From IMG/VR virus record IMGVR_UViG_3300042691_019090, positions 1 to 43,745 of that record: a stretch of 43,745 nt of DNA. The stretch is one strand, 5' to 3'. The translations under genes were made by a program, and so were the position numbers. Origin of the DNA: a virus. Shown here piece after piece: positions 1 to 43,745 of the stretch (position 1 is its first letter; every line of letters begins with the position of its first letter). The notes under the pieces were generated by a model. The model saw nothing but the letters and a program-made list of their open reading frames with translations, did no database searches and was not told where the DNA came from.

Positions 1-90
1 AGCCTGCGGCGTCCAAGCCTGCGGCGTCCAAGCCTGCGGCGTCCAAGCCTGCGGCGTCCAAGCCTGCGGCTGCTAAGCCTGCGGCTGCTA
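1..90 (+). repeat. 15-bp tandem repeat encoding PAASK units
   Basis: Four exact copies of agcctgcggcgtcca are followed by two variant copies (agcctgcggctgcta) and a decayed unit. The period of 15 is a multiple of three, so the array is translated as PAASK then PAAAK units of the first gene. The window starts inside this array, so its true length is unknown. Confidence 0.95.
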
Positions 91-374
91 AGCCTACTGC
101 GGCTACCAAAACGGCTGTCAAAACGGCTCCAAAGGAAGACCCGATGATTACGGTCACCGGGAAGCGTATCCGCCCGAACAAGCCTGCGGCTTCTGACCCG
201 GTCTCCAAAACTACCGTTGGTAAGGCTATCAATCGTGGCGTGGGCTCCATCCAGAGTCAGATGAATACGCAGTCCCGGAATATGGCGAAGATGCGGGAGA
301 AGAATCCTGACATCTTTACCCGTATTATGCGTGGTTACGCCAAGGGCGGCAAAGCCAAGAAAAGGTATGTCTGA
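3..374 (+). CDS. Basic Lys/Ala/Pro-repeat protein, 5' truncated
   Basis: The reading frame is open from the first bases of the window to the TGA at 372-374, so the start lies outside. The visible N-terminal part is PAASK/PAAAK repeats, like the Lys-Ala-Pro tails of histone H1-like proteins. The C-terminal 76 residues (from ITVTGKRIRPNK) are non-repetitive and very basic, ending GGKAKKRYV. An internal ATG at 144 could be a secondary start, but the repeat frame runs straight into it. The stop overlaps the next start (ATGA). No family was recognised. Binding or condensing DNA, or being a minor virion protein, is inferred from charge and late-gene context only. Confidence 0.75.
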   Translation, partial: PAASKPAASKPAASKPAASKPAAAKPAAAKPTAATKTAVKTAPKEDPMITVTGKRIRPNKPAASDPVSKTTVGKAINRGVGSIQSQMNTQSRNMAKMREKNPDIFTRIMRGYAKGGKAKKRYV

Positions 375-628
375 TGGCCAAGACTCCGGCGTGGCAGCGC
401 AAGGAAGGTAAGAACCCCAAGGGCGGTCTGAACGCCAAGGGTCGTGCGTCCTATAACAAAGCCAATCCGGGGAAGCCGGGCCTCAAGGCTCCCCAACCCG
501 AAGGTGGCCCTCGTCGCGATAGCTTCTGTGCCCGGATGAAGGGTATGAAGAAGAAGTTGACGAGTAAGAAGACGGCGAACGACCCGAATAGCCGTATCAA
601 CAAGTCCCTTCGGGCGTGGAAGTGCTGA
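374..628 (+). CDS. Small basic phage protein, DUF6321-like
   Basis: This 84-residue protein is rich in Lys, Arg, Gly and Pro. The N-terminus AKTPAWQRKEGKNPKGGLNAKGR, then a NPGKPGLKAP segment, a SFCARMKGM box (about residues 50-59) and the C-terminal LRAWKC, match a conserved small family of environmental tailed phages that I recall as DUF6321. The function is unknown. It is translationally coupled to the previous gene by an ATGA overlap and sits among virion genes, so it is expressed late. The family name is from memory. Confidence 0.8.
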   Translation: MAKTPAWQRKEGKNPKGGLNAKGRASYNKANPGKPGLKAPQPEGGPRRDSFCARMKGMKKKLTSKKTANDPNSRINKSLRAWKC

Positions 629-629
629 C

Positions 630-821
630 ATGATTGTGCACAATGACGGCCCTACATACGCAATCGACGCATTGTCCGTGGTCGTAGTCGTAGGAACTCT
701 CGCGGACATGCTTCCGTCTATCGCAGCCCTTTTCACTATCGTCTGGACGGGCATCCGGATTTATGAGACGCAGACCGTGCAGCGGCTGCTTGGCAGGGAG
801 AAGAGTGATGAAGAAGGCTGA
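630..821 (+). CDS. Small membrane protein, putative holin
   Basis: This 63-residue protein has two closely spaced hydrophobic segments, about residues 11-27 (DALSVVVVVGTLADML) and 29-45 (PSIAALFTIVWTGIRIY). A short charged tail follows (LLGREKSDEEG). The size and two-helix hairpin fit a class of small phage proteins often annotated as holins. It starts one base after the preceding stop. A second and better placed holin candidate lies in the lysis cassette at 7546, so this one could be an accessory holin or simply a membrane protein. Confidence 0.6.
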   Translation: MIVHNDGPTYAIDALSVVVVVGTLADMLPSIAALFTIVWTGIRIYETQTVQRLLGREKSDEEG

Positions 822-903
822 CGGTATCGCCAAGAAGGGCAAGACCAAGGGTAAGATGGTCAAGATGGCCAAGGGCGGCAAGATGAAGAAGGGCTGTGCG
901 TAA
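808..903 (+). CDS. 31-residue lysine-rich peptide
   Basis: ATG 808 to TAA 903 encodes a peptide built almost entirely of Lys, Gly, Met and a few hydrophobics (KKADGIAKKGKTKGK, then KMAKGGKMKKGCA). The start overlaps the end of the preceding gene by 14 bases, and the stop overlaps the next ATG (TAATG), so it is spaced exactly like its neighbours. That spacing is the main argument that it is translated. No family is recognisable at this length. It belongs to the run of tiny basic late proteins in this arm. Confidence 0.6.
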   Translation: MKKADGIAKKGKTKGKMVKMAKGGKMKKGCA

Positions 904-1232
904 TGCGTCCATCTACGGTAACAGTCAGCGACGCTAGCGGTGGGGCGAAGAACTCCAACCCCATCGTTCTCGACTATTATGGTCAGGCGGGTGTCGCCTT
1001 GCAGGTGGTAGTCACTGGCACCGCAACCTATACTGTGCAGCAGACCACCGACAACCCGCTCCGTGCGGGTGTCACCCCGACGTGGTTTGACCATCCGGAC
1101 ACCAATTTGGTCGCCCAAACCGTAAACCGGCAGGGCAACTACGCCTACAACCCGGTCGCGGTGCGGGTTCGCCAGACTGCGGGTAGCGGTAGTGTTCAGC
1201 TGACTGCGGTCCAGACGGGTCTGCACCCCTGA
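903..1232 (+). CDS. Small beta-rich virion protein
   Basis: This 109-residue protein is dominated by alternating polar/hydrophobic strands (TVTVSDASG, VALQVVVTGTATYTVQ, YNPVAVRVRQ, SVQLTAVQTG) with a WFDHPD turn near the middle. The pattern suggests a small beta-sandwich, such as a decoration or fibre-base protein. It overlaps both neighbours by one or a few bases and precedes a large carbohydrate-related virion protein. The function is inferred from context. Similar short proteins are common in environmental phages. Confidence 0.65.
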   Translation: MRPSTVTVSDASGGAKNSNPIVLDYYGQAGVALQVVVTGTATYTVQQTTDNPLRAGVTPTWFDHPDTNLVAQTVNRQGNYAYNPVAVRVRQTAGSGSVQLTAVQTGLHP

Positions 1233-3553
1233 TGTCTTCGGGCCTGTACAACGGCGTTTCCGGCCTCGCACTCGGTACGGGGTTGTACAAGTCTACCTCT
1301 GGCCTCTGGTCCGGGGCGTCCGGCCTGCTGGCCGGAACTGGGGGCGCATCCACACAGACGGTGTTCAACATCTTGCTGGCTGGCCAGTCAGAGATGTACT
1401 ACATCACCAACCCGCAGTCGAACTACAACATTATCCCACAGCCGGTGAATGTACCCGACGGCAATGTGGTGATGTATACGCAGGACGTGGCTTTGGGCCC
1501 ACTGGTGACGACGGTTGTCAACCAGACCACAGCCAACGCCCGGCAGGTCAACCCGGCGATGGCGGCTTTGGCGTGTGCTTTGGGCTATGTCCACCCCGGC
1601 AAGACGTTCCACATCGGCGCGGCGGTGTTTTCCGGTACGGGTCGGTCAGACTTGGCAGACGATACCACCGACCCGGACGGTCGCTACTGGAGCGACTTTG
1701 CGGGTATGATTACCGCGACCACGGCGGGCGCTGGCAGGGCACCTGACATTCTGCTGGAGTGCTGGTATCGAAGCGACTCCGCCTTCACCGCAAACTTCGT
1801 CAACGCTTTTTGGCCGATTTATTTTGGCAGCACGGGTGCGGGTGCAAACTTTACCATCCCGTCGGTCAATGCCGTCACCTCCAGAACTGTATCCCGGTGC
1901 ATCTGGGACGCCCAAGCAGCCTCCAACACAACTGGTCGGGGTGTGCTGACCAGAGACGCGACGAAGTGGTCGATCTTGACCCCGATGAGCGATATTTTCG
2001 CTTATCCTGTGGCTCCGACCGCCGAAGCAACCAATTTCACGGCCGTCAGCAGTGCCATGGGCGAACCCCGGCGGCAGGTTGTTATGGACTTGGCCAGCAA
2101 TTCCATCGCCCAGTCTGTCGGTGTGCTTCCGGGTCCCTCTGCTGTCATCATGCGCTTCGATGTGCCGGGTGGCACCGATGGCGGCCCGACACACCCGACG
2201 ACGAACCCGGTTGCTGTTGGTGCTGCTGCCCAAGACGGGCAGGTGGCCTTCATGTGGCCGTTCTTCGTCGCCATTGCCAATGAGGCTGGCTCCAACATCC
2301 AAGAGCCCTATATCGAGTCCCTCGAAGCCGCCACCGACGGTTCATGGTGCGACGTACTGGTACGCTTGCCGAACAACGGCACCCTAACCACTCGTCGTGT
2401 GCTGGAAAGCCGCAGCGCGGTAAGCAGTTCTGTGCCGCATCGGCAAGACGTTATCGGCTTCGAGATTGGTCGCGCGGGCGTTTATCGCCCGGTGTTCAAC
2501 ACGGCCGAAGTTAGCTACCCCGCCAACACGCGTGGCACGGTAACGATCACTGACACCGGCAGCGGCACCCCGAAGCGTGGTAAAGTACGTATTACCCCGA
2601 CGACGGCCTTTGCCTTCGGGGACAGCCTTCGTTATCTTGCGGGCGGTGCCAGCGCCGTGTTGCAAACGCCTCGTGATATGGGCGTTGAGCTGGACATGCT
2701 GCTGGAAACCATCCCGGCTTTGCGTGACACGTCTGCCACCTACCCCTTCCCCGGCGTGGCCGTGCGGCCGTATCAATCGGACTTCCTTGTTCCGGTTCCT
2801 CCACCTGCGTTTACGCCCACGGCTGCCAATTTCGGCACCACGGCTGGCGGCAATACGGGATATTTCCTGTCAACCAGTATTTCGCAGGCCGCTGGCTCGA
2901 CCGGCATGTTCAGTATCTGGGTTCGCCTCGATGACACCGCATGGAACGCAACGGCCCGCTGCGTGTTCGAACTGCGTTACGGCTCCACGATTGCCGTGAA
3001 CTTACTGACATCTTCAGCCGGGCGCTTCAACCTGCGGCTGAACAACAGCACTGCAACCGACACATTCCCGTTCTTTGCCACTTCTGGTGGCGGCGCGTTT
3101 GTCCCCGGCCAGTGGTATCATATCATGGTTTCGTGGAAGACCGATGGGACGCTGGGTAACAGCGACCTGACCATTTACGTCAACAATCAGCAGGTTCGCA
3201 CTGGCACGTTTGCCGCTACCGTGGATATGTCTGGGCAGACGCTTACCCGCCTTGCTATCGGTGGGAACGCTTCGCCTGCGCAGCTTTGGCAGGGCGACAT
3301 CGGCCTGTTCTGGATGGAGGTCAATTTGCCGACGTGGTTTGACCTGTCCGACTCCACCAACCGCGCGAAGTTTGCTTCCGCAGGCGTTCCGGTCAACCTC
3401 GGCGGTAACGGCCAGACTCCGACCGGCACCGCTCCGAAGTGGTATTACAACGGCGCGGGCTCGGCGATTACCAACACCGGCACAGCTGGGAATATCCCGC
3501 TCGTCGGGACGCTTAACACACCGACGGTAGCGCCCACGACACCCCAGTATTGA
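1232..3553 (+). CDS. Large virion protein with esterase-like motif and LamG-like domain
   Basis: 773 residues. Residues 3-37 are a quasi-repeat of GL(Y/W)xGxSGL, seen at the N-terminus of some phage tail or fibre proteins. LLAGQSEM at 48-55 resembles the nucleophile block (LAGQSNM) of SGNH/sialate-O-acetylesterase-type carbohydrate esterases, with Glu where Asn is usual. A segment at about residues 547-700 has the strand pattern of a concanavalin A/LamG fold (MFSIWVRLDD, QWYHIMVSWK, LTIYVNNQQVRTGTF, LTRLAIGG). It is probably a surface-exposed glycan-binding or glycan-processing virion protein. Catalysis is uncertain because no clear SGNH Asp-His pair was identified. Confidence 0.7.
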   Translation: MSSGLYNGVSGLALGTGLYKSTSGLWSGASGLLAGTGGASTQTVFNILLAGQSEMYYITNPQSNYNIIPQPVNVPDGNVVMYTQDVALGPLVTTVVNQTTANARQVNPAMAALACALGYVHPGKTFHIGAAVFSGTGRSDLADDTTDPDGRYWSDFAGMITATTAGAGRAPDILLECWYRSDSAFTANFVNAFWPIYFGSTGAGANFTIPSVNAVTSRTVSRCIWDAQAASNTTGRGVLTRDATKWSILTPMSDIFAYPVAPTAEATNFTAVSSAMGEPRRQVVMDLASNSIAQSVGVLPGPSAVIMRFDVPGGTDGGPTHPTTNPVAVGAAAQDGQVAFMWPFFVAIANEAGSNIQEPYIESLEAATDGSWCDVLVRLPNNGTLTTRRVLESRSAVSSSVPHRQDVIGFEIGRAGVYRPVFNTAEVSYPANTRGTVTITDTGSGTPKRGKVRITPTTAFAFGDSLRYLAGGASAVLQTPRDMGVELDMLLETIPALRDTSATYPFPGVAVRPYQSDFLVPVPPPAFTPTAANFGTTAGGNTGYFLSTSISQAAGSTGMFSIWVRLDDTAWNATARCVFELRYGSTIAVNLLTSSAGRFNLRLNNSTATDTFPFFATSGGGAFVPGQWYHIMVSWKTDGTLGNSDLTIYVNNQQVRTGTFAATVDMSGQTLTRLAIGGNASPAQLWQGDIGLFWMEVNLPTWFDLSDSTNRAKFASAGVPVNLGGNGQTPTGTAPKWYYNGAGSAITNTGTAGNIPLVGTLNTPTVAPTTPQY

Positions 3554-3564
3554 GGAGACACCCG

Positions 3565-3843
3565 ATGCGGCCTAGTAGAGGTATGGGTGACATGGAGAGC
3601 TCCAAGATGCCCACTGCCAAAACCATCAAGCGGAAGGACAAGCCACAAGATGTAAGGGTGTACTCTGAGGGCAACTGGATTAAGGACGCCGTGAAGAAAC
3701 CCGGTGCCTTGCGCACCCAGCTCGGGGTCAAGGGTGAGAAGAAAATCCCGGCGAAGACGTTGGCGAAGGCTACCAAGGTTCCGGGTAAACTCGGTCAGCG
3801 CGCACGACTGGCGCAGACATTCGCCAAGATGAGGAAAAAGTAA
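3565..3843 (+). CDS. Small basic late protein, unknown function
   Basis: 92 residues from ATG 3565, chosen because GAGGAG lies seven bases upstream. An in-frame TTG at 3550 would overlap the previous stop but has no ribosome site. The protein is strongly basic (KTIKRKDKPQDVRVY, GVKGEKKIPAKTLAKATKVPGK, RLAQTFAKMRKK). No family was recognised. It is followed after one base by another basic protein. Confidence 0.7.
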   Translation: MRPSRGMGDMESSKMPTAKTIKRKDKPQDVRVYSEGNWIKDAVKKPGALRTQLGVKGEKKIPAKTLAKATKVPGKLGQRARLAQTFAKMRKK

Positions 3844-3844
3844 G

Positions 3845-4240
3845 ATGGCTCGGACCGACGAAGGCAAATGGAAACGGATTGTCGCGTCGGTCAAAGCGGG
3901 TGGCAAGGGCGGTAAGCCGGGTCAGTGGTCCGCGCGCAAGGCCCAGATGGCCACGCAGCGTTACAAGGCGTCCGGCGGCGGGTACAGCGGGCCCAAGACC
4001 GAAACCCAGAAATCCTTGTCGAAGTGGACCAAGGAGGATTGGGGCACTCGGTCAGGTAAACCGTCGACGCAGGGGGCGAAGGCCACCGGGGAAAGATACC
4101 TGCCGAAGAAAGCGCGTGAATCTCTGTCTCCTTCGGAGTATGCTGCTACGACCAAAGCGAAACGCGAAGGCACAGCCAAAGGGAAACAGTTCGTCCCGCA
4201 ACCTAAGCGTATCGCCAAAAAGACGGCGAAATTCAGATGA
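3845..4240 (+). CDS. Basic phage protein, DUF5872-like
   Basis: 131 residues. The N-terminus KWKRIVASVKAGGKGGKPGQ, then WSARKAQMATQRYKASGGGY, the WTKEDWGTRSGKPS segment and the GERYLPKKARESLSPSEYAATTKAKREG region match the conserved core of a family I recall as DUF5872, present in phages and some giant viruses. No enzymatic role is known. The charge and late position suggest a DNA-associated or minor virion protein. The stop overlaps the following ATG (ATGA). Confidence 0.8.
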   Translation: MARTDEGKWKRIVASVKAGGKGGKPGQWSARKAQMATQRYKASGGGYSGPKTETQKSLSKWTKEDWGTRSGKPSTQGAKATGERYLPKKARESLSPSEYAATTKAKREGTAKGKQFVPQPKRIAKKTAKFR

Positions 4241-4950
4241 CCACCACCGGCACCTCCGTGTTTAACCTGAACATGAACGAGCTCTTCGAAGAGGCGTTCG
4301 AGCGGTGCGGCGTGGAGATGAGGTCGGGTTACGACTTCAAGACGGCGCGGCGTAGTCTGAACCTGCTGACCATCGAATGGGCCAACCGGGGTATCAACCT
4401 ATGGACAGTCGAGCAGGGCACCATCGCCATGGTGGAGGGGCAGGCCACATATGACCTCCCCGTCGACACCATTGACCTCATCGAGCATGTCATCCGGACA
4501 CAGCCGGGCGCGGCGGGGCAGCTGGACATCTCCATCAGCCGCATCAGCGTGGATACTTACGCGACTATCCCGAACAAGACCGCTCAGGGTCGTCCCATTC
4601 AGGTGTGGATTAATCGCCAGTCTGGCGCTGATTACCCTACCACGGGCGTGCGCCCGCCACAGATTACGGTGTGGCCGGTGCCGGACCAGAACAACCTCTA
4701 CACCTTCGCCTACTGGCGGCTCCGGCGCATCCAAGATGCGGGCACGGGCGTGACCACAGCGGATATCCCTTTCCGCTTTCTCCCCTGCCTCGTGGCGGGC
4801 CTCGCCTACCACCTCTCGATGAAGTTACCCGACGCGCTCGACCGTATGCCCATTTTGAAGGCGCAGTACGAGGAGCTCTGGCAGGCTGCGGCGGATGAAG
4901 ACCGCGAAAAAGCCCCGCTGCGTCTCGCCCCACGCCAGTTCTTCAGGTGA
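4237..4950 (+). CDS. Virion structural protein, putative head-tail adaptor
   Basis: 237 residues. The N-terminal helical part (LFEEAFERCGVEMRSGYDF, then RRSLNLLTIEWANRGINLW) is followed by a beta-rich middle (YDLPVDTIDLIEHVIRT, IQVWINRQ, ITVWPVPDQNNLYTFAYWRLR). A helical C-terminus follows (FRFLPCLVAGLAYHLSMKLP, ILKAQYEELWQAAADEDREK). This arrangement is typical of a widespread protein of podovirus-like environmental phages, thought to be an adaptor like P22 gp4. It precedes a zinc-ribbon protein and a second adaptor-like gene. The exact position in the virion is inferred. Confidence 0.65.
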   Translation: MTTTGTSVFNLNMNELFEEAFERCGVEMRSGYDFKTARRSLNLLTIEWANRGINLWTVEQGTIAMVEGQATYDLPVDTIDLIEHVIRTQPGAAGQLDISISRISVDTYATIPNKTAQGRPIQVWINRQSGADYPTTGVRPPQITVWPVPDQNNLYTFAYWRLRRIQDAGTGVTTADIPFRFLPCLVAGLAYHLSMKLPDALDRMPILKAQYEELWQAAADEDREKAPLRLAPRQFFR

Positions 4951-4953
4951 CCT

Positions 4954-5331
4954 ATGCCCAACCGGTTTGCCGCAGGTAAGAAGGCTATCGCGGAATGCGA
5001 TGTGTGCGGTCAGCGCTACAAGCTGGTGCAGCTGCGCAAACTTGTCGTGAAGGGTAAGAACATCAACACTCTGGCTTGCCCTGAGTGCTGGAACCCCGAC
5101 CATCCGCAGTTGATGCTGGGCACCTTCCCGGTGGATGACCCGCAAGCCCTCCGCGACCCGCGCCCTGACACCAGTTACAGGCAGTCTGGCAGCCTCGGTG
5201 AAGGTAGTCGCGTTATTCAGTGGGGGTGGGCCCCCGTAGGGCTCTCAAACCCTTTGGGTTTATCTGGTCTTGAAAATGCGCTAGTATGCACAGCGCATAC
5301 GGGTGTAGTCACAATCGTTATCGGGAGTTAG
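4954..5331 (+). CDS. Zinc-ribbon virion-associated protein
   Basis: 125 residues. Two CxxC knuckles, C15-C18 (ECDVCGQ) and C42-C45 (ACPECWN), form a zinc-ribbon pattern with about 23 residues between the pairs. A DDPQALRDPRPD segment follows, then RVIQWGWAPVG. This layout is familiar in small structural-region proteins of marine phages that lack a known function. The C-terminal 40 residues are beta-rich (NALVCTAHTGVVTIVIGS). It lies between two adaptor-type genes, so a role in the neck or tail is plausible. Confidence 0.7.
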   Translation: MPNRFAAGKKAIAECDVCGQRYKLVQLRKLVVKGKNINTLACPECWNPDHPQLMLGTFPVDDPQALRDPRPDTSYRQSGSLGEGSRVIQWGWAPVGLSNPLGLSGLENALVCTAHTGVVTIVIGS

Positions 5332-5333
5332 AT

Positions 5334-5462
5334 ATGGCCAAGGGTGGTAAGACCAACGCGCAAATGAAGTCGCTGGGGCGCAATCTGGCTAAGATTGCCA
5401 ACCAGAAGAAGGCCGTCCACACGGTCACCAAGGGCATGGGAAAGGTCAACAAGAATGGCTGA
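5334..5462 (+). CDS. 42-residue basic protein
   Basis: ATG 5334 to TGA 5462 encodes MAKGGKTNAQMKSLGRNLAK, then IANQKKAVHTVTKGMGKVNKNG. It begins two bases after the previous stop, and the next gene starts within its last three codons, so translation in this relay is likely. GGGAG at 5323-5327 is a suitable ribosome site. It is amphipathic and basic, with no family recognised. It belongs to the set of small Lys/Gly proteins in the late arm. Confidence 0.65.
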   Translation: MAKGGKTNAQMKSLGRNLAKIANQKKAVHTVTKGMGKVNKNG

Positions 5463-5595
5463 GCACACCCCCAAGTCGGTAGCGGTCCCGAGCTGCTGCG
5501 GTTACCCGAACAACATCAAGAACACCCAGACCGTCAAGACGCGCGGCACGGGCGCGGCGACGAAGGGTAACAAGAGCAGCACCAAGCTGGGCTGA
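5455..5595 (+). CDS. 46-residue basic phage protein
   Basis: The start at ATG 5455 lies inside the end of the preceding gene; the frame is open further upstream, but the overlapping-start pattern favours 5455. The protein (MAEHTPKSVAVPSCCGYPNN, IKNTQTVKTRGTGAATKGNK, SSTKLG) has a Cys-Cys pair and a TRGTGAATKG tail. It resembles tiny conserved proteins seen beside adaptor genes in other environmental phages. The stop TGA overlaps the ATG of the next gene. The function is unknown. Confidence 0.65.
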   Translation: MAEHTPKSVAVPSCCGYPNNIKNTQTVKTRGTGAATKGNKSSTKLG

Positions 5596-6275
5596 TGGAC
5601 TACGATACGCTCTTCAAGACCATCAAGGGATATGTCGAAAACGACTTTCCCAGTGGTACGTGGACCAACCCGGCTGGCACCGGGACGGTCACCCTGACCT
5701 CGAAGGAAATTATCGATACCTTCATCCGTCAGGCGGAGCAGCGCGTCTACAACACTGTTCAGCTACTGGAACTCCGCAAGACCGCAAGTTTGTCGTGCAC
5801 CTCGGGTAACCCCATCGTGAACACCCCCACCGACTGGCTTGCTAACTTCTCGTTGGCTGTCGTTCTGGCCAATGGTGATTATGAGTTCCTGCTCAACAAG
5901 GACCCGAACTTCATCCGGGCGGCCTTCCCGAACCCGGCGACCACAGGGACTCCGACACACTACGCCTTCAAGGACGAGGACGAGTTTCTGCTGGGGCCGA
6001 CCCCGGACAGCAATTATACCCTCGCCCTTACTTATTTCTACTACCCCACGTCGATTGTAGACGCCGGCACCTCGTGGTTAGGCGACAATTTCGACTCCGT
6101 GCTGCTATATGGCTCGCTCCTCGAAGCCCACACCTATGTGAAAGGCGAAGAGGACGTGAACGCCAACTATAAGGCCCGCTACGACGAAGCGCTCGCCCTG
6201 CTCAAGATGCTGGGTGAGGGTAAAAACCGGAGCGATACCTACCGTTCGGGGCAACCCCGTTATCCCGTGAGGTGA
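5595..6275 (+). CDS. Phage adaptor protein (SU10-adaptor-like)
   Basis: 226 residues. It is helical at the start (YDTLFKTIKGYVENDFP, KEIIDTFIRQAEQRVYNTVQ, LLELRKTASL). A beta-rich centre follows (PTDWLANFSLAVVLANGDYEFL, FLLGPTPDSNYTLALTYFYYP). The C-terminus is helical (VLLYGSLLEAHTYVKGEEDV, YKARYDEALALLKML). This order is characteristic of head-to-tail adaptor proteins of podovirus-like phages, including the family named after phage SU10. It probably joins the portal to the tail. The RQAEQRVYN segment is the most family-like part. Confidence 0.75.
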   Translation: MDYDTLFKTIKGYVENDFPSGTWTNPAGTGTVTLTSKEIIDTFIRQAEQRVYNTVQLLELRKTASLSCTSGNPIVNTPTDWLANFSLAVVLANGDYEFLLNKDPNFIRAAFPNPATTGTPTHYAFKDEDEFLLGPTPDSNYTLALTYFYYPTSIVDAGTSWLGDNFDSVLLYGSLLEAHTYVKGEEDVNANYKARYDEALALLKMLGEGKNRSDTYRSGQPRYPVR

Positions 6276-6279
6276 ACCA

Positions 6280-6741
6280 ATGGCTATCCTTCAGGGGGTC
6301 TGCTCCAGCTTCAAACAGCAGCTGTTTCTAGGCGTTCATGATTTCCGTGCCTCGGGCGGAGATGTGTTCAAGATGGCGCTCTACACTTCGGTAGCCGACC
6401 TCGGCGCGGATACAACTACGTATACGACGGCGGGTGAAGTGTCTTCTTCCGGAACCAACTACCCTGCTGGTGGTATAACACTGACCTCTTTCGGGGCGTT
6501 TGTGTCCGGCGGCGTGGCCTATGTAGATTTCGCAGACGCGGTGTTTGCGAACGTAAACCTCACCGCGCGTGGTGCTCTCATCTACAACTCTACGCCTTCC
6601 GCGAACGGAGAAAGCGGGGCACTCACCAACCCTGCTGTCTGTGTCCTTGATTTTGGCGCTGACCGGACGGCTGCTTCCAACAACTTCACCGTGCAGTTTC
6701 CGCTTCCTACCAGCACAACTGCCATCGTCAGGATTGATTGA
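6280..6741 (+). CDS. Virion structural protein, beta-rich
   Basis: 153 residues starting MAILQGVCSSFKQQLFLGVH, then a strand-rich body (DVFKMALYTSVADLG, GITLTSFGAFVSGGVAYVDF, TARGALIYNSTP, VCVLDFGADRT) and FTVQFPLPTSTTAIVRID at the end. Proteins with this N-terminus and the CVLDFG...FTVQFP pattern recur in structural regions of environmental phages. A role in the neck or tail is likely but unassigned. The stop overlaps the next start (TGATG). Confidence 0.65.
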   Translation: MAILQGVCSSFKQQLFLGVHDFRASGGDVFKMALYTSVADLGADTTTYTTAGEVSSSGTNYPAGGITLTSFGAFVSGGVAYVDFADAVFANVNLTARGALIYNSTPSANGESGALTNPAVCVLDFGADRTAASNNFTVQFPLPTSTTAIVRID

Positions 6742-7103
6742 TGATTGAAGAACTGGTTGCCCGTGTGTTCTACGCCCGGAACGTGGCCCACGTTGAACAT
6801 TGGGCTGCGACAGGCGTGGGTTCATACGCGCGGCATATGGCGTTGGGAGACTTCTACGAAGGAGTGGTTGATGCGCTCGATAAGCTCGTGGAGGCGCATC
6901 AAGGCGCGTTCGGGCTCATCGGGCAAGTGAAAGCGCCGAAGACCAAGGGGCAGGACATTCTGGCCATCCTCGAAGAGGACGCCGAATGGGTCGAGAAGAA
7001 CCACGAGGATATCTGCCAAGGCAATCGCGCTGTGGCTAACCTTGTAGATGGTGTGACGGAGGTGTATCTGACCACCATCTACAAACTCAGGAATCTCATG
7101 TAA
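6741..7103 (+). CDS. Helical protein, DUF5856/Dps-like
   Basis: 120 residues from ATG 6741, which overlaps the previous stop. The protein is almost wholly helical: LVARVFYARNVAHVEHWAA, then HMALGDFYEGVVDALDKLVE, then GQDILAILEEDAEWVEKNHE, then NLVDGVTEVYLTTIYKLRNL. The spacing of His, Asp and Glu (H in AHVEHW, D/E in GDFYEGVVD) is like Dps/ferritin-type four-helix bundles; I recall such phage proteins as DUF5856. Metal or DNA binding is not established. It sits directly before the endolysin, with a one-base overlap. Confidence 0.6.
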   Translation: MIEELVARVFYARNVAHVEHWAATGVGSYARHMALGDFYEGVVDALDKLVEAHQGAFGLIGQVKAPKTKGQDILAILEEDAEWVEKNHEDICQGNRAVANLVDGVTEVYLTTIYKLRNLM

Positions 7104-7534
7104 TGGCGTTCAAACTCAGCAAGCGGTCGATGGACCGTCTCACTGGTGTGCACCCTGACCTAGTGGCTGTCGTGCATCGGGCTATCTCCCGCACCACTGT
7201 GGATTTCACTGTCCTCGAGGGGGTGCGTACCGAAGCGCGTCAGCGGCAACTGGTGAAAGCTGGTGCGTCCCGGACTATGGACTCCCGCCACCTCACGGGC
7301 CACGCGGTTGACCTCGGCGCGTTTGTGGGCGGTACTGTTCGCTGGGACTGGCCGCTGTACCTCAAGATCGCCGAAGCTGTTCGCACGGCTTCAATCGAGC
7401 TTGGTACTCCCATCCGCTGGGGCGGCACGTGGGGCTTACTGAGTGATTTGGGTCCGATAATCGCAGTGGCGGACCTGCACAAGCGCTTCCCCGATGGCCC
7501 GCACTTTGAACTGCCTCGGGCGAAGTATCCGTAA
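7103..7534 (+). CDS. Endolysin, M15 family L,D-peptidase
   Basis: 143 residues. It shows the zinc peptidase M15 pattern SxHxxGxAxD as SRHLTGHAVD (residues 61-70, ligands H63 and D70) and the third ligand in DGPHFEL (H134). The N-terminal part DFTVLEGVRTEARQRQLVKA is also typical of phage M15 endolysins. It should cut peptide stems of peptidoglycan (L-alanyl-D-glutamate type is usual for such phage enzymes). No signal peptide is visible, so export would depend on the holin encoded 11 bases downstream. Confidence 0.92.
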   Translation: MAFKLSKRSMDRLTGVHPDLVAVVHRAISRTTVDFTVLEGVRTEARQRQLVKAGASRTMDSRHLTGHAVDLGAFVGGTVRWDWPLYLKIAEAVRTASIELGTPIRWGGTWGLLSDLGPIIAVADLHKRFPDGPHFELPRAKYP

Positions 7535-7545
7535 GGAGGTTACGC

Positions 7546-7716
7546 ATGAACAAAGACCAGATTTTCGGTATCGTCCGCACCTTGGCCGCCGCCCTCGGCG
7601 GTTTCCTCGCGGGAAAGGGCTACCTCGATGCCTCGTCCGTTGAAGCACTGGCTGGCGCAGTTGCCACTATCGCTGTGGCGGTGTGGTCGGTCACTTCCAA
7701 GAAGCCCATGGCGTGA
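7546..7716 (+). CDS. Holin (Pam3-gp28-like small holin)
   Basis: 56 residues with a strong ribosome site (AAGGAGG at 7533-7539). The protein has two hydrophobic helices, about residues 6-24 (IFGIVRTLAAALGGFLAG) and 31-49 (VEALAGAVATIAVAVWSVT), linked by a short GYLDASS turn, and a short basic C-terminus (TSKKPMA). Size, topology and position between endolysin and spanins identify it as the holin. The TGA overlaps the GTG of the next gene. Confidence 0.85.
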   Translation: MNKDQIFGIVRTLAAALGGFLAGKGYLDASSVEALAGAVATIAVAVWSVTSKKPMA

Positions 7717-7916
7717 AGATTCTTGCCGCGCTCTTGTCCCTGCTTTCGCAGCTCCTGACCATATGGCGGGAGAAGAAGGTGGAGGACAGGGTGCGGCAGG
7801 ATGTTCAGGAGCAACTCGATGCGAATGCTGCCAAAGCCGAAGAAGCTGTTGTTACTCCTGACCCTGTGCGCGACGAGCGCCTGCGGAACCGGTTTGACCG
7901 GGCGCATAAAGGGTGA
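7713..7916 (+). CDS. Putative inner-membrane spanin (Rz-like)
   Basis: 67 residues from GTG 7713, in a GTGA overlap with the holin stop. An N-terminal signal anchor, residues 2-18 (KILAALLSLLSQLLTIW), is followed by a charged helical segment (REKKVEDRVRQDVQEQLDAN) and a Pro-containing, Arg-rich tail. This is the layout of an i-spanin, though shorter than lambda Rz. A longer GTG start at 7683 exists but lies inside the holin gene. The out-of-frame gene starting at 7819 inside it encodes the lipoprotein partner, which strongly supports the call. Confidence 0.75.
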   Translation: MKILAALLSLLSQLLTIWREKKVEDRVRQDVQEQLDANAAKAEEAVVTPDPVRDERLRNRFDRAHKG

Positions 7917-8052
7917 TTACTGCCTCATAGCGCGCCCTATAGGGTACGACACCCGCGTAGACAGCGCAGAGACGGTGAAAGAGGTGGAGGCACATAACTC
8001 CAAGTGGGTTTGCGCGTGCGAAAACGATTGCCCGAAGGGGGTCGCAAAGTAA
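7819..8052 (+). CDS. Putative outer-membrane lipoprotein spanin (Rz1-like), nested
   Basis: 77 residues in the +1 frame relative to the i-spanin and starting inside it. ATG 7819 is preferred because AGGAG at 7807-7811 is seven bases upstream; ATG 7801 and 7825 are alternatives. A basic n-region (MRMLPKPKK), hydrophobic LLLLLTL and a lipobox-like CATSAC put the acylated Cys at residue 22. The lipobox is imperfect (Thr at -3). The mature part is longer and less Pro-rich than classical Rz1 and contains CxCxxxC near its end. It should pair with the i-spanin for outer-membrane disruption. Confidence 0.72.
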   Translation: MRMLPKPKKLLLLLTLCATSACGTGLTGRIKGDYCLIARPIGYDTRVDSAETVKEVEAHNSKWVCACENDCPKGVAK

Positions 8053-8097
8053 CCCGTACCGTGGTAGGTATATAGGTAGCAGTTTCGAGGAACTACG

Positions 8098-9519
8098 ATG
8101 CCCAGCACCTACAGCAACCTCAAAATCGAATTGATGGCGACCGGGGAGAACGACGCCACTTGGGGCACCATCACCAATACCAACCTCGGCACGGCAATCG
8201 AAGAAGCCATCGCCGGCTCCGCCGATGTTACATTCGCCAGTGGTAACGTCACCCTTACCTTGACGGATAGCAATGCAAGTCAGACTGCGCGGAATATGCG
8301 CCTGCGCTGTATCGGCACCACGGGCGGCTCAACCCGTAATCTGAATGTCCCTGCCATTGAAAAGCTCTACCTCGTGCACAACGAGTGCGCCGACGGCATC
8401 ACAGTTAAGACTGTTGCCGGCACCGGGATTACCGTTCCTGCGGGGCAAAGTGCTCTCCTGTTCGTTGATGGCACGAACGTCGTTAGCGCGGTGTCGTATC
8501 TCGCTTCGGCTTCTTTCGGTTCACCGTTGGCGGTTGCCTCCGGGGGTACGGGTGGTAACACTCAAGGTGCAGCGCGCACTGGCCTTGGGGCTACTACGGT
8601 TGGCTCCAATCTGTTTACTCTAGCTAACCCTTCCGCCATACGGTTCGTGCGCATCAACGCGGATAATACTGTCTCGGCGCTGAATGACTCCGATTTCCGT
8701 GCCGCCCTCTCTTTGGGTACAGCTGCACTGGTTGATGTACCTATCACTGTCCCCGACGGCGGCACAGGTGGAGTTTCGTTTACAGCTAACACGCTTTTGA
8801 AAGGCAACGGTACGGGCGCGCTCCAGCTGTCTTCGATTTCTGATGACGGCTCTTTAGTATCTGTAGCAACCAATATCCGCTTTTCCGCCAGTAATCCGAC
8901 TCTTGAGTTCAACAACGGCGGCGCGCAGGTCTACAGTACGGCGGCTAATACTCTCCAGTTTGCGACTGGGGGCGGTATTGGCTCCCCGACGGAGCGTATG
9001 CGGATTACCTCATCTGGTGATATCGGTATCGGCACTTCGTCACCCGGAGCCCGACTGGATGTTAACGGCAACGTGCGCGTTTCCGGGAACAGCCAGCTCC
9101 AGATTTTCAACTCTGCGGGGACGAGCGGAGTTTCTATCCAGACCGACAACGCCGCATCGGCTGCCATGACCCTTAGCACGGGCGGCTCTGTGCGCGTTAC
9201 GCTTACTAGTAGCGGCGTGCTGAATTATGGCTCCCTCGAAGTCGGTTACCGCGACCTCCCGACCGCAGGTGGGCTGACACGCGGGCAGTGCTGGCACATT
9301 ACCTCCGGGCAGACCATTAACACCGGTCTCTCCGTGGATGGGGTTTACGCAATCTATAACAACAGTGGCTCGCCGATAACTCTGACGGAGGGCTCGGGTC
9401 TGACGTTACGCCGCACCGGGACGACCAGTATCGGTAACCGCACTCTTTTACCTTACGGTTATGCGTGGATTCGGCCCATCAGCAGTACGGAGTACACCAT
9501 CACCGGAGACATCTCGTGA
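8098..9519 (+). CDS. Tail fibre protein
   Basis: 473 residues. The N-terminus MPSTYSNLKIELMATGENDA, then TWGTITNTNLGTAIEEAIAG, is a classic phage tail-fibre start. Two fibre-type GGTG repeats follow (VASGGTGGNTQGAARTGLGA near 145-165; VPDGGTGGVSFTANTLLKGN near 220-240). Then come RMRITSSGDIGIGTSSPGAR and LDVNGNVRVSG, typical of long trimeric fibres. The C-terminus is a beta-rich tip (VYAIYNNSGSPITL, GSGLTLRR, GYAWIRPISSTEYTI). No S74 autoprotease was seen. GAGGAA at 8086-8091 is the ribosome site. It probably mediates receptor binding. Confidence 0.88.
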   Translation: MPSTYSNLKIELMATGENDATWGTITNTNLGTAIEEAIAGSADVTFASGNVTLTLTDSNASQTARNMRLRCIGTTGGSTRNLNVPAIEKLYLVHNECADGITVKTVAGTGITVPAGQSALLFVDGTNVVSAVSYLASASFGSPLAVASGGTGGNTQGAARTGLGATTVGSNLFTLANPSAIRFVRINADNTVSALNDSDFRAALSLGTAALVDVPITVPDGGTGGVSFTANTLLKGNGTGALQLSSISDDGSLVSVATNIRFSASNPTLEFNNGGAQVYSTAANTLQFATGGGIGSPTERMRITSSGDIGIGTSSPGARLDVNGNVRVSGNSQLQIFNSAGTSGVSIQTDNAASAAMTLSTGGSVRVTLTSSGVLNYGSLEVGYRDLPTAGGLTRGQCWHITSGQTINTGLSVDGVYAIYNNSGSPITLTEGSGLTLRRTGTTSIGNRTLLPYGYAWIRPISSTEYTITGDIS

Positions 9520-9863
9520 CGGGTATCTATGCTGCGTCGGCGGCAGCGTCAGCCCCCGCGCTTTCGGCCACAATCGGAGCGGGTCAAGTTGCTGCGGGCG
9601 GCACCTCGACTTTCAACTTCAACACCAACACATGCACGCCCTCCGGCGGCGTCGCCCCCTATTCCTATTTTTGGTCGTGGACAGGCGTTACCGGCACCGG
9701 GACGATGACGTTCAACGGGTCCAACACAACCCAGACAGTCACCCCGCAAGTGACCGGCGCGGTACTGGGGGTTATCTATGGCAACCTCCAGTGCCAAGTA
9801 ACTGATGCTGCTTCGAATGTGTTCACCACCACGACTTCCTACTATGAGTATGAGCGTACCTGA
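9516..9863 (+). CDS. Small Ig/PKD-like tail-associated protein
   Basis: 115 residues from GTG 9516, which overlaps the fibre stop (GTGA). An Ala-rich start (ASAAASAPALSATIGAG) precedes an Ig-like segment: STFNFNTNTCTPSGGVAPYS, YFWSWTGVTGTGTMTF, TVTPQVTGAVLGVIYGNLQC and VTDAASNVFTTTTSYY. The two cysteines (TCTP and LQCQV) and the GVAPYSYFWSW pattern resemble PKD or Ig-like domains of phage surface proteins. Coupling to the tail fibre suggests a fibre tip or accessory protein. A longer start would run inside the fibre gene, so GTG is preferred. Confidence 0.7.
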   Translation: MTGIYAASAAASAPALSATIGAGQVAAGGTSTFNFNTNTCTPSGGVAPYSYFWSWTGVTGTGTMTFNGSNTTQTVTPQVTGAVLGVIYGNLQCQVTDAASNVFTTTTSYYEYERT

Positions 9864-11797
9864 TGGCCTTCATCAAGCTCCAGTTCAAACCGGGCGTTAA
9901 CCGCGACCAGACCGATTACTCGAACGAGGGCGGCTGGTATGCGTGCGACAAAATTCGGTTTCGTTCTGGTTACCCCGAAAAAATTGGTGGTTGGCAGAAA
10001 ACAACCCCTTCTGCGTTCATCGGGGTCTGCCGCCAGATGTATAACTGGGCGACTACCTTTGGCGACAATTTCGTGTCCCTTGGAACCAACGAGAAGCTGT
10101 ATATCGAGAACGGGGGTAATTTATTCAACGTAACCCCGTTGCGGGCGACCATGAACAGCCCGGATACCGACAACAGCATCAACACGACCAACGGCTCGAC
10201 GACTGTGGTCGTCAACCTTGGTGCCCCTCACGGAGCCGTCACTGGGAGCTACGCCCAAATCAGTGGTGCGACGGGTGCCAGTATCGGCGGTATTCCGATT
10301 GCGCAAATCAATACCAACCACAAAATCACGGTCATCGACGCTGACTCGTTCTCGTTTGTCGTCACCACTGCGGCTACATCGACTGTGTCCAATGCAGGTG
10401 GCACCGCAGTCGTCATTCAGTTCGAAATTGCGCCCGGTAACGCTGTCACCATCAAAGGCACCGGCTGGGGTGTTGGTACGTGGGGCCGGGACACTTGGGG
10501 TCTTGGGTCCACCACTGGGGGTATAAACCTGCCGCAGCGCGACTGGTGGTTCGACAACTTTGACAATGACCTTGTCATGAATATCCGGGATGGGGCTGCC
10601 TATTGGTGGGCGCGGGGGACAAACGCTAACCCGACTTCAGCACTGGCTACTCGTGCGATCACTCTGGCGAGCTACGCGACCGCAGAAGGGTTTGACGCCA
10701 ATGCGGTGCCGGCCAAGGTCATGCAGCTGCTTGTGTCTCAGCAGGACCGGCACCTTATCGCGTTTGGAGCAGTTCCGTTCGGGTCGACCAATCCGGCCGA
10801 TTTTGACCCTATGCTCATCCGCTGGGCGGACCAAGATACCCCCGGTGACTGGACACCGACAACCACTAACTCCGCTGGGGATATCCGGGTCTCCCGTGGC
10901 TCCAAGATTGTCCGCGCGCTCCCCACACGGCAGGAAATCCTCGTGTGGACTGATGCCGCGCTCTATACACTCCAGTTCCTCGGGACGACAGATGTGTTCG
11001 CGCTCCAAGAATACGCGGACAACGTGTCGATAGCATCACCCCGCGCCGTGGCTACCGCGTCCAATGTCACCTACTGGATGGGCAGGGATAAGTTCTATGC
11101 CTACACCGGCCGCGTGGAGACCGTTCCATGCAGCCTACGGAACCATGTATTCAAGAACATCAACTTCACCCAAGCGGACCAGATTATCTGTAGCACCAAT
11201 GAGGAGTGGAACGAAATCTGGTGGTTCTATCCGACTGCTAACAGCTTCTATAATAACGCTTATGTCGTCTACAACCATCTGGAGCGGGTGTGGTATTATG
11301 GCTCGCTCGACCGCACCGCTTGGCTGGATTCCCCGCTGAGGGAGTATCCTATGGCCGCTAACTCTCCGGTGTCGGTAAGCGGCACGACGGTGACGGTTGG
11401 TAACGGGTACATGTATGACCACGAACGTGGTATAGACGCCGATGGCGCTCCGATGAGCTCCTTTATCGAGTCTTCGGACTTTGACTTGGAAGACGGCGAC
11501 CAGTTCATGCTCATCCGGCGGCTTGTTCCCGATATCACTTTCAACGGGTCCACTGCCACGTCTCCGGAGGTTACGTTCCGGATAACCCCGCGTAATTTCC
11601 CCGGTACCGCTGTCTATACTGACTCCAGCGACACCCAGCGGGTTGTCGAGACTACTATCGGGCAGTTTACTCCGCAGGTGTTCATCCGTGCTCGCGCCCG
11701 GCAGATGGCGCTTAAGGTCATGTCCGAGAACTCCGGTGTGCAGTGGCAGCTGGGTGCCCCTCGTCTTGACGCTCGTGCGGATGGAAGGCGGGCATAA
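9863..11797 (+). CDS. Large tail structural protein, nozzle-like
   Basis: 644 residues beginning MAFIKLQFKPGVNRDQTDYS, then a CDKIRFRSGYPEKIGGWQKT block. Further on are GWGVGTWGRDTWGLGSTTGG, RDWWFDNFDNDLVMNIRDGA and DRTAWLDSPLREYPMAA, characteristic of a large, conserved virion protein of podovirus-like environmental phages. The repeated W/G-rich strands suggest a beta-propeller-like tail nozzle or tubular protein B counterpart. A Gly/Thr-rich inserted region lies around residues 100-200. It overlaps both neighbours by a few bases. The nozzle role is inference. Confidence 0.7.
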   Translation: MAFIKLQFKPGVNRDQTDYSNEGGWYACDKIRFRSGYPEKIGGWQKTTPSAFIGVCRQMYNWATTFGDNFVSLGTNEKLYIENGGNLFNVTPLRATMNSPDTDNSINTTNGSTTVVVNLGAPHGAVTGSYAQISGATGASIGGIPIAQINTNHKITVIDADSFSFVVTTAATSTVSNAGGTAVVIQFEIAPGNAVTIKGTGWGVGTWGRDTWGLGSTTGGINLPQRDWWFDNFDNDLVMNIRDGAAYWWARGTNANPTSALATRAITLASYATAEGFDANAVPAKVMQLLVSQQDRHLIAFGAVPFGSTNPADFDPMLIRWADQDTPGDWTPTTTNSAGDIRVSRGSKIVRALPTRQEILVWTDAALYTLQFLGTTDVFALQEYADNVSIASPRAVATASNVTYWMGRDKFYAYTGRVETVPCSLRNHVFKNINFTQADQIICSTNEEWNEIWWFYPTANSFYNNAYVVYNHLERVWYYGSLDRTAWLDSPLREYPMAANSPVSVSGTTVTVGNGYMYDHERGIDADGAPMSSFIESSDFDLEDGDQFMLIRRLVPDITFNGSTATSPEVTFRITPRNFPGTAVYTDSSDTQRVVETTIGQFTPQVFIRARARQMALKVMSENSGVQWQLGAPRLDARADGRRA

Positions 11798-12504
11798 TGG
11801 CGCTGTCCAAGTTCAAAGCTCCGACGCTCCCCGCGCCGCCCGCCCAGTGGGACGCCCAGTACGCTCGGCAGCTACTGCGTGCGTTGGAGATTTACTTCTC
11901 CCAGCTGGACTCCGCTACACCGAACTACGCGGAGAGTTACACAGCAGACCATTTCTACGGGGGCTTCCTCCACGGAGACGGCACCGACGTCCGCGTACCT
12001 TACAACCAGTTCTACAGCATGGTCGACCAGACTGCCCCGGCTATCGACGTAGCCAATGCGCTTGAGTTGGAGGTCACCAGTTTCGTCGACGGTATTAGCA
12101 TAACCGGCGCAAACGACACCCGCATCACGTTTTCCGTGCCGGGGACTTATCTCGTCACCTACAGCCTGTCGTTCAAAAACACGACCAACGATTCTCAGGA
12201 CATCGACATCTGGTTCAAATACACCGACAGCGGCGGCGGGGCGGATATCGCTAACTCCAACAGCAAGTTCACGATTCCGGCGCGCAAGGCGTCTACGGAC
12301 CCGTCCTATCTGGTTGCCACTACATCGTCTATGGTAGTCGTAAACGAAGCGAATGCCTATGTGGAAATCATGTGGTGGGTGTCGAATCTGAGTGTAACGC
12401 TGGAGCACCTCCCTGCGGTTGCTTACTCGGCGGGGGTGACCCCCGCGATACCCGCTACCCCTTCGGCACTGGTACAGGCACGGTTCGTGAGTGCTACTAT
12501 TTAG
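11797..12504 (+). CDS. Virion protein with C1q-like beta-sandwich
   Basis: 235 residues. A helical, Pro-containing N-terminus (APPAQWDAQYARQLLRALEI, YFSQLDSATPNY) is followed from about residue 78 by strands with the order of C1q/TNF-like phage proteins: QTAPAIDVANALELE, ITFSVPGTYLVTYSLSFKN, DSQDIDIWFKYTDSGGGADI, SKFTIPARK and VNEANAYVEIMWWVSNLSVT. Such domains occur on phage appendages and trimerise. It lies between the nozzle-like protein and the internal virion block, so a tail or spike accessory role is likely. Confidence 0.65.
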   Translation: MALSKFKAPTLPAPPAQWDAQYARQLLRALEIYFSQLDSATPNYAESYTADHFYGGFLHGDGTDVRVPYNQFYSMVDQTAPAIDVANALELEVTSFVDGISITGANDTRITFSVPGTYLVTYSLSFKNTTNDSQDIDIWFKYTDSGGGADIANSNSKFTIPARKASTDPSYLVATTSSMVVVNEANAYVEIMWWVSNLSVTLEHLPAVAYSAGVTPAIPATPSALVQARFVSATI

Positions 12505-12554
12505 TTTTCGACAGGTTGGAGCTATAAGCGCGTAAGCAATACGGGAAACCCAAT

Positions 12555-14129
12555 ATGAACGTCTCCTCTGCCCCTCCCCCGTTCCAAACCAACAACTCCG
12601 GTAGTGGGGCAGTAGGCAACCCTCCCGTGTTGGGTTCGCAGGTCTTGGGCAAAACCGGGGGTATGCCGGAGCAGCGCGGGCTTTCCGCACTGAGCAACCC
12701 CATGGCGCAGCAGCTCCAGAGCATGGGTCGAGGCAATGACTCCATGCTTGTCCACATGACGCCGGGCGAAGTGCAGAGTTTGCAGGGGCTGGCTCGTGCC
12801 GCTGGTGGGTCGCTATCGACTAACCCCCAGACGGGTCTCCCCGAGGCGGGGTTCCTCGAGGACATTCTGCCCGCGCTCCTCGGCGTCGGTCTGTCGTTTA
12901 TCCCCGGTGTCGGCCCTCTAGCGGCAGCGGGTATCGTCGGTGCGGGCAGCACTGCTATCACTGGGGATATCACCAAGGGGCTCGTGGCGGGGCTTGGAGC
13001 GTTTGGTGGCGCGTCGCTCGCTGGTGCTCTAGCCGCCCCCGCTGCCGCTGGTGCCGCTGGTGCTGGGGCAGCTTCCAGCGCCGCTACTGGTGCTGCTACT
13101 GGTGCCGCTACTGGTGCCGCTACTGGTGTGGGTGCGGGTGCCACTGGTGCGGGGGTTGGTGCTGCTGGTGCCGGCGCTGCTGGGCTTGGGGGTGCAAGTG
13201 CTATCCCGGCCGGAGCGCTTTCGAGCGCCGTAGGTAATGCCGCCCCGGCGGCGCTGTCGGGCCAGTTGCTTGTCCCCGCCACTACTCTACCCACGTTTGC
13301 CGCACCCGCAGCTGCCGGAGGGGCGAAAGCGGGACTTTCTGGTGTTCTCCAACGGTTTGGAGAGCAGGCTAGTGCAGGGCTCGGTAGTGGTATCGCGGCC
13401 AAGGCAGCCCCCTATGTTGCGGGCGCGGGGTTGCTCAACACGGTTAACAACGCCTTCACCCCCGACGTGCGTATGCCGGAAGAGGAAAAGAGCACGTACA
13501 ACGGCCCTTATCGCTTCGAACCCCGGCAGGTCCTTAGTCCGGGGCCGTCGCCGATTGAGACTCGTGACTCTTCCGAGAAACTCTATTTCGCGCCGCAGCA
13601 GCCGCGCCTCATTGACGCTTCTGGCAACCCGGTTGGGGGCTTCGGCCCCGGACCCACGTCGCCGGCCCCACGCATGGGTCTCTCCAGCGAATACGCTATG
13701 GATATGCTCCGCCGCAAAGGGCGCGAAGAGGGCAGCCCGTTTAGCCGCCCCATCTGGGGCACTTTCGCCAAGGGTGGCGAGGTCAACATGCGCGACGGCT
13801 CCTTTGTCATTGACGCCCGCACTGTGTCGGAGTTGGGCAACGGTAGCAGTGAAGCCGGTCAGGAGCTGCTCGCCCGTATGGGCGGCAAGCCCGTCAAGGG
13901 TCCGGGAGATGGCGTCAGCGATTCTATCCCGGCGAAGATCGAAGGTAAGCAGCCCGCCCGCGTGGCCCGTGACGAAGTGGTGTTCTCCCCGGAAGCTGTT
14001 CGTCGTATCGGTGGTGGCAGCGAGAAGAAAGGTGCCCAGAAGCTCTACGCCCTCATGGAGCGCGCCCACAAGGCTCGCAAGCAGGCGGCGCGGGGTAAGG
14101 ACACCCAGCTGCGTAGGGGGCTGGCATGA
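12555..14129 (+). CDS. Putative internal/ejection virion protein, Ala/Gly-rich
   Basis: 524 residues. The N-terminus is disordered (Pro/Gly/Asn), followed by VHMTPGEVQSLQGLARAAGG and then hydrophobic helices at about 98-150 (LEDILPALLGVGLSFIPGVG, PLAAAGIVGAGSTAI). A long Ala-Gly tract follows, including the GAAT repeat. The C-terminal half has short ordered parts (KGGEVNMRDGSFVIDARTVS, GGKPVKGPGDGVSDSIPAKI, ARVARDEVVFSPEAVRRIGG). Membrane-active, low-complexity proteins placed before gp14/15/16-like genes are usually ejected with the DNA. The ribosome site is weak (GGGAAA). Confidence 0.65.
   Translation: MNVSSAPPPFQTNNSGSGAVGNPPVLGSQVLGKTGGMPEQRGLSALSNPMAQQLQSMGRGNDSMLVHMTPGEVQSLQGLARAAGGSLSTNPQTGLPEAGFLEDILPALLGVGLSFIPGVGPLAAAGIVGAGSTAITGDITKGLVAGLGAFGGASLAGALAAPAAAGAAGAGAASSAATGAATGAATGAATGVGAGATGAGVGAAGAGAAGLGGASAIPAGALSSAVGNAAPAALSGQLLVPATTLPTFAAPAAAGGAKAGLSGVLQRFGEQASAGLGSGIAAKAAPYVAGAGLLNTVNNAFTPDVRMPEEEKSTYNGPYRFEPRQVLSPGPSPIETRDSSEKLYFAPQQPRLIDASGNPVGGFGPGPTSPAPRMGLSSEYAMDMLRRKGREEGSPFSRPIWGTFAKGGEVNMRDGSFVIDARTVSELGNGSSEAGQELLARMGGKPVKGPGDGVSDSIPAKIEGKQPARVARDEVVFSPEAVRRIGGGSEKKGAQKLYALMERAHKARKQAARGKDTQLRRGLA
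13083..13130 (+). repeat. 12-bp tandem repeat inside an Ala/Gly tract
   Basis: Four successive units of gctactggtgcc or its close variants encode Ala-Thr-Gly-Ala repeats in the internal virion protein. Whole-unit gain or loss would keep the frame. Confidence 0.85.
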
Positions 14130-14569
14130 TTAAGGTTAGTCTTGTCCCCCCGAACATGGTTGAGGCCCTTTGGTCTAAGCTGTTCCCCTTCCTGTCGAAG
14201 GCGGCGGAATACACGTTCGGGCGGTATGAACCCGAGGACATCATGGATGCTCTGCTCAGCGGAGAGCTGCATCTATGGGTAGCCGCCAAGGGTAATGAGC
14301 TTATGGGTATCACCGTAACTCGTTTTTGGGTATACCCGCGCAAGAAGTGTCTTGATATGGTGTTTCTGGCTGGTGACGATGGGTTCAGCTGGAAGGACGA
14401 GATGCTCAAGATGCTCCAGTGCTGGGCGTATGACAACCGGTGTGATGTGATCGAAGCATCTGGTCGTCTGGGTCTGGCCAAGGCGTTCAAGGACGACGGG
14501 TATCGTCCGCTGTGGCAGGTGTTCGAGCTCCCCGTGGGTAGCTCCGGGCTTGGAGGTAGTAATGGCTAA
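14126..14569 (+). CDS. GNAT-like protein of the internal virion block
   Basis: 147 residues. It shows the short GNAT pattern: a helix pair (MVEALWSKLFPFLSKAAEYT, then PEDIMDALLSGE), strands LHLWVAAKGNELMGITVTRF and KCLDMVFLAGDDGF, a helix (EMLKMLQCWAYDNRC), and DVIEASGRLGLAKAFKDDGY. Phages with T7-like tails often carry such a small acetyltransferase-like gene (T7 gp13 region) beside internal proteins. The classical R/QxxGxG/A acetyl-CoA loop is not obvious, so activity is doubtful. ATGA overlap upstream; the next start lies inside its end. Confidence 0.65.
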   Translation: MIKVSLVPPNMVEALWSKLFPFLSKAAEYTFGRYEPEDIMDALLSGELHLWVAAKGNELMGITVTRFWVYPRKKCLDMVFLAGDDGFSWKDEMLKMLQCWAYDNRCDVIEASGRLGLAKAFKDDGYRPLWQVFELPVGSSGLGGSNG

Positions 14570-15686
14570 GGGCGGCGGCGCGCAGACGCAATACGTCAAG
14601 TCGGAGACTTCCAATCTCCCCGAATACGCACGCCCCTATTTCGAAGGGCTGATGGGTGGCGCTCAGGGCCTTCTGAGTCGGGATTACGTGCCGTTTAGCG
14701 GTCAGCGCATCGCGGACTTCACTCAGGGTCAGCGTGGCGTGCAGCAGGAAGCCCTCGGTATGCAGACGCCGGGGGAGTTTGGTTTTGGCTCCAACATCGC
14801 TGCGCAGAGCGCCATGGGGTCGATGGCTGCAGGTGACTACAACCCCGCCAATTTCCGCGCGCAGCGCGTGGGTGCTCCGGGGCTCAACTACTTCCAAATG
14901 CAGGGTCCGGGCCTGTTCAATACCGAGACGGCGCAGCAGTATATGTCGCCGTATATGCAGAACGTGCTCGACGTTGAGAAGCGCGAAGCTATCAATGACG
15001 CTAGGCAGGGGCAGCTCGTTCAGGACCTCGGTGCGGCCCGGCAGGGCACCTATGGGGGCAGTCGGCAGCTGCTCGCTGCGATGCAGCGCGAGCGGAACCT
15101 TGGGCGGCAGCTCGGTGATATCCAGACCCGTGGTCTCCAGAGTGCCTTCGAGAACGCCCAACAGCAGTTCGAGCGCGACCGCACTGCTGGTATCAACGTA
15201 GGTGGTCAGAACCTCCAAGCAGCGCTCGGCGTGCAACAGCTCGGGGCCGACACTGGTCTGCGCGCCGCACTGGCCAACCAGCAGACGGGGCTCGAAGCGC
15301 AGCGGCTTGGTGAACAGTCGCGCCAGTTCGGCGCGCAACAGCGTCTGGCTGGTTATGGTCAGGCCGGCGGACTCGCTCAAACGCTGGCCAACCTCGGCTC
15401 CGCGCGGTCTCAGGCGGACCTGTCTCGTCTCGGCTTCCAGACGCAGCAGGCTGCTCAGGAGCAGGCGCTCAACCAGCAGTATCTCGACACCGCCTATCAG
15501 GACTTTCTCCGGCAGCGTGATTACCCGCTGGAGATGCTCCAGCAGTATAGCAGCTTGCTGCGCGGCGTACCGGTCACTCCGAACTCGACCTCGACGACTT
15601 ATGCCCCGGCTCCGGGTCTCGGGCAGCAGCTGTTGGGTACCGGGCTCGGTGCGGCGAGCATCTACAAGACCTTCATGGGTGGCTAA
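14562..15686 (+). CDS. Internal virion protein, gp14-like position
   Basis: 374 residues from ATG 14562, chosen because GGAGGTAG lies just upstream; a TTG four codons earlier is unlikely. The protein has a GGAQTQYVKSETSNLPEYAR start, then a long Gln/Ala/Gly/Arg-rich helical middle (GQLVQDLGAARQGTYGGSRQ, LQAALGVQQLGADTGLRAAL, TQQAAQEQALNQQYLDTAYQ) and a hydrophobic C-terminus (GLGQQLLGTGLGAASIYKTF). The DARQGQLVQDLGAARQGTYG-type motif is frequent in phage internal/ejection proteins. The function is inferred from composition and order. Confidence 0.65.
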   Translation: MAKGGGAQTQYVKSETSNLPEYARPYFEGLMGGAQGLLSRDYVPFSGQRIADFTQGQRGVQQEALGMQTPGEFGFGSNIAAQSAMGSMAAGDYNPANFRAQRVGAPGLNYFQMQGPGLFNTETAQQYMSPYMQNVLDVEKREAINDARQGQLVQDLGAARQGTYGGSRQLLAAMQRERNLGRQLGDIQTRGLQSAFENAQQQFERDRTAGINVGGQNLQAALGVQQLGADTGLRAALANQQTGLEAQRLGEQSRQFGAQQRLAGYGQAGGLAQTLANLGSARSQADLSRLGFQTQQAAQEQALNQQYLDTAYQDFLRQRDYPLEMLQQYSSLLRGVPVTPNSTSTTYAPAPGLGQQLLGTGLGAASIYKTFMGG

Positions 15687-15688
15687 GC

Positions 15689-16906
15689 ATGGAAACGAAG
15701 CCGTTCAGCATCCAGTCACCTGAGCAGATCGCCAAGGATTATGGCGGTAACAAGCAGCGCATTGCTCAAGCCATGCAGATGGGCCTCCTCGACCCTACTG
15801 CGGGCACACTTGCTGGTATGTTCATCGACCGTATGCGTGGGGCGGCCCAGCAGGAAGGAGCCCCCCAGCAGACTGTGGCTCAACAGGTGTTCGCTCCGCC
15901 GCAGATGACGTCGCCCCCGATGGGCCAACCCCAGATGCAGATGCCGCAGGGTCTGGGTCAACCTCAGATACCGATGCCGCAGGAAACCCCTCCGATGGGT
16001 ATGGCGGGTGGGGGTCTCACGGCACTCCCCTTGCCGGAGAGCATGTTTGACGAACCGGCTGATTACGCTGGTGGCGGTATCGTGGCTTTCGCCCAAGGGG
16101 GCGAAGCTGAAGAAGACGAGTTGGGCGGGTTTTACAAGGACCCGGTGCGCGAGCGCGAGAAACTGCGGCAGCTCTACCAACCCAAGACGGAGGCTCGTGA
16201 CCGTGCACGCGGTCTCTTCGAGGGTATGCTCGACCCTGAGCAGCAGAAGAAGCGTTTGAGCGAAGACAAGTGGATGGCGCTCGGGCAGATCGGTGCCAAG
16301 ATGGCACAGACTCCGGGGTCGCTGTTTCAGGCTCTCGGTGCGGGTATCGAGGCTGCGCTTCCGGGTATTCAGGAAGCATCCAAGGAACGCCGGGCTGAAG
16401 TCCGCGATGCGGTCATGCAGATGGCGCAGATGGAAGGTCTCGACAACAAGGAAGCCATGGAGCTGGCCAGAGAGGCGCTCAGCGGCACCAAGACGTTTGC
16501 TGAGCTCCAGCAGAAGGCCAAAGAGATGGCGCAGCAGTCTGAGCTTGCCAAGATGGAAGACAAAACCCGCCGTTACGTTGCGGATACTGGTGCTGCGGCC
16601 CAGATGGGTTCCGCTCGCATTACTGCCAATTCGTTCGAAGCACAGGCTAAGAGGCAGGAAGCTGCGCTCGACAAGCAGGCGCGCAACGAAGCCATGAAGG
16701 CCGCAGCCGCAGACATGGCGAAGGTTAATTTCGGCATGGCCCCGAAAGACCCTGCTGCCAAAGCGGCGTATGACCAAGAGTTCCTGAAGCGGTTCAACTT
16801 CTACTATCAGTCGTATCTGGGCGCATCCCCCTCTGGTGCACCTGCTTCTACTGGTGTAGGTGGGTACGGTTCTCCTCCGCCGGGGGCGGTTAAGAGGGTT
16901 GGTTAA
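15689..16906 (+). CDS. Internal virion protein, gp15-like position
   Basis: 405 residues starting METKPFSIQSPEQIAKDYGG, then NKQRIAQAMQMGLLDPTAGT, a start repeatedly seen in environmental-phage ejection proteins. A Pro/Gln/Met-rich linker lies at about 60-110. It contains GLY-rich GGGLTAL and GGGIVAFAQGGE segments, then long charged helices (EREKLRQLYQPKTEARDRAR, AMELAREALSGTKTFAELQQ, ELAKMEDKTRRYVADTGAAA). It lies directly before the giant gp16-like gene, with a one-base overlap (TAATGG). It is probably ejected. Confidence 0.65.
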   Translation: METKPFSIQSPEQIAKDYGGNKQRIAQAMQMGLLDPTAGTLAGMFIDRMRGAAQQEGAPQQTVAQQVFAPPQMTSPPMGQPQMQMPQGLGQPQIPMPQETPPMGMAGGGLTALPLPESMFDEPADYAGGGIVAFAQGGEAEEDELGGFYKDPVREREKLRQLYQPKTEARDRARGLFEGMLDPEQQKKRLSEDKWMALGQIGAKMAQTPGSLFQALGAGIEAALPGIQEASKERRAEVRDAVMQMAQMEGLDNKEAMELAREALSGTKTFAELQQKAKEMAQQSELAKMEDKTRRYVADTGAAAQMGSARITANSFEAQAKRQEAALDKQARNEAMKAAAADMAKVNFGMAPKDPAAKAAYDQEFLKRFNFYYQSYLGASPSGAPASTGVGGYGSPPPGAVKRVG

Positions 16907-19900
16907 TGGCTGATGCCAAGTACAGGGTCAAAATCGGGGGCGCTGAATACGAAGTCGTCGCCCCCGACGAAAACACGGCTTGGCAATGGGCGAACATGGC
17001 CCATGAACAGGAAACCCTGAAAACTGCTGAAAAACCTAAGGAAGGCCCCGGTTTCTTCGGTGCGCTTGGACGCGGGTTGACGACTCTTGGCGACCTACCG
17101 GAAGCGTTCGGGTTTGCTACCGGGGACGAAGAAGCCCGTAAGGAGCTCGCCAAGAAGGAAGAAGGTGCCGGCGAGTTCGGCATGGACAAGTCTCTTGGGG
17201 AAAACTGGGAAGCCCTGAAGGAGCTGGCCGGCGAGTCTCTCGGGTTCATGGGTGCGCCACTTGCAGCGGGTGCCGCAGGTACTCTCGCTGGCGGCCCCTT
17301 GGTCGGTGCTGGTGCCGGTCTTGCCACCCTCCTTGGCCAATACGGCACGACCAACCTGAAGCGGCAGGCGCAGGAAGACGAAGCACGCATTGCACGGGGG
17401 GAGGCTCCGCAAGGGGCCGATGTTGGTAAAGCCGCCCTCGCGGCTACTGGGCAGGCGGGGCTCGACGTGGCTGGTGCCTTCCTTCCAGTGTTTCGTCCGC
17501 TCGCTGCTGCGTTCCCCTTCATGCGTCCACTCCTTGGTGCTGGGGGCGCGAAAGCTGCTGGCGAAGCGGCTGAAGCTATTGTCGAAGCCGCAGCTAAGAA
17601 GCAGCTCACCATCAAGGGTGGTATTGCACGCGGTGTGGCTCAAGGCGTGGCTTTCGAAGTCCCGCAGGAAGTTGCTCAGCAGGCACTGGAGCGCTGGCAG
17701 GCTGGGCTCGAACTGGGTAGCGACGACGCACTGGAGGAATATAAGCAGGCCGCGTTTGGCGCGGCTGTTCTCGGTGGTGGTATCGGCGGTGTCTCCGGCG
17801 GCGCGCAGGCCGCTTTCACCAAAGAAGCTACTCCCAAGTCTTCGGAATCACCTGCACCTGCTGAGGATACTACCGCAGTTGTAGCTGAATTTGATCGGCT
17901 GTTTACCGCTGCTGTCCAGCAGGAGATGCAGGCTGACCCCAAGCTCAAGCCGGGACAGGCGTTCGCCAAGACCAAGGCGCGGGCAATCGAGATTGCGGAG
18001 GAGGCGCGGGCCAATGTCGAAAAAGCACAAGCAGCTCCCGTGGAAGGAGCAGCAAGTGGACCTGACGTGGATGTCGCTGGAACAGCTGGGGCTGGCGTTC
18101 AAGATACTGGCGGCCCCGCGCCCACCGAAGAAGTTGCCGAAGGACCTGCGCCCACTGAACCCGTCGGAGTGGCTGGCACTGGAGCACCTGTTAGTGGAGT
18201 TGCTCCAACAGAAACGGCAGAGCGTGGTGCACTGACGCCGGATATCTATACCTCGGCTGTAGATGCGGTGCGCGAGAGCCAGAAAGCCAGCGCCAGCTTC
18301 ATCCAGCGCAAGCTGGGGATTAAGTACAACGCCGCATCCCGCCTTATCGAGCGTATGGAGCAGGAAGGCATTGTAAGCCCCCCGAGTAAAGACGGTTCGC
18401 GCACCGTGATACCCACCGTCGCCGCTGAACAGAAGGCCGTCGAGCCCGCTGCGCCCGTCACCATTGAGTCTGTCACGGCGGAAATCGAGCAAGCGGTTAC
18501 TGATGGCTTCATTACCGCGCCCCTTGCTGCCAACGCCACCAAGGCCATGGCGTCTGGGAAGTTTACGCCGGCCGAAGTCAAGACTCAGCTCGACACTCTC
18601 ATCAACAACCAACTGGCCAAGCGGTTCGGAGATAATGAAGCCACCGCCCCCTCGGAAACCGGAGAGCAAAGCGATGCGCAGGAAACAGCTTCGCCTGAAA
18701 CCGAAGGCGAAGGACCCGTTGCGGGTGAAAGGGGAGAAGAAGCCGCCCCGGCAGTTGAGGACGAAGTAGACCTTCTGGCGGACGCCCGCAACGCGAAGAC
18801 CATGAAGGAGCGCAAGGATGCTGTGCGCCCTATCGTCGACCTGTTGGCCGAAGACTCCATCAAGGGTGTGAAATATCCGGTGGGGATGACGTCCAAGAAG
18901 CTGGGCACCCTCAAGACCCAGATGGTCAACCAGATTGCGCCGAAAGTTGCGCGTGGCGAAGAGGTCGACCCTGCTGCTGTCGTAGACGCTATCCTGCGCG
19001 ATAATGGTTTCGCTATTCCTGAGCGCGCAGCGGGGACGCCGGCTGCACCTGAACCCGCCACGACTGAGACCCCGGTGGAGGACAGGACGGTTATTGTAGT
19101 CCACGGCGGGTCCGACTTTGAGGTAATTGACCCATCCAAGTTTGGTTCGGGCGAACCCGGTGGTATCCGCCCGCTGGGCAGGGGACTCTACGGCTATGTA
19201 GTTGATGGTAGCGACCCGGAAGCACTGGCGAAAGCCGTTAAGGGCGCGCGCACATACGCGGAAAAATACGGACGTGGGTCCAAAACCATCCACGCATTTA
19301 AGCTTGACCTGTCCGGTGCGGGCGTGGCGTTCAACGGCCCCGAAGTTGAGAGTATCACCCGTAAAGCCACTAAAGGTGCCCCTGCGGCGGCGAAGTTCGA
19401 GCGGCTCCCCATCGGGTTGGTAGAGGTAGGCGTCACCGACACCGGTCGGCTTCAGCCGCTCGCGAAAATTCCTGTTAGTGAGTCCGACAGCACTCTGGTC
19501 GACAGTATCATCAAGGTGCTGGCTGCGCCCGAACCCGCACAGAACGAAACAGTTGAAACTGCTGCGGCTACACCCGTAGTGGAAAATAAGAAGCGCGGGC
19601 GGCCCAAGAAGGCCCCGACTCCGTTGCCTCTACTCGAAGCGACGCCCGCTGCTCCTGCTGCTCCTGCTGCTCCTGCTGCTCCTGCTGCTCCGCCTCCCCC
19701 GCCCCCTCCGCCTCCCACGGGTGGGCCTGCTTCGCAGCCCGGTGGTAAGAAGCCCAAGCCCTTCAAGCTGACCCCGAAGCAGCTCGAAGAGGCGCGTAAG
19801 GCGGCGAACCTGCTCCAGACCAAGGCGAACCGGATGCAGAAGCGCGTGGCCAGCACGCGCGAAGCCCGTGAGGTGATTTCCGAGAGCATCAGCCTCGCCA

Positions 19901-22900
19901 AGTTGCTGCGGGGGGATAAGGCCAACCTCGCTGTGCTGCGCGCTGCGCTCGACAGCCTCAACTCGTCGAAGTGGAAGGTGCTGCTGCCCTTGCTGTCCAC
20001 CGACGATATCTTCCGGGTGGTCAAGGGGCGCGTCCCGGCTCTGAACAGCCTCGATACACTTATCCGCGATAGCGTAACTGGTTACGAAGCCAAGGAGTTC
20101 GTGCGCCTCTCGGACGAGCTGAAGACGGTCGAGAAGTTCCTCAAGCGCTTCCCGAAGGCAGCGGACGTCTTGTCCGACCTTCAGTTCATGGCTGTGGCGT
20201 ATCAGGTCGACCCCTCACTGGCACCCAACGCCACTGAGTATATCAGCCGCGTCGACAAGCGGCTGGCGGAGCTGCGGCGCGAGCTGCAAACCGAAACCGA
20301 CAGGAAGAAGCGGGGCGCTATTCAGGCACAGATAACCACGCGCTCTAAGGCCATTGCCGCTGTCTACAATGGGGGTGAAGTCGAGGGTGAGACCGTCTTC
20401 GGCTGGCGCGACCTCGACAAATCCGAGTATGGTTCCGGGCAGGGTAAGCAGGTTTTCGCGCTTATGCGCGACGCCCACCGCCGCGACTTGGAAGCCAACT
20501 ACCAAGCTATCCGCAGCCGTATTGAGGCCACTTCCGGGGAAGAAGAGAAGCAGGGGCGGCTCGACAAGCTGAGTGCGGCGTTCAAGCCCGCCATGGACCA
20601 AGTCATCTACTTCCCGCTGATGCGCTACGGTGACCACTTCCTGCGCGTGGGTAAGGGTCAGAACAGCATCTTCCTGATGTTCCCCTCGAAGCTCAAGCGG
20701 GACGTCGCCGCGAAGAAGCTGGGTAACAAGGGTATGGAGGTGACCGAGACGGGTCACGTCAGCGAGCTGCGGGTGGAGTTCGAGAACCAGAGCAACCCTC
20801 TCCAAGAGGTCTTGCAGCTCTTCAACGACAACCCCGGTAAGGATGCGTCTGCGCTGCGCGAGCAGGTCTTCGATCTCTGGCTCCAGAGCGGCGTGGTGAG
20901 CGATATGTCCAAGCACCTGCTGAAGCGCGAGCTGCGTGCCGGCTACAGCACGGACATCCTGAAGAACTTCGCCAACTTCCGTCGGCTCTCGATCAACAGC
21001 ACCAAGCGGGCGCAGTTTGGTCACGAGTTGCAGAAGCTCGTCGCCAACGCGCGGCAGCTCGCCAAGGAAGGTCTGGAGGGCATCGACAAGGATACCGCCA
21101 TGGCCTTCATCGACGAAATCGACACCAAGGCGCGGGCCAAGCTGCTGCCGGAGCGCGAGGACAACAGCATCTTCAAGCAGGCTATCGAATTGGGTAATAA
21201 GATGGCCTTCTACCAGTATTTGGCTAACACGAAGAGCGCGCTGATTCAGCTTACTCAGCTGCATATCGTCTCGTTCCCGATGCTCGCACAGCGGTTCGGC
21301 ACGGCCAAGGCTGCCGCGATGCTGTCCAAGTATGCGTTCTCTTCACTGGGTGGGTTGGTCGTTAGCCCTCTGAAGGCCGCTAAGCGCACCAACGGCGAGT
21401 TCGCGTTCGACTGGAAGCAGCCCAATCTGCTCGATAACCCTGTGACGGTGCTCAAGCGGACCTCGGACCCTGAGCTTTACGAAGTGTTGGCTGAAGGCTG
21501 GGCAGCCGGACGCGACACCAACTTGTTCCTCGACACCTTCGCCCAGACCACGGCGGGGGTGGCCACAGCCGACCCGAACCAAGAAACTATCATGCAGTCG
21601 CTGAAGCGGGGGCGTGCTGACCGCGCGTCTATCCGCTCCGCCAAGTTCGTGTTCGATGCCATGGGCGGCCTCATGCACCAGATGGAGCGCGTGAACCGTG
21701 AAGCGACCTATATGTCGGCACTGGAGCTGGCTTACCGTGACGCACGCAGTAAGAAGCAGTCACACGAAGACGCTAAAAAGAGCGCCATCGAGGCGGCGCG
21801 GACGCTGACACTGGAAGCGACGTTCGACTTCACGTCCTATAACAAACCCCGTGCCTTCACCGAAGGTGTCGGTAAGCTGGCCGGGCAGTTCTTCACCTAC
21901 CCCTACATGATGTCGTCGCTGCTGGCGCGCAACCTGTTCACCGCTATCAAGAAAGGTCCGTTGCAGCCCGGCGAGCGCAAGGCCGCCGCCCAGATCGCTG
22001 CCGGCACGATAATGAACATCGGCCTCTACGCCGGTCTGACAGGTCTGCCGTTCTACGGTCTGGCCAAGGTCATCGGTTATATGTTGGCGGAGCTGTTCGA
22101 CGACGAGGACGAAGAAGGCGGCCTGAGCTATGTCGACCCGGAGACTGGTGAACTGAAGGCCACGTACAATATCGACTACTGGTTCCGTAACGTGTGGGTG
22201 CCGAACTTCCTCGGTCCCGGCGGCACTGCGGCTACGATGTTTGGTCTTGATGAGGAGACCGCCAAGGCAATCGAGCTTTCGGCGTTGAAGGGGCCGTTCT
22301 CGGCCCTGTCCGACGTGGACCTCGCCAACTCGGTGGCCACCGACTTTTTCTTCTTCCTGCCCGAGACGCCCCGCGCGGAAACTCTCGAAGGGCAGATGAT
22401 GGAGACCGTGTTCAACACCGTGCTGGGTGCATCCGGCAGCATGTTCCTCGATTATGCCAAGGCGGGGCGCGACTTGACCAACGGCTACACCGAACGCGCT
22501 CTGGAGAAGCTGCCCAAGCTCATCTCCAACCCCCTGAAGGCTGCGCGCTTCGCAGAAGAAGGTCAGCTCAACTACCAAGACGAGCTGGTAGGTATGAACA
22601 AGGACTTCTGGACTTCAGGTAAGGCTATTCTCCAGTCGTTGGGTTTTGCCTCTACCGAAGCCGACGTGGCCGTTGAACGTAACTACGCAGCCAAGAAAAT
22701 CACTGCCAAGGGGGAAGCGGAGCGCGTCAAGGTCACCGACCAGTTCAAACGCGCGGTGCGCGCCTACTACAAGAGCGGCATGACCGACGACGCACAGGCG
22801 GAAGTCGACGAAGCCACTGCCGCCGTGGACGAATATAATCAGACCCACCCTGACAACCCTGTCAGCGGCCCCAGTTTGGCGGAGATGGCCCGGAACACGG

Positions 22901-23004
22901 TCTTCGAGATGGAGAAGAGCAAGCAGCTTAAGGGTATCCCCTTCGACACTGAGGGCAAGACCCGGTTCTTGCAGCCGCGCGTCGAGCGTGAGCTGGAAAA
23001 ATAA
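16906..23004 (+). CDS. Giant internal/polyvalent virion protein with FtsK-gamma-like domain
   Basis: 2,032 residues, the largest gene. Order: N-terminal KYRVKIGGAEYEVVAPDENT (1-30); hydrophobic Ala/Gly helices (about 110-225); an FtsK-gamma-like winged helix (446-506: KASASFIQRKLGIKYNAASR, then LIERMEQEGIVSPP); a putative ADP-ribosyltransferase-like segment (about 726-850; H733 in VVHGGSDF, GRGLYGY at 758-764); an Ala-Pro/poly-Pro linker (about 914-950); a long helical C-terminal half with NTKSALIQLTQLHIVSFPML then AQRFG, PLxRFG-like (about 1441-1465); and membrane-prone stretches near 1690-1730. It is comparable to T7 gp16-type ejected proteins and multi-domain polyvalent proteins injected with phage DNA. 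No lytic transglycosylase motif was identified. Confidence 0.8.
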   Translation: MADAKYRVKIGGAEYEVVAPDENTAWQWANMAHEQETLKTAEKPKEGPGFFGALGRGLTTLGDLPEAFGFATGDEEARKELAKKEEGAGEFGMDKSLGENWEALKELAGESLGFMGAPLAAGAAGTLAGGPLVGAGAGLATLLGQYGTTNLKRQAQEDEARIARGEAPQGADVGKAALAATGQAGLDVAGAFLPVFRPLAAAFPFMRPLLGAGGAKAAGEAAEAIVEAAAKKQLTIKGGIARGVAQGVAFEVPQEVAQQALERWQAGLELGSDDALEEYKQAAFGAAVLGGGIGGVSGGAQAAFTKEATPKSSESPAPAEDTTAVVAEFDRLFTAAVQQEMQADPKLKPGQAFAKTKARAIEIAEEARANVEKAQAAPVEGAASGPDVDVAGTAGAGVQDTGGPAPTEEVAEGPAPTEPVGVAGTGAPVSGVAPTETAERGALTPDIYTSAVDAVRESQKASASFIQRKLGIKYNAASRLIERMEQEGIVSPPSKDGSRTVIPTVAAEQKAVEPAAPVTIESVTAEIEQAVTDGFITAPLAANATKAMASGKFTPAEVKTQLDTLINNQLAKRFGDNEATAPSETGEQSDAQETASPETEGEGPVAGERGEEAAPAVEDEVDLLADARNAKTMKERKDAVRPIVDLLAEDSIKGVKYPVGMTSKKLGTLKTQMVNQIAPKVARGEEVDPAAVVDAILRDNGFAIPERAAGTPAAPEPATTETPVEDRTVIVVHGGSDFEVIDPSKFGSGEPGGIRPLGRGLYGYVVDGSDPEALAKAVKGARTYAEKYGRGSKTIHAFKLDLSGAGVAFNGPEVESITRKATKGAPAAAKFERLPIGLVEVGVTDTGRLQPLAKIPVSESDSTLVDSIIKVLAAPEPAQNETVETAAATPVVENKKRGRPKKAPTPLPLLEATPAAPAAPAAPAAPAAPPPPPPPPPTGGPASQPGGKKPKPFKLTPKQLEEARKAANLLQTKANRMQKRVASTREAREVISESISLAKLLRGDKANLAVLRAALDSLNSSKWKVLLPLLSTDDIFRVVKGRVPALNSLDTLIRDSVTGYEAKEFVRLSDELKTVEKFLKRFPKAADVLSDLQFMAVAYQVDPSLAPNATEYISRVDKRLAELRRELQTETDRKKRGAIQAQITTRSKAIAAVYNGGEVEGETVFGWRDLDKSEYGSGQGKQVFALMRDAHRRDLEANYQAIRSRIEATSGEEEKQGRLDKLSAAFKPAMDQVIYFPLMRYGDHFLRVGKGQNSIFLMFPSKLKRDVAAKKLGNKGMEVTETGHVSELRVEFENQSNPLQEVLQLFNDNPGKDASALREQVFDLWLQSGVVSDMSKHLLKRELRAGYSTDILKNFANFRRLSINSTKRAQFGHELQKLVANARQLAKEGLEGIDKDTAMAFIDEIDTKARAKLLPEREDNSIFKQAIELGNKMAFYQYLANTKSALIQLTQLHIVSFPMLAQRFGTAKAAAMLSKYAFSSLGGLVVSPLKAAKRTNGEFAFDWKQPNLLDNPVTVLKRTSDPELYEVLAEGWAAGRDTNLFLDTFAQTTAGVATADPNQETIMQSLKRGRADRASIRSAKFVFDAMGGLMHQMERVNREATYMSALELAYRDARSKKQSHEDAKKSAIEAARTLTLEATFDFTSYNKPRAFTEGVGKLAGQFFTYPYMMSSLLARNLFTAIKKGPLQPGERKAAAQIAAGTIMNIGLYAGLTGLPFYGLAKVIGYMLAELFDDEDEEGGLSYVDPETGELKATYNIDYWFRNVWVPNFLGPGGTAATMFGLDEETAKAIELSALKGPFSALSDVDLANSVATDFFFFLPETPRAETLEGQMMETVFNTVLGASGSMFLDYAKAGRDLTNGYTERALEKLPKLISNPLKAARFAEEGQLNYQDELVGMNKDFWTSGKAILQSLGFASTEADVAVERNYAAKKITAKGEAERVKVTDQFKRAVRAYYKSGMTDDAQAEVDEATAAVDEYNQTHPDNPVSGPSLAEMARNTVFEMEKSKQLKGIPFDTEGKTRFLQPRVERELEK
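20074..20085. repeat. GTAAC-N2-GTTAC palindrome, left-arm copy
   Basis: GTAACTGGTTAC flanked by C and G. It is the only exact copy in the plus-strand arm. It lies in the giant virion gene, read as Val-Thr-Gly-Tyr, so it may be a chance or a displaced site. Confidence 0.6.
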
Positions 23005-23035
23005 GCGCCCCCCGGCTGGGGGACCGGGGGGCGCT
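23004..23035. terminator. Convergent terminator hairpin between the two arms
   Basis: A perfect 12-bp stem (AGCGCCCCCCGG with CCGGGGGGCGCT) and an 8-base loop begin at the last base of the giant gene's stop. Read on the minus strand, the stem is followed by TTATTTTT, so it is a canonical intrinsic terminator for the leftward (early) transcripts. On the plus strand no U tract follows, so stopping of late transcripts would be weaker or factor-dependent. The rest of the gap to 23098 shows no other clear signal. Confidence 0.85.
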
Positions 23036-23098
23036 CGCGGGATGACTCGACCGCGTGGGGAGAGGGCCAAAGGAGCAAACACCCTCACACCTGTTTTA

Positions 23099-23293
23099 TC
23101 ACATCCGCCATGCCCGTAAAGCCATAATCTTATCCTCGATCACGACCTTGGTGATGACCTTGATACCGAGGCGCTTCGTTACCTGCCTGAGCTCCCTACG
23201 CGCCCTCTGGGGGTCCAAGCAGGGGAAGGTGAGAGAGGTCCCCGGCTTGAACTCCTTCCAGTCTACCTCATAGCAGACCCCTTCAATCCTCAT
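23099..23293 (-). CDS. Small protein of unknown function, last early gene
   Basis: 64 residues from ATG 23293, which lies 11 bases inside the end of the primase gene. Sequence features: MRIEGVCYEVDWKEFKPGTS, then TFPCLDPQRARRELRQVTKR and LGIKVITKVVIEDKIMALRA. The mix of an N-terminal hairpin, one Arg/Lys helix and a beta strand suggests a small nucleic-acid-related fold, but no family was recognised. It is the promoter-distal gene of the leftward arm and is followed by the convergent terminator. Confidence 0.7.
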   Translation of the reverse strand: MRIEGVCYEVDWKEFKPGTSLTFPCLDPQRARRELRQVTKRLGIKVITKVVIEDKIMALRAWRM

Positions 23294-26084
23294 CACCCGG
23301 CTCAACGAGGTCGTTGGCCTCCATGAAGTCGTCGTCAAGCTTCAACCAGACGCATTGAACGGGCACCCCCGCCACCCCGGACAACCCTTTGGACAGGCGG
23401 CGGAGGTCGTTCTTGATGAGCTTACCCCGTTCCTTCAGGCGGCGCAGCGTCTCGGCGTAGTTGACTTGGTGGGCGACACAGAACTCCTTGAAGGGCTTCG
23501 ACGCGATGTAGATGGTCTTCGTATTGGGTTCGATACGGATACGCAGTTCGCCCTTGGGTTCGCGCTTCGGCAGTGGCTTCACATTGCTCCGGGCATCGCC
23601 CTCGTCGATGATGAGGATGTTCTGCATATTGCGGTTGATATAGTCCCCGACGATTTCTTCCGGGTCGGTGGACATGGGCGCGCTCTCGATACGCATACGG
23701 TCCACCTGTGAGCAGGCCCACTCATAAACCCCATCAATGGTCCAGTCGATGAGTTTGAGTTTGCGCGCAATGATACCCCCGACGATGTTTGCAGCAATCG
23801 TGGCCGACCGGAAGCGCTCCTTCGGGAGCAGGCCCAGCTCGGTGTCGATCTTACTTTGGGTGAAGGCGCAGAGCTGCCGGATGGTCTCAAGGTTGTTCAA
23901 CACGTAACGGATGTAGATGGGGCCGGCGTGGCCGTAGTTGTCCATCAGAACCCCGTCGAACATGCGCTTCGCATCATATTCCTCCGGCAGCTGCACCAAC
24001 TCAATGGGGTACTCGAACAGGCGCATGAGCTCGCCTTCCGGGTTGTTCTTGAAGATGGACAGCTTCTCGACGAAGGAGGCGTTGGCGGTGGAGACGGTGA
24101 TGGTCTGCCACGTGGTGTTGTTCTCGCGGAGCTCGTTGGAGCCCGCCATCATACGCTCCTTACCCTTCCCGTTGGACAGAGCGTAAACGATATCAGAGTA
24201 TTCCTTAGGCGTGGCGTTGGTCAGCTCGTCCATGGTTGCCGGGAGGTTGTTCAGGATACCCACCCAGAGCAGTCGCCCGTTCATAGTGTCGTCCTGTTTC
24301 AGCCGCAGCTCCTTGGGGTGACCCCAGACGCTGTTGACCATGTTGAGGATGGTCGTCTTACCCGTGCCGGAGCGGGGGTTGTAAAGGTTGATGACCGCGC
24401 CGGTCTGGTTGAAGAACTTGAGCAGCGGCGCACCGAAGGCGCTGAGTGCAGCAAAAGCGTGTGGCTCCATACCGGGGAGACCATAGAGCGCCCAGACCTC
24501 TTTCCACTTCTCGAACGACCCCTTGGGGCCGATAAACCGGGCCAGTTTCTGCGTGGTCTTGGAGGGAGGAGAGTAGATGTTGCCATCCGCCGTAATCTCT
24601 TGGTCGCCCAACACGAAACGACCCATGTTGTCGACCCATCCGAACTGCTGCCTCATGATTTCTGCCTTTCTGGTGTCTTGGAGGTTCTCGACCATCTGGG
24701 CGACGGCCTCCGCGATGAGGTTGAAGTTGTTGCCGCGCGCCGTGACCCCCCATGTGGAAAGCGCTGCGGTCAGCTCGTCTTTTTTCAAGATTTTGCTGGC
24801 GTGCACCCCGAACTCGCGAAGCGGGTCATTCGGAAGGTGCAAACGGAACATGATGGTATCACCTTCCGTGTGGTCGTGTACGCGCCTGAACGGGTAGATG
24901 GGGTGGGGGTATATCTCGAACGGCGGGGTCTCTTCGTCCTTGTCCGTGTGGAACCACAGAGCGTTGTTGTCCCCCCAATAGAACGGCCAGTTTACGCTAG
25001 GGCGTTCATAAATGACAGGTTTGGCGTCCTCGCCCCCGCCCGAAGGGTTCACTGCGATGAAGTCGTTCTTGGATACCTTTGCCACGGCACCCAGCTCGCG
25101 CGGGCCACGGATTTTGCCCATGTGGGGGCAACCATCGCACAGGGATGGATTAAGCCCGGCGAAGCGCGCGCAAGACGTTGCCTTGCGGACACTCTTGGCC
25201 TTCCGCTCCACAACCTCCGGGTCGTAATCCGCGTGCCCCTCGGACACGACGTGGATAGCCACGTCTGCGTCTTCGCACATAGCCGCAACCGAGAGGGTAT
25301 AGAACCACTCATTGTAACCAGCTGTGTCGGCGTTCGCGACCCAATGGGCGATTTGGGCGCAGCCGTCTCCCTCCGCGCTCCGCTTCAAGAGTTTACGAAA
25401 GCTATACCCTACGCCGCTAAGTGCAGCGTCTTCCGCCGCAGTGGACTTGTAGCCGGGGTCGAAGATACTACGGTTCTGTGGGACAGCCACACCGAGGATG
25501 GAGCAGAACTCCTCCAACGAGCAGGTGTCTCCCTCGACCAGTACCGTAACCGGTTCCGGAGTATCGCCTTTGAAGTTGAAGGTACCCGGCACGCGCAGGA
25601 CGCGCGCTGCCTCGAACACCACGGGGTCGACATAGAGTTGCTGCGTCTCGCACACGGCCCGCAAGCGCTGGGCAACAGGCTCCCATACTTCACGGGTGCA
25701 GGCTTCCTCCAGTGCCCAGTAGACGTGCAGGCCGCGCCCAGAACTGACGATGGTTGGCGTGGGCATACCAGCGCGCGTGCAGAACTTGCGGAGCGCCCGC
25801 ATACCCGCCGGCTGGTCGGGGTAGCTCTTGGATGGCCCGCAGTCGATATCGAGCCAGAAAGACTTGAGGGCTTTAACGTTCTCGTGCCGTCGGCCCCCCT
25901 CGGGGTCTTCGAACTTGGCCACCCCGAAAAACACATCGCGCTTCTGCGCCACATACATGCCGATAAGAGCATCGGCGTCCTCGCGAGAATCGACGAGCTT
26001 CTGTTTTACCTTACCATCCTTGATGCCGACAATAGCATAGAGCCCTTCCTCCGGCTGCACGTGCTCTAGCAGATCAAATGACAT
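23283..26084 (-). CDS. AEP primase fused to DUF927-type helicase
   Basis: 933 residues from ATG 26084 (a GTG two codons earlier is possible). N-terminal archaeo-eukaryotic primase: D79-I-D81 (FWLDIDCG), SSGRGLH with H120, D153 (YVDPVVF) and RVLRVPGTFNFK. A cysteine cluster (SCARFAGLNPSLCDGCPHMG) follows and may bind zinc or Fe-S. The C-terminal ATPase has a Walker A, SGTGKT, near residue 570, a VYALSNGKGKERMM block and an ITVSTANASF sensor-like strand, as in DUF927 phage helicases. It should open and prime the replication fork. The gene lies 54 bases downstream of a small HTH gene, past a hairpin. Confidence 0.87.
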   Translation of the reverse strand: MSFDLLEHVQPEEGLYAIVGIKDGKVKQKLVDSREDADALIGMYVAQKRDVFFGVAKFEDPEGGRRHENVKALKSFWLDIDCGPSKSYPDQPAGMRALRKFCTRAGMPTPTIVSSGRGLHVYWALEEACTREVWEPVAQRLRAVCETQQLYVDPVVFEAARVLRVPGTFNFKGDTPEPVTVLVEGDTCSLEEFCSILGVAVPQNRSIFDPGYKSTAAEDAALSGVGYSFRKLLKRSAEGDGCAQIAHWVANADTAGYNEWFYTLSVAAMCEDADVAIHVVSEGHADYDPEVVERKAKSVRKATSCARFAGLNPSLCDGCPHMGKIRGPRELGAVAKVSKNDFIAVNPSGGGEDAKPVIYERPSVNWPFYWGDNNALWFHTDKDEETPPFEIYPHPIYPFRRVHDHTEGDTIMFRLHLPNDPLREFGVHASKILKKDELTAALSTWGVTARGNNFNLIAEAVAQMVENLQDTRKAEIMRQQFGWVDNMGRFVLGDQEITADGNIYSPPSKTTQKLARFIGPKGSFEKWKEVWALYGLPGMEPHAFAALSAFGAPLLKFFNQTGAVINLYNPRSGTGKTTILNMVNSVWGHPKELRLKQDDTMNGRLLWVGILNNLPATMDELTNATPKEYSDIVYALSNGKGKERMMAGSNELRENNTTWQTITVSTANASFVEKLSIFKNNPEGELMRLFEYPIELVQLPEEYDAKRMFDGVLMDNYGHAGPIYIRYVLNNLETIRQLCAFTQSKIDTELGLLPKERFRSATIAANIVGGIIARKLKLIDWTIDGVYEWACSQVDRMRIESAPMSTDPEEIVGDYINRNMQNILIIDEGDARSNVKPLPKREPKGELRIRIEPNTKTIYIASKPFKEFCVAHQVNYAETLRRLKERGKLIKNDLRRLSKGLSGVAGVPVQCVWLKLDDDFMEANDLVEPGDED

Positions 26085-26098
26085 AGACACGACTCACC

Positions 26099-26120
26099 GT
26101 TGCGGGGAGGTACCCGCAAC
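26099..26120 (-). promoter_or_regulatory. Hairpin in the leader of the primase gene
   Basis: GTTGCGGG pairs with CCCGCAAC (8 bp) around a 6-base loop, ending about 15 bases before the primase ATG and leaving GGTGAG as the probable ribosome site. No U tract follows, so it is not a classic terminator. It may affect translation, processing or mRNA stability. Confidence 0.5.
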
Positions 26121-26138
26121 CCCAAGAATGGTCAGGGG

Positions 26139-26366
26139 TCAACCCAACTTGTCGATGTAAGCGAGGATACGCTCGACGGACTTCTGGCTAGGAGTGCTGT
26201 GGCCAAAGAACCAAGCATAAACCGCAGGACGGCTCACACCCAGCTCCTTGGCCACGGTGTCGACCGGGATATTCCGGTCGACACAAAGCTTACCGAGCTT
26301 CATCCAAGGAAGCGCATCGTCGCCCGCGCGCACCGCGTCAGCAATGCGGAGCGAGTAACCACGCAT
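26139..26366 (-). CDS. Small helix-turn-helix DNA-binding protein
   Basis: 75 residues. An HTH spans about residues 36-54 (DTVAKELGVSRPAVYAWFFG), followed by HSTPSQKSVERILAYIDKLG, a Cro/XRE-like layout. It lies between the ssDNA-binding candidate and the primase with short gaps. It may regulate the early arm and is one candidate, with the gene at 31194, for binding the GTAAC palindromes, but no binding evidence is visible. It is not accompanied by an integrase or divergent repressor gene, so a lysogeny switch is not implied. Confidence 0.75.
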   Translation of the reverse strand: MRGYSLRIADAVRAGDDALPWMKLGKLCVDRNIPVDTVAKELGVSRPAVYAWFFGHSTPSQKSVERILAYIDKLG

Positions 26367-26371
26367 CTCGA

Positions 26372-27334
26372 TTACTCCTCGTCCTCGTCATCCGCAACCC
26401 ACGAAGAGAGGACCTTCGAGAGCTTCTCATTCGCTTCAACGGGCGCTTCTGCAGCGGTGCGCTTGTTGGTGCGCTTCACTGCCGGGGGCGGCGGTTCTTC
26501 GCCCGCACCGTCTTCCTCATCGTCGAACGGGTTACCAGCCTTCGGCTTCGGGGTAGGGGCCGGCGTAGCCTTGGCCGTCACAGTCACCGTCTTGGAGGCG
26601 GCCTGCTCGGTCTTGGCTCCGTCCATCTCACCCACAGTGAGCGCGATGTACTTCTGGGTTTCGGGGTCGGCCTGTGCAGCTTCCACGAGGTCGGCTTCGA
26701 CTTCCGTCAGGTGGCGCACCGGCTGAAATTTCAGCTTCATGGTGTCGGCTTCGAGGTCGTACATCACACGGGTGACGACGGTATCCAGACCTTCACCGTT
26801 GGCCTTAAGGAAGTTCTTGTAGCTCTCGAACGGATGCACGTTGTCGACACCCTTACCGAACAGCGACATGGCGGCGAAGCTCATCTGATAGACTTCACCC
26901 GAGGGGTCACCCGCCACCAGAGCCGCCACGCGCCGCTTGAAGCGGCAGGCACGGCCACGGCCCTTGTTGCCAGAGCCATCGACGTTCATCGGGCACTTGG
27001 CGCAGGATGCAGCCTGCTTGTTCTTGGCCTTGGCTTCCGGCTTCACGCCGTCATTCGACCAGCAGTCAGGCAGCGTGGCCTTGGCTTCCGGGTCGTATTC
27101 GCCTTCGTAATACTCCCGCGACACTTCCGGCAGGAGGTCAACGATGATGACGTCCAGCGCGTGCGGGACGGCCTTGCCGACCTGTTCCCCACCCACGATG
27201 CGCTTGAAGGTGCCGTTGGTGTTGGTGGCGATGCGGCGCAGCGACATGCTGGTGCCCATCTTGTCCAGCAGCTTGGACTGCCGGCGAACCGTCGGGACGC
27301 CTGCGGCTTCAGAGAAAATGGTGATGTTGCTCAT
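26372..27334 (-). CDS. Putative ssDNA-binding protein with Cys4 motif
   Basis: 320 residues. Four cysteines, C91, C111, C114 and C130 (PDCWSND, SCAKCPMN, RACRFKRR), suggest a zinc or Fe-S site inside a globular N-terminal two thirds. A Thr/Ala/Pro/Lys linker (about 240-300) leads to an acidic tail ending SSWVADDEDEE, the hallmark of phage single-strand-binding proteins that recruit partners. The position between primase and helicase genes agrees. No OB-fold signature is readable by eye, so this stays a candidate. Confidence 0.65.
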   Translation of the reverse strand: MSNITIFSEAAGVPTVRRQSKLLDKMGTSMSLRRIATNTNGTFKRIVGGEQVGKAVPHALDVIIVDLLPEVSREYYEGEYDPEAKATLPDCWSNDGVKPEAKAKNKQAASCAKCPMNVDGSGNKGRGRACRFKRRVAALVAGDPSGEVYQMSFAAMSLFGKGVDNVHPFESYKNFLKANGEGLDTVVTRVMYDLEADTMKLKFQPVRHLTEVEADLVEAAQADPETQKYIALTVGEMDGAKTEQAASKTVTVTAKATPAPTPKPKAGNPFDDEEDGAGEEPPPPAVKRTNKRTAAEAPVEANEKLSKVLSSWVADDEDEE

Positions 27335-27336
27335 GA

Positions 27337-27555
27337 TTACTTACCCTCTTCGAGGTAGCGGTTGAAGCGCTTCGCCAGCTTGACCACTGTGATCGCCAGT
27401 TCATTCGGTTGCATATGCGCGGTGGTGCCCGGAGCCAGCCGAAGCGTGTCCACTGCGCGCCACACGGCGTCAGCCCGCCGGTCGCGTTCAGACACAACAA
27501 ACGACGGGGCCGGCACCGGCTCGTAAGTTGCGCTGTTTCCCACATCCACGTCCAT
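27337..27555 (-). CDS. Small acidic-helical protein, unknown
   Basis: 72 residues from ATG 27555, with GGGAG upstream. An N-terminal disordered part (VGNSATYEPVPAPSF) precedes helices RRADAVWRAVDTLRLAPGTT and PNELAITVVKLAKRFNRYLE. It ends two bases before the ssDNA-binding candidate begins and starts one base after the preceding stop, so it is part of one early operon. No family was recognised. Confidence 0.7.
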   Translation of the reverse strand: MDVDVGNSATYEPVPAPSFVVSERDRRADAVWRAVDTLRLAPGTTAHMQPNELAITVVKLAKRFNRYLEEGK

Positions 27556-27556
27556 A

Positions 27557-27958
27557 TCAATCTCCCTTCTTGGTCGGTTTGCGAACTTGCACGATGTACT
27601 TGTTATCGACCTGAAGCCCCATGGGCATCAAGTCGGGGTTTTCATCCAGAAACTGCTTCATGTTGTTGTTACTGATACGACGCTCAAGCAGTTGGAAAGC
27701 ATCGTTCTCCTTGACGAAGTTGTACATGGACTCCCAGTCATTGGTCCAATACCGCGTCTGGATACGCCGCGATACGGTCCCATATTTCGTCTTGATACTG
27801 TCGAGGTTCTGGTCGTTACAGAACGACAACAGTTCGTCGTGGATGACCTGCTGCTGGGATTTCAGCTCGTTGATTTCCGCCTCGTAGGCTTGGGTCTTGG
27901 CCTCGACGGCTTCCCTGATGGCGCGGTATGCCCGCACCAGATTGTCGATGGTGCTCAT
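27557..27958 (-). CDS. Coiled-coil protein, possibly Gam-like
   Basis: 133 residues. A long N-terminal coiled coil (YRAIREAVEAKTQAYEAEIN, ELKSQQQVIHDELLSF) is followed by DSIKTKYGTVSRRIQTRYWT and NDWESMYNFVKENDAFQLLE, ending in a strand-rich VDNKYIVQVRKPT. The coiled coil plus compact domain recalls Mu Gam-type DNA-end proteins, but the similarity is only structural by eye. It lies between the SNF2 helicase and the ssDNA-binding candidate, so DNA repair or replication is plausible. GGAAAGGAGC is its ribosome site. Confidence 0.65.
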   Translation of the reverse strand: MSTIDNLVRAYRAIREAVEAKTQAYEAEINELKSQQQVIHDELLSFCNDQNLDSIKTKYGTVSRRIQTRYWTNDWESMYNFVKENDAFQLLERRISNNNMKQFLDENPDLMPMGLQVDNKYIVQVRKPTKKGD

Positions 27959-27996
27959 GCTTGCTCCTTTCCTCCGTCACCCAGCTAACCCCTACG

Positions 27997-29541
27997 CTAA
28001 ACAGTGTCAAGCTCTTCTTTATAGAGGTCGACGATTTTTTGGTGGTTCTCGATGTTGCTCTGGAGCATGGCGTAGAGCTTATGCTCGACCTCGCTGCCTG
28101 CGATATGCACGATGGTCATGTTGTTCTTCTGCCCCGGACGGTCGATGCGCGCGTTGGCTTGGAGGTAAGTCTCCACGGAGGTCACAGGCGCATACCAGAT
28201 GATTGTATCTGCGGCCGTAAGAGTAAGACCATGGCTCGCGGCCTGCGGCTGGATAATCAACACTTTGGGGTCCGGGTTGGTCTGGAACCGCTGGACGATA
28301 TCGCTACGCCGGTTCACCGGGACACTACCATTAATTACGTCACAGGTGATGCCTTCCGCTTCGAGCTTACTCTTGATGAGGTCGATGGTGTGGGTGAACG
28401 GCACGAACACCAGCACCTTGTTCTGGGTTTCCTCGATGACCCCGAGCACCTCATTCACGCGGTTGGTGACGTCGAACTCCAGTACTTGGCCATCGTCGGT
28501 GTAGACCGCTCCCCCGCTGATTTGTAGCAGTTTGCCCACTTTGGCCGCCGCGTTGACCGCGCTCACCTGTTCACCCGCTGCCTCGATAACGAGCTGCTTC
28601 TTGAGATGCAGGTAATACTTGCGCTGCTGGGGGGTGAGCGGTACTTCGCGCTGGACGTGGACCACCGGGGGCAGGTCCAGACATTCCTTCTTCTCGAACC
28701 TGATGGCCGGCTGGAGCATCGCGTGCACCACGTCCTGCGCGTGGGGTTTGGGTACCCACTTGAACTTGGTCACCGACATCATGACCATATCACGGAACGC
28801 GCCGTAGAAACGAGGGCAGTTCGGTGCGCCAATCATCTTGGCAAGACCATAAGCATCCAGCGGGGACTGCGCCGCTGGCGTACCCGTCATCATCCACAGG
28901 CGGGGGTTTGTGTGTTTCAGGATAGATGCGAGCACCTTCCAACGGTTGGTCTGCGCGTTCTTGTAGGCGTTGGCTTCGTCAACCACGATCAGGTCGAACC
29001 CGCCTGCGATAATCTCATCCTGCACCGTGGCCACACCATCAAAGTTGATGATGACGAACTCCGCGCCGGCAGCGATGACCTTGGCGCGCTGACTCGCTGT
29101 CCCATGGGCGATACCACATGAGCGGTGCATGGCGAACTTGAACACGTCCTGTTGCCACGAAGCCCGCATGATGGAGAGGGGGCAGATGACCAGCACGCGC
29201 TTCACGAACTTCTTCTTCATCAGATAGTCCGCAGCCCAGATGACGCTTGCGGTCTTACCTGTACCCTGCTCGTTGAAGCAGAAAGCGCGCTTGTTAGCAG
29301 CGAGGAAGCTGGCTGTTTCCTTCTGATGGTCGAAGGGGGTGAACCGGCCCGTCCACTTGTATTTGGACAGGATAGGGGAAGGGGCGTCGTGGAACCCGAG
29401 GGCCGTCAGCTGCTCAACCTCCTTCTGGCCCCACTTCACCAGCACGCCATATTCGGTCTCGACACTCTTGGTTACACGGCTGGTAATGGCCGACGGGTCA
29501 GGGGCGCTGACGAGCAGCGCCTTGTCCTCGATAATCTGCAC
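27997..29541 (-). CDS. SNF2/SF2-type helicase
   Basis: 514 residues from GTG 29541. SF2 motifs: Q-like FTPFDHQKETASFL, Walker A EQGTGKT (91-97), motif Ia VICPLSIMRASW, Walker B DEAN (188-191, a DEAH variant), motif III MMTGTPAAQSPLD, and in the C-terminal RecA lobe VLIIQPQAASHGLTL and QANARIDRPGQ (motif VI, arginine finger). This is the Swi2/Snf2-like helicase common in phage replication modules. It may remodel replication or recombination intermediates. Confidence 0.9.
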   Translation of the reverse strand: MQIIEDKALLVSAPDPSAITSRVTKSVETEYGVLVKWGQKEVEQLTALGFHDAPSPILSKYKWTGRFTPFDHQKETASFLAANKRAFCFNEQGTGKTASVIWAADYLMKKKFVKRVLVICPLSIMRASWQQDVFKFAMHRSCGIAHGTASQRAKVIAAGAEFVIINFDGVATVQDEIIAGGFDLIVVDEANAYKNAQTNRWKVLASILKHTNPRLWMMTGTPAAQSPLDAYGLAKMIGAPNCPRFYGAFRDMVMMSVTKFKWVPKPHAQDVVHAMLQPAIRFEKKECLDLPPVVHVQREVPLTPQQRKYYLHLKKQLVIEAAGEQVSAVNAAAKVGKLLQISGGAVYTDDGQVLEFDVTNRVNEVLGVIEETQNKVLVFVPFTHTIDLIKSKLEAEGITCDVINGSVPVNRRSDIVQRFQTNPDPKVLIIQPQAASHGLTLTAADTIIWYAPVTSVETYLQANARIDRPGQKNNMTIVHIAGSEVEHKLYAMLQSNIENHQKIVDLYKEELDTV

Positions 29542-29555
29542 AGGCTTATCCCCAA

Positions 29556-29837
29556 TTAGCGCTTGCGGCGCTCGCGCTTGCTCGTTTCACTCACCAGATT
29601 ACCGCTACTATCACGTTTGAACGAACGGTTTTTGCTCTTCGGCTCCACCCGCAGACCGTCGCTGTTGGAGCCACCTTTGTCGAAAGCCTTCACGTGAGCG
29701 ACGTCCATACCGTCGCCCTTCCTCACTTTGCCGGCTTTCATCAGCTTGGCACGAGCGGCGTTGCGCTGGGCACGCTTTTTCTTCTGCTCCGGCGTGCCCT
29801 GATATTTGGCGTATTCCGACCGGTAATCCCTAGCCAT
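29556..29837 (-). CDS. HNH-like protein
   Basis: 93 residues. A basic helical N-terminus (EQKKKRAQRNAARAKLMKAG) leads to an HNH-like core: DGMDVAHVKAFDKGGSNSDG then LRVEPKSKNRSFKR. The DVxH, GGSN and NRSF positions match phage HNH nucleases. The usual first two His of a longer beta-beta-alpha Me motif are reduced to one clear His, so activity is uncertain. It overlaps the preceding gene by eight bases. Confidence 0.7.
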   Translation of the reverse strand: MARDYRSEYAKYQGTPEQKKKRAQRNAARAKLMKAGKVRKGDGMDVAHVKAFDKGGSNSDGLRVEPKSKNRSFKRDSSGNLVSETSKRERRKR

Positions 29838-30111
29838 CAGCCTGTTCCTCTACATACAAACTATATAGCGTAACGACTGCCCCCGTGGCCAGCGATTTGG
29901 CCTCTATCAACGCCCCGCGCTGCCCGGTCATGTAGTCGGCACCGAACCACCTTAGACCGTAATAGATATACCCATGCTTGTCGGCACGGCGTTGGTGGTA
30001 TTCGTTCAACTCCCCTTCTTTGAGGCGCACCAGCTTCAGCGGCGCGGCTTCCAGTTCGGGCACGTCTGCACCGGGCACCAAGGACACAACCCCGACGGCT
30101 TCGCGCTCCAT
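29830..30111 (-). CDS. Small beta-rich protein, unknown
   Basis: 93 residues. ATG 30111 lies 76 bases inside the end of the exonuclease gene, but GGAGG eight bases upstream supports it. Sequence: GVVSLVPGADVPELEAAPLK, LVRLKEGELNEYHQRRADKH and YIYYGLRWFGADYMTGQRGA, followed by VVTLYSLYVEEQADG. No family was recognised. The long out-of-frame overlap is unusual for this window. Confidence 0.6.
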   Translation of the reverse strand: MEREAVGVVSLVPGADVPELEAAPLKLVRLKEGELNEYHQRRADKHGYIYYGLRWFGADYMTGQRGALIEAKSLATGAVVTLYSLYVEEQADG

Positions 30112-30707
30112 GTATCTGCCTCCATAGCTGCATCGAGCATGTCGAGCTGCTCTTCGAAAACCGTCATATACTCCGTGAGCTTACCCCGTTCGTGGGTCTT
30201 GTTGGGGAACTCGTTACTGACCACGAAGGCCAAGCCAGACTTGATGGTCTGCACCTCCGGGAAATGGACAAACACCGCCCCGGCCATAAGGTCGAGCTGC
30301 TTCATGTCCGCATACTTGGCGCTCTTACCGGTCTTATAGTCCAGCAGCCATGCGCGCGGTCCATCGACAATCAGAAGGTCCGCGATACCCCGATACCAGA
30401 CACCCTTATCGAAGAACCCACAGGGTTCGTATGCCTCCGGGGTCACGCGCACACCCAGCTTGAGTTCTGTGTATTTATCGCCCGGCCGCTGGGCCAGTGG
30501 CTCCAGAATGGGGCGCATGAACTTGAACTTGTCCGGGATGGGGGTGCCGTCCTTAATGAAATACTCAGCCGCAGCGTGCACGGCGGTACCGTAGTCAGCG
30601 GCTTCACCCGGCTCGTCCTTCACGTCCTTGGCCACCTTGAGGTGGTAGTATTTCTTCGGACACTGGTCGAAGGTCTTGATGGACGAGTAGCTCCACGCAG
30701 TGGTCAT
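30036..30707 (-). CDS. RecB/Cas4-like PD-(D/E)XK exonuclease with Fe-S cysteines
   Basis: 223 residues. Motifs: WSYSSIKTFDQCPKKYY with C16; GTAVHAAAE (H44); GIADLLIVDG (D110); and DYKTGKS (D123, K125). The C-terminal CPWCPVQTCPNW gives C208, C211 and C216, which with C16 form the 4Fe-4S arrangement of Cas4/AddB-type nucleases. The phage enzyme probably resects DNA ends for recombination or replication. No CRISPR genes lie nearby, so Cas4 is only a family name here. Confidence 0.87.
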   Translation of the reverse strand: MTTAWSYSSIKTFDQCPKKYYHLKVAKDVKDEPGEAADYGTAVHAAAEYFIKDGTPIPDKFKFMRPILEPLAQRPGDKYTELKLGVRVTPEAYEPCGFFDKGVWYRGIADLLIVDGPRAWLLDYKTGKSAKYADMKQLDLMAGAVFVHFPEVQTIKSGLAFVVSNEFPNKTHERGKLTEYMTVFEEQLDMLDAAMEADTWSAKPSGLCPWCPVQTCPNWKPRR

Positions 30708-30922
30708 TTTTGCCCCTTAATCTCTCGCGCCAGCCGCCGTATGTTGGCTATATCGTTACGGATAAGCCTAAAGTTAGCGTCTTCCGCAGGTTTGCCTCGG
30801 CTGAGGATGACGGCCAGTCGGCCGTCCACACGTAGCTTGTTATGCTTCTTACCTACCTCGATATCCCATGGGAGACCTGTTTCGTCGAGAGCCTCAAGTA
30901 GCTTTGGGTGGAGGCGCTTCAT
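30704..30922 (-). CDS. Small HicA-like protein
   Basis: 72 residues. LLEALDETGLPWDIEVGKKH followed by KLRVDGRLAVILSRGK and NDIANIRRLAREIKGQK. The helix-strand-strand-helix order and the KKH...LRVDGRLAVIL hairpin resemble the small double-stranded-RNA-binding-like fold of HicA family proteins. The HicA toxin His is represented by KKH near residue 26, but no HicB partner follows, so a toxin role is not supported. It overlaps both neighbours (ATGA). Confidence 0.6.
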   Translation of the reverse strand: MKRLHPKLLEALDETGLPWDIEVGKKHNKLRVDGRLAVILSRGKPAEDANFRLIRNDIANIRRLAREIKGQK

Positions 30923-31197
30923 CGAACCACCCCTTGCAGCCGGTCCGCCACGAGCTTGGCGTAACCGGCGATATCGACCCAGCTATCAGCGTAATCAGGG
31001 TCGCCGTTCACGATGCGCCCAATCTTGTGAAAGATCATGTCGAGCGCCTCCTGCTGGTCTGCTGCCAAAACCTTCTTGCGCTGTTCGAGGAAGCCCGAAG
31101 TCAAGACCTTGTACGCCTGCGTGACGTCCGCGTGCCCCATGAAAGAACCGTAACGGCCCCCACGCTCGTTCAAAACGGCATCGATAGCGTCGCTCAT
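30919..31197 (-). CDS. DUF6378-like protein
   Basis: 92 residues from ATG 31197; the frame is open upstream, but the start in an ATGA overlap with the HTH gene is natural. ERGGRYGSFMGHADVTQAYK, then DQQEALDMIFHKIGRIVNGD and DYADSWVDIAGYAKLVADRL. These conserved blocks match a phage family I recall as DUF6378, often beside nucleotide-metabolism genes. The function is unknown; the His/Asp-rich helices (GHAD, DMIFHKI) recall helical metal-dependent hydrolases. The family name is from memory. Confidence 0.8.
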   Translation of the reverse strand: MSDAIDAVLNERGGRYGSFMGHADVTQAYKVLTSGFLEQRKKVLAADQQEALDMIFHKIGRIVNGDPDYADSWVDIAGYAKLVADRLQGVVR

Positions 31198-31376
31198 TTC
31201 CACATCCCTTTCTTGTGGTTGTATATCTGCCTTTGAACGGAAGCCACCGAGCACTCGAAGTGCTCGGCGATGCTCCGGTAGGGTATACCATCTTCGTACA
31301 TTTGCCACAGGAGTGCACGGCGTTCCTGCGTCCACCAGCCCAAGGGCTTAGGTTCGTTCTTGATAACCCTAGGCAT
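31194..31376 (-). CDS. Small HTH protein (sigma-r4/GcrA-like)
   Basis: 60 residues: WWTQERRALLWQMYEDGIPY, then RSIAEHFECSVASVQRQIYN, a typical helix-turn-helix of GcrA or sigma region 4 type at about residues 28-52. A GTAAC palindrome lies three bases upstream of the ATG, with no Shine-Dalgarno visible between, unlike other site-headed genes. It may be a regulator of the distal early genes, or bind its own promoter-proximal palindrome. It begins the chain of overlapping genes down to the exonuclease. Confidence 0.75.
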   Translation of the reverse strand: MPRVIKNEPKPLGWWTQERRALLWQMYEDGIPYRSIAEHFECSVASVQRQIYNHKKGMWK

Positions 31377-31379
31377 AGC

Positions 31380-31391
31380 GTAACCAGTTAC
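31380..31391. promoter_or_regulatory. GTAAC-N2-GTTAC palindrome (CA spacer)
   Basis: Lies between the 165-residue gene and the small HTH gene. The stop codon TAA of the former (31388-31390) is inside the site, and the HTH start follows after three bases. Confidence 0.75.
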
Positions 31392-31885
31392 CGTGCTTTC
31401 CCGAGCAGCGTTGTCCAAATACTATCGCGGGGTTCAGGTGCGGTCTCGGTGGTATTTCCGAGCTCGAAATAACCGCCCGGTGGCACATTCATCGCCGTAT
31501 GGGCGTACCCCTGCGCCACCCCTTGCGATAGGCCCTGCAGATGCTGCTTGGCCATCGCCTGCTTCAGCCTCTCGTACTTCTCGCGTTCTTCGTCGCGGCG
31601 ACGCTGCTCGGCTGCGCGGCGCTCAGGGCCGTTCATCAGTTCGTCGAGCGCCCACTCGTGGGCTGCGTCCATACGGATACGCCCGATGGTCCGGTCGATG
31701 AGCCGTTGCTCTTCCTCCGTACCATTGTCCCGGATGACGTCGATCACCCGCTGCCAACGGTTATTACTATCCCATAACGGCAGTTGTGGGGTATCCTCTA
31801 TCCCCGTGTGGGGTAGAAACTCTTCCGGGTGGGTCTTTGCCCGCTCAACGAGCAGGGTCACGAGTGGGTGAATCTCATCCGCCAT
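31388..31885 (-). CDS. Helical protein, unknown
   Basis: 165 residues. N-terminal helical part (IHPLVTLLVERAKTHPEEFL, NRWQRVIDVIRDNGTEEEQR, LIDRTIGRIRMDAAHEWALD), then a very charged helix (RRAAEQRRRDEEREKYERLK) and a Gly/Pro-rich tail. It overlaps the DNA polymerase gene by 11 bases, so it is translated after it. The function is unknown. The charged helix could form a coiled coil. Confidence 0.65.
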   Translation of the reverse strand: MADEIHPLVTLLVERAKTHPEEFLPHTGIEDTPQLPLWDSNNRWQRVIDVIRDNGTEEEQRLIDRTIGRIRMDAAHEWALDELMNGPERRAAEQRRRDEEREKYERLKQAMAKQHLQGLSQGVAQGYAHTAMNVPPGGYFELGNTTETAPEPRDSIWTTLLGKAR

Positions 31886-33689
31886 AGCTTGCTCCTACTT
31901 TGCTCTCACAGTTCAACGGAAGTTTGACCGCCCACTTGGGGCGCGTCCTCATACAGGCTTCAACGAAGCTCCGGGCTTCGTCAACTTCGCTTTCCGGCAC
32001 CACAGGCACAACACTATCATGTACGGTCATTGCTACCTTATACCGGCGCGCGATCATCAGCATCTGGTTGGCGACAATGATGCGGGCGAGGGCTTGGCAC
32101 AGGTTTTCCACGGCCTTACCCCCATATATACGAGTCGGGATGGTGGCGCTACCTTTCTTTGTATCGTAGACCATCTCCTGCTTGCCCTTGTCGTTCAGGA
32201 CAAACCGCAGGTTTGGATAGCGGATACGGAAACCGTTCGGCAGCACAAGGCCCCCATCGACAACGATCTGGTTGTCCGCACCCACGGTGGTAGCGTAACC
32301 AGTTACGAGAGCTTCCAGAGCATCCCCCAACTGACGCCACAGGCGCGGGATATACGGATAGGTATCACGGTAGACCTCGATGATACGTTTACATTCCATC
32401 AGTGGCAGCTCGACGCCGAAGGTCTTGAGCTGGGCTTGGAACTTGGCCGCGCCCATACCGTAGCCGGCACCAAGGATGGTCGTCTTACCCACGAAGCGCT
32501 GTGCGTCGGTTACCTCCTCGACAGGGACTCCGTATATCGACGAAGCCATAATCTTGTAGACGTCTTCGCCTGCGTCGAACGCAGCGACCAAGTCCCACTG
32601 ACCGGCCAGCCACGCGAGGGTACGTGCCTCGATTTGAGAACTATCACAATCGATGACGACAAAGCCACGGGGGGCCTTGAGCGCCTTCTTCAGTTTGGAT
32701 TTGCGGGGGAGGTTCTGGAGGTTGACCTTATCATCTCCTCCGAAGCGGCCCGTGTGGGCGGCATAATAGCGCAATGGGACCGGCAGGGGTCCGCGCTGGG
32801 CGATACCGATGAACCGTTCGGTTCGCGACTCTTCCAATGTGGATTTCACGCCAAGACGCGCAGCCACGATGGCCTGCACGATGGTGTTCTCATGCTCCAA
32901 CAGCGCCTTGAACGCTTCGTCGTTCTTGGCGAAAGCATATGTCTCCTTACCCGTAGTCGGGCTGATTTTCATGGGGGGTTCGACACCCAAGTGGCGCAGC
33001 GTCTCCGCCAACCTCGGGTTGGACATGAGGTTGTCCTTGTCGATGAGCGCCTTACTCAACAGGTCGCGCTTCTGCTGCTGCACATCCGCGAGATGCGTAG
33101 TCAGTATTCCCGTATCCAGTTCCAGAACTGGCTCGCTGAACATGCGGATGGTCAAGTCGATGAGACTAAGCTCTTCCTTGGGGAAGCCGTCCAGCTGCCG
33201 CATCGCAAGCGCGTGGGTAAGGTCCACATCGTTGATGCAGTACCGCCCGTAGGCGTCCAGTTCGTGATTTGTGAAATCCAACCTGCGCTTACCCAGCGCG
33301 TTGACCACCTCGGTACCCTTCACACCCAGACCGTGACGAGCGGCCAGCTTGGCAAGACTGTTGCCTGCATCGGGGCCGTCGATAGCCCTTGCCATGGACA
33401 GTGTATCCACAATGCGTTTCGGACGGATACCAAAGTGCCAGTTCAGGATGGCCATATCGAACATGGCGTTATGGGCTATGGCTATGCTGCTATCCCACTG
33501 GAACCGCGCCAGCCACCGCTTCACCTGTGCTTTGGGTCCAGAGAACCACTCGGTCGGCCCATTATCGACCTTTACCGCTACACCGATAACCTCAAAGCGC
33601 GGGTCACGGACATACTCCTCCGTTGTCATCTTCGACAAGGAGTAGTCGCGGTCATAGAAGGTCTCGAAGTCGACAGTGAGGAGGGTCAC
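31875..33689 (-). CDS. Family A DNA polymerase with 3'-5' exonuclease
   Basis: 604 residues. DnaQ-like exonuclease: DFET (D7, E9), HNAMFD (H73, D78) and YCIND (Y150, D154). Polymerase: motif A IDCDSSQIEAR with D349 as catalytic Asp and Ser in place of the usual Tyr; O-helix RFVGKTTILGAGYG (R398, K402, Y410 with E. coli PolI spacing); motif C VHDSV (H557, D558, S559) where Glu is normally third. This is a compact phage replicative PolA. A GTAAC palindrome lies inside the gene at Val462-Tyr465. The gene follows a small DEL-box protein by an ATGA overlap. Confidence 0.92.
   Translation of the reverse strand: MTLLTVDFETFYDRDYSLSKMTTEEYVRDPRFEVIGVAVKVDNGPTEWFSGPKAQVKRWLARFQWDSSIAIAHNAMFDMAILNWHFGIRPKRIVDTLSMARAIDGPDAGNSLAKLAARHGLGVKGTEVVNALGKRRLDFTNHELDAYGRYCINDVDLTHALAMRQLDGFPKEELSLIDLTIRMFSEPVLELDTGILTTHLADVQQQKRDLLSKALIDKDNLMSNPRLAETLRHLGVEPPMKISPTTGKETYAFAKNDEAFKALLEHENTIVQAIVAARLGVKSTLEESRTERFIGIAQRGPLPVPLRYYAAHTGRFGGDDKVNLQNLPRKSKLKKALKAPRGFVVIDCDSSQIEARTLAWLAGQWDLVAAFDAGEDVYKIMASSIYGVPVEEVTDAQRFVGKTTILGAGYGMGAAKFQAQLKTFGVELPLMECKRIIEVYRDTYPYIPRLWRQLGDALEALVTGYATTVGADNQIVVDGGLVLPNGFRIRYPNLRFVLNDKGKQEMVYDTKKGSATIPTRIYGGKAVENLCQALARIIVANQMLMIARRYKVAMTVHDSVVPVVPESEVDEARSFVEACMRTRPKWAVKLPLNCESKVGASYGG
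32295..32306. repeat. GTAAC-N2-GTTAC palindrome inside polA-like gene
   Basis: CA spacer, with flanking C and G as in the intergenic copies. Read as Val-Thr-Gly-Tyr between polymerase motifs B and C. It does not head any gene. Confidence 0.65.
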
Positions 33690-33901
33690 TTGATTAGAAC
33701 CTTTCGGTGCGGTGCACCCGCACGACGGATGACGTCTTCATCAGCGTTAAGCACCATGCTGTAAGCACCCAACTCGTCCGGCGCTTGGACCACGACGATA
33801 CCCGCGTGGAACGCATCAGCCGCGTCATAGGGTAACACCTTGCGAATAACTAACTCGTCTCTGGCGGTGTCGCGCTCAAGGAAGACGCTAAACAGAAGCA
33901 T
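33686..33901 (-). CDS. Small DEL-box protein
   Basis: 71 residues. MLLFSVFLERDTARDELVIR, then FHAGIVVVQAPDELGAYSMV and a basic C-terminus. The VxAxDELGAY box near residues 40-47 is shared with four other small proteins of the right arm (35162, 38275, 38522 and 38773). The stop overlaps the polymerase start. The function is unknown. It may be a modular early protein; the shared box suggests a common fold of one strand hairpin plus a helix. Confidence 0.65.
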   Translation of the reverse strand: MLLFSVFLERDTARDELVIRKVLPYDAADAFHAGIVVVQAPDELGAYSMVLNADEDVIRRAGAPHRKVLIK

Positions 33902-34139
33902 TGAACCGTTCCGCTTCCCAGTCGCAGCCAGCGGTATCCCAACCGTTGCGGACCCGGTAACCGTTCGACAGCATCGTCTTGACTATGTCCACGGGGCAAA
34001 GGCACTCCCCTCGCCAGTCATCGGCAGGTTCCAGGCTATCAGGGTGTAGTGCGATACGGCCCTCACCCACGATGTCGGCAAGCTCACCCTGCGTCTCGAT
34101 GCGACGTCCTTCGTCTCTCATGTAGAGTACCACGCACAT
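33888..34139 (-). CDS. Small protein, unknown
   Basis: 83 residues from ATG 34139 with AAGGAG upstream; a longer start would pass into an unrelated frame. MCVVLYMRDEGRRIETQGEL, then PDSLEPADDWRGECLCPVDI and NGYRVRNGWDTAGCDWEAER. Two cysteines (CLC, and DTAGCDW) with no recognisable motif. It overlaps the next gene by 14 bases. Confidence 0.65.
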   Translation of the reverse strand: MCVVLYMRDEGRRIETQGELADIVGEGRIALHPDSLEPADDWRGECLCPVDIVKTMLSNGYRVRNGWDTAGCDWEAERFNASV

Positions 34140-34149
34140 AGACCGCTCC

Positions 34150-34467
34150 TTACCGCTCATCCCCGTTACCCCCGAGCACCCCGCGCTGCTTGCGGTCACC
34201 CAGCTTGTCGAGGTTGGCCTGCGCCACTTCTTCCAAGGTGTACCCCATATCCCGCGCGCACGCGGCCACATACCAGAGCACATCTCCGAGCTCTTTCATA
34301 GAGGTTTCACGGCTCCACACGTGGTCGCGCACCAGCTTCTTCACCTTGCCGGCGTATTCACCGGCTTCACTGGCCAGCCCCAGCGCTGAGTAAATCAGCC
34401 CCCACCTCTCATTACGCGGGTAGACAGCAGTCTCGGCGGCTTTGGTCTGATATTCATCGAGGGTCAT
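34150..34467 (-). CDS. MazG-like nucleotide pyrophosphohydrolase
   Basis: 105 residues. GLASEAGEYAGKVKKLVRD and ETSMKELGDVLWYVAACARD carry the ExxE and ExxD metal-binding pattern of MazG folds (EAGE, ELGD). The end KLGDRKQRGVLGGNGDER is typical of phage MazG-like proteins. It should hydrolyse (d)NTPs or alarmone-like nucleotides and adjust the pool during replication. It follows a zinc-finger protein through an ATGA overlap. Confidence 0.85.
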   Translation of the reverse strand: MTLDEYQTKAAETAVYPRNERWGLIYSALGLASEAGEYAGKVKKLVRDHVWSRETSMKELGDVLWYVAACARDMGYTLEEVAQANLDKLGDRKQRGVLGGNGDER

Positions 34468-34679
34468 TTGTCGGTTTTCCTCTTAAGCGGGATTGGGCAG
34501 TAGTGGCGGCTACCACCCTTGTCGTGAACAGCCCAGCGGTCCCCTGCGATTTTCCCCCAGCGAAGGTCCGCTGCGCCGCAGTTTCTACATGTCACGATGG
34601 TTGGCCCCCGGCGGTTTGGGGTCTGGGACATGGGACGCCGCGCCCACCAGCGCAAAGCGTCGTATGCGTAGCTACCCAT
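34464..34679 (-). CDS. Zinc-finger-like small protein
   Basis: 71 residues. TCRNCGAADLRWGKIAGDRW, then AVHDKGGSRHYCPIPLKRK. CxxC with a later H...H-x-C pattern suggests a zinc ribbon or knuckle that could bind nucleic acid. ATG 34679 is favoured by AAAAGGGG upstream; an internal ATG (34631) lacks a ribosome site. It overlaps the tiny membrane protein gene upstream (TAATG). Confidence 0.7.
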   Translation of the reverse strand: MGSYAYDALRWWARRPMSQTPNRRGPTIVTCRNCGAADLRWGKIAGDRWAVHDKGGSRHYCPIPLKRKTDK

Positions 34680-34798
34680 TAGTCACCACCCCTTTTCTCA
34701 TTTTCCATCCACGCAAGAACCCGCTCAGCCAGTGGATAGACGACGAAGACATAACCGAGCACCAGAAAAACAAGTGCCGCGATTTCAGCGGGGGTCAT
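34679..34798 (-). CDS. 39-residue membrane peptide
   Basis: MTPAEIAALVFLVLGYVFVV, then YPLAERVLAWMENEKRGGD. One clear transmembrane segment (residues 6-20) with a short charged tail. It is joined to both neighbours by overlapping start/stop codons, so translation is likely despite its size. Confidence 0.7.
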   Translation of the reverse strand: MTPAEIAALVFLVLGYVFVVYPLAERVLAWMENEKRGGD

Positions 34799-35028
34799 TT
34801 GTCGTCTCCTGCACGGATGGCGGCGGCAACCGCTTGCGCCTTTGCCTTGTCCGAACGCCCAGCGTTGCGAATGATGCGGAACAGGTCAATTTCGTCAGGC
34901 AGTTCTTGCCGTAGCGCCGTCGCCACCAGCGGGATGATGCGCTTGGCCACGCCTTCACAATAAGCAAAATCACCAACGCCCCATTCGTTCAGAAAATCCG
35001 CCACCCGTTCCACCAGATCGCCGCTCAT
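34795..35028 (-). CDS. Small helical protein, unknown
   Basis: 77 residues: MSGDLVERVADFLNEWGVGD, then AYCEGVAKRIIPLVATALRQ and DLFRIIRNAGRSDKAKAQAV. Amphipathic helices with a single Cys. It overlaps both neighbours (ATGA). No family was recognised. It is part of the chain headed by the palindrome at 35366. Confidence 0.7.
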   Translation of the reverse strand: MSGDLVERVADFLNEWGVGDFAYCEGVAKRIIPLVATALRQELPDEIDLFRIIRNAGRSDKAKAQAVAAAIRAGDDK

Positions 35029-35165
35029 TCCTCATCCCCTTCTCGGGCGCGCATGGCCGAAGCCTGTGCCAATGCACCCTTCTGTTTTGCGTTGATATAG
35101 ATACGCTCCATCCGCCCATCGGGAAATCGCTTCCAGAAGCGTCGGTTATGGATAACCACTTTCAC
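35025..35165 (-). CDS. 46-residue basic protein
   Basis: GTG 35165 overlaps the preceding stop (GTGA). VKVVIHNRRFWKRFPDGRME, then RIYINAKQKGALAQASAMRA. A short strand pair followed by a helix; basic. The overlap at each end is the main support. The function is unknown. Confidence 0.65.
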   Translation of the reverse strand: MKVVIHNRRFWKRFPDGRMERIYINAKQKGALAQASAMRAREGDEE

Positions 35166-35353
35166 AGAGGATGTTGCTCCGTCCATTTCACTGCCTCCAC
35201 AAATGCGTTGAGTTCGTCGTCGCCGCTCACGTACACGAAGCCGGGTGCGAATTGCTGCGGCAGTCGGTATCGCTGGTTTACCCTACCCGGCACGGTTGTG
35301 ACTACCTCGACCGGCATCCGGTCGGGACCTAGTCTGACCTTCCATCGTTTCAT
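35162..35353 (-). CDS. Small DEL-box protein
   Basis: 63 residues from ATG 35353, the start nearest the palindrome at 35366. KRWKVRLGPDRMPVEVVTTV, then YRLPQQFAPGFVYVSGDDEL and NAFVEAVKWTEQHPL. DDELNAFVEA is the family box. The N-terminal part is a predicted strand-rich region, the C-terminus one helix. It begins a run of five overlapping small genes down to 34464. Confidence 0.7.
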   Translation of the reverse strand: MKRWKVRLGPDRMPVEVVTTVPGRVNQRYRLPQQFAPGFVYVSGDDELNAFVEAVKWTEQHPL

Positions 35354-35365
35354 TGCTCTTACCCC

Positions 35366-35377
35366 GTAACTAGTTAC
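35366..35377. promoter_or_regulatory. GTAAC-N2-GTTAC palindrome (TA spacer, perfect palindrome)
   Basis: The TAG stop of the 40-residue membrane gene (35370-35372) is inside the site. The next gene (DEL-box, 35353) starts 12 bases on. With TA as spacer all 12 bases are self-complementary. Confidence 0.78.
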
Positions 35378-35492
35378 GCAAATGCGCCTGCTCCCTGCGG
35401 AGGAGCACTTCATGAGTGGCTGCGTTCACAAAGGCCATCCACCCAAGCACGACGATTACGGCACATACTACAACCCAAGCAGCGCTGCGCAT
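35370..35492 (-). CDS. 40-residue membrane peptide
   Basis: MRSAAWVVVCAVIVVLGWMA, then FVNAATHEVLLRREQAHLRN. One transmembrane segment (residues 4-21) and a charged C-terminal helix. The start overlaps the nuclease stop (TAATG). The stop codon lies in a GTAAC palindrome, which ties the two together. The function is unknown. Confidence 0.68.
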   Translation of the reverse strand: MRSAAWVVVCAVIVVLGWMAFVNAATHEVLLRREQAHLRN

Positions 35493-35800
35493 TAGGCACC
35501 AACTATCATTTTTTCGAGCAGCCACTGAAGCTGCCCGATGTTGCTTTCGTTCACAACGATGGCGCGGCCCCCCGCACGACGGATACTCTCAATCTCCAAC
35601 TCTTGCAGGCGCGTCGGCTTGTTGTCACCCGCCTTGCACTCGATGGCGAAGAAGAGCCCCGTGGGCGGGATGCAGCATACGATATCAGGTACGCCGCTAC
35701 GCCCAAACCCATGGGTAGCCGGGAAGAAGAAATAGACCCCGAGCGCCTTCAGCACTTTCACGACCTTGGCCTTGACGCGGCCCTCGGGGGTCATTGCCAT
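35492..35800 (-). CDS. VRR-NUC domain nuclease
   Basis: 102 residues from ATG 35800, with GGAG nine bases upstream; an ATG at 35815 is possible. TPEGRVKAKVVKVLKALGVY (E6), GRSGVPDIVCCI (P38, D39) and FAIECKAGDNKPTRLQELEI (E54, K56, Q66) form the PD-(D/E)XK core of VRR-NUC enzymes. Phage versions are stand-alone Holliday-junction or flap-type nucleases. It follows a DUF7448-like gene by two bases. Confidence 0.87.
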   Translation of the reverse strand: MAMTPEGRVKAKVVKVLKALGVYFFFPATHGFGRSGVPDIVCCIPPTGLFFAIECKAGDNKPTRLQELEIESIRRAGGRAIVVNESNIGQLQWLLEKMIVGA

Positions 35801-35802
35801 CC

Positions 35803-36234
35803 TCAGTCTCTCCATTCACTGTTGATTTCGAAGCCGCCGTAGTAGCCGTTGTGCTCGTTGTGGGTAGCGACCGTTACCGTGCCGGCGGTGGTGTTCACCC
35901 GAACGAACTGAGTTTCGTGGCAGCCGTCGTAGTTGTTGGCGATATTGGGGCCGTTCAGTACCTCGATATCCACAATCTTAGCCCCCGCAAATGAGCTTAG
36001 GTCATCATCCGTGGTCATATAGCGGTGCTCGCAGCAGCTCTGGCCACTGTCCCAGATAAGCAGATTACCTCCACCTTCGAACTCGATGTTCAGTCGGTCT
36101 TCGTTATCGACGCAGATGCTCACTATCGGGCGACCGAGTGAGGCCGCGTAAACCACTGGCAGATGCTCCGGCATGTCTCTCGCGTTTCCCACCAGAGACT
36201 GCACCGAGTACAGATACTCTTTATACCCTGACAT
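35803..36234 (-). CDS. DUF7448-like protein
   Basis: 143 residues. IWDSGQSCCEHRYMTTDDDL, then GAKIVDIEVLNGPNIANNYD and THNEHNGYYGGFEINSEWRD. The SCCEHRYM, TDDDLSSF and HNEHNGYYGGF blocks match a phage family I recall as DUF7448. Two adjacent Cys with several His might bind metal. The function is unknown. A GTAAC palindrome and AAGGAG lie directly upstream. Confidence 0.8.
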   Translation of the reverse strand: MSGYKEYLYSVQSLVGNARDMPEHLPVVYAASLGRPIVSICVDNEDRLNIEFEGGGNLLIWDSGQSCCEHRYMTTDDDLSSFAGAKIVDIEVLNGPNIANNYDGCHETQFVRVNTTAGTVTVATHNEHNGYYGGFEINSEWRD

Positions 36235-36251
36235 TCCCGCTGCTCCTTCCC

Positions 36252-36263
36252 GTAACCAGTTAC
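36252..36263. promoter_or_regulatory. GTAAC-N2-GTTAC palindrome (CA spacer)
   Basis: Directly 5' of GGGAAGGAG and the DUF7448-like start at 36234. A TTGACA hexamer lies just upstream on the minus strand (36280-36285), but the matching -10 is poor. Confidence 0.78.
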
Positions 36264-36281
36264 GCTACTGGCTTCACTGTG

Positions 36282-36512
36282 TCAACCATAAAAGCCGCCA
36301 CTGCCCCGACCTTTATCGCCGAAGCCGGAGCCATTTGCTATATTCATATATCCGTCGCCGTAACCGCCACCTTCGCCATCACCAAAGCAACCAAAATACC
36401 CATCTCCACGTGTAGATAGCGGAACTAGGGGGACGTTATTGACCCAGCCCTCAACACAAAAAAGGAGCTCGCCTTCGGGTAGAAGGCGAGCCCAGAGGAG
36501 CAACGGAGTCAT
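36282..36512 (-). CDS. Gly/Asp/Tyr-rich protein with embedded terminator
   Basis: 76 residues. MTPLLLWARLLPEGELLFCV, then EGWVNNVPLVPLSTRGDGYF and GCFGDGEGGGYGDGYMNIAN. The head LLWARLLPEGELLF resembles LWAKLVPDG of the two Gly-repeat genes at 42289 and 42970; the tail is a degenerate GD/GY repeat. The ATG overlaps the upstream stop (ATGA). An intrinsic terminator lies over codons 7-19, so full expression requires read-through. It may be an attenuated member of the repeat family or a decaying copy. Confidence 0.55.
   Translation of the reverse strand: MTPLLLWARLLPEGELLFCVEGWVNNVPLVPLSTRGDGYFGCFGDGEGGGYGDGYMNIANGSGFGDKGRGSGGFYG
36458..36491 (-). terminator. Intrinsic terminator within a coding region
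   Basis: On the minus strand a 10-bp stem (GCTCGCCTTC with GAAGGCGAGC, loop of five) is followed by TCC and six T. It lies 20-55 bases after the ATG of the Gly-rich gene at 36512 and right after the preceding gene ends. It should end most transcripts of the unit that starts with the 289-residue gene. Confidence 0.85.
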
Positions 36513-37378
36513 GATTGCACCACAAAGAACGTAGTGGCGGTCAGGCGCACGCCAGTGTCAGGGGCGTGAGTTCCGGGGTCAACCAGCTTCAGCAGGGCGA
36601 GCTTCTCCCGTATCTGTGTAGGCAGAGTGTCGTGTGTGTATGTGGCCCCCGCCGGCTGGAACGAGTCCGACGGCGTAAACGGCGCAACGATATACTCAGC
36701 ACCTCGCACCTCGACGACGTGCCCTTTGGGTAGCTGGCGAACCATCTCTTCGGCTTCGTCGAGGTTACGGCGCAGTTCGGTGAAGCTGATAGCCGCAACG
36801 GTCGGGTCAGCCACGTGCGCTTTGAGTGCGTCCCAGTGGGCGATGATATAGGGGACGAGCTCCTTCTGCGCCGAATACACGGAGTTGCGCCACTTTGCCG
36901 ACGCCTCTGTTTCCCGCCCCCGGACCTCGGACATCGCAGAAGCCCGCAGTCGGCCGGCGATTTCCTCAATGTCCAGTGGGTAGAACTCCTCCAGCACGCG
37001 CTTGAGCACCACCGACAACTTGGTCGTCTCCGAATGGCTCCCCCGATGTCGTTGCCTTTTCAACCTATGGTTGTCGTACACGTAACGCTTCGTGCCGCGC
37101 CAGTCGGTGTCGATAGCGACATACCCGAGATGCTCGTCGTCTTTGTAGAAATCGACACGAGTCACCTTAAAGTCGTCCGGGACACTCACCCTTTCGCTGC
37201 GGTATTTGAACACCCACGACGCACGCTTCGGGCGGATTTTGGCGAGGAGGTCCACCAGCATCTTATCCAGCACGGGCTCAAATGGACTCGGGGTGTATAG
37301 CGTCTTGTCGCGCTCAACCAAGACATAGGGCGCGTTCACGCAGGGGGTGTAGTTGAACTTGGTGAGGTCTTTGAACAT
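36509..37378 (-). CDS. Protein of unknown function (289 aa)
   Basis: MFKDLTKFNYTPCVNAPYVL, DKMLVDLLAKIRPKRASWVF and KYRSERVSVPDDFKVTRVDF in the first half (mixed strands), VLKRVLEEFYPLDIEEIAGR then helical repeats in the middle, and DSFQPAGATYTHDTLPTQIR near the end. No motif was recognised. A GTAAC palindrome and AAGGA precede the start. Its size and conserved-looking mixed fold suggest a real enzyme or structural early protein, but I cannot name it. Confidence 0.75.
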   Translation of the reverse strand: MFKDLTKFNYTPCVNAPYVLVERDKTLYTPSPFEPVLDKMLVDLLAKIRPKRASWVFKYRSERVSVPDDFKVTRVDFYKDDEHLGYVAIDTDWRGTKRYVYDNHRLKRQRHRGSHSETTKLSVVLKRVLEEFYPLDIEEIAGRLRASAMSEVRGRETEASAKWRNSVYSAQKELVPYIIAHWDALKAHVADPTVAAISFTELRRNLDEAEEMVRQLPKGHVVEVRGAEYIVAPFTPSDSFQPAGATYTHDTLPTQIREKLALLKLVDPGTHAPDTGVRLTATTFFVVQS

Positions 37379-37395
37379 CAGCGTTTGTCCTTCCC

Positions 37396-37407
37396 GTAAC
37401 CAGTTAC
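37396..37407. promoter_or_regulatory. GTAAC-N2-GTTAC palindrome (CA spacer)
   Basis: In the 33-base gap between the DUF3150-like gene and the 289-residue gene, just 5' of GGGAAGGA. Confidence 0.78.
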
Positions 37408-37411
37408 GCTG

Positions 37412-38269
37412 TTACCAGCTATAGCTCTTGAGGATAGCGTCGAGCTTGCTCTTGACCTCGATGCGAGTGGCAGCCTCCTCCTTGATATCGTCCATGTTGA
37501 CACCATAGATCGCCCGCTGGAGGTCGAGCCGTGCCTGCTCCAGCTCTGGGTCGTTGGTGACGTTGAGGTGGGTGAGCATCTGGCACAGGTCCTGCGCGTT
37601 GGTGAGGAACGTGTCGTGCCACCGCATCTTGGCGTCGTTGTCGGACAGGGACAGGTCGAGCTTGTCGGTCATCCGCTCCAGCATGTCCTTGAGGCGCTCC
37701 CACGGTTCGCGCATGGCGTCGGCCAGTCGGGCTTGAAACGCGGTGTCATACTGCGACCGCATCTCGACCATGTCCTGCGCCGGCAGGTCCAAACGGAAGT
37801 CGCCGCTCTCGGGCACGGGCGAGAACACCAGACGGAAGCCGAACTTGGCGCGCACGTCCTCGATATCGGGGTACTCGGCAGGGTTGTACAGGCCGCCAAG
37901 GCACTCCTTGGCACGCTCTTGGAGGGCGGGATAGTCGCGGCAGAACTGGTCCACCTTCTCCATGAAATAGGTCTGCCGGGCGTTGGCCTCTGCCTTGTAG
38001 TCAAAGAATAGCGACGTAGCCAGAAGACGGGAGCCACGGTCAGCCCACGGCAGCGTGTGCGTGTTGTGCCACAGCCGGCAGGCGGCAGCATAGTCGGCAA
38101 TCTCCTTGCGGAGGGTGGAGCCAGCCATGAGGTTCTTTCGGAACAAACCGGCGTCAGCAGTGGCGTTGCTATCCGCAGCCACCTTCCGGGTGGCATCGCG
38201 GTCCACTTTGTTGGCGGTCCAGACGCTGATGTTCAGGTCGACCAGCATGGCGGCGGATGAGATTGGCAT
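37412..38269 (-). CDS. Helical protein, DUF3150-like
   Basis: 285 residues. AMLVDLNISVWTANKVDRDA, a FRKNLMAGSTLRKEIADYAA segment, WHNTHTLPWADRGSRLLATS, LYNPAEYPDIEDVRAKFGFR, then all-helical DMVEMRSQYDTAFQARLADA and following. This pattern recurs in phages beside a MoxR/CobS-like ATPase and a VWA protein, as here, and I associate it with DUF3150; the name is tentative. It is probably a partner of the AAA+ and VWA proteins. Confidence 0.68.
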   Translation of the reverse strand: MPISSAAMLVDLNISVWTANKVDRDATRKVAADSNATADAGLFRKNLMAGSTLRKEIADYAAACRLWHNTHTLPWADRGSRLLATSLFFDYKAEANARQTYFMEKVDQFCRDYPALQERAKECLGGLYNPAEYPDIEDVRAKFGFRLVFSPVPESGDFRLDLPAQDMVEMRSQYDTAFQARLADAMREPWERLKDMLERMTDKLDLSLSDNDAKMRWHDTFLTNAQDLCQMLTHLNVTNDPELEQARLDLQRAIYGVNMDDIKEEAATRIEVKSKLDAILKSYSW

Positions 38270-38274
38270 TGGTG

Positions 38275-38532
38275 TTATTCCTTCTCTGTTTTCTGTAACC
38301 GGTTACGCCGGCTGCGTTCGTAGTCTGCTTTGGCTCTGAGGTGCTGCATGAGCTTGATACCTTCCGCGAAGGCACTGAGTTCGTCCGAGGCGAAAACGTA
38401 GTTATACGCTGCTCGGCTGTATCCCCGGTAATAGACTATCCAGCTGCTGTCCCAGTTTCGCACCATATGCAGCACCTCGTATGGCGGTGTGGACTTGTTG
38501 CGCCATTCGAGCTCCCAATCCTCACCAGTCAT
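38275..38532 (-). CDS. Small DEL-box protein
   Basis: 85 residues from ATG 38532. EDWELEWRNKSTPPYEVLHM, then WIVYYRGYSRAAYNYVFASD and ELSAFAEGIKLMQHLRAKAD. FASDELSAFAEG is the family box; the strand-rich part before it has Tyr/Trp residues (WIVYYRGYS) like the neighbour at 38522 (FDYVWRGHN). It overlaps that neighbour by 11 bases. The palindrome at 38295 is inside its 3' end. Confidence 0.7.
   Translation of the reverse strand: MTGEDWELEWRNKSTPPYEVLHMVRNWDSSWIVYYRGYSRAAYNYVFASDELSAFAEGIKLMQHLRAKADYERSRRNRLQKTEKE
38295..38306. promoter_or_regulatory. GTAAC-N2-GTTAC palindrome (CG spacer, perfect palindrome)
   Basis: Lies in the last codons of the DEL-box gene 38275-38532, 26 bases upstream of the DUF3150-like start, with AGAAGGAA between. 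Confidence 0.75.
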
Positions 38533-38776
38533 CGACGGTCGTCTCCTGCATGTGTTTCCAGCGGCGACCGAGTTGCTCCTTACGCAGGGCGTCGAGTATA
38601 GCCTGCACTTCGATGTAGGCACCTAGCTCGTCGACGGCCTCGATGGTGGATGCCGTGAGCCCGTTGTGCCCGCGCCACACGTAGTCGAACCGGCCGGGTC
38701 GATATTTGTTCGGGACCACAAGTAGCACCTTGAACAGCGGGGTGTCAGGGCGGAAAAACTCAGGGGGTATGTTCAT
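38522..38776 (-). CDS. Small DEL-box protein
   Basis: 84 residues. TPLFKVLLVVPNKYRPGRFD, then YVWRGHNGLTASTIEAVDEL and GAYIEVQAILDALRKEQLGR. EAVDELGAYIE is the family box, preceded by a strand pair KVLLVV / RFDYVWRGH. It overlaps the next gene by 11 bases and the previous gene by ATGA. The function is unknown. Confidence 0.7.
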   Translation of the reverse strand: MNIPPEFFRPDTPLFKVLLVVPNKYRPGRFDYVWRGHNGLTASTIEAVDELGAYIEVQAILDALRKEQLGRRWKHMQETTVDDW

Positions 38777-39009
38777 TTCGCTCTCCTGCTGCGCGCCATC
38801 TGGGTGAATTGTGCAAAACGCTGGAGTCGTTTGTTTGCTTTGGCGAAAGCTTCAAGCTCGTCTTTCGCCGGCACTGTGCTCTCCTTAAGCTTACCTCGGC
38901 TGTCGTAGTAGGAGTATTTCCAATAAACCCCCCGGTATTTGGCCGCTCCGTATTCCAAACGATAATAGAAGCACACCGACAGCACGGTGAAAGGTTCTTT
39001 GTCGTCCAT
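38773..39009 (-). CDS. Small DEL-box protein
   Basis: 78 residues. FTVLSVCFYYRLEYGAAKYR, GVYWKYSYYDSRGKLKESTV, then PAKDELEAFAKANKRLQRFA. PAKDELEAFAKA is the family box; Tyr-rich strands precede it. It heads a group of three consecutive DEL-box genes. A 9-bp hairpin and a GTAAC palindrome lie upstream. Confidence 0.7.
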   Translation of the reverse strand: MDDKEPFTVLSVCFYYRLEYGAAKYRGVYWKYSYYDSRGKLKESTVPAKDELEAFAKANKRLQRFAQFTQMARSRRAK

Positions 39010-39023
39010 GGCTCACCCCAGTG

Positions 39024-39045
39024 GGTGGGGGCCGAAGCCCCCACC
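39024..39045 (-). promoter_or_regulatory. UUCG-capped hairpin beside a palindrome
   Basis: On the minus strand GGTGGGGGC pairs with GCCCCCACC around a TTCG loop, the very stable C(UUCG)G type. It lies between the AAA+ gene's stop with its palindrome and the first DEL-box gene. No U tract follows, so termination is unclear; mRNA processing or stabilisation is also possible. Confidence 0.7.
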
Positions 39046-39057
39046 GTAACCAGTTAC
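39046..39057. promoter_or_regulatory. GTAAC-N2-GTTAC palindrome (CA spacer)
   Basis: The AAA+ gene's TAA (39054-39056) is inside the site, as at 31380 and 35366. The UUCG hairpin abuts it, and the first DEL-box gene starts 37 bases on. Confidence 0.78.
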
Positions 39058-40130
39058 AGAATGTCGCTGTTGTCAGCGGCCCACTTCGTGAAATCCTTGG
39101 ACCGGAAAGCGATACGCTGCTTGGTCTTGGACCGGGCCAGCATGGTGCAGAACACCGCCTGATGCTCGGTCTCCATCCGGCAGACATAGGTCATGATTTT
39201 CTCGATGTTCTGCTCGTCGACCACGCGTTCGAGGTTGAACAGCAGGGTGATGATGACGGCCACCGACTCCGGGATGCGGGTGGTGGTCGGGGAGGCGATA
39301 ATGTCCTCCCGCTTGGGCAGCTCATCTTGGAACTGGAGGTAGGACTGGAGGTCGCGCGCCCCGGCGTCACCGACCGTGCCAATGAGCGCCGCCGTCAGAG
39401 CATTGGCCGACAGGCGCTCGCGCTTCCACATGATGTTGCTGGCCAGCTGGAGCGAGCGAGGCGTGATGAACTTCCCCTGCACGCGCTTCGGGTTATAGAC
39501 GTAGGCGTTGTCCTTGTCGAAGTCGTCGTCGCGGAAGCTCGCCAACACCTGCGGGGTCTGGTCAACCCAAGCCAGCAGTGCCGGATGAATGTCGTTCTCC
39601 ACCCCCCATTCCAGCCACTCGCGTGGCGTGGGCTTGCGGACTTCGACACGGGTGATGCGGTCCAGCGTGTGGTCCAGCAACACGTCGCCAATGCCTTCTT
39701 CCGCGAGGTTGGTGGTCAGGAACACGATGCTGCCTTCCGGGAGCAACGTATCACCAAGGCGCGGCTTGTTCACTTCCAGCAGCGGGTGCAGCATGTTCTG
39801 CACCGGGCGTGGTGCCTTGCCGAACTCGTCGAGCATGATGACGACCGGCTTGCCGGTGTTGAGCTTGAAGGCCGCCGACGGGAAGAAGTCGGTCTCCTTG
39901 GTCTCGCGGTTGGGGAACGGGATGGCGACGTCACCCAGCTCCTTGTTGCCGCAGTCGATATAGGCATATTCGTAATCGCCGTGCAGGTAGTTGGGCAGCA
40001 TCTTCATGATGCTGGACTTGCCGATGCCCTTCTCACCCTGAAGCATCACGCGATTGGTAGCGCCGATGGCGGCGATGAGCTCCGCAGCTTCCTTGAGGGA
40101 CACGCGCGAACCGAAGTTGATGGTGGTCAT
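39054..40130 (-). CDS. AAA+ ATPase, MoxR/CobS-like
   Basis: 358 residues from ATG 40130 (AGGAGC upstream). Walker A GEKGIGKS (32-39), Walker B VVIMLDE (96-102), sensor-1 FLTTNLAEE (137-145) and a probable arginine finger in LLDHTLDRIT (R158) define a MoxR/CobS-type AAA+ module. A helical lid follows (RSLQLASNIMWKRERL). In many bacteria and phages such ATPases act with VWA proteins to remodel targets; a HExxH-VWA protein lies two genes upstream and a DUF3150-like gene downstream. It has its own promoter and palindrome. Confidence 0.87.
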   Translation of the reverse strand: MTTINFGSRVSLKEAAELIAAIGATNRVMLQGEKGIGKSSIMKMLPNYLHGDYEYAYIDCGNKELGDVAIPFPNRETKETDFFPSAAFKLNTGKPVVIMLDEFGKAPRPVQNMLHPLLEVNKPRLGDTLLPEGSIVFLTTNLAEEGIGDVLLDHTLDRITRVEVRKPTPREWLEWGVENDIHPALLAWVDQTPQVLASFRDDDFDKDNAYVYNPKRVQGKFITPRSLQLASNIMWKRERLSANALTAALIGTVGDAGARDLQSYLQFQDELPKREDIIASPTTTRIPESVAVIITLLFNLERVVDEQNIEKIMTYVCRMETEHQAVFCTMLARSKTKQRIAFRSKDFTKWAADNSDIL

Positions 40131-40148
40131 GATGTTGCTTGCTCCTGT

Positions 40149-40160
40149 GTAACCAGTTAC
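40149..40160. promoter_or_regulatory. GTAAC-N2-GTTAC palindrome (CA spacer)
   Basis: In the leader of the AAA+ gene, about 50 bases after promoter 40209 and directly 5' of AGGAGC. Confidence 0.78.
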
Positions 40161-40208
40161 GCCACTGGTCTGTTGATGAGGCGGTATAACCCCCCGCCTC
40201 ATGGGTAT

Positions 40209-40237
40209 CTTGTACTACAGCTACTTGCCTATGTCAA
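40209..40237 (-). promoter_or_regulatory. Sigma70-like early promoter 2
   Basis: TTGACA (40232-40237), 17-base spacer and TACAAG (40209-40214) on the minus strand. The -35 overlaps the stop of the small membrane gene. Over 31 bases it matches the promoter at 42925 with four differences. It should drive the AAA+ gene and those after it. Confidence 0.8.
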
Positions 40238-40398
40238 GTGCGGTAGATGAGGCAGGGGCTGTCTCCGGTGTAGATGTGCCAGCTCTGCGTGGCTTCCAGC
40301 ACCAAAAGCGCGGCGAGGGCGCACAGGACGACGGTTAACGCCGCCGCGCCTGCGGTGAGCACAAGGCCGCCCGCGATGGTGCAAATCTTCTCAACCAT
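40234..40398 (-). CDS. 54-residue membrane protein
   Basis: MVEKICTIAGGLVLTAGAAA, then LTVVLCALAALLVLEATQSW and HIYTGDSPCLIYRT. One long hydrophobic region (residues 5-34) that could be one or two helices. AAGGAG lies before the ATG, which overlaps the end of the Nmad5-like gene. Its stop lies within the -35 of promoter 2. The function is unknown; position in the AAA+/VWA block is the only clue. Confidence 0.7.
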   Translation of the reverse strand: MVEKICTIAGGLVLTAGAAALTVVLCALAALLVLEATQSWHIYTGDSPCLIYRT

Positions 40399-40996
40399 TG
40401 TCTTGCTCCTTCGTCTCCGGCGGCAGGCCAAACTTGGCGTTGATATCCGCGACCTGCACGGTCGGCAGGGTCCGGTCGCTCTCGGGGATGAGGTCACCGA
40501 TGACAGGCATTGCCTCGGGCCATGCCGCCGCCAGCTTCTTGCCGGTCGACACGGTGTTCAGCACCGCCATGACTTCCCGGTACGCAGCTTCACAGGAGTC
40601 GTCGAACTGCTTGTAGCGCGTGACGAAGTTCTTGATTTCCTCGGACAGCTCGACGTTGGCGATGGTGTGGTAGGCGTAGTCGCGGGTCACTTTGTAACCA
40701 TCGTGTTTGGCCTGTTCGAGCTGCACCCAGTGACTGCGCATCTGCCCCCCGACGCGGACCCGGTAACCCTCCGCGCTGACGCAAAGCCCGGACCACCCGG
40801 TGTTTTCGAACGTCTTCGGGTGGTGCTTCTCCACCACAGCCATCGCGTCCTGCACCTCCTTGGGGTAGAGGTGGGCATAAGCCCGGTCGGCCAGTTGGCG
40901 GTTGAGCTGCACCAGCTCCTTGGCTTCGCTGGTGTACCGGTAGGCCACCAGCTTGCGGGCCATTTCTTCACGGATGTTGTTGGTCAGTCGGCTCAT
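40391..40996 (-). CDS. Nmad5-like protein
   Basis: 201 residues. RLTNNIREEMARKLVAYRYT, then ADRAYAHLYPKEVQDAMAVV and MAVLNTVSTGKKLAAAWPEA, with TVQVADINAKFGLPPETK at the end. This pattern fits the phage domain known as Nmad5 (nucleotide-modification-associated domain 5), whose biochemistry is unknown. No DNA-modifying enzyme was seen elsewhere in the window, so a link to modified bases cannot be made. A GTAAC palindrome and AAGGAG head it. Confidence 0.65.
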   Translation of the reverse strand: MSRLTNNIREEMARKLVAYRYTSEAKELVQLNRQLADRAYAHLYPKEVQDAMAVVEKHHPKTFENTGWSGLCVSAEGYRVRVGGQMRSHWVQLEQAKHDGYKVTRDYAYHTIANVELSEEIKNFVTRYKQFDDSCEAAYREVMAVLNTVSTGKKLAAAWPEAMPVIGDLIPESDRTLPTVQVADINAKFGLPPETKEQDNG

Positions 40997-41016
40997 CGGT
41001 CTTACTCCTTCGTTGT

Positions 41017-41028
41017 GTAACTGGTTAC
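41017..41028. promoter_or_regulatory. GTAAC-N2-GTTAC palindrome (TG spacer)
   Basis: In the 36-base gap between the VWA gene and the Nmad5-like gene, just 5' of GAAGGAG. Confidence 0.78.
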
Positions 41029-41032
41029 GGGG

Positions 41033-42277
41033 TTATTCCTTGACGTGGATGGTCTTACCGATAGGTGCGTCGGTGTTGGGGTTATCGACGACCACCCAGA
41101 GCACAGGGCACGGGTAGTTGGTTCCCCAGTTGCCGATGTATCCATCGGTAATCATAACCACGCAGTCGGGTTTGAGCTTGTGCTCCTTCATATACTTGGG
41201 CACACAGGCCGCGTCGGTGCCACCACCACCCTTGGGCTTCGCCCGCTGGAGCAGGCTGTCATATTCACCCTGCTTGAAGGTGTCATGCCCGGCGACTTCG
41301 GTGTCCCAGTAGAGTACATCCATGCGCTCGGGGCTGGTCGTGTTGGCAATCTCCACAATCTCGGTGAAGATGCGGTTGATGGGTGGAGGGTTGCCGCCCC
41401 ACATGGAGCCCGACAGGTCCGCACCGACGACGATATGCCCAAGGCTCTCGCCATAAAGCGAGGGCAGTGACAGGTCGAGCGCATGGACACGCCGGTTGAG
41501 TCGCCGCCATGTGGACTGGTCCTTGTTGGCGCAGTAAGCGGTGATGAACTCCCGCAGCGCGGTGCGCCAGTCAACGCCGGGGCGCAGCAACTCCCCAATC
41601 TCGGCGGGCATGTCGCCCTTACCAGCACCCATCTGCTTGGCTTCGGCTTCGCCACGGCGCAGCGCGTAATCCACGTCGCGCTCCAGCTTCTCCATCTCCT
41701 CCTTGGGGATGGCGTTGGCCTCCTCCCACTCGTGCTCGTCAAAGCCATCGGGTAACTGGTTACCCTGACCGCCCTGACCGCCGCTACCCTTGCCGCCCAT
41801 ACTGTTCTGCCGCTGCTCCTGCCGCAGGATATCGAAAATCTGCTTGGCGGACAGGCCGTTGAAGCGACCCGTTTCGTCATAGACACCGAGCCGGTTGCCG
41901 TCCGGGGTGCGCGGGAACTGCACCACGGTGCCATTGGGGTCGGCCTGCGTAATCATACGGTTGACGACGTAATCGCAAGCGATGTTGGCGAGCTGGTGAT
42001 CGATTTCGTGGAGCTTCTTCCACGTGGTCAGGTGGCGTAGGCCCTTGTGCATGGCCTCGTGCAGGGCAACGAAGGCCAGCTGGGGCACAGGCAGCATCTC
42101 AATGAACGCCCTGCCGTAGACTTCGTCGCGTCCGTTGGTGGCGGCCGTCGGCACGCGGCCGGTGTCGTCGATGGTGGTCTTGCCGATGGTCATGAGCCCC
42201 GCCCACAGCCGCAGGCTGGGCAGCTGAGACCGCATCACATCAATCTTCGCCTTCTTGAGCTTTCGTTCAGGTGTCAT
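41033..42277 (-). CDS. HExxH metallopeptidase-like VWA protein (DUF2201-like)
   Basis: 414 residues. N-terminal putative metallopeptidase with ALHEAMHKGLRHL (H73, E74, H77) and the following IACDYVVNRM helix; a Gly/Gln-rich linker (about 157-178, GGKGSGGQGGQGNQ); acidic helices; then a von Willebrand A domain with the MIDAS DLSGS (287-291) in VVGADLSGSMW and KGGGGTDAACVPKYM further on. This matches DUF2201-type proteins. With the AAA+ ATPase it resembles MoxR-VWA or CobS-CobT pairs. The substrate is unknown. A palindrome copy lies in the linker. Confidence 0.85.
   Translation of the reverse strand: MTPERKLKKAKIDVMRSQLPSLRLWAGLMTIGKTTIDDTGRVPTAATNGRDEVYGRAFIEMLPVPQLAFVALHEAMHKGLRHLTTWKKLHEIDHQLANIACDYVVNRMITQADPNGTVVQFPRTPDGNRLGVYDETGRFNGLSAKQIFDILRQEQRQNSMGGKGSGGQGGQGNQLPDGFDEHEWEEANAIPKEEMEKLERDVDYALRRGEAEAKQMGAGKGDMPAEIGELLRPGVDWRTALREFITAYCANKDQSTWRRLNRRVHALDLSLPSLYGESLGHIVVGADLSGSMWGGNPPPINRIFTEIVEIANTTSPERMDVLYWDTEVAGHDTFKQGEYDSLLQRAKPKGGGGTDAACVPKYMKEHKLKPDCVVMITDGYIGNWGTNYPCPVLWVVVDNPNTDAPIGKTIHVKE
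41752..41763. repeat. GTAAC-N2-GTTAC palindrome inside the VWA gene
   Basis: TG spacer on the plus strand. Read in a different frame from the other coding copies (Gly-Asn-Gln-Leu-Pro), at the end of the Gly/Gln linker. It heads no gene. Confidence 0.6.
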
Positions 42278-42288
42278 TTCTCTCTCCT

Positions 42289-42609
42289 CTATTCGTTGCC
42301 GCTGCCGCTGCCGTCGCCGTAGCCGTAGCCGTTCCCGTCGCCGTCGCCGTAGCCGTAGCCGTTCCCGTCGCCGTAGCCGTTCCCGTCGCCGTTCCCGTCG
42401 CCGTAGCCGTAGCCACCGCCTCTACCGTCACCAACAGACCCATCACCCCAACCGTCGCCGTTAACGAAGCCGCCATCGCCACAGCTATAGCTATTGCCGT
42501 CAAAACGCATGGTTTGCGGGTAACCAGTTACAGTAACGCCGTCCGGCACGAGCTTGGCCCATAGATGGGAGGGGCAAAGCCCCTCACCACGCAGGCCAGC
42601 GGTCGTCAT
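42289..42609 (-). CDS. Gly-Tyr/Gly-Asp repeat protein with LWAKLVPDG head
   Basis: 106 residues. From ATG 42609, inside the end of the 89-residue gene, comes SHLWAKLVPDGVTVTGY, then a tail of alternating Gly with Asp, Asn, Tyr or Ser. Over the 17 codons of the head aligned with the gene at 42970 (His-Leu-Trp onward), six of seven base differences are synonymous, which argues that this stretch is translated in both. A shorter start at 42510 would drop the head. No Shine-Dalgarno sits before 42609, so translation may be coupled. The function is unknown. Confidence 0.65.
   Translation of the reverse strand: MTTAGLRGEGLCPSHLWAKLVPDGVTVTGYPQTMRFDGNSYSCGDGGFVNGDGWGDGSVGDGRGGGYGYGDGNGDGNGYGDGNGYGYGDGDGNGYGYGDGSGSGNE
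42297..42420. repeat. Hexanucleotide-type repeat (GGC-TAC / GGC-GAC)
   Basis: Plus-strand gccgta, gccgtc and gccgtt units in irregular order. On the minus strand these are Gly-Tyr, Gly-Asp and Gly-Asn codon pairs. Such arrays are prone to slippage in steps that keep the frame. Confidence 0.9.
42520..42531. repeat. GTAAC-N2-GTTAC palindrome inside a repeat-protein gene
   Basis: CA spacer. Codes for Val-Thr-Gly-Tyr at the junction of head and tail of the Gly-repeat protein. It is homologous to a one-base-different site at 43138 in the paralogue. Confidence 0.65.
42569..42585 (-). promoter_or_regulatory. GC hairpin at end of the 89-residue gene
   Basis: GAGGGGC pairs with GCCCCTC over a 3-base loop at the stop codon of the 89-residue gene. 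No U tract follows. It could modulate ribosome or RNA-polymerase passage into the Gly-repeat gene. Confidence 0.4.
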
Positions 42610-42853
42610 TGCACGGGATGAGGGCGATCATCGCAGGCGGCACGATGGTGACGAGCGGCGCGGGGTCATCCAGCTCCGTGTCTTTGGTGGGGCCGTTGAC
42701 GAGCTGGTTGAGGCCACGCTGGGTGCCCCAGCGGCGCACGATGCGTGCGTTGTGCAGATGGTAGAAGTCGCCGTCGAAGGTAATGCTCTTGGCCACCCAG
42801 ACGTGGCCGGCGGTGGCCACCACCAGTGTGGTGGTCCATTGGTTGATGCTCAT
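42584..42853 (-). CDS. Small beta-rich protein, unknown
   Basis: 89 residues. TTTLVVATAGHVWVAKSITF, then DGDFYHLHNARIVRRWGTQR and VTIVPPAMIALIPCNDDRWP. Alternating strands and a short helix. The FDGDFYHLHNA segment and a C-terminal CxxxxW recall small phage proteins of the DUF6948 kind, but this is not a firm match. A palindrome then AAGGAG lie upstream, and promoter 1 precedes them. Confidence 0.68.
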   Translation of the reverse strand: MSINQWTTTLVVATAGHVWVAKSITFDGDFYHLHNARIVRRWGTQRGLNQLVNGPTKDTELDDPAPLVTIVPPAMIALIPCNDDRWPAW

Positions 42854-42871
42854 GTCATGCTCCTTGGTTGT

Positions 42872-42883
42872 GTAACTGGTTAC
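42872..42883. promoter_or_regulatory. GTAAC-N2-GTTAC palindrome (TG spacer)
   Basis: In the leader after promoter 1, about 40 bases from its -10 and directly 5' of CCAAGGAG of the 89-residue gene. Confidence 0.8.
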
Positions 42884-42924
42884 GCCAGTCAGCGTTGGTG
42901 GGTGAAGCTCCTCCCCACTCTCTC

Positions 42925-42953
42925 CTTATACTACACATACTTTCCTATGTCAA
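42925..42953 (-). promoter_or_regulatory. Sigma70-like early promoter 1
   Basis: TTGACA (42948-42953), a 17-base spacer and TATAAG (42925-42930) on the minus strand, in the 116-base gap between the second Gly-repeat gene and the 89-residue gene. It is a near-consensus promoter for the housekeeping sigma factor, and its surroundings repeat promoter 2. Confidence 0.85.
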
Positions 42954-42969
42954 GTAGCCCTCCTTTGGT

Positions 42970-43194
<225 letters not shown>

Positions 43195-43364
43195 CCATCT
43201 TCTCCAAGGCGGCGAGGCGTTGGCGCAGGTGCGACGGGGCGAAACCCCAGACACCGAGAACATTGCGACCATAGTCGCTGCACTCGCGGTTGAGCTGCTG
43301 CTCCGTGGCGAGGAGCTCCGCTTTCAAGGCGTCGTAGCGCCGAAGAAGCTGGATTGCGGGGTGT

Positions 43365-43643
43365 TCATCCATTGTCTGCCTCCAGATTTTGTCTCACGTC
43401 GATGATGAAACTCACACCCGAGCTATCCTTGTCGGTGAAAGCCCGGATGGTGTCGTTCGGGTTCTCCTTCGCTTTGCGGAGCATCTCATAAAGCTCCCCC
43501 GCGAAGACCAGTTTCGCACCGTGGTTCTTCGCGAATATCCGGGCAGAGAGCTTCATCATCTCCTTCTGCCCCAGCCGGTAGGCCAGCAGGCAGGCCACTA
43601 CCGCGAGCGCAAGCCGCGCGATTGCAGATGCTGTGATAACCAT
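43365..43643 (-). CDS. Membrane-anchored small protein, unknown
   Basis: 92 residues. An N-terminal transmembrane helix (residues 4-22, TASAIARLALAVVACLLAYR) is followed by a soluble part: SARIFAKNHGAKLVFAGELY, MLRKAKENPNDTIRAFTDKD and GVSFIIDVRQNLEADNG. A strong GGAGGAG precedes the start. It is probably anchored in the inner membrane with the C-terminal part in the cytoplasm or periplasm. The function is unknown. Confidence 0.7.
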   Translation of the reverse strand: MVITASAIARLALAVVACLLAYRLGQKEMMKLSARIFAKNHGAKLVFAGELYEMLRKAKENPNDTIRAFTDKDSSGVSFIIDVRQNLEADNG

Positions 43644-43645
43644 TA

Positions 43646-43745
43646 TCAGTCTCCTCCGTCGCCGCCGTCGCCGTCGCCGTCGCCGTAGCCGTAGCCGTCG
43701 CCGTCGCCGTAGCTGTAGCCGTAGCCGTAGCCGTCGCCGTAGCCG
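43646..43745 (-). CDS. Gly-Tyr/Gly-Asp repeat protein, 5' truncated
   Basis: The minus-strand frame is open from the window's end to TGA at 43646-43648 and encodes only alternating Gly with Tyr, Asp or Ser, ending GDGGDGGD. The head lies outside the window, so membership of the LWAKLVPDG family is presumed. It ends three bases before the membrane-anchored gene. Confidence 0.65.
   Translation of the reverse strand, partial: GYGDGYGYGYSYGDGDGYGYGDGDGDGGDGGD

Follow-up and report, generated by a model that had tools for sequence, protein, structure and literature searches.

The gamma domain of FtsK (PF09397; PDB 2VE8, 2VE9, 2J5O, 2J5P, 5DCF) is a winged helix with a three-helix fold. Mutation has shown that N1296, R1300 and E1303 of E. 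coli FtsK are needed for KOPS recognition (PMC2533119), and in the known complex three gammas sit on one KOPS (PMC5052618). The domain also contacts XerD through positions that include Q1288, R1289, R1292 and N1296 (PMC5052618, Table 1 therein), and a 9-residue FtsK peptide (1289-1297) suffices to stimulate XerCD (PMC5052618). Gamma domains occur in proteins other than FtsK as well. Iyer et al. 2017 list 'FtsK wHTH' as one of the dsDNA-binding domains found only rarely in polyvalent proteins (PMC5512222). The small terminase of Bacillus phages Sam46 and Sam112 has an N-terminal FtsK_gamma, and according to the same authors free gamma genes with no assigned role are found in phages (PMC8190038).

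Here we describe a gamma domain inside a very large phage protein, referred to below as the carrier. It is encoded in IMG/VR virus record IMGVR_UViG_3300042691_019090, all 43,745 bases of which were analysed and are called the window. No near DNA relative of the window was identified among the phage collection compared. Major features are summarized in Table 1.

Table 1. Features of the carrier gene and its upstream neighbours, in window coordinates
Feature	Position	Strand	Basis
SU10-type head adaptor gene, upstream	5595..6275	+	PF24175, E 1.3e-21
Virion structural protein gene, upstream	9863..11797	+	phrog_3287, E 1.2e-63
DNA ejection protein-like gene, upstream	14550..15686	+	phrog_4287, E 1.3e-9
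Carrier: mosaic protein, PLxRFG-type C-terminus, polyvalent-like	16906..23004	+	ORF, 2,032 aa; NF032893 and PHROGs
N-terminal region (residues 1-445): short N-terminal motif and Gly/Ala-rich stretch, GALTP directly before gamma	16906..18240	+	50% identity to L002
FtsK gamma winged helix, residues 446-502	18241..18411	+	PF09397; PDB phmmer; AlphaFold2 and Foldseek to 2VE8/2VE9
KOPS triplet N475, R479, E482 and XerD-contact positions Q467, R468, N475 (residues 467-482)	18304..18351	+	alignment to E. coli FtsK gamma
Second cassette, residues ~728-880, HGGSDFEVI...LGRGLYGY	19087..19545	+	absent from L002
Conserved C-terminal region, ~1,080 aa	19756..23001	+	in 11/11 relatives, 51-64% identity

A genuine FtsK gamma winged helix

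The carrier segment KASASFIQRKLGIKYNAASRLIERMEQEGIVS is a true winged helix of the FtsK gamma family. Pfam PF09397 (FtsK_gamma) matches it with an E-value of 1.1e-18 and 67.1 bits (curated cut-off 30.6 bits), and the end of PRK10263, the FtsK equivalog, matches at the same place. The only PDB chains recovered by phmmer at E<=0.001 are FtsK gammas of P. aeruginosa and E. coli (best 1.4e-12). An AlphaFold2 model computed from the window segment together with four other viral gammas has a mean pLDDT of 88.6, and Foldseek matched it to 13 PDB chains at E<=0.001, all of them FtsK gamma with TM ~0.8-0.85 and the KOPS-bound 2VE9 among them; the next match is a DtxR at 7e-3. A MarR identity was considered and rejected, the matches of that kind being common to winged helices in general and much weaker than that to gamma. 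The initial annotation had marked positions 18232-18424, equivalent to carrier residues 443-506, and held that residues 446-506 follow the FtsK gamma pattern. Both motifs that it quoted are contained in KASASFIQRKLGIKYNAASRLIERMEQEGIVS, and the fold search placed the segment within the gamma family, so that its assignment is upheld.

The same annotation had proposed N, R and E at the positions that read KOPS, which the alignment bears out: N475, R479 and E482 correspond to E. coli N1296, R1300 and E1303. The triplet is kept in 63 of the 80 viral gammas compared; these were gathered with a search pattern in which part of the helix before is prescribed, but R and E lie outside the pattern, so the count is not forced for those two residues. 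As for the XerD contacts, Q467, R468 and N475 retain Q1288, R1289 (the residue of the key salt bridge) and N1296, while R1292 is replaced by G471 and G1294 by K. A G at 1292 also occurs in Alphaproteobacteria, in 33 of the 80 gammas sampled there (nearly all of them parts of FtsK), so this replacement is compatible with XerD binding. At position 1300 the window gamma has R, compared with S in 63 of 80 sampled alphaproteobacterial FtsK, a sample that is pattern-biased.

In the gamma tree the domain falls on the alphaproteobacterial side, but on a long branch, with no supported small group and with biased sampling, and the window's DNA polymerase is nearest to those of Rhizobium phages at 37%. 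The leaning toward an alphaproteobacterial host is a hint whose support is too weak to use.

The carrier protein and its variable slot

NCBIfam NF032893 (PLxRFG) matches carrier residues 1234-1736 with an E-value of 8.1e-68 and 229.5 bits, well over its curated cut-off of 100 bits, although the match covers only profile positions 2-445 of 681. PHROGs of giant phage proteins also match the C-terminal part. The predicted model of the C-terminal 1,081 residues (pLDDT 42.5) was too poor for a fold search, and a pattern scan returned no bacterial relatives of this region. Pfam and NCBIfam scans of the whole protein identified no RecA-type motor family, and the gamma end is the only part of PRK10263 that matches the carrier; on these scans an identity as an FtsK/SpoIIIE DNA translocase was rejected.

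Judged from its organization, the carrier looks like a polyvalent-type phage protein. It is very large and built of exchangeable modules (unrelated sequence fills the gamma slot in the nearest relative, L002, and a sister protein, L006, has a weak ART-PolyVal match), and its gene lies among late and packaging genes, with adaptor, structural and ejection genes preceding it on the same strand. Replication genes are found downstream on the opposite strand. This gene order, together with the protein family, suggests that the carrier is probably a packaged or ejected virion protein. Elsewhere in the window, a 773-aa protein with a Laminin_G_3 lectin-like domain (1232-3553, +) is likely a tail or receptor-binding protein. 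A 15-base tandem repeat is located at the contig start (1-103), and several 6/18-base repeat arrays of the GCCGTA type lie in minus-strand ORFs at 42294-43745 (-), where they apparently encode repeats rich in Gly and Tyr; it is these arrays that the window's most strand-skewed octamers match.

Relatives of the carrier were found in viral contigs (n=11), and FtsK_gamma is present in none of the 11 contigs, some of which are partial. L002, whose C-terminus is 64% identical, aligns with the carrier up to GALTP, continues with ~260 unrelated residues and then resumes its alignment. The gamma position is a variable slot between low-complexity linkers, and by this comparison the gamma is an exchangeable cassette. 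The start of the second cassette resembles, by eye, the sequence HGSPxxFDxF with which the ART-PolyVal domain of L006 opens, a domain itself matched at E 1e-4, below the gathering cut-off. The window cassette has no Pfam match and a search for relatives of it found none; we consider its likeness to ART-PolyVal tentative. A scan of 399 Pseudomonadota genomes yielded 9 with an above-cut-off PLxRFG match, and none of the 11 ORFs concerned contains a gamma. A lone, motorless cassette that none of the relatives found possesses, the gamma cannot be essential to the core role of the protein family. Its base composition is close to that of its gene (GC 0.573 and GC3 0.702, compared with 0.608 and 0.708) and thus gives no sign of very recent import.

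Possible roles of the domain

The most likely role of the gamma, and one that we consider probable, is that of a dsDNA-binding anchor in an incoming polyvalent-type phage protein. A mosaic protein of this type would have captured FtsK gamma as a DNA-binding cassette. The carrier would be packaged and enter the cell together with the DNA, where the gamma would keep it on double-stranded DNA of the phage as it enters, of the host chromosome or of both, with a probable preference for KOPS-like G-rich octamers. Anchored in this way, the other modules of the carrier could act near the DNA. This role is suggested by the strength of the PF09397 match (67 bits), the fold match to KOPS-bound gamma and the N/R/E triplet; by membership in the PLxRFG family and the place of the carrier after structural and ejection genes; and by the cassette exchange relative to L002, with no gamma in the contigs of the 11 relatives or in the Pseudomonadota PLxRFG ORFs. 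It is also consistent with the habit of phages of joining gamma to other proteins that bind or act on DNA (RdgC, GapR, and ParB with H-NS) and with the presence of 'FtsK wHTH' on the polyvalent dsDNA-binding list of Iyer et al. 2017 (PMC5512222). The relatives that lack the gamma count against an anchor. So does the possibility that one gamma by itself binds weakly when no hexameric motor clusters it, because the known complex has three gammas per KOPS (PMC5052618).

The gamma might instead be a neutral passenger, or a domain for protein-protein contact, that was acquired by recombination and retains no useful DNA binding. Its presence in one family member only would suit this reading, and the gamma of another large phage protein (L021) has lost its Q, R, Y and N positions, so decay does happen in such a setting. 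The window gamma, however, has lost none of the key residues at an identity to FtsK of only ~50%, and its composition fits its gene, so the copy is probably not recent and the contacts look selected; we regard a passenger as unlikely. That the ejected gamma mimics or competes with the host translocase is a distinctly unlikely reading. It would occupy host KOPS or the XerD activation site, and would either disturb FtsK-guided segregation and dimer resolution or activate XerCD, in keeping with the retained KOPS triplet, the retained XerD contacts Q467, R468 (the R1289 salt bridge) and N475, and the sufficiency of peptide 1289-1297 for XerCD stimulation (PMC5052618). It is opposed by the replacements at 1292 and 1294, even though alphaproteobacterial FtsK often has G at 1292; by the residue at 1300, where the FtsK of an alphaproteobacterial host would probably have S (in the pattern-biased sample) and the carrier has R; and by the few copies per virion that would face a whole chromosome of KOPS. 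The window also lacks a dif site of the E. coli type, which is a weak test. A still more specific version, in which the ejected protein binds KOPS of the host, XerD or both as infection begins and steers itself along the chromosome or takes over dimer resolution, appears very unlikely.

The initial annotation had envisaged a KOPS-type reader on an ejected protein that could bind host or phage DNA in an oriented way during genome entry, or mimic the host translocase. Of this, the domain and its carrier are supported, in that the gamma is real, has the KOPS triplet and belongs to a carrier of a class thought to be packaged and delivered with the DNA. Oriented binding of the phage's own DNA is not, as KOPS counts on the phage genome reveal neither excess nor orientation: GGGNAGGG occurs 9 times in the window against 8.95 expected, 5 on the plus and 4 on the minus strand and with no bias in either half, and GGGNAGNG occurs 33 times against 34.5 expected. 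These counts, and the absence of the domain from the 11 relatives, make it highly improbable that the gamma reads the orientation of the phage genome, with polarized KOPS setting the direction of packaging or entry. Such a reading has a precedent in the proposal made for the FtsK_gamma-bearing small terminase of Sam46 and Sam112 (PMC8190038), and GGGCAGGG is found 3 times on the plus and 0 times on the minus strand, although these are too few to count.

Comparison with other gamma domains

The window gamma is matched by 221 phage records in the collection, many of them in RdgC-like genes, and viral fusions of gamma to GapR, to ParB with H-NS and to DUF1441 were seen. The fusion to the GapR DNA-binding domain (PF10073), which joins a KOPS-type reader to a supercoil-tracking nucleoid protein, occurs at L022:7383-8618 (+), L058:3962-4519 (+) and L028:1165-2496 (+; Rhodobacter phage RcKemmy), and the gamma of these fusions recurs in a gene of Ruegeria phage 45A6 annotated as 'cell division protein FtsK'. 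A 750-aa viral protein (L052:1931-4180, +) combines ParB_N, HTH_ParB, the H-NS C-terminal domain and FtsK_gamma in one chain. The gamma of L021 (1-3501, +), with its lost contact positions, is accompanied by sigma-70 region 1.1, a GHKL-type ATPase and a weak metalloprotease match, and FtsK_gamma with a weak DUF1441 match at L035:1580-2461 (+) is possibly a small-terminase-like fusion as in Sam46. FtsK gamma emerges as a mobile DNA-reading module, joined by phages to many different proteins. In giant phage proteins, to which mostly no function has been assigned, it offers a concrete, testable predicted DNA-binding module for which contact residues and a target motif can be given.

Compared with FtsK, the window gamma shares the sequence family, the three-helix winged-helix fold, the N/R/E triplet and the XerD salt-bridge Arg, but it sits inside a phage protein with no RecA-type motor, membrane domain or hexamer, and it differs from the E. 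coli gamma in the changes R1292 to G and G1294 to K. In the small terminase of Sam46 and Sam112, too, a gamma is fused into a phage protein and its DNA-contact residues are conserved, but this terminase is a packaging protein and not a giant mosaic. The podovirus PLxRFG proteins (for example those of the Klebsiella phages LASTA and SopranoGao and of Pseudomonas phage Skulduggery) share the C-terminal region with the carrier at 20-30% identity, whereas none of those checked contains a gamma; in Pseudomonas PLxRFG phages such as Skulduggery and vB_Pae_BR228a, a gamma is in a separate exonuclease/RdgC gene. The polyvalent proteins of phages and conjugative elements (PMC5512222) resemble the carrier in being very large, with exchangeable modules, likely packaged and equipped with an FtsK-derived DNA-binding module, the 'FtsK wHTH' example being Cupriavidus WP_029307715, a likeness drawn from its description in that paper. 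Both the module and its setting are thus already known, and what is new is the combination of a gamma with a PLxRFG protein.

Follow-up and report, generated by a model that had tools for sequence, protein, structure and literature searches.

Lineage-specific palindromes at early operon heads of a phage family as probable dispersed operators of a phage-encoded regulator

The early arm of a viral genome, analysed here as one stretch of 43,745 nucleotides (the window), carries many copies of the palindrome GTAACNNGTTAC, which raises the question of what these sites do and which molecule reads them. An earlier note on this DNA had listed 13 coordinates, and an exact match search returned every one of them and no others. 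About 0.04 copies had been estimated by chance with equal base frequencies; 100 dinucleotide-preserving shuffles of the window gave an expectation of 0.03, where the largest count was 1, and the pattern read backwards has 0 occurrences. No other short inverted repeat of the window is nearly as over-represented as GTAACNNGTTAC (log10 p -31, compared with a range of -3.6 to -4.3 for the best in four shuffles). Twelve of the 13 exact copies lie within 31380-42883, the early arm, as had been claimed for the distal right arm, and the degenerate copy reported at 43138 is present with one mismatch. Spacing of the copies from 35366 to 42872 is rather even (mean 834 bp, CV 0.26), random placement being as even in 0.00015 of trials. 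The palindrome centre is always pyrimidine-purine (TG, CA, TA or CG), in mixed orientation (7 TG versus 4 CA on the coding strand). The features are listed below, palindrome copies being given without strand.

20074..20085, palindrome copy, exact match, within the late gene for a 2032-aa virion protein
26139..26366, minus strand, small HTH_3 protein gene, earlier reader candidate, not the specificity determinant
31197..31376, minus strand, small HTH protein gene, earlier reader candidate, not the specificity determinant
31380..31391, palindrome copy, 3 nt before ATG 31376 (minus strand) of the small HTH gene
32295..32306, palindrome copy, within the gene for DNA polymerase A
35366..35377, palindrome copy, 13 nt upstream of ATG 35353 (minus strand)
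36252..36263, palindrome copy, immediately upstream of SD and ATG 36234 (minus strand)
37396..37407, palindrome copy, immediately upstream of SD and ATG 37378 (minus strand)
38295..38306, palindrome copy, upstream of SD and ATG 38269 (minus strand)
39046..39057, palindrome copy, overlapping the ATPase gene stop codon, 5' of the next gene (39009)
39054..40130, minus strand, MoxR-like AAA ATPase gene, an operon head with palindrome in most relatives
40149..40160, palindrome copy, immediately upstream of SD and ATG 40130 (MoxR-like ATPase gene)
40209..40237, minus strand, sigma70-like promoter TTGACA-17-TACAAG, expected leader includes the 40149 palindrome, relatives arranged alike
41017..41028, palindrome copy, immediately upstream of SD and ATG 40996 of an Nmad5-domain gene
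41033..42277, minus strand, VWA/metallopeptidase-like gene (DUF2201), used for finding relatives
41752..41763, palindrome copy, within the VWA/DUF2201 gene
42520..42531, palindrome copy, on V-T-G-Y codons within a glycine-rich ORF
42872..42883, palindrome copy, immediately upstream of SD and ATG 42853
42925..42953, minus strand, sigma70-like promoter TTGACA-17-TATAAG, expected leader includes the 42872 palindrome
43138..43149, degenerate palindrome with one mismatch, within the second of two related glycine-rich ORFs, possibly coincidental coding sequence

The copies are strongly associated with gene starts. A start codon follows within 30 nt for eight of the 12 early-arm copies (p about 4e-8), and positions this close to a start make up 5.6% of the early arm; the list of starts was partly hand-picked and two entries are not start codons, which hardly alters the fraction. 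Seven copies had been described as standing 5' of the ribosome-site region, and all seven are so placed; the eighth, at 31380, precedes the small HTH gene. Copies 20074, 32295 and 41752 fall within coding sequence, and those at 42520 and 43138 are not independent of each other, since they represent the same V-T-G-Y codons of two related ORFs. The sites sit immediately 5' of the SD at the heads of operons, often within the leader of a sigma70-like promoter, and some are found instead just upstream of the promoter of the first early gene. Of 83 sites, 13 have a promoter of the form TTGACA-17-TAnnnn 69-112 bp upstream and 3 have it downstream; the absence of a recognisable promoter near the other 67 counts against an operator model.

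Among the relatives examined, none has GTAACNNGTTAC as a repeated motif. Almost every relative with enough of its early arm has an over-represented palindrome of its own at the equivalent operon heads, about 13 private palindromes in all (e.g., CTTACYYRRGTAAG, CGTACACGTGTACG and GCCGTAGYRCTACGGC), and in a record-by-motif matrix each record had its own palindrome and hardly any of the rest. At the junctions of related phages the position is kept and the letters differ. Absence of the motif from relatives had also been proposed as grounds for refutation, which would misfire here, the letters being absent while a different palindrome occupies the same junctions. Where gene order is altered, the palindrome stays with the operon head. 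The replication proteins of G010 and G012 are 96-99% identical, yet their palindromes are entirely different, and at junctions of G009, G010 and G012 the palindrome is exchanged in place between near-identical flanks; G010 is an apparent intermediate with two codes. Palindrome arms are nearly invariant within each phage, the centre is pyrimidine-purine and self-complementary in all 89 sites (89/89) of the closest clade, and late genes of the window clade contain few sites. An isolated relative, Rhizobium phage RHph_TM27A (MN988461.1), has syntenic replication genes and 41 near-copies of GTTACCTN4AGGTAAC, half of them outside genes. No comparable dispersed palindrome was found in Pseudomonas phage Rollin, the phage collection gave no DNA-level matches, and the patterns used revealed no relatives within bacterial genomes. 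L018/L019 (G014/G015), with GTAACYRGTTACACA, were set aside as mere two-copy cases in a phage that is otherwise unrelated as far as examined.

The occurrence of a different palindrome in each relative at equivalent places points to a DNA-binding regulator made by the phage. From these sequence comparisons, the palindromes are probably (at about 0.6) dispersed, stoperator-like operators at which a phage-encoded, sequence-specific and probably dimeric regulator would bind double-strand DNA and limit early transcription. Each lineage would have its own operator sequence, with all copies of a genome changing together. The bound protein would block or slow transcription through leaders and within operons as a roadblock, and may also control the first early promoter, so that early genes would be turned down or timed.

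Double-strand DNA is a likelier target than an RNA hairpin, judging from the substitutions, which do not favour G.U pairs (16 G.U-compatible versus 29 pair-breaking). A DNA-binding dimer had been proposed earlier as the simplest reader, and this is in keeping with the near-invariant arms, the symmetric pyrimidine-purine centre, the mixed orientation and the lack of a G.U preference. The reason then given, that a two-base centre cannot form a loop, is weak, because opening of the inner pair would leave a loop of 4 nt. As an alternative, the transcribed palindrome might form a hairpin beside the SD, either as the target of a phage protein or with an effect on translation or antitermination, in a boxB-like manner. 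Such an element would suit sites directly 5' of the SD and within leaders, the longer palindromes of G012 and G024 could make stable stems, and the asymmetric centre of the CTTAC group lies mostly in one orientation. It is nonetheless unlikely, given the substitution counts, the mixed strand orientation in the window, the self-complementary centres, the copies upstream of the first promoter and within coding genes, and the fact that the arm sequence itself, and not pairing alone, is fixed in each genome.

Equally improbable is that the palindromes are promoters or activator boxes, from which an RNA polymerase of phage origin or a modified host enzyme would produce short-leader mRNAs. Their position just 5' of the SD would fit, as would a part of the G009 virion protein that distantly resembles the N-terminal part of the N4 virion RNA polymerase. 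This match to phrog_2206 (positions 182-491) covers the N-terminal part only and lacks the polymerase catalytic region, so that an N4-type virion polymerase, and with it a likeness to N4-type hairpin promoters, was rejected; the virion protein of the window has no phrog_2206 match. Furthermore, the space between site and SD is too small for a -10 element, if the site is an activator box, and sigma70-like promoters precede several sites. A search for T7-type RNA polymerase (PF00940) gave no match, controls included, and is hence uninformative.

Which protein would read such operators? The HTH proteins at 26139 and 31194, proposed in the earlier note, do not set specificity, since their copies in G010 and G012, phages with unrelated palindromes, are 100% and about 97% identical. 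If the operator model holds, the product of the first gene of the early operon (255-276 aa in relatives, lying beyond the truncated end of the window) is the leading candidate, with a little under an even chance on the comparative data. Among the 309 ORFs of G009, it is the only real early one kept in G010 and not in G012/G001. Its tree disagrees with that of the replication genes and agrees with motif class: TAC occupies half-site positions -5 to -3 in 18 of 18 type I records and not in type II records (G001/L104 and G012), a class of two distinct phages only. The protein has no recognisable DNA-binding domain and no Pfam or PHROG family, its modelled fold (pLDDT 78) had no match at E<=0.001 in PDB or BFVD, and neither RHph_TM27A, whose first gene was rejected as a homologue, nor more distant relatives contain a detectable homologue.

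Another gene could be the reader, as G012 covers the late arm only partly and the large late virion protein co-segregates with the first gene (G007/G009/G010/G017/G024 versus G000/G001/G012). An ejected virion protein of this kind would match motif class, and the copy in the window has an FtsK-gamma DNA-binding domain. The copy of G009 has an ATPase domain in its place, the FtsK-gamma recognition site is non-palindromic, and regulation of 5-40 sites would be unusual for a virion protein; this protein, or a gene outside contig G012, is thus an improbable reader. Doubtful as a whole is the broader proposal of an apparently virulent phage family with private palindromic codes that change in place at every junction, their reader being a DNA-binding protein of new fold from the first early gene.

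Less likely still is a role in genome organisation, the palindromes being centromere-, partition- or packaging-like sites of the ParB/KorB type and not regulatory. Even spacing in the window and the genome-wide sites of RHph_TM27A would agree with this, whereas the strong bias toward gene starts and the scarcity of sites in the window clade's late genes would not. No ParB or integrase context was found, PF00589, PF00239 and ParB_N having no match in 14 records, many of them fragments that may hide ParB; control genomes were positive for ParB_N in 11 of 14, and the likeness to ParB/parS or KorB systems fails accordingly. Host proteins that differ from one of these metagenomic phages to the next are a very remote explanation, because the hosts of G010 and G012 are probably similar, in view of their replication proteins, and their palindromes are unrelated.

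The repressor of phage phiC31 binds conserved inverted repeats (CIRs), palindromic sites that are likewise dispersed over the early region; this phage is temperate with a known repressor, and CIRs are not known to have a lineage-by-lineage code. Stoperators of cluster A mycobacteriophages, bound by L5 Rep, are many short repressor sites per genome in short intergenic spaces, and their motif varies among related phages in correlation with the repressor (PMC9283540, PMC6550527). Dispersal over short intergenic spaces is shared by the sites described here, as is variation of the motif among related phages. L5-type stoperators are 13-bp, asymmetric, monomer-read and functional in one orientation only (PMC9283540, PMC6550527), unlike the present palindromes of mixed orientation. 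In the L5 type, an immunity repressor that carries an N-terminal HTH reads the sites and, once bound, stops transcription elongation; here HTH candidates do not co-vary and the best candidate has no known DNA-binding domain. Phages of the L5 type are temperate, with integrase or partition genes; no repressor or lysogeny gene was found here, the integrase and ParB_N searches covering the 14 records, many of them fragmentary. The start-associated sequences (SAS) of cluster K mycobacteriophages and the ESAS, which includes inverted repeats, lie a few nt from the starts of non-structural genes (PMC3203893). The earlier note had seen a resemblance in placement and not in sequence, and placement within a few nt of start codons is indeed shared. 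SAS is a 13-bp non-palindromic sequence, GGGATAGGAGCCC, common to the whole cluster (PMC3203893), unlike the palindromes here, which are one per lineage and normally leave the SD outside.

If the operator reading is true, the family presents about 13 operator codes as a natural series. With its near-identical pairs, such as G010/G012, and apparent intermediates, such as the two-code G010, co-change of a regulator and many dispersed sites becomes directly testable, and a new class of DNA-binding protein with matched operator sets may be added for synthetic regulation. The isolated relative RHph_TM27A is open to study at once; its palindrome differs from that of the window in sequence and has a 4-6 bp spacer, and its sites are spread over both arms, often with the SD itself inside the palindrome.

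The window record is linear (43,745 bases), with structural genes running rightward (about 144-23,004) and replication and early genes leftward, from 23,283 to the right end; it is probably incomplete, since the longest relatives reach 59-63 kb. Among its short inverted repeats, the palindrome GTAACNNGTTAC is the strongest, with 13 exact copies versus 0.03 in shuffled sequence, all of them where the earlier note had placed its exact matches. In the early arm, a start codon follows within 30 nt for 8 of the 12 copies (p about 4e-8 by the binomial test, with starts partly hand-picked), and two copies are found downstream of clear TTGACA-17-TANNNN promoters, inside the expected leader. The copies at 20074, 31380 and 32295 have a common 3' flank, GTTACGCTA, differing from the flanks of the remaining copies.

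Relatives were collected through the VWA/DUF2201 protein and the candidate reader (see below), and longer stretches were then retrieved. The earlier note proposed checking relatives for the motif and for conservation of its junction position; GTAACNNGTTAC was found as a repeated motif in none of the relatives examined, most of which bear a palindrome of other sequence, and the position held, other palindromes lying 5' of the Shine-Dalgarno (SD) sequence at operon heads.

Palindromes of the relatives (G and L numbers, related virus records)
CTTACYYRRGTAAG: G003, G005-G007, G011, L107-L113 and others
CTTACACGTGTAAG: G008
CGTACACGTGTACG: G002, G009, G010, G013
GTTTGCCGTAGYRCTACGGCAAAC: G012
GTTATCCRAACYRGTTYGGATAAC: G001, imperfect
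CTTAATYRATTAAG: G004
CATACYYRRGTATG: G016
TTCCCTACYYRRGTAGGGAA: G024
CTGACANNTGTCAG: G018, G020, G027
ATAACANTGTTAT: G019
TTTTAANNTTAAAA: G021
ATCTAANNTTAGAT: G022
GCGGACN5GTCCGC: G023
GTTACCTN4AGGTAAC: Rhizobium phage RHph_TM27A
TTACYYRRGTAA: G017, about three copies

A cross-count of motifs against records gave an almost diagonal matrix. The G017 and G001 palindromes, weak in the automatic scan, were identified by position; Pseudomonas phage Rollin has no such palindrome. No description of these palindromes was found in a limited search of open papers.

In the ATPase or VWA operon the palindrome stands at the head, immediately 5' of the SD, and tracks whichever gene occupies that place. A promoter lies 69-112 bp upstream of 13 of 83 G-series sites and just downstream of three; near the other 67 none was recognised. 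RHph_TM27A carries 41 near-copies (two mismatches at most) spread over both arms. Although its genome is 91% coding, 21 of these extend at least partly outside genes, and several contain the SD itself. In the window, a palindrome also heads the gene of an Nmad5 (nucleotide modification associated) domain protein (40391-40996, E 3e-19).

Almost invariant arms inside each genome, a Y-R centre in 89/89 sites of the nearer clade, and single-side transitions without G.U preference (16 G.U-compatible, 29 not; two-sided p 0.07) argue for double-stranded DNA as the recognised form, with RNA a less likely possibility. The asymmetric centre of the CTTAC group favours one orientation, which may reflect shared descent.

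The palindromes are best accounted for as a dispersed-operator network, in which a phage-made dimer would bind in leaders and between genes, limit transcription, and act also at the first early promoter. The network would function in the manner of stoperators (PMC9283540, PMC6550527); its sites lack the asymmetry that defines those elements, and it is therefore not classed with them. Searches of 14 records turned up neither an integrase nor a resolvase nor ParB; a role in lysogeny is therefore unproven, and no more likely than shut-off of early genes during lytic growth. The 'putative integrase' label at MN988461.1 (RHph_TM27A) 42248-45331 is probably wrong, as its product is related to the window's DUF927 primase/helicase-like protein.

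G010 and G012 bear different palindromes despite replication proteins 96-99% identical (primase 99%, polymerase 97%, small HTH 100%); at three aligned junctions the flanks are near-identical and the palindrome is swapped in place. G010 has two additional CTTAC-type sites at early junctions (1224 and 56432), the latter side by side with a CGTACAC site, so that two operator codes coexist in this apparent intermediate.

All 309 ORFs of G009 were screened for conservation in G010 and divergence in G012 and G001. The sole survivor among real early genes was the first early-operon gene (24565-25380 in G009), the candidate reader, whose promoter region also bears a site; its counterpart would sit past the window's right end. 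Type I of this gene occurs in 18 records, and type II in G001 and L104 (identical upstream sequence) and G012. Half-site positions -5 to -3 read TAC in every type I phage and in no type II phage, whereas the backbone tree unites G009/G010 with G001/G012; the motif thus goes with the first gene, not the backbone. For its protein no family assignment was found, and an AlphaFold model (10 sequences, mean pLDDT 77.7) gave no convincing fold match. The large virion protein, which divides the phages the same way, is a rival candidate reader. Late lysis and structural genes outside G012 coverage likewise pass the screen and are unlikely readers. The two HTH proteins proposed by the earlier note are excluded as specificity determinants by the G010/G012 comparison.

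The first two early genes of G009 have between them an AT-rich stretch (25500-26050; L013 about 6025-6575) with numerous TGTAAGAAA-like repeats on both strands, a possible origin of replication. A LAGLIDADG homing endonuclease lies amid structural genes in G009 (10325-10816); it also occurs in G010 and was not found in G001. The window's 2032-aa late virion protein (16906-23004) contains an FtsK-gamma domain (residues about 446-502), its G009 counterpart a HATPase and that of RHph_TM27A an inorganic pyrophosphatase domain, which indicates that its variable N-terminal part exchanges enzyme or DNA-binding domains. Related early ORFs with long glycine/aspartate/tyrosine repeats (GYGDGDG...), at 36282-36512, 42289-42609, 42970-43272 and 43600-43745 of the window, form an apparent multi-copy gene family.
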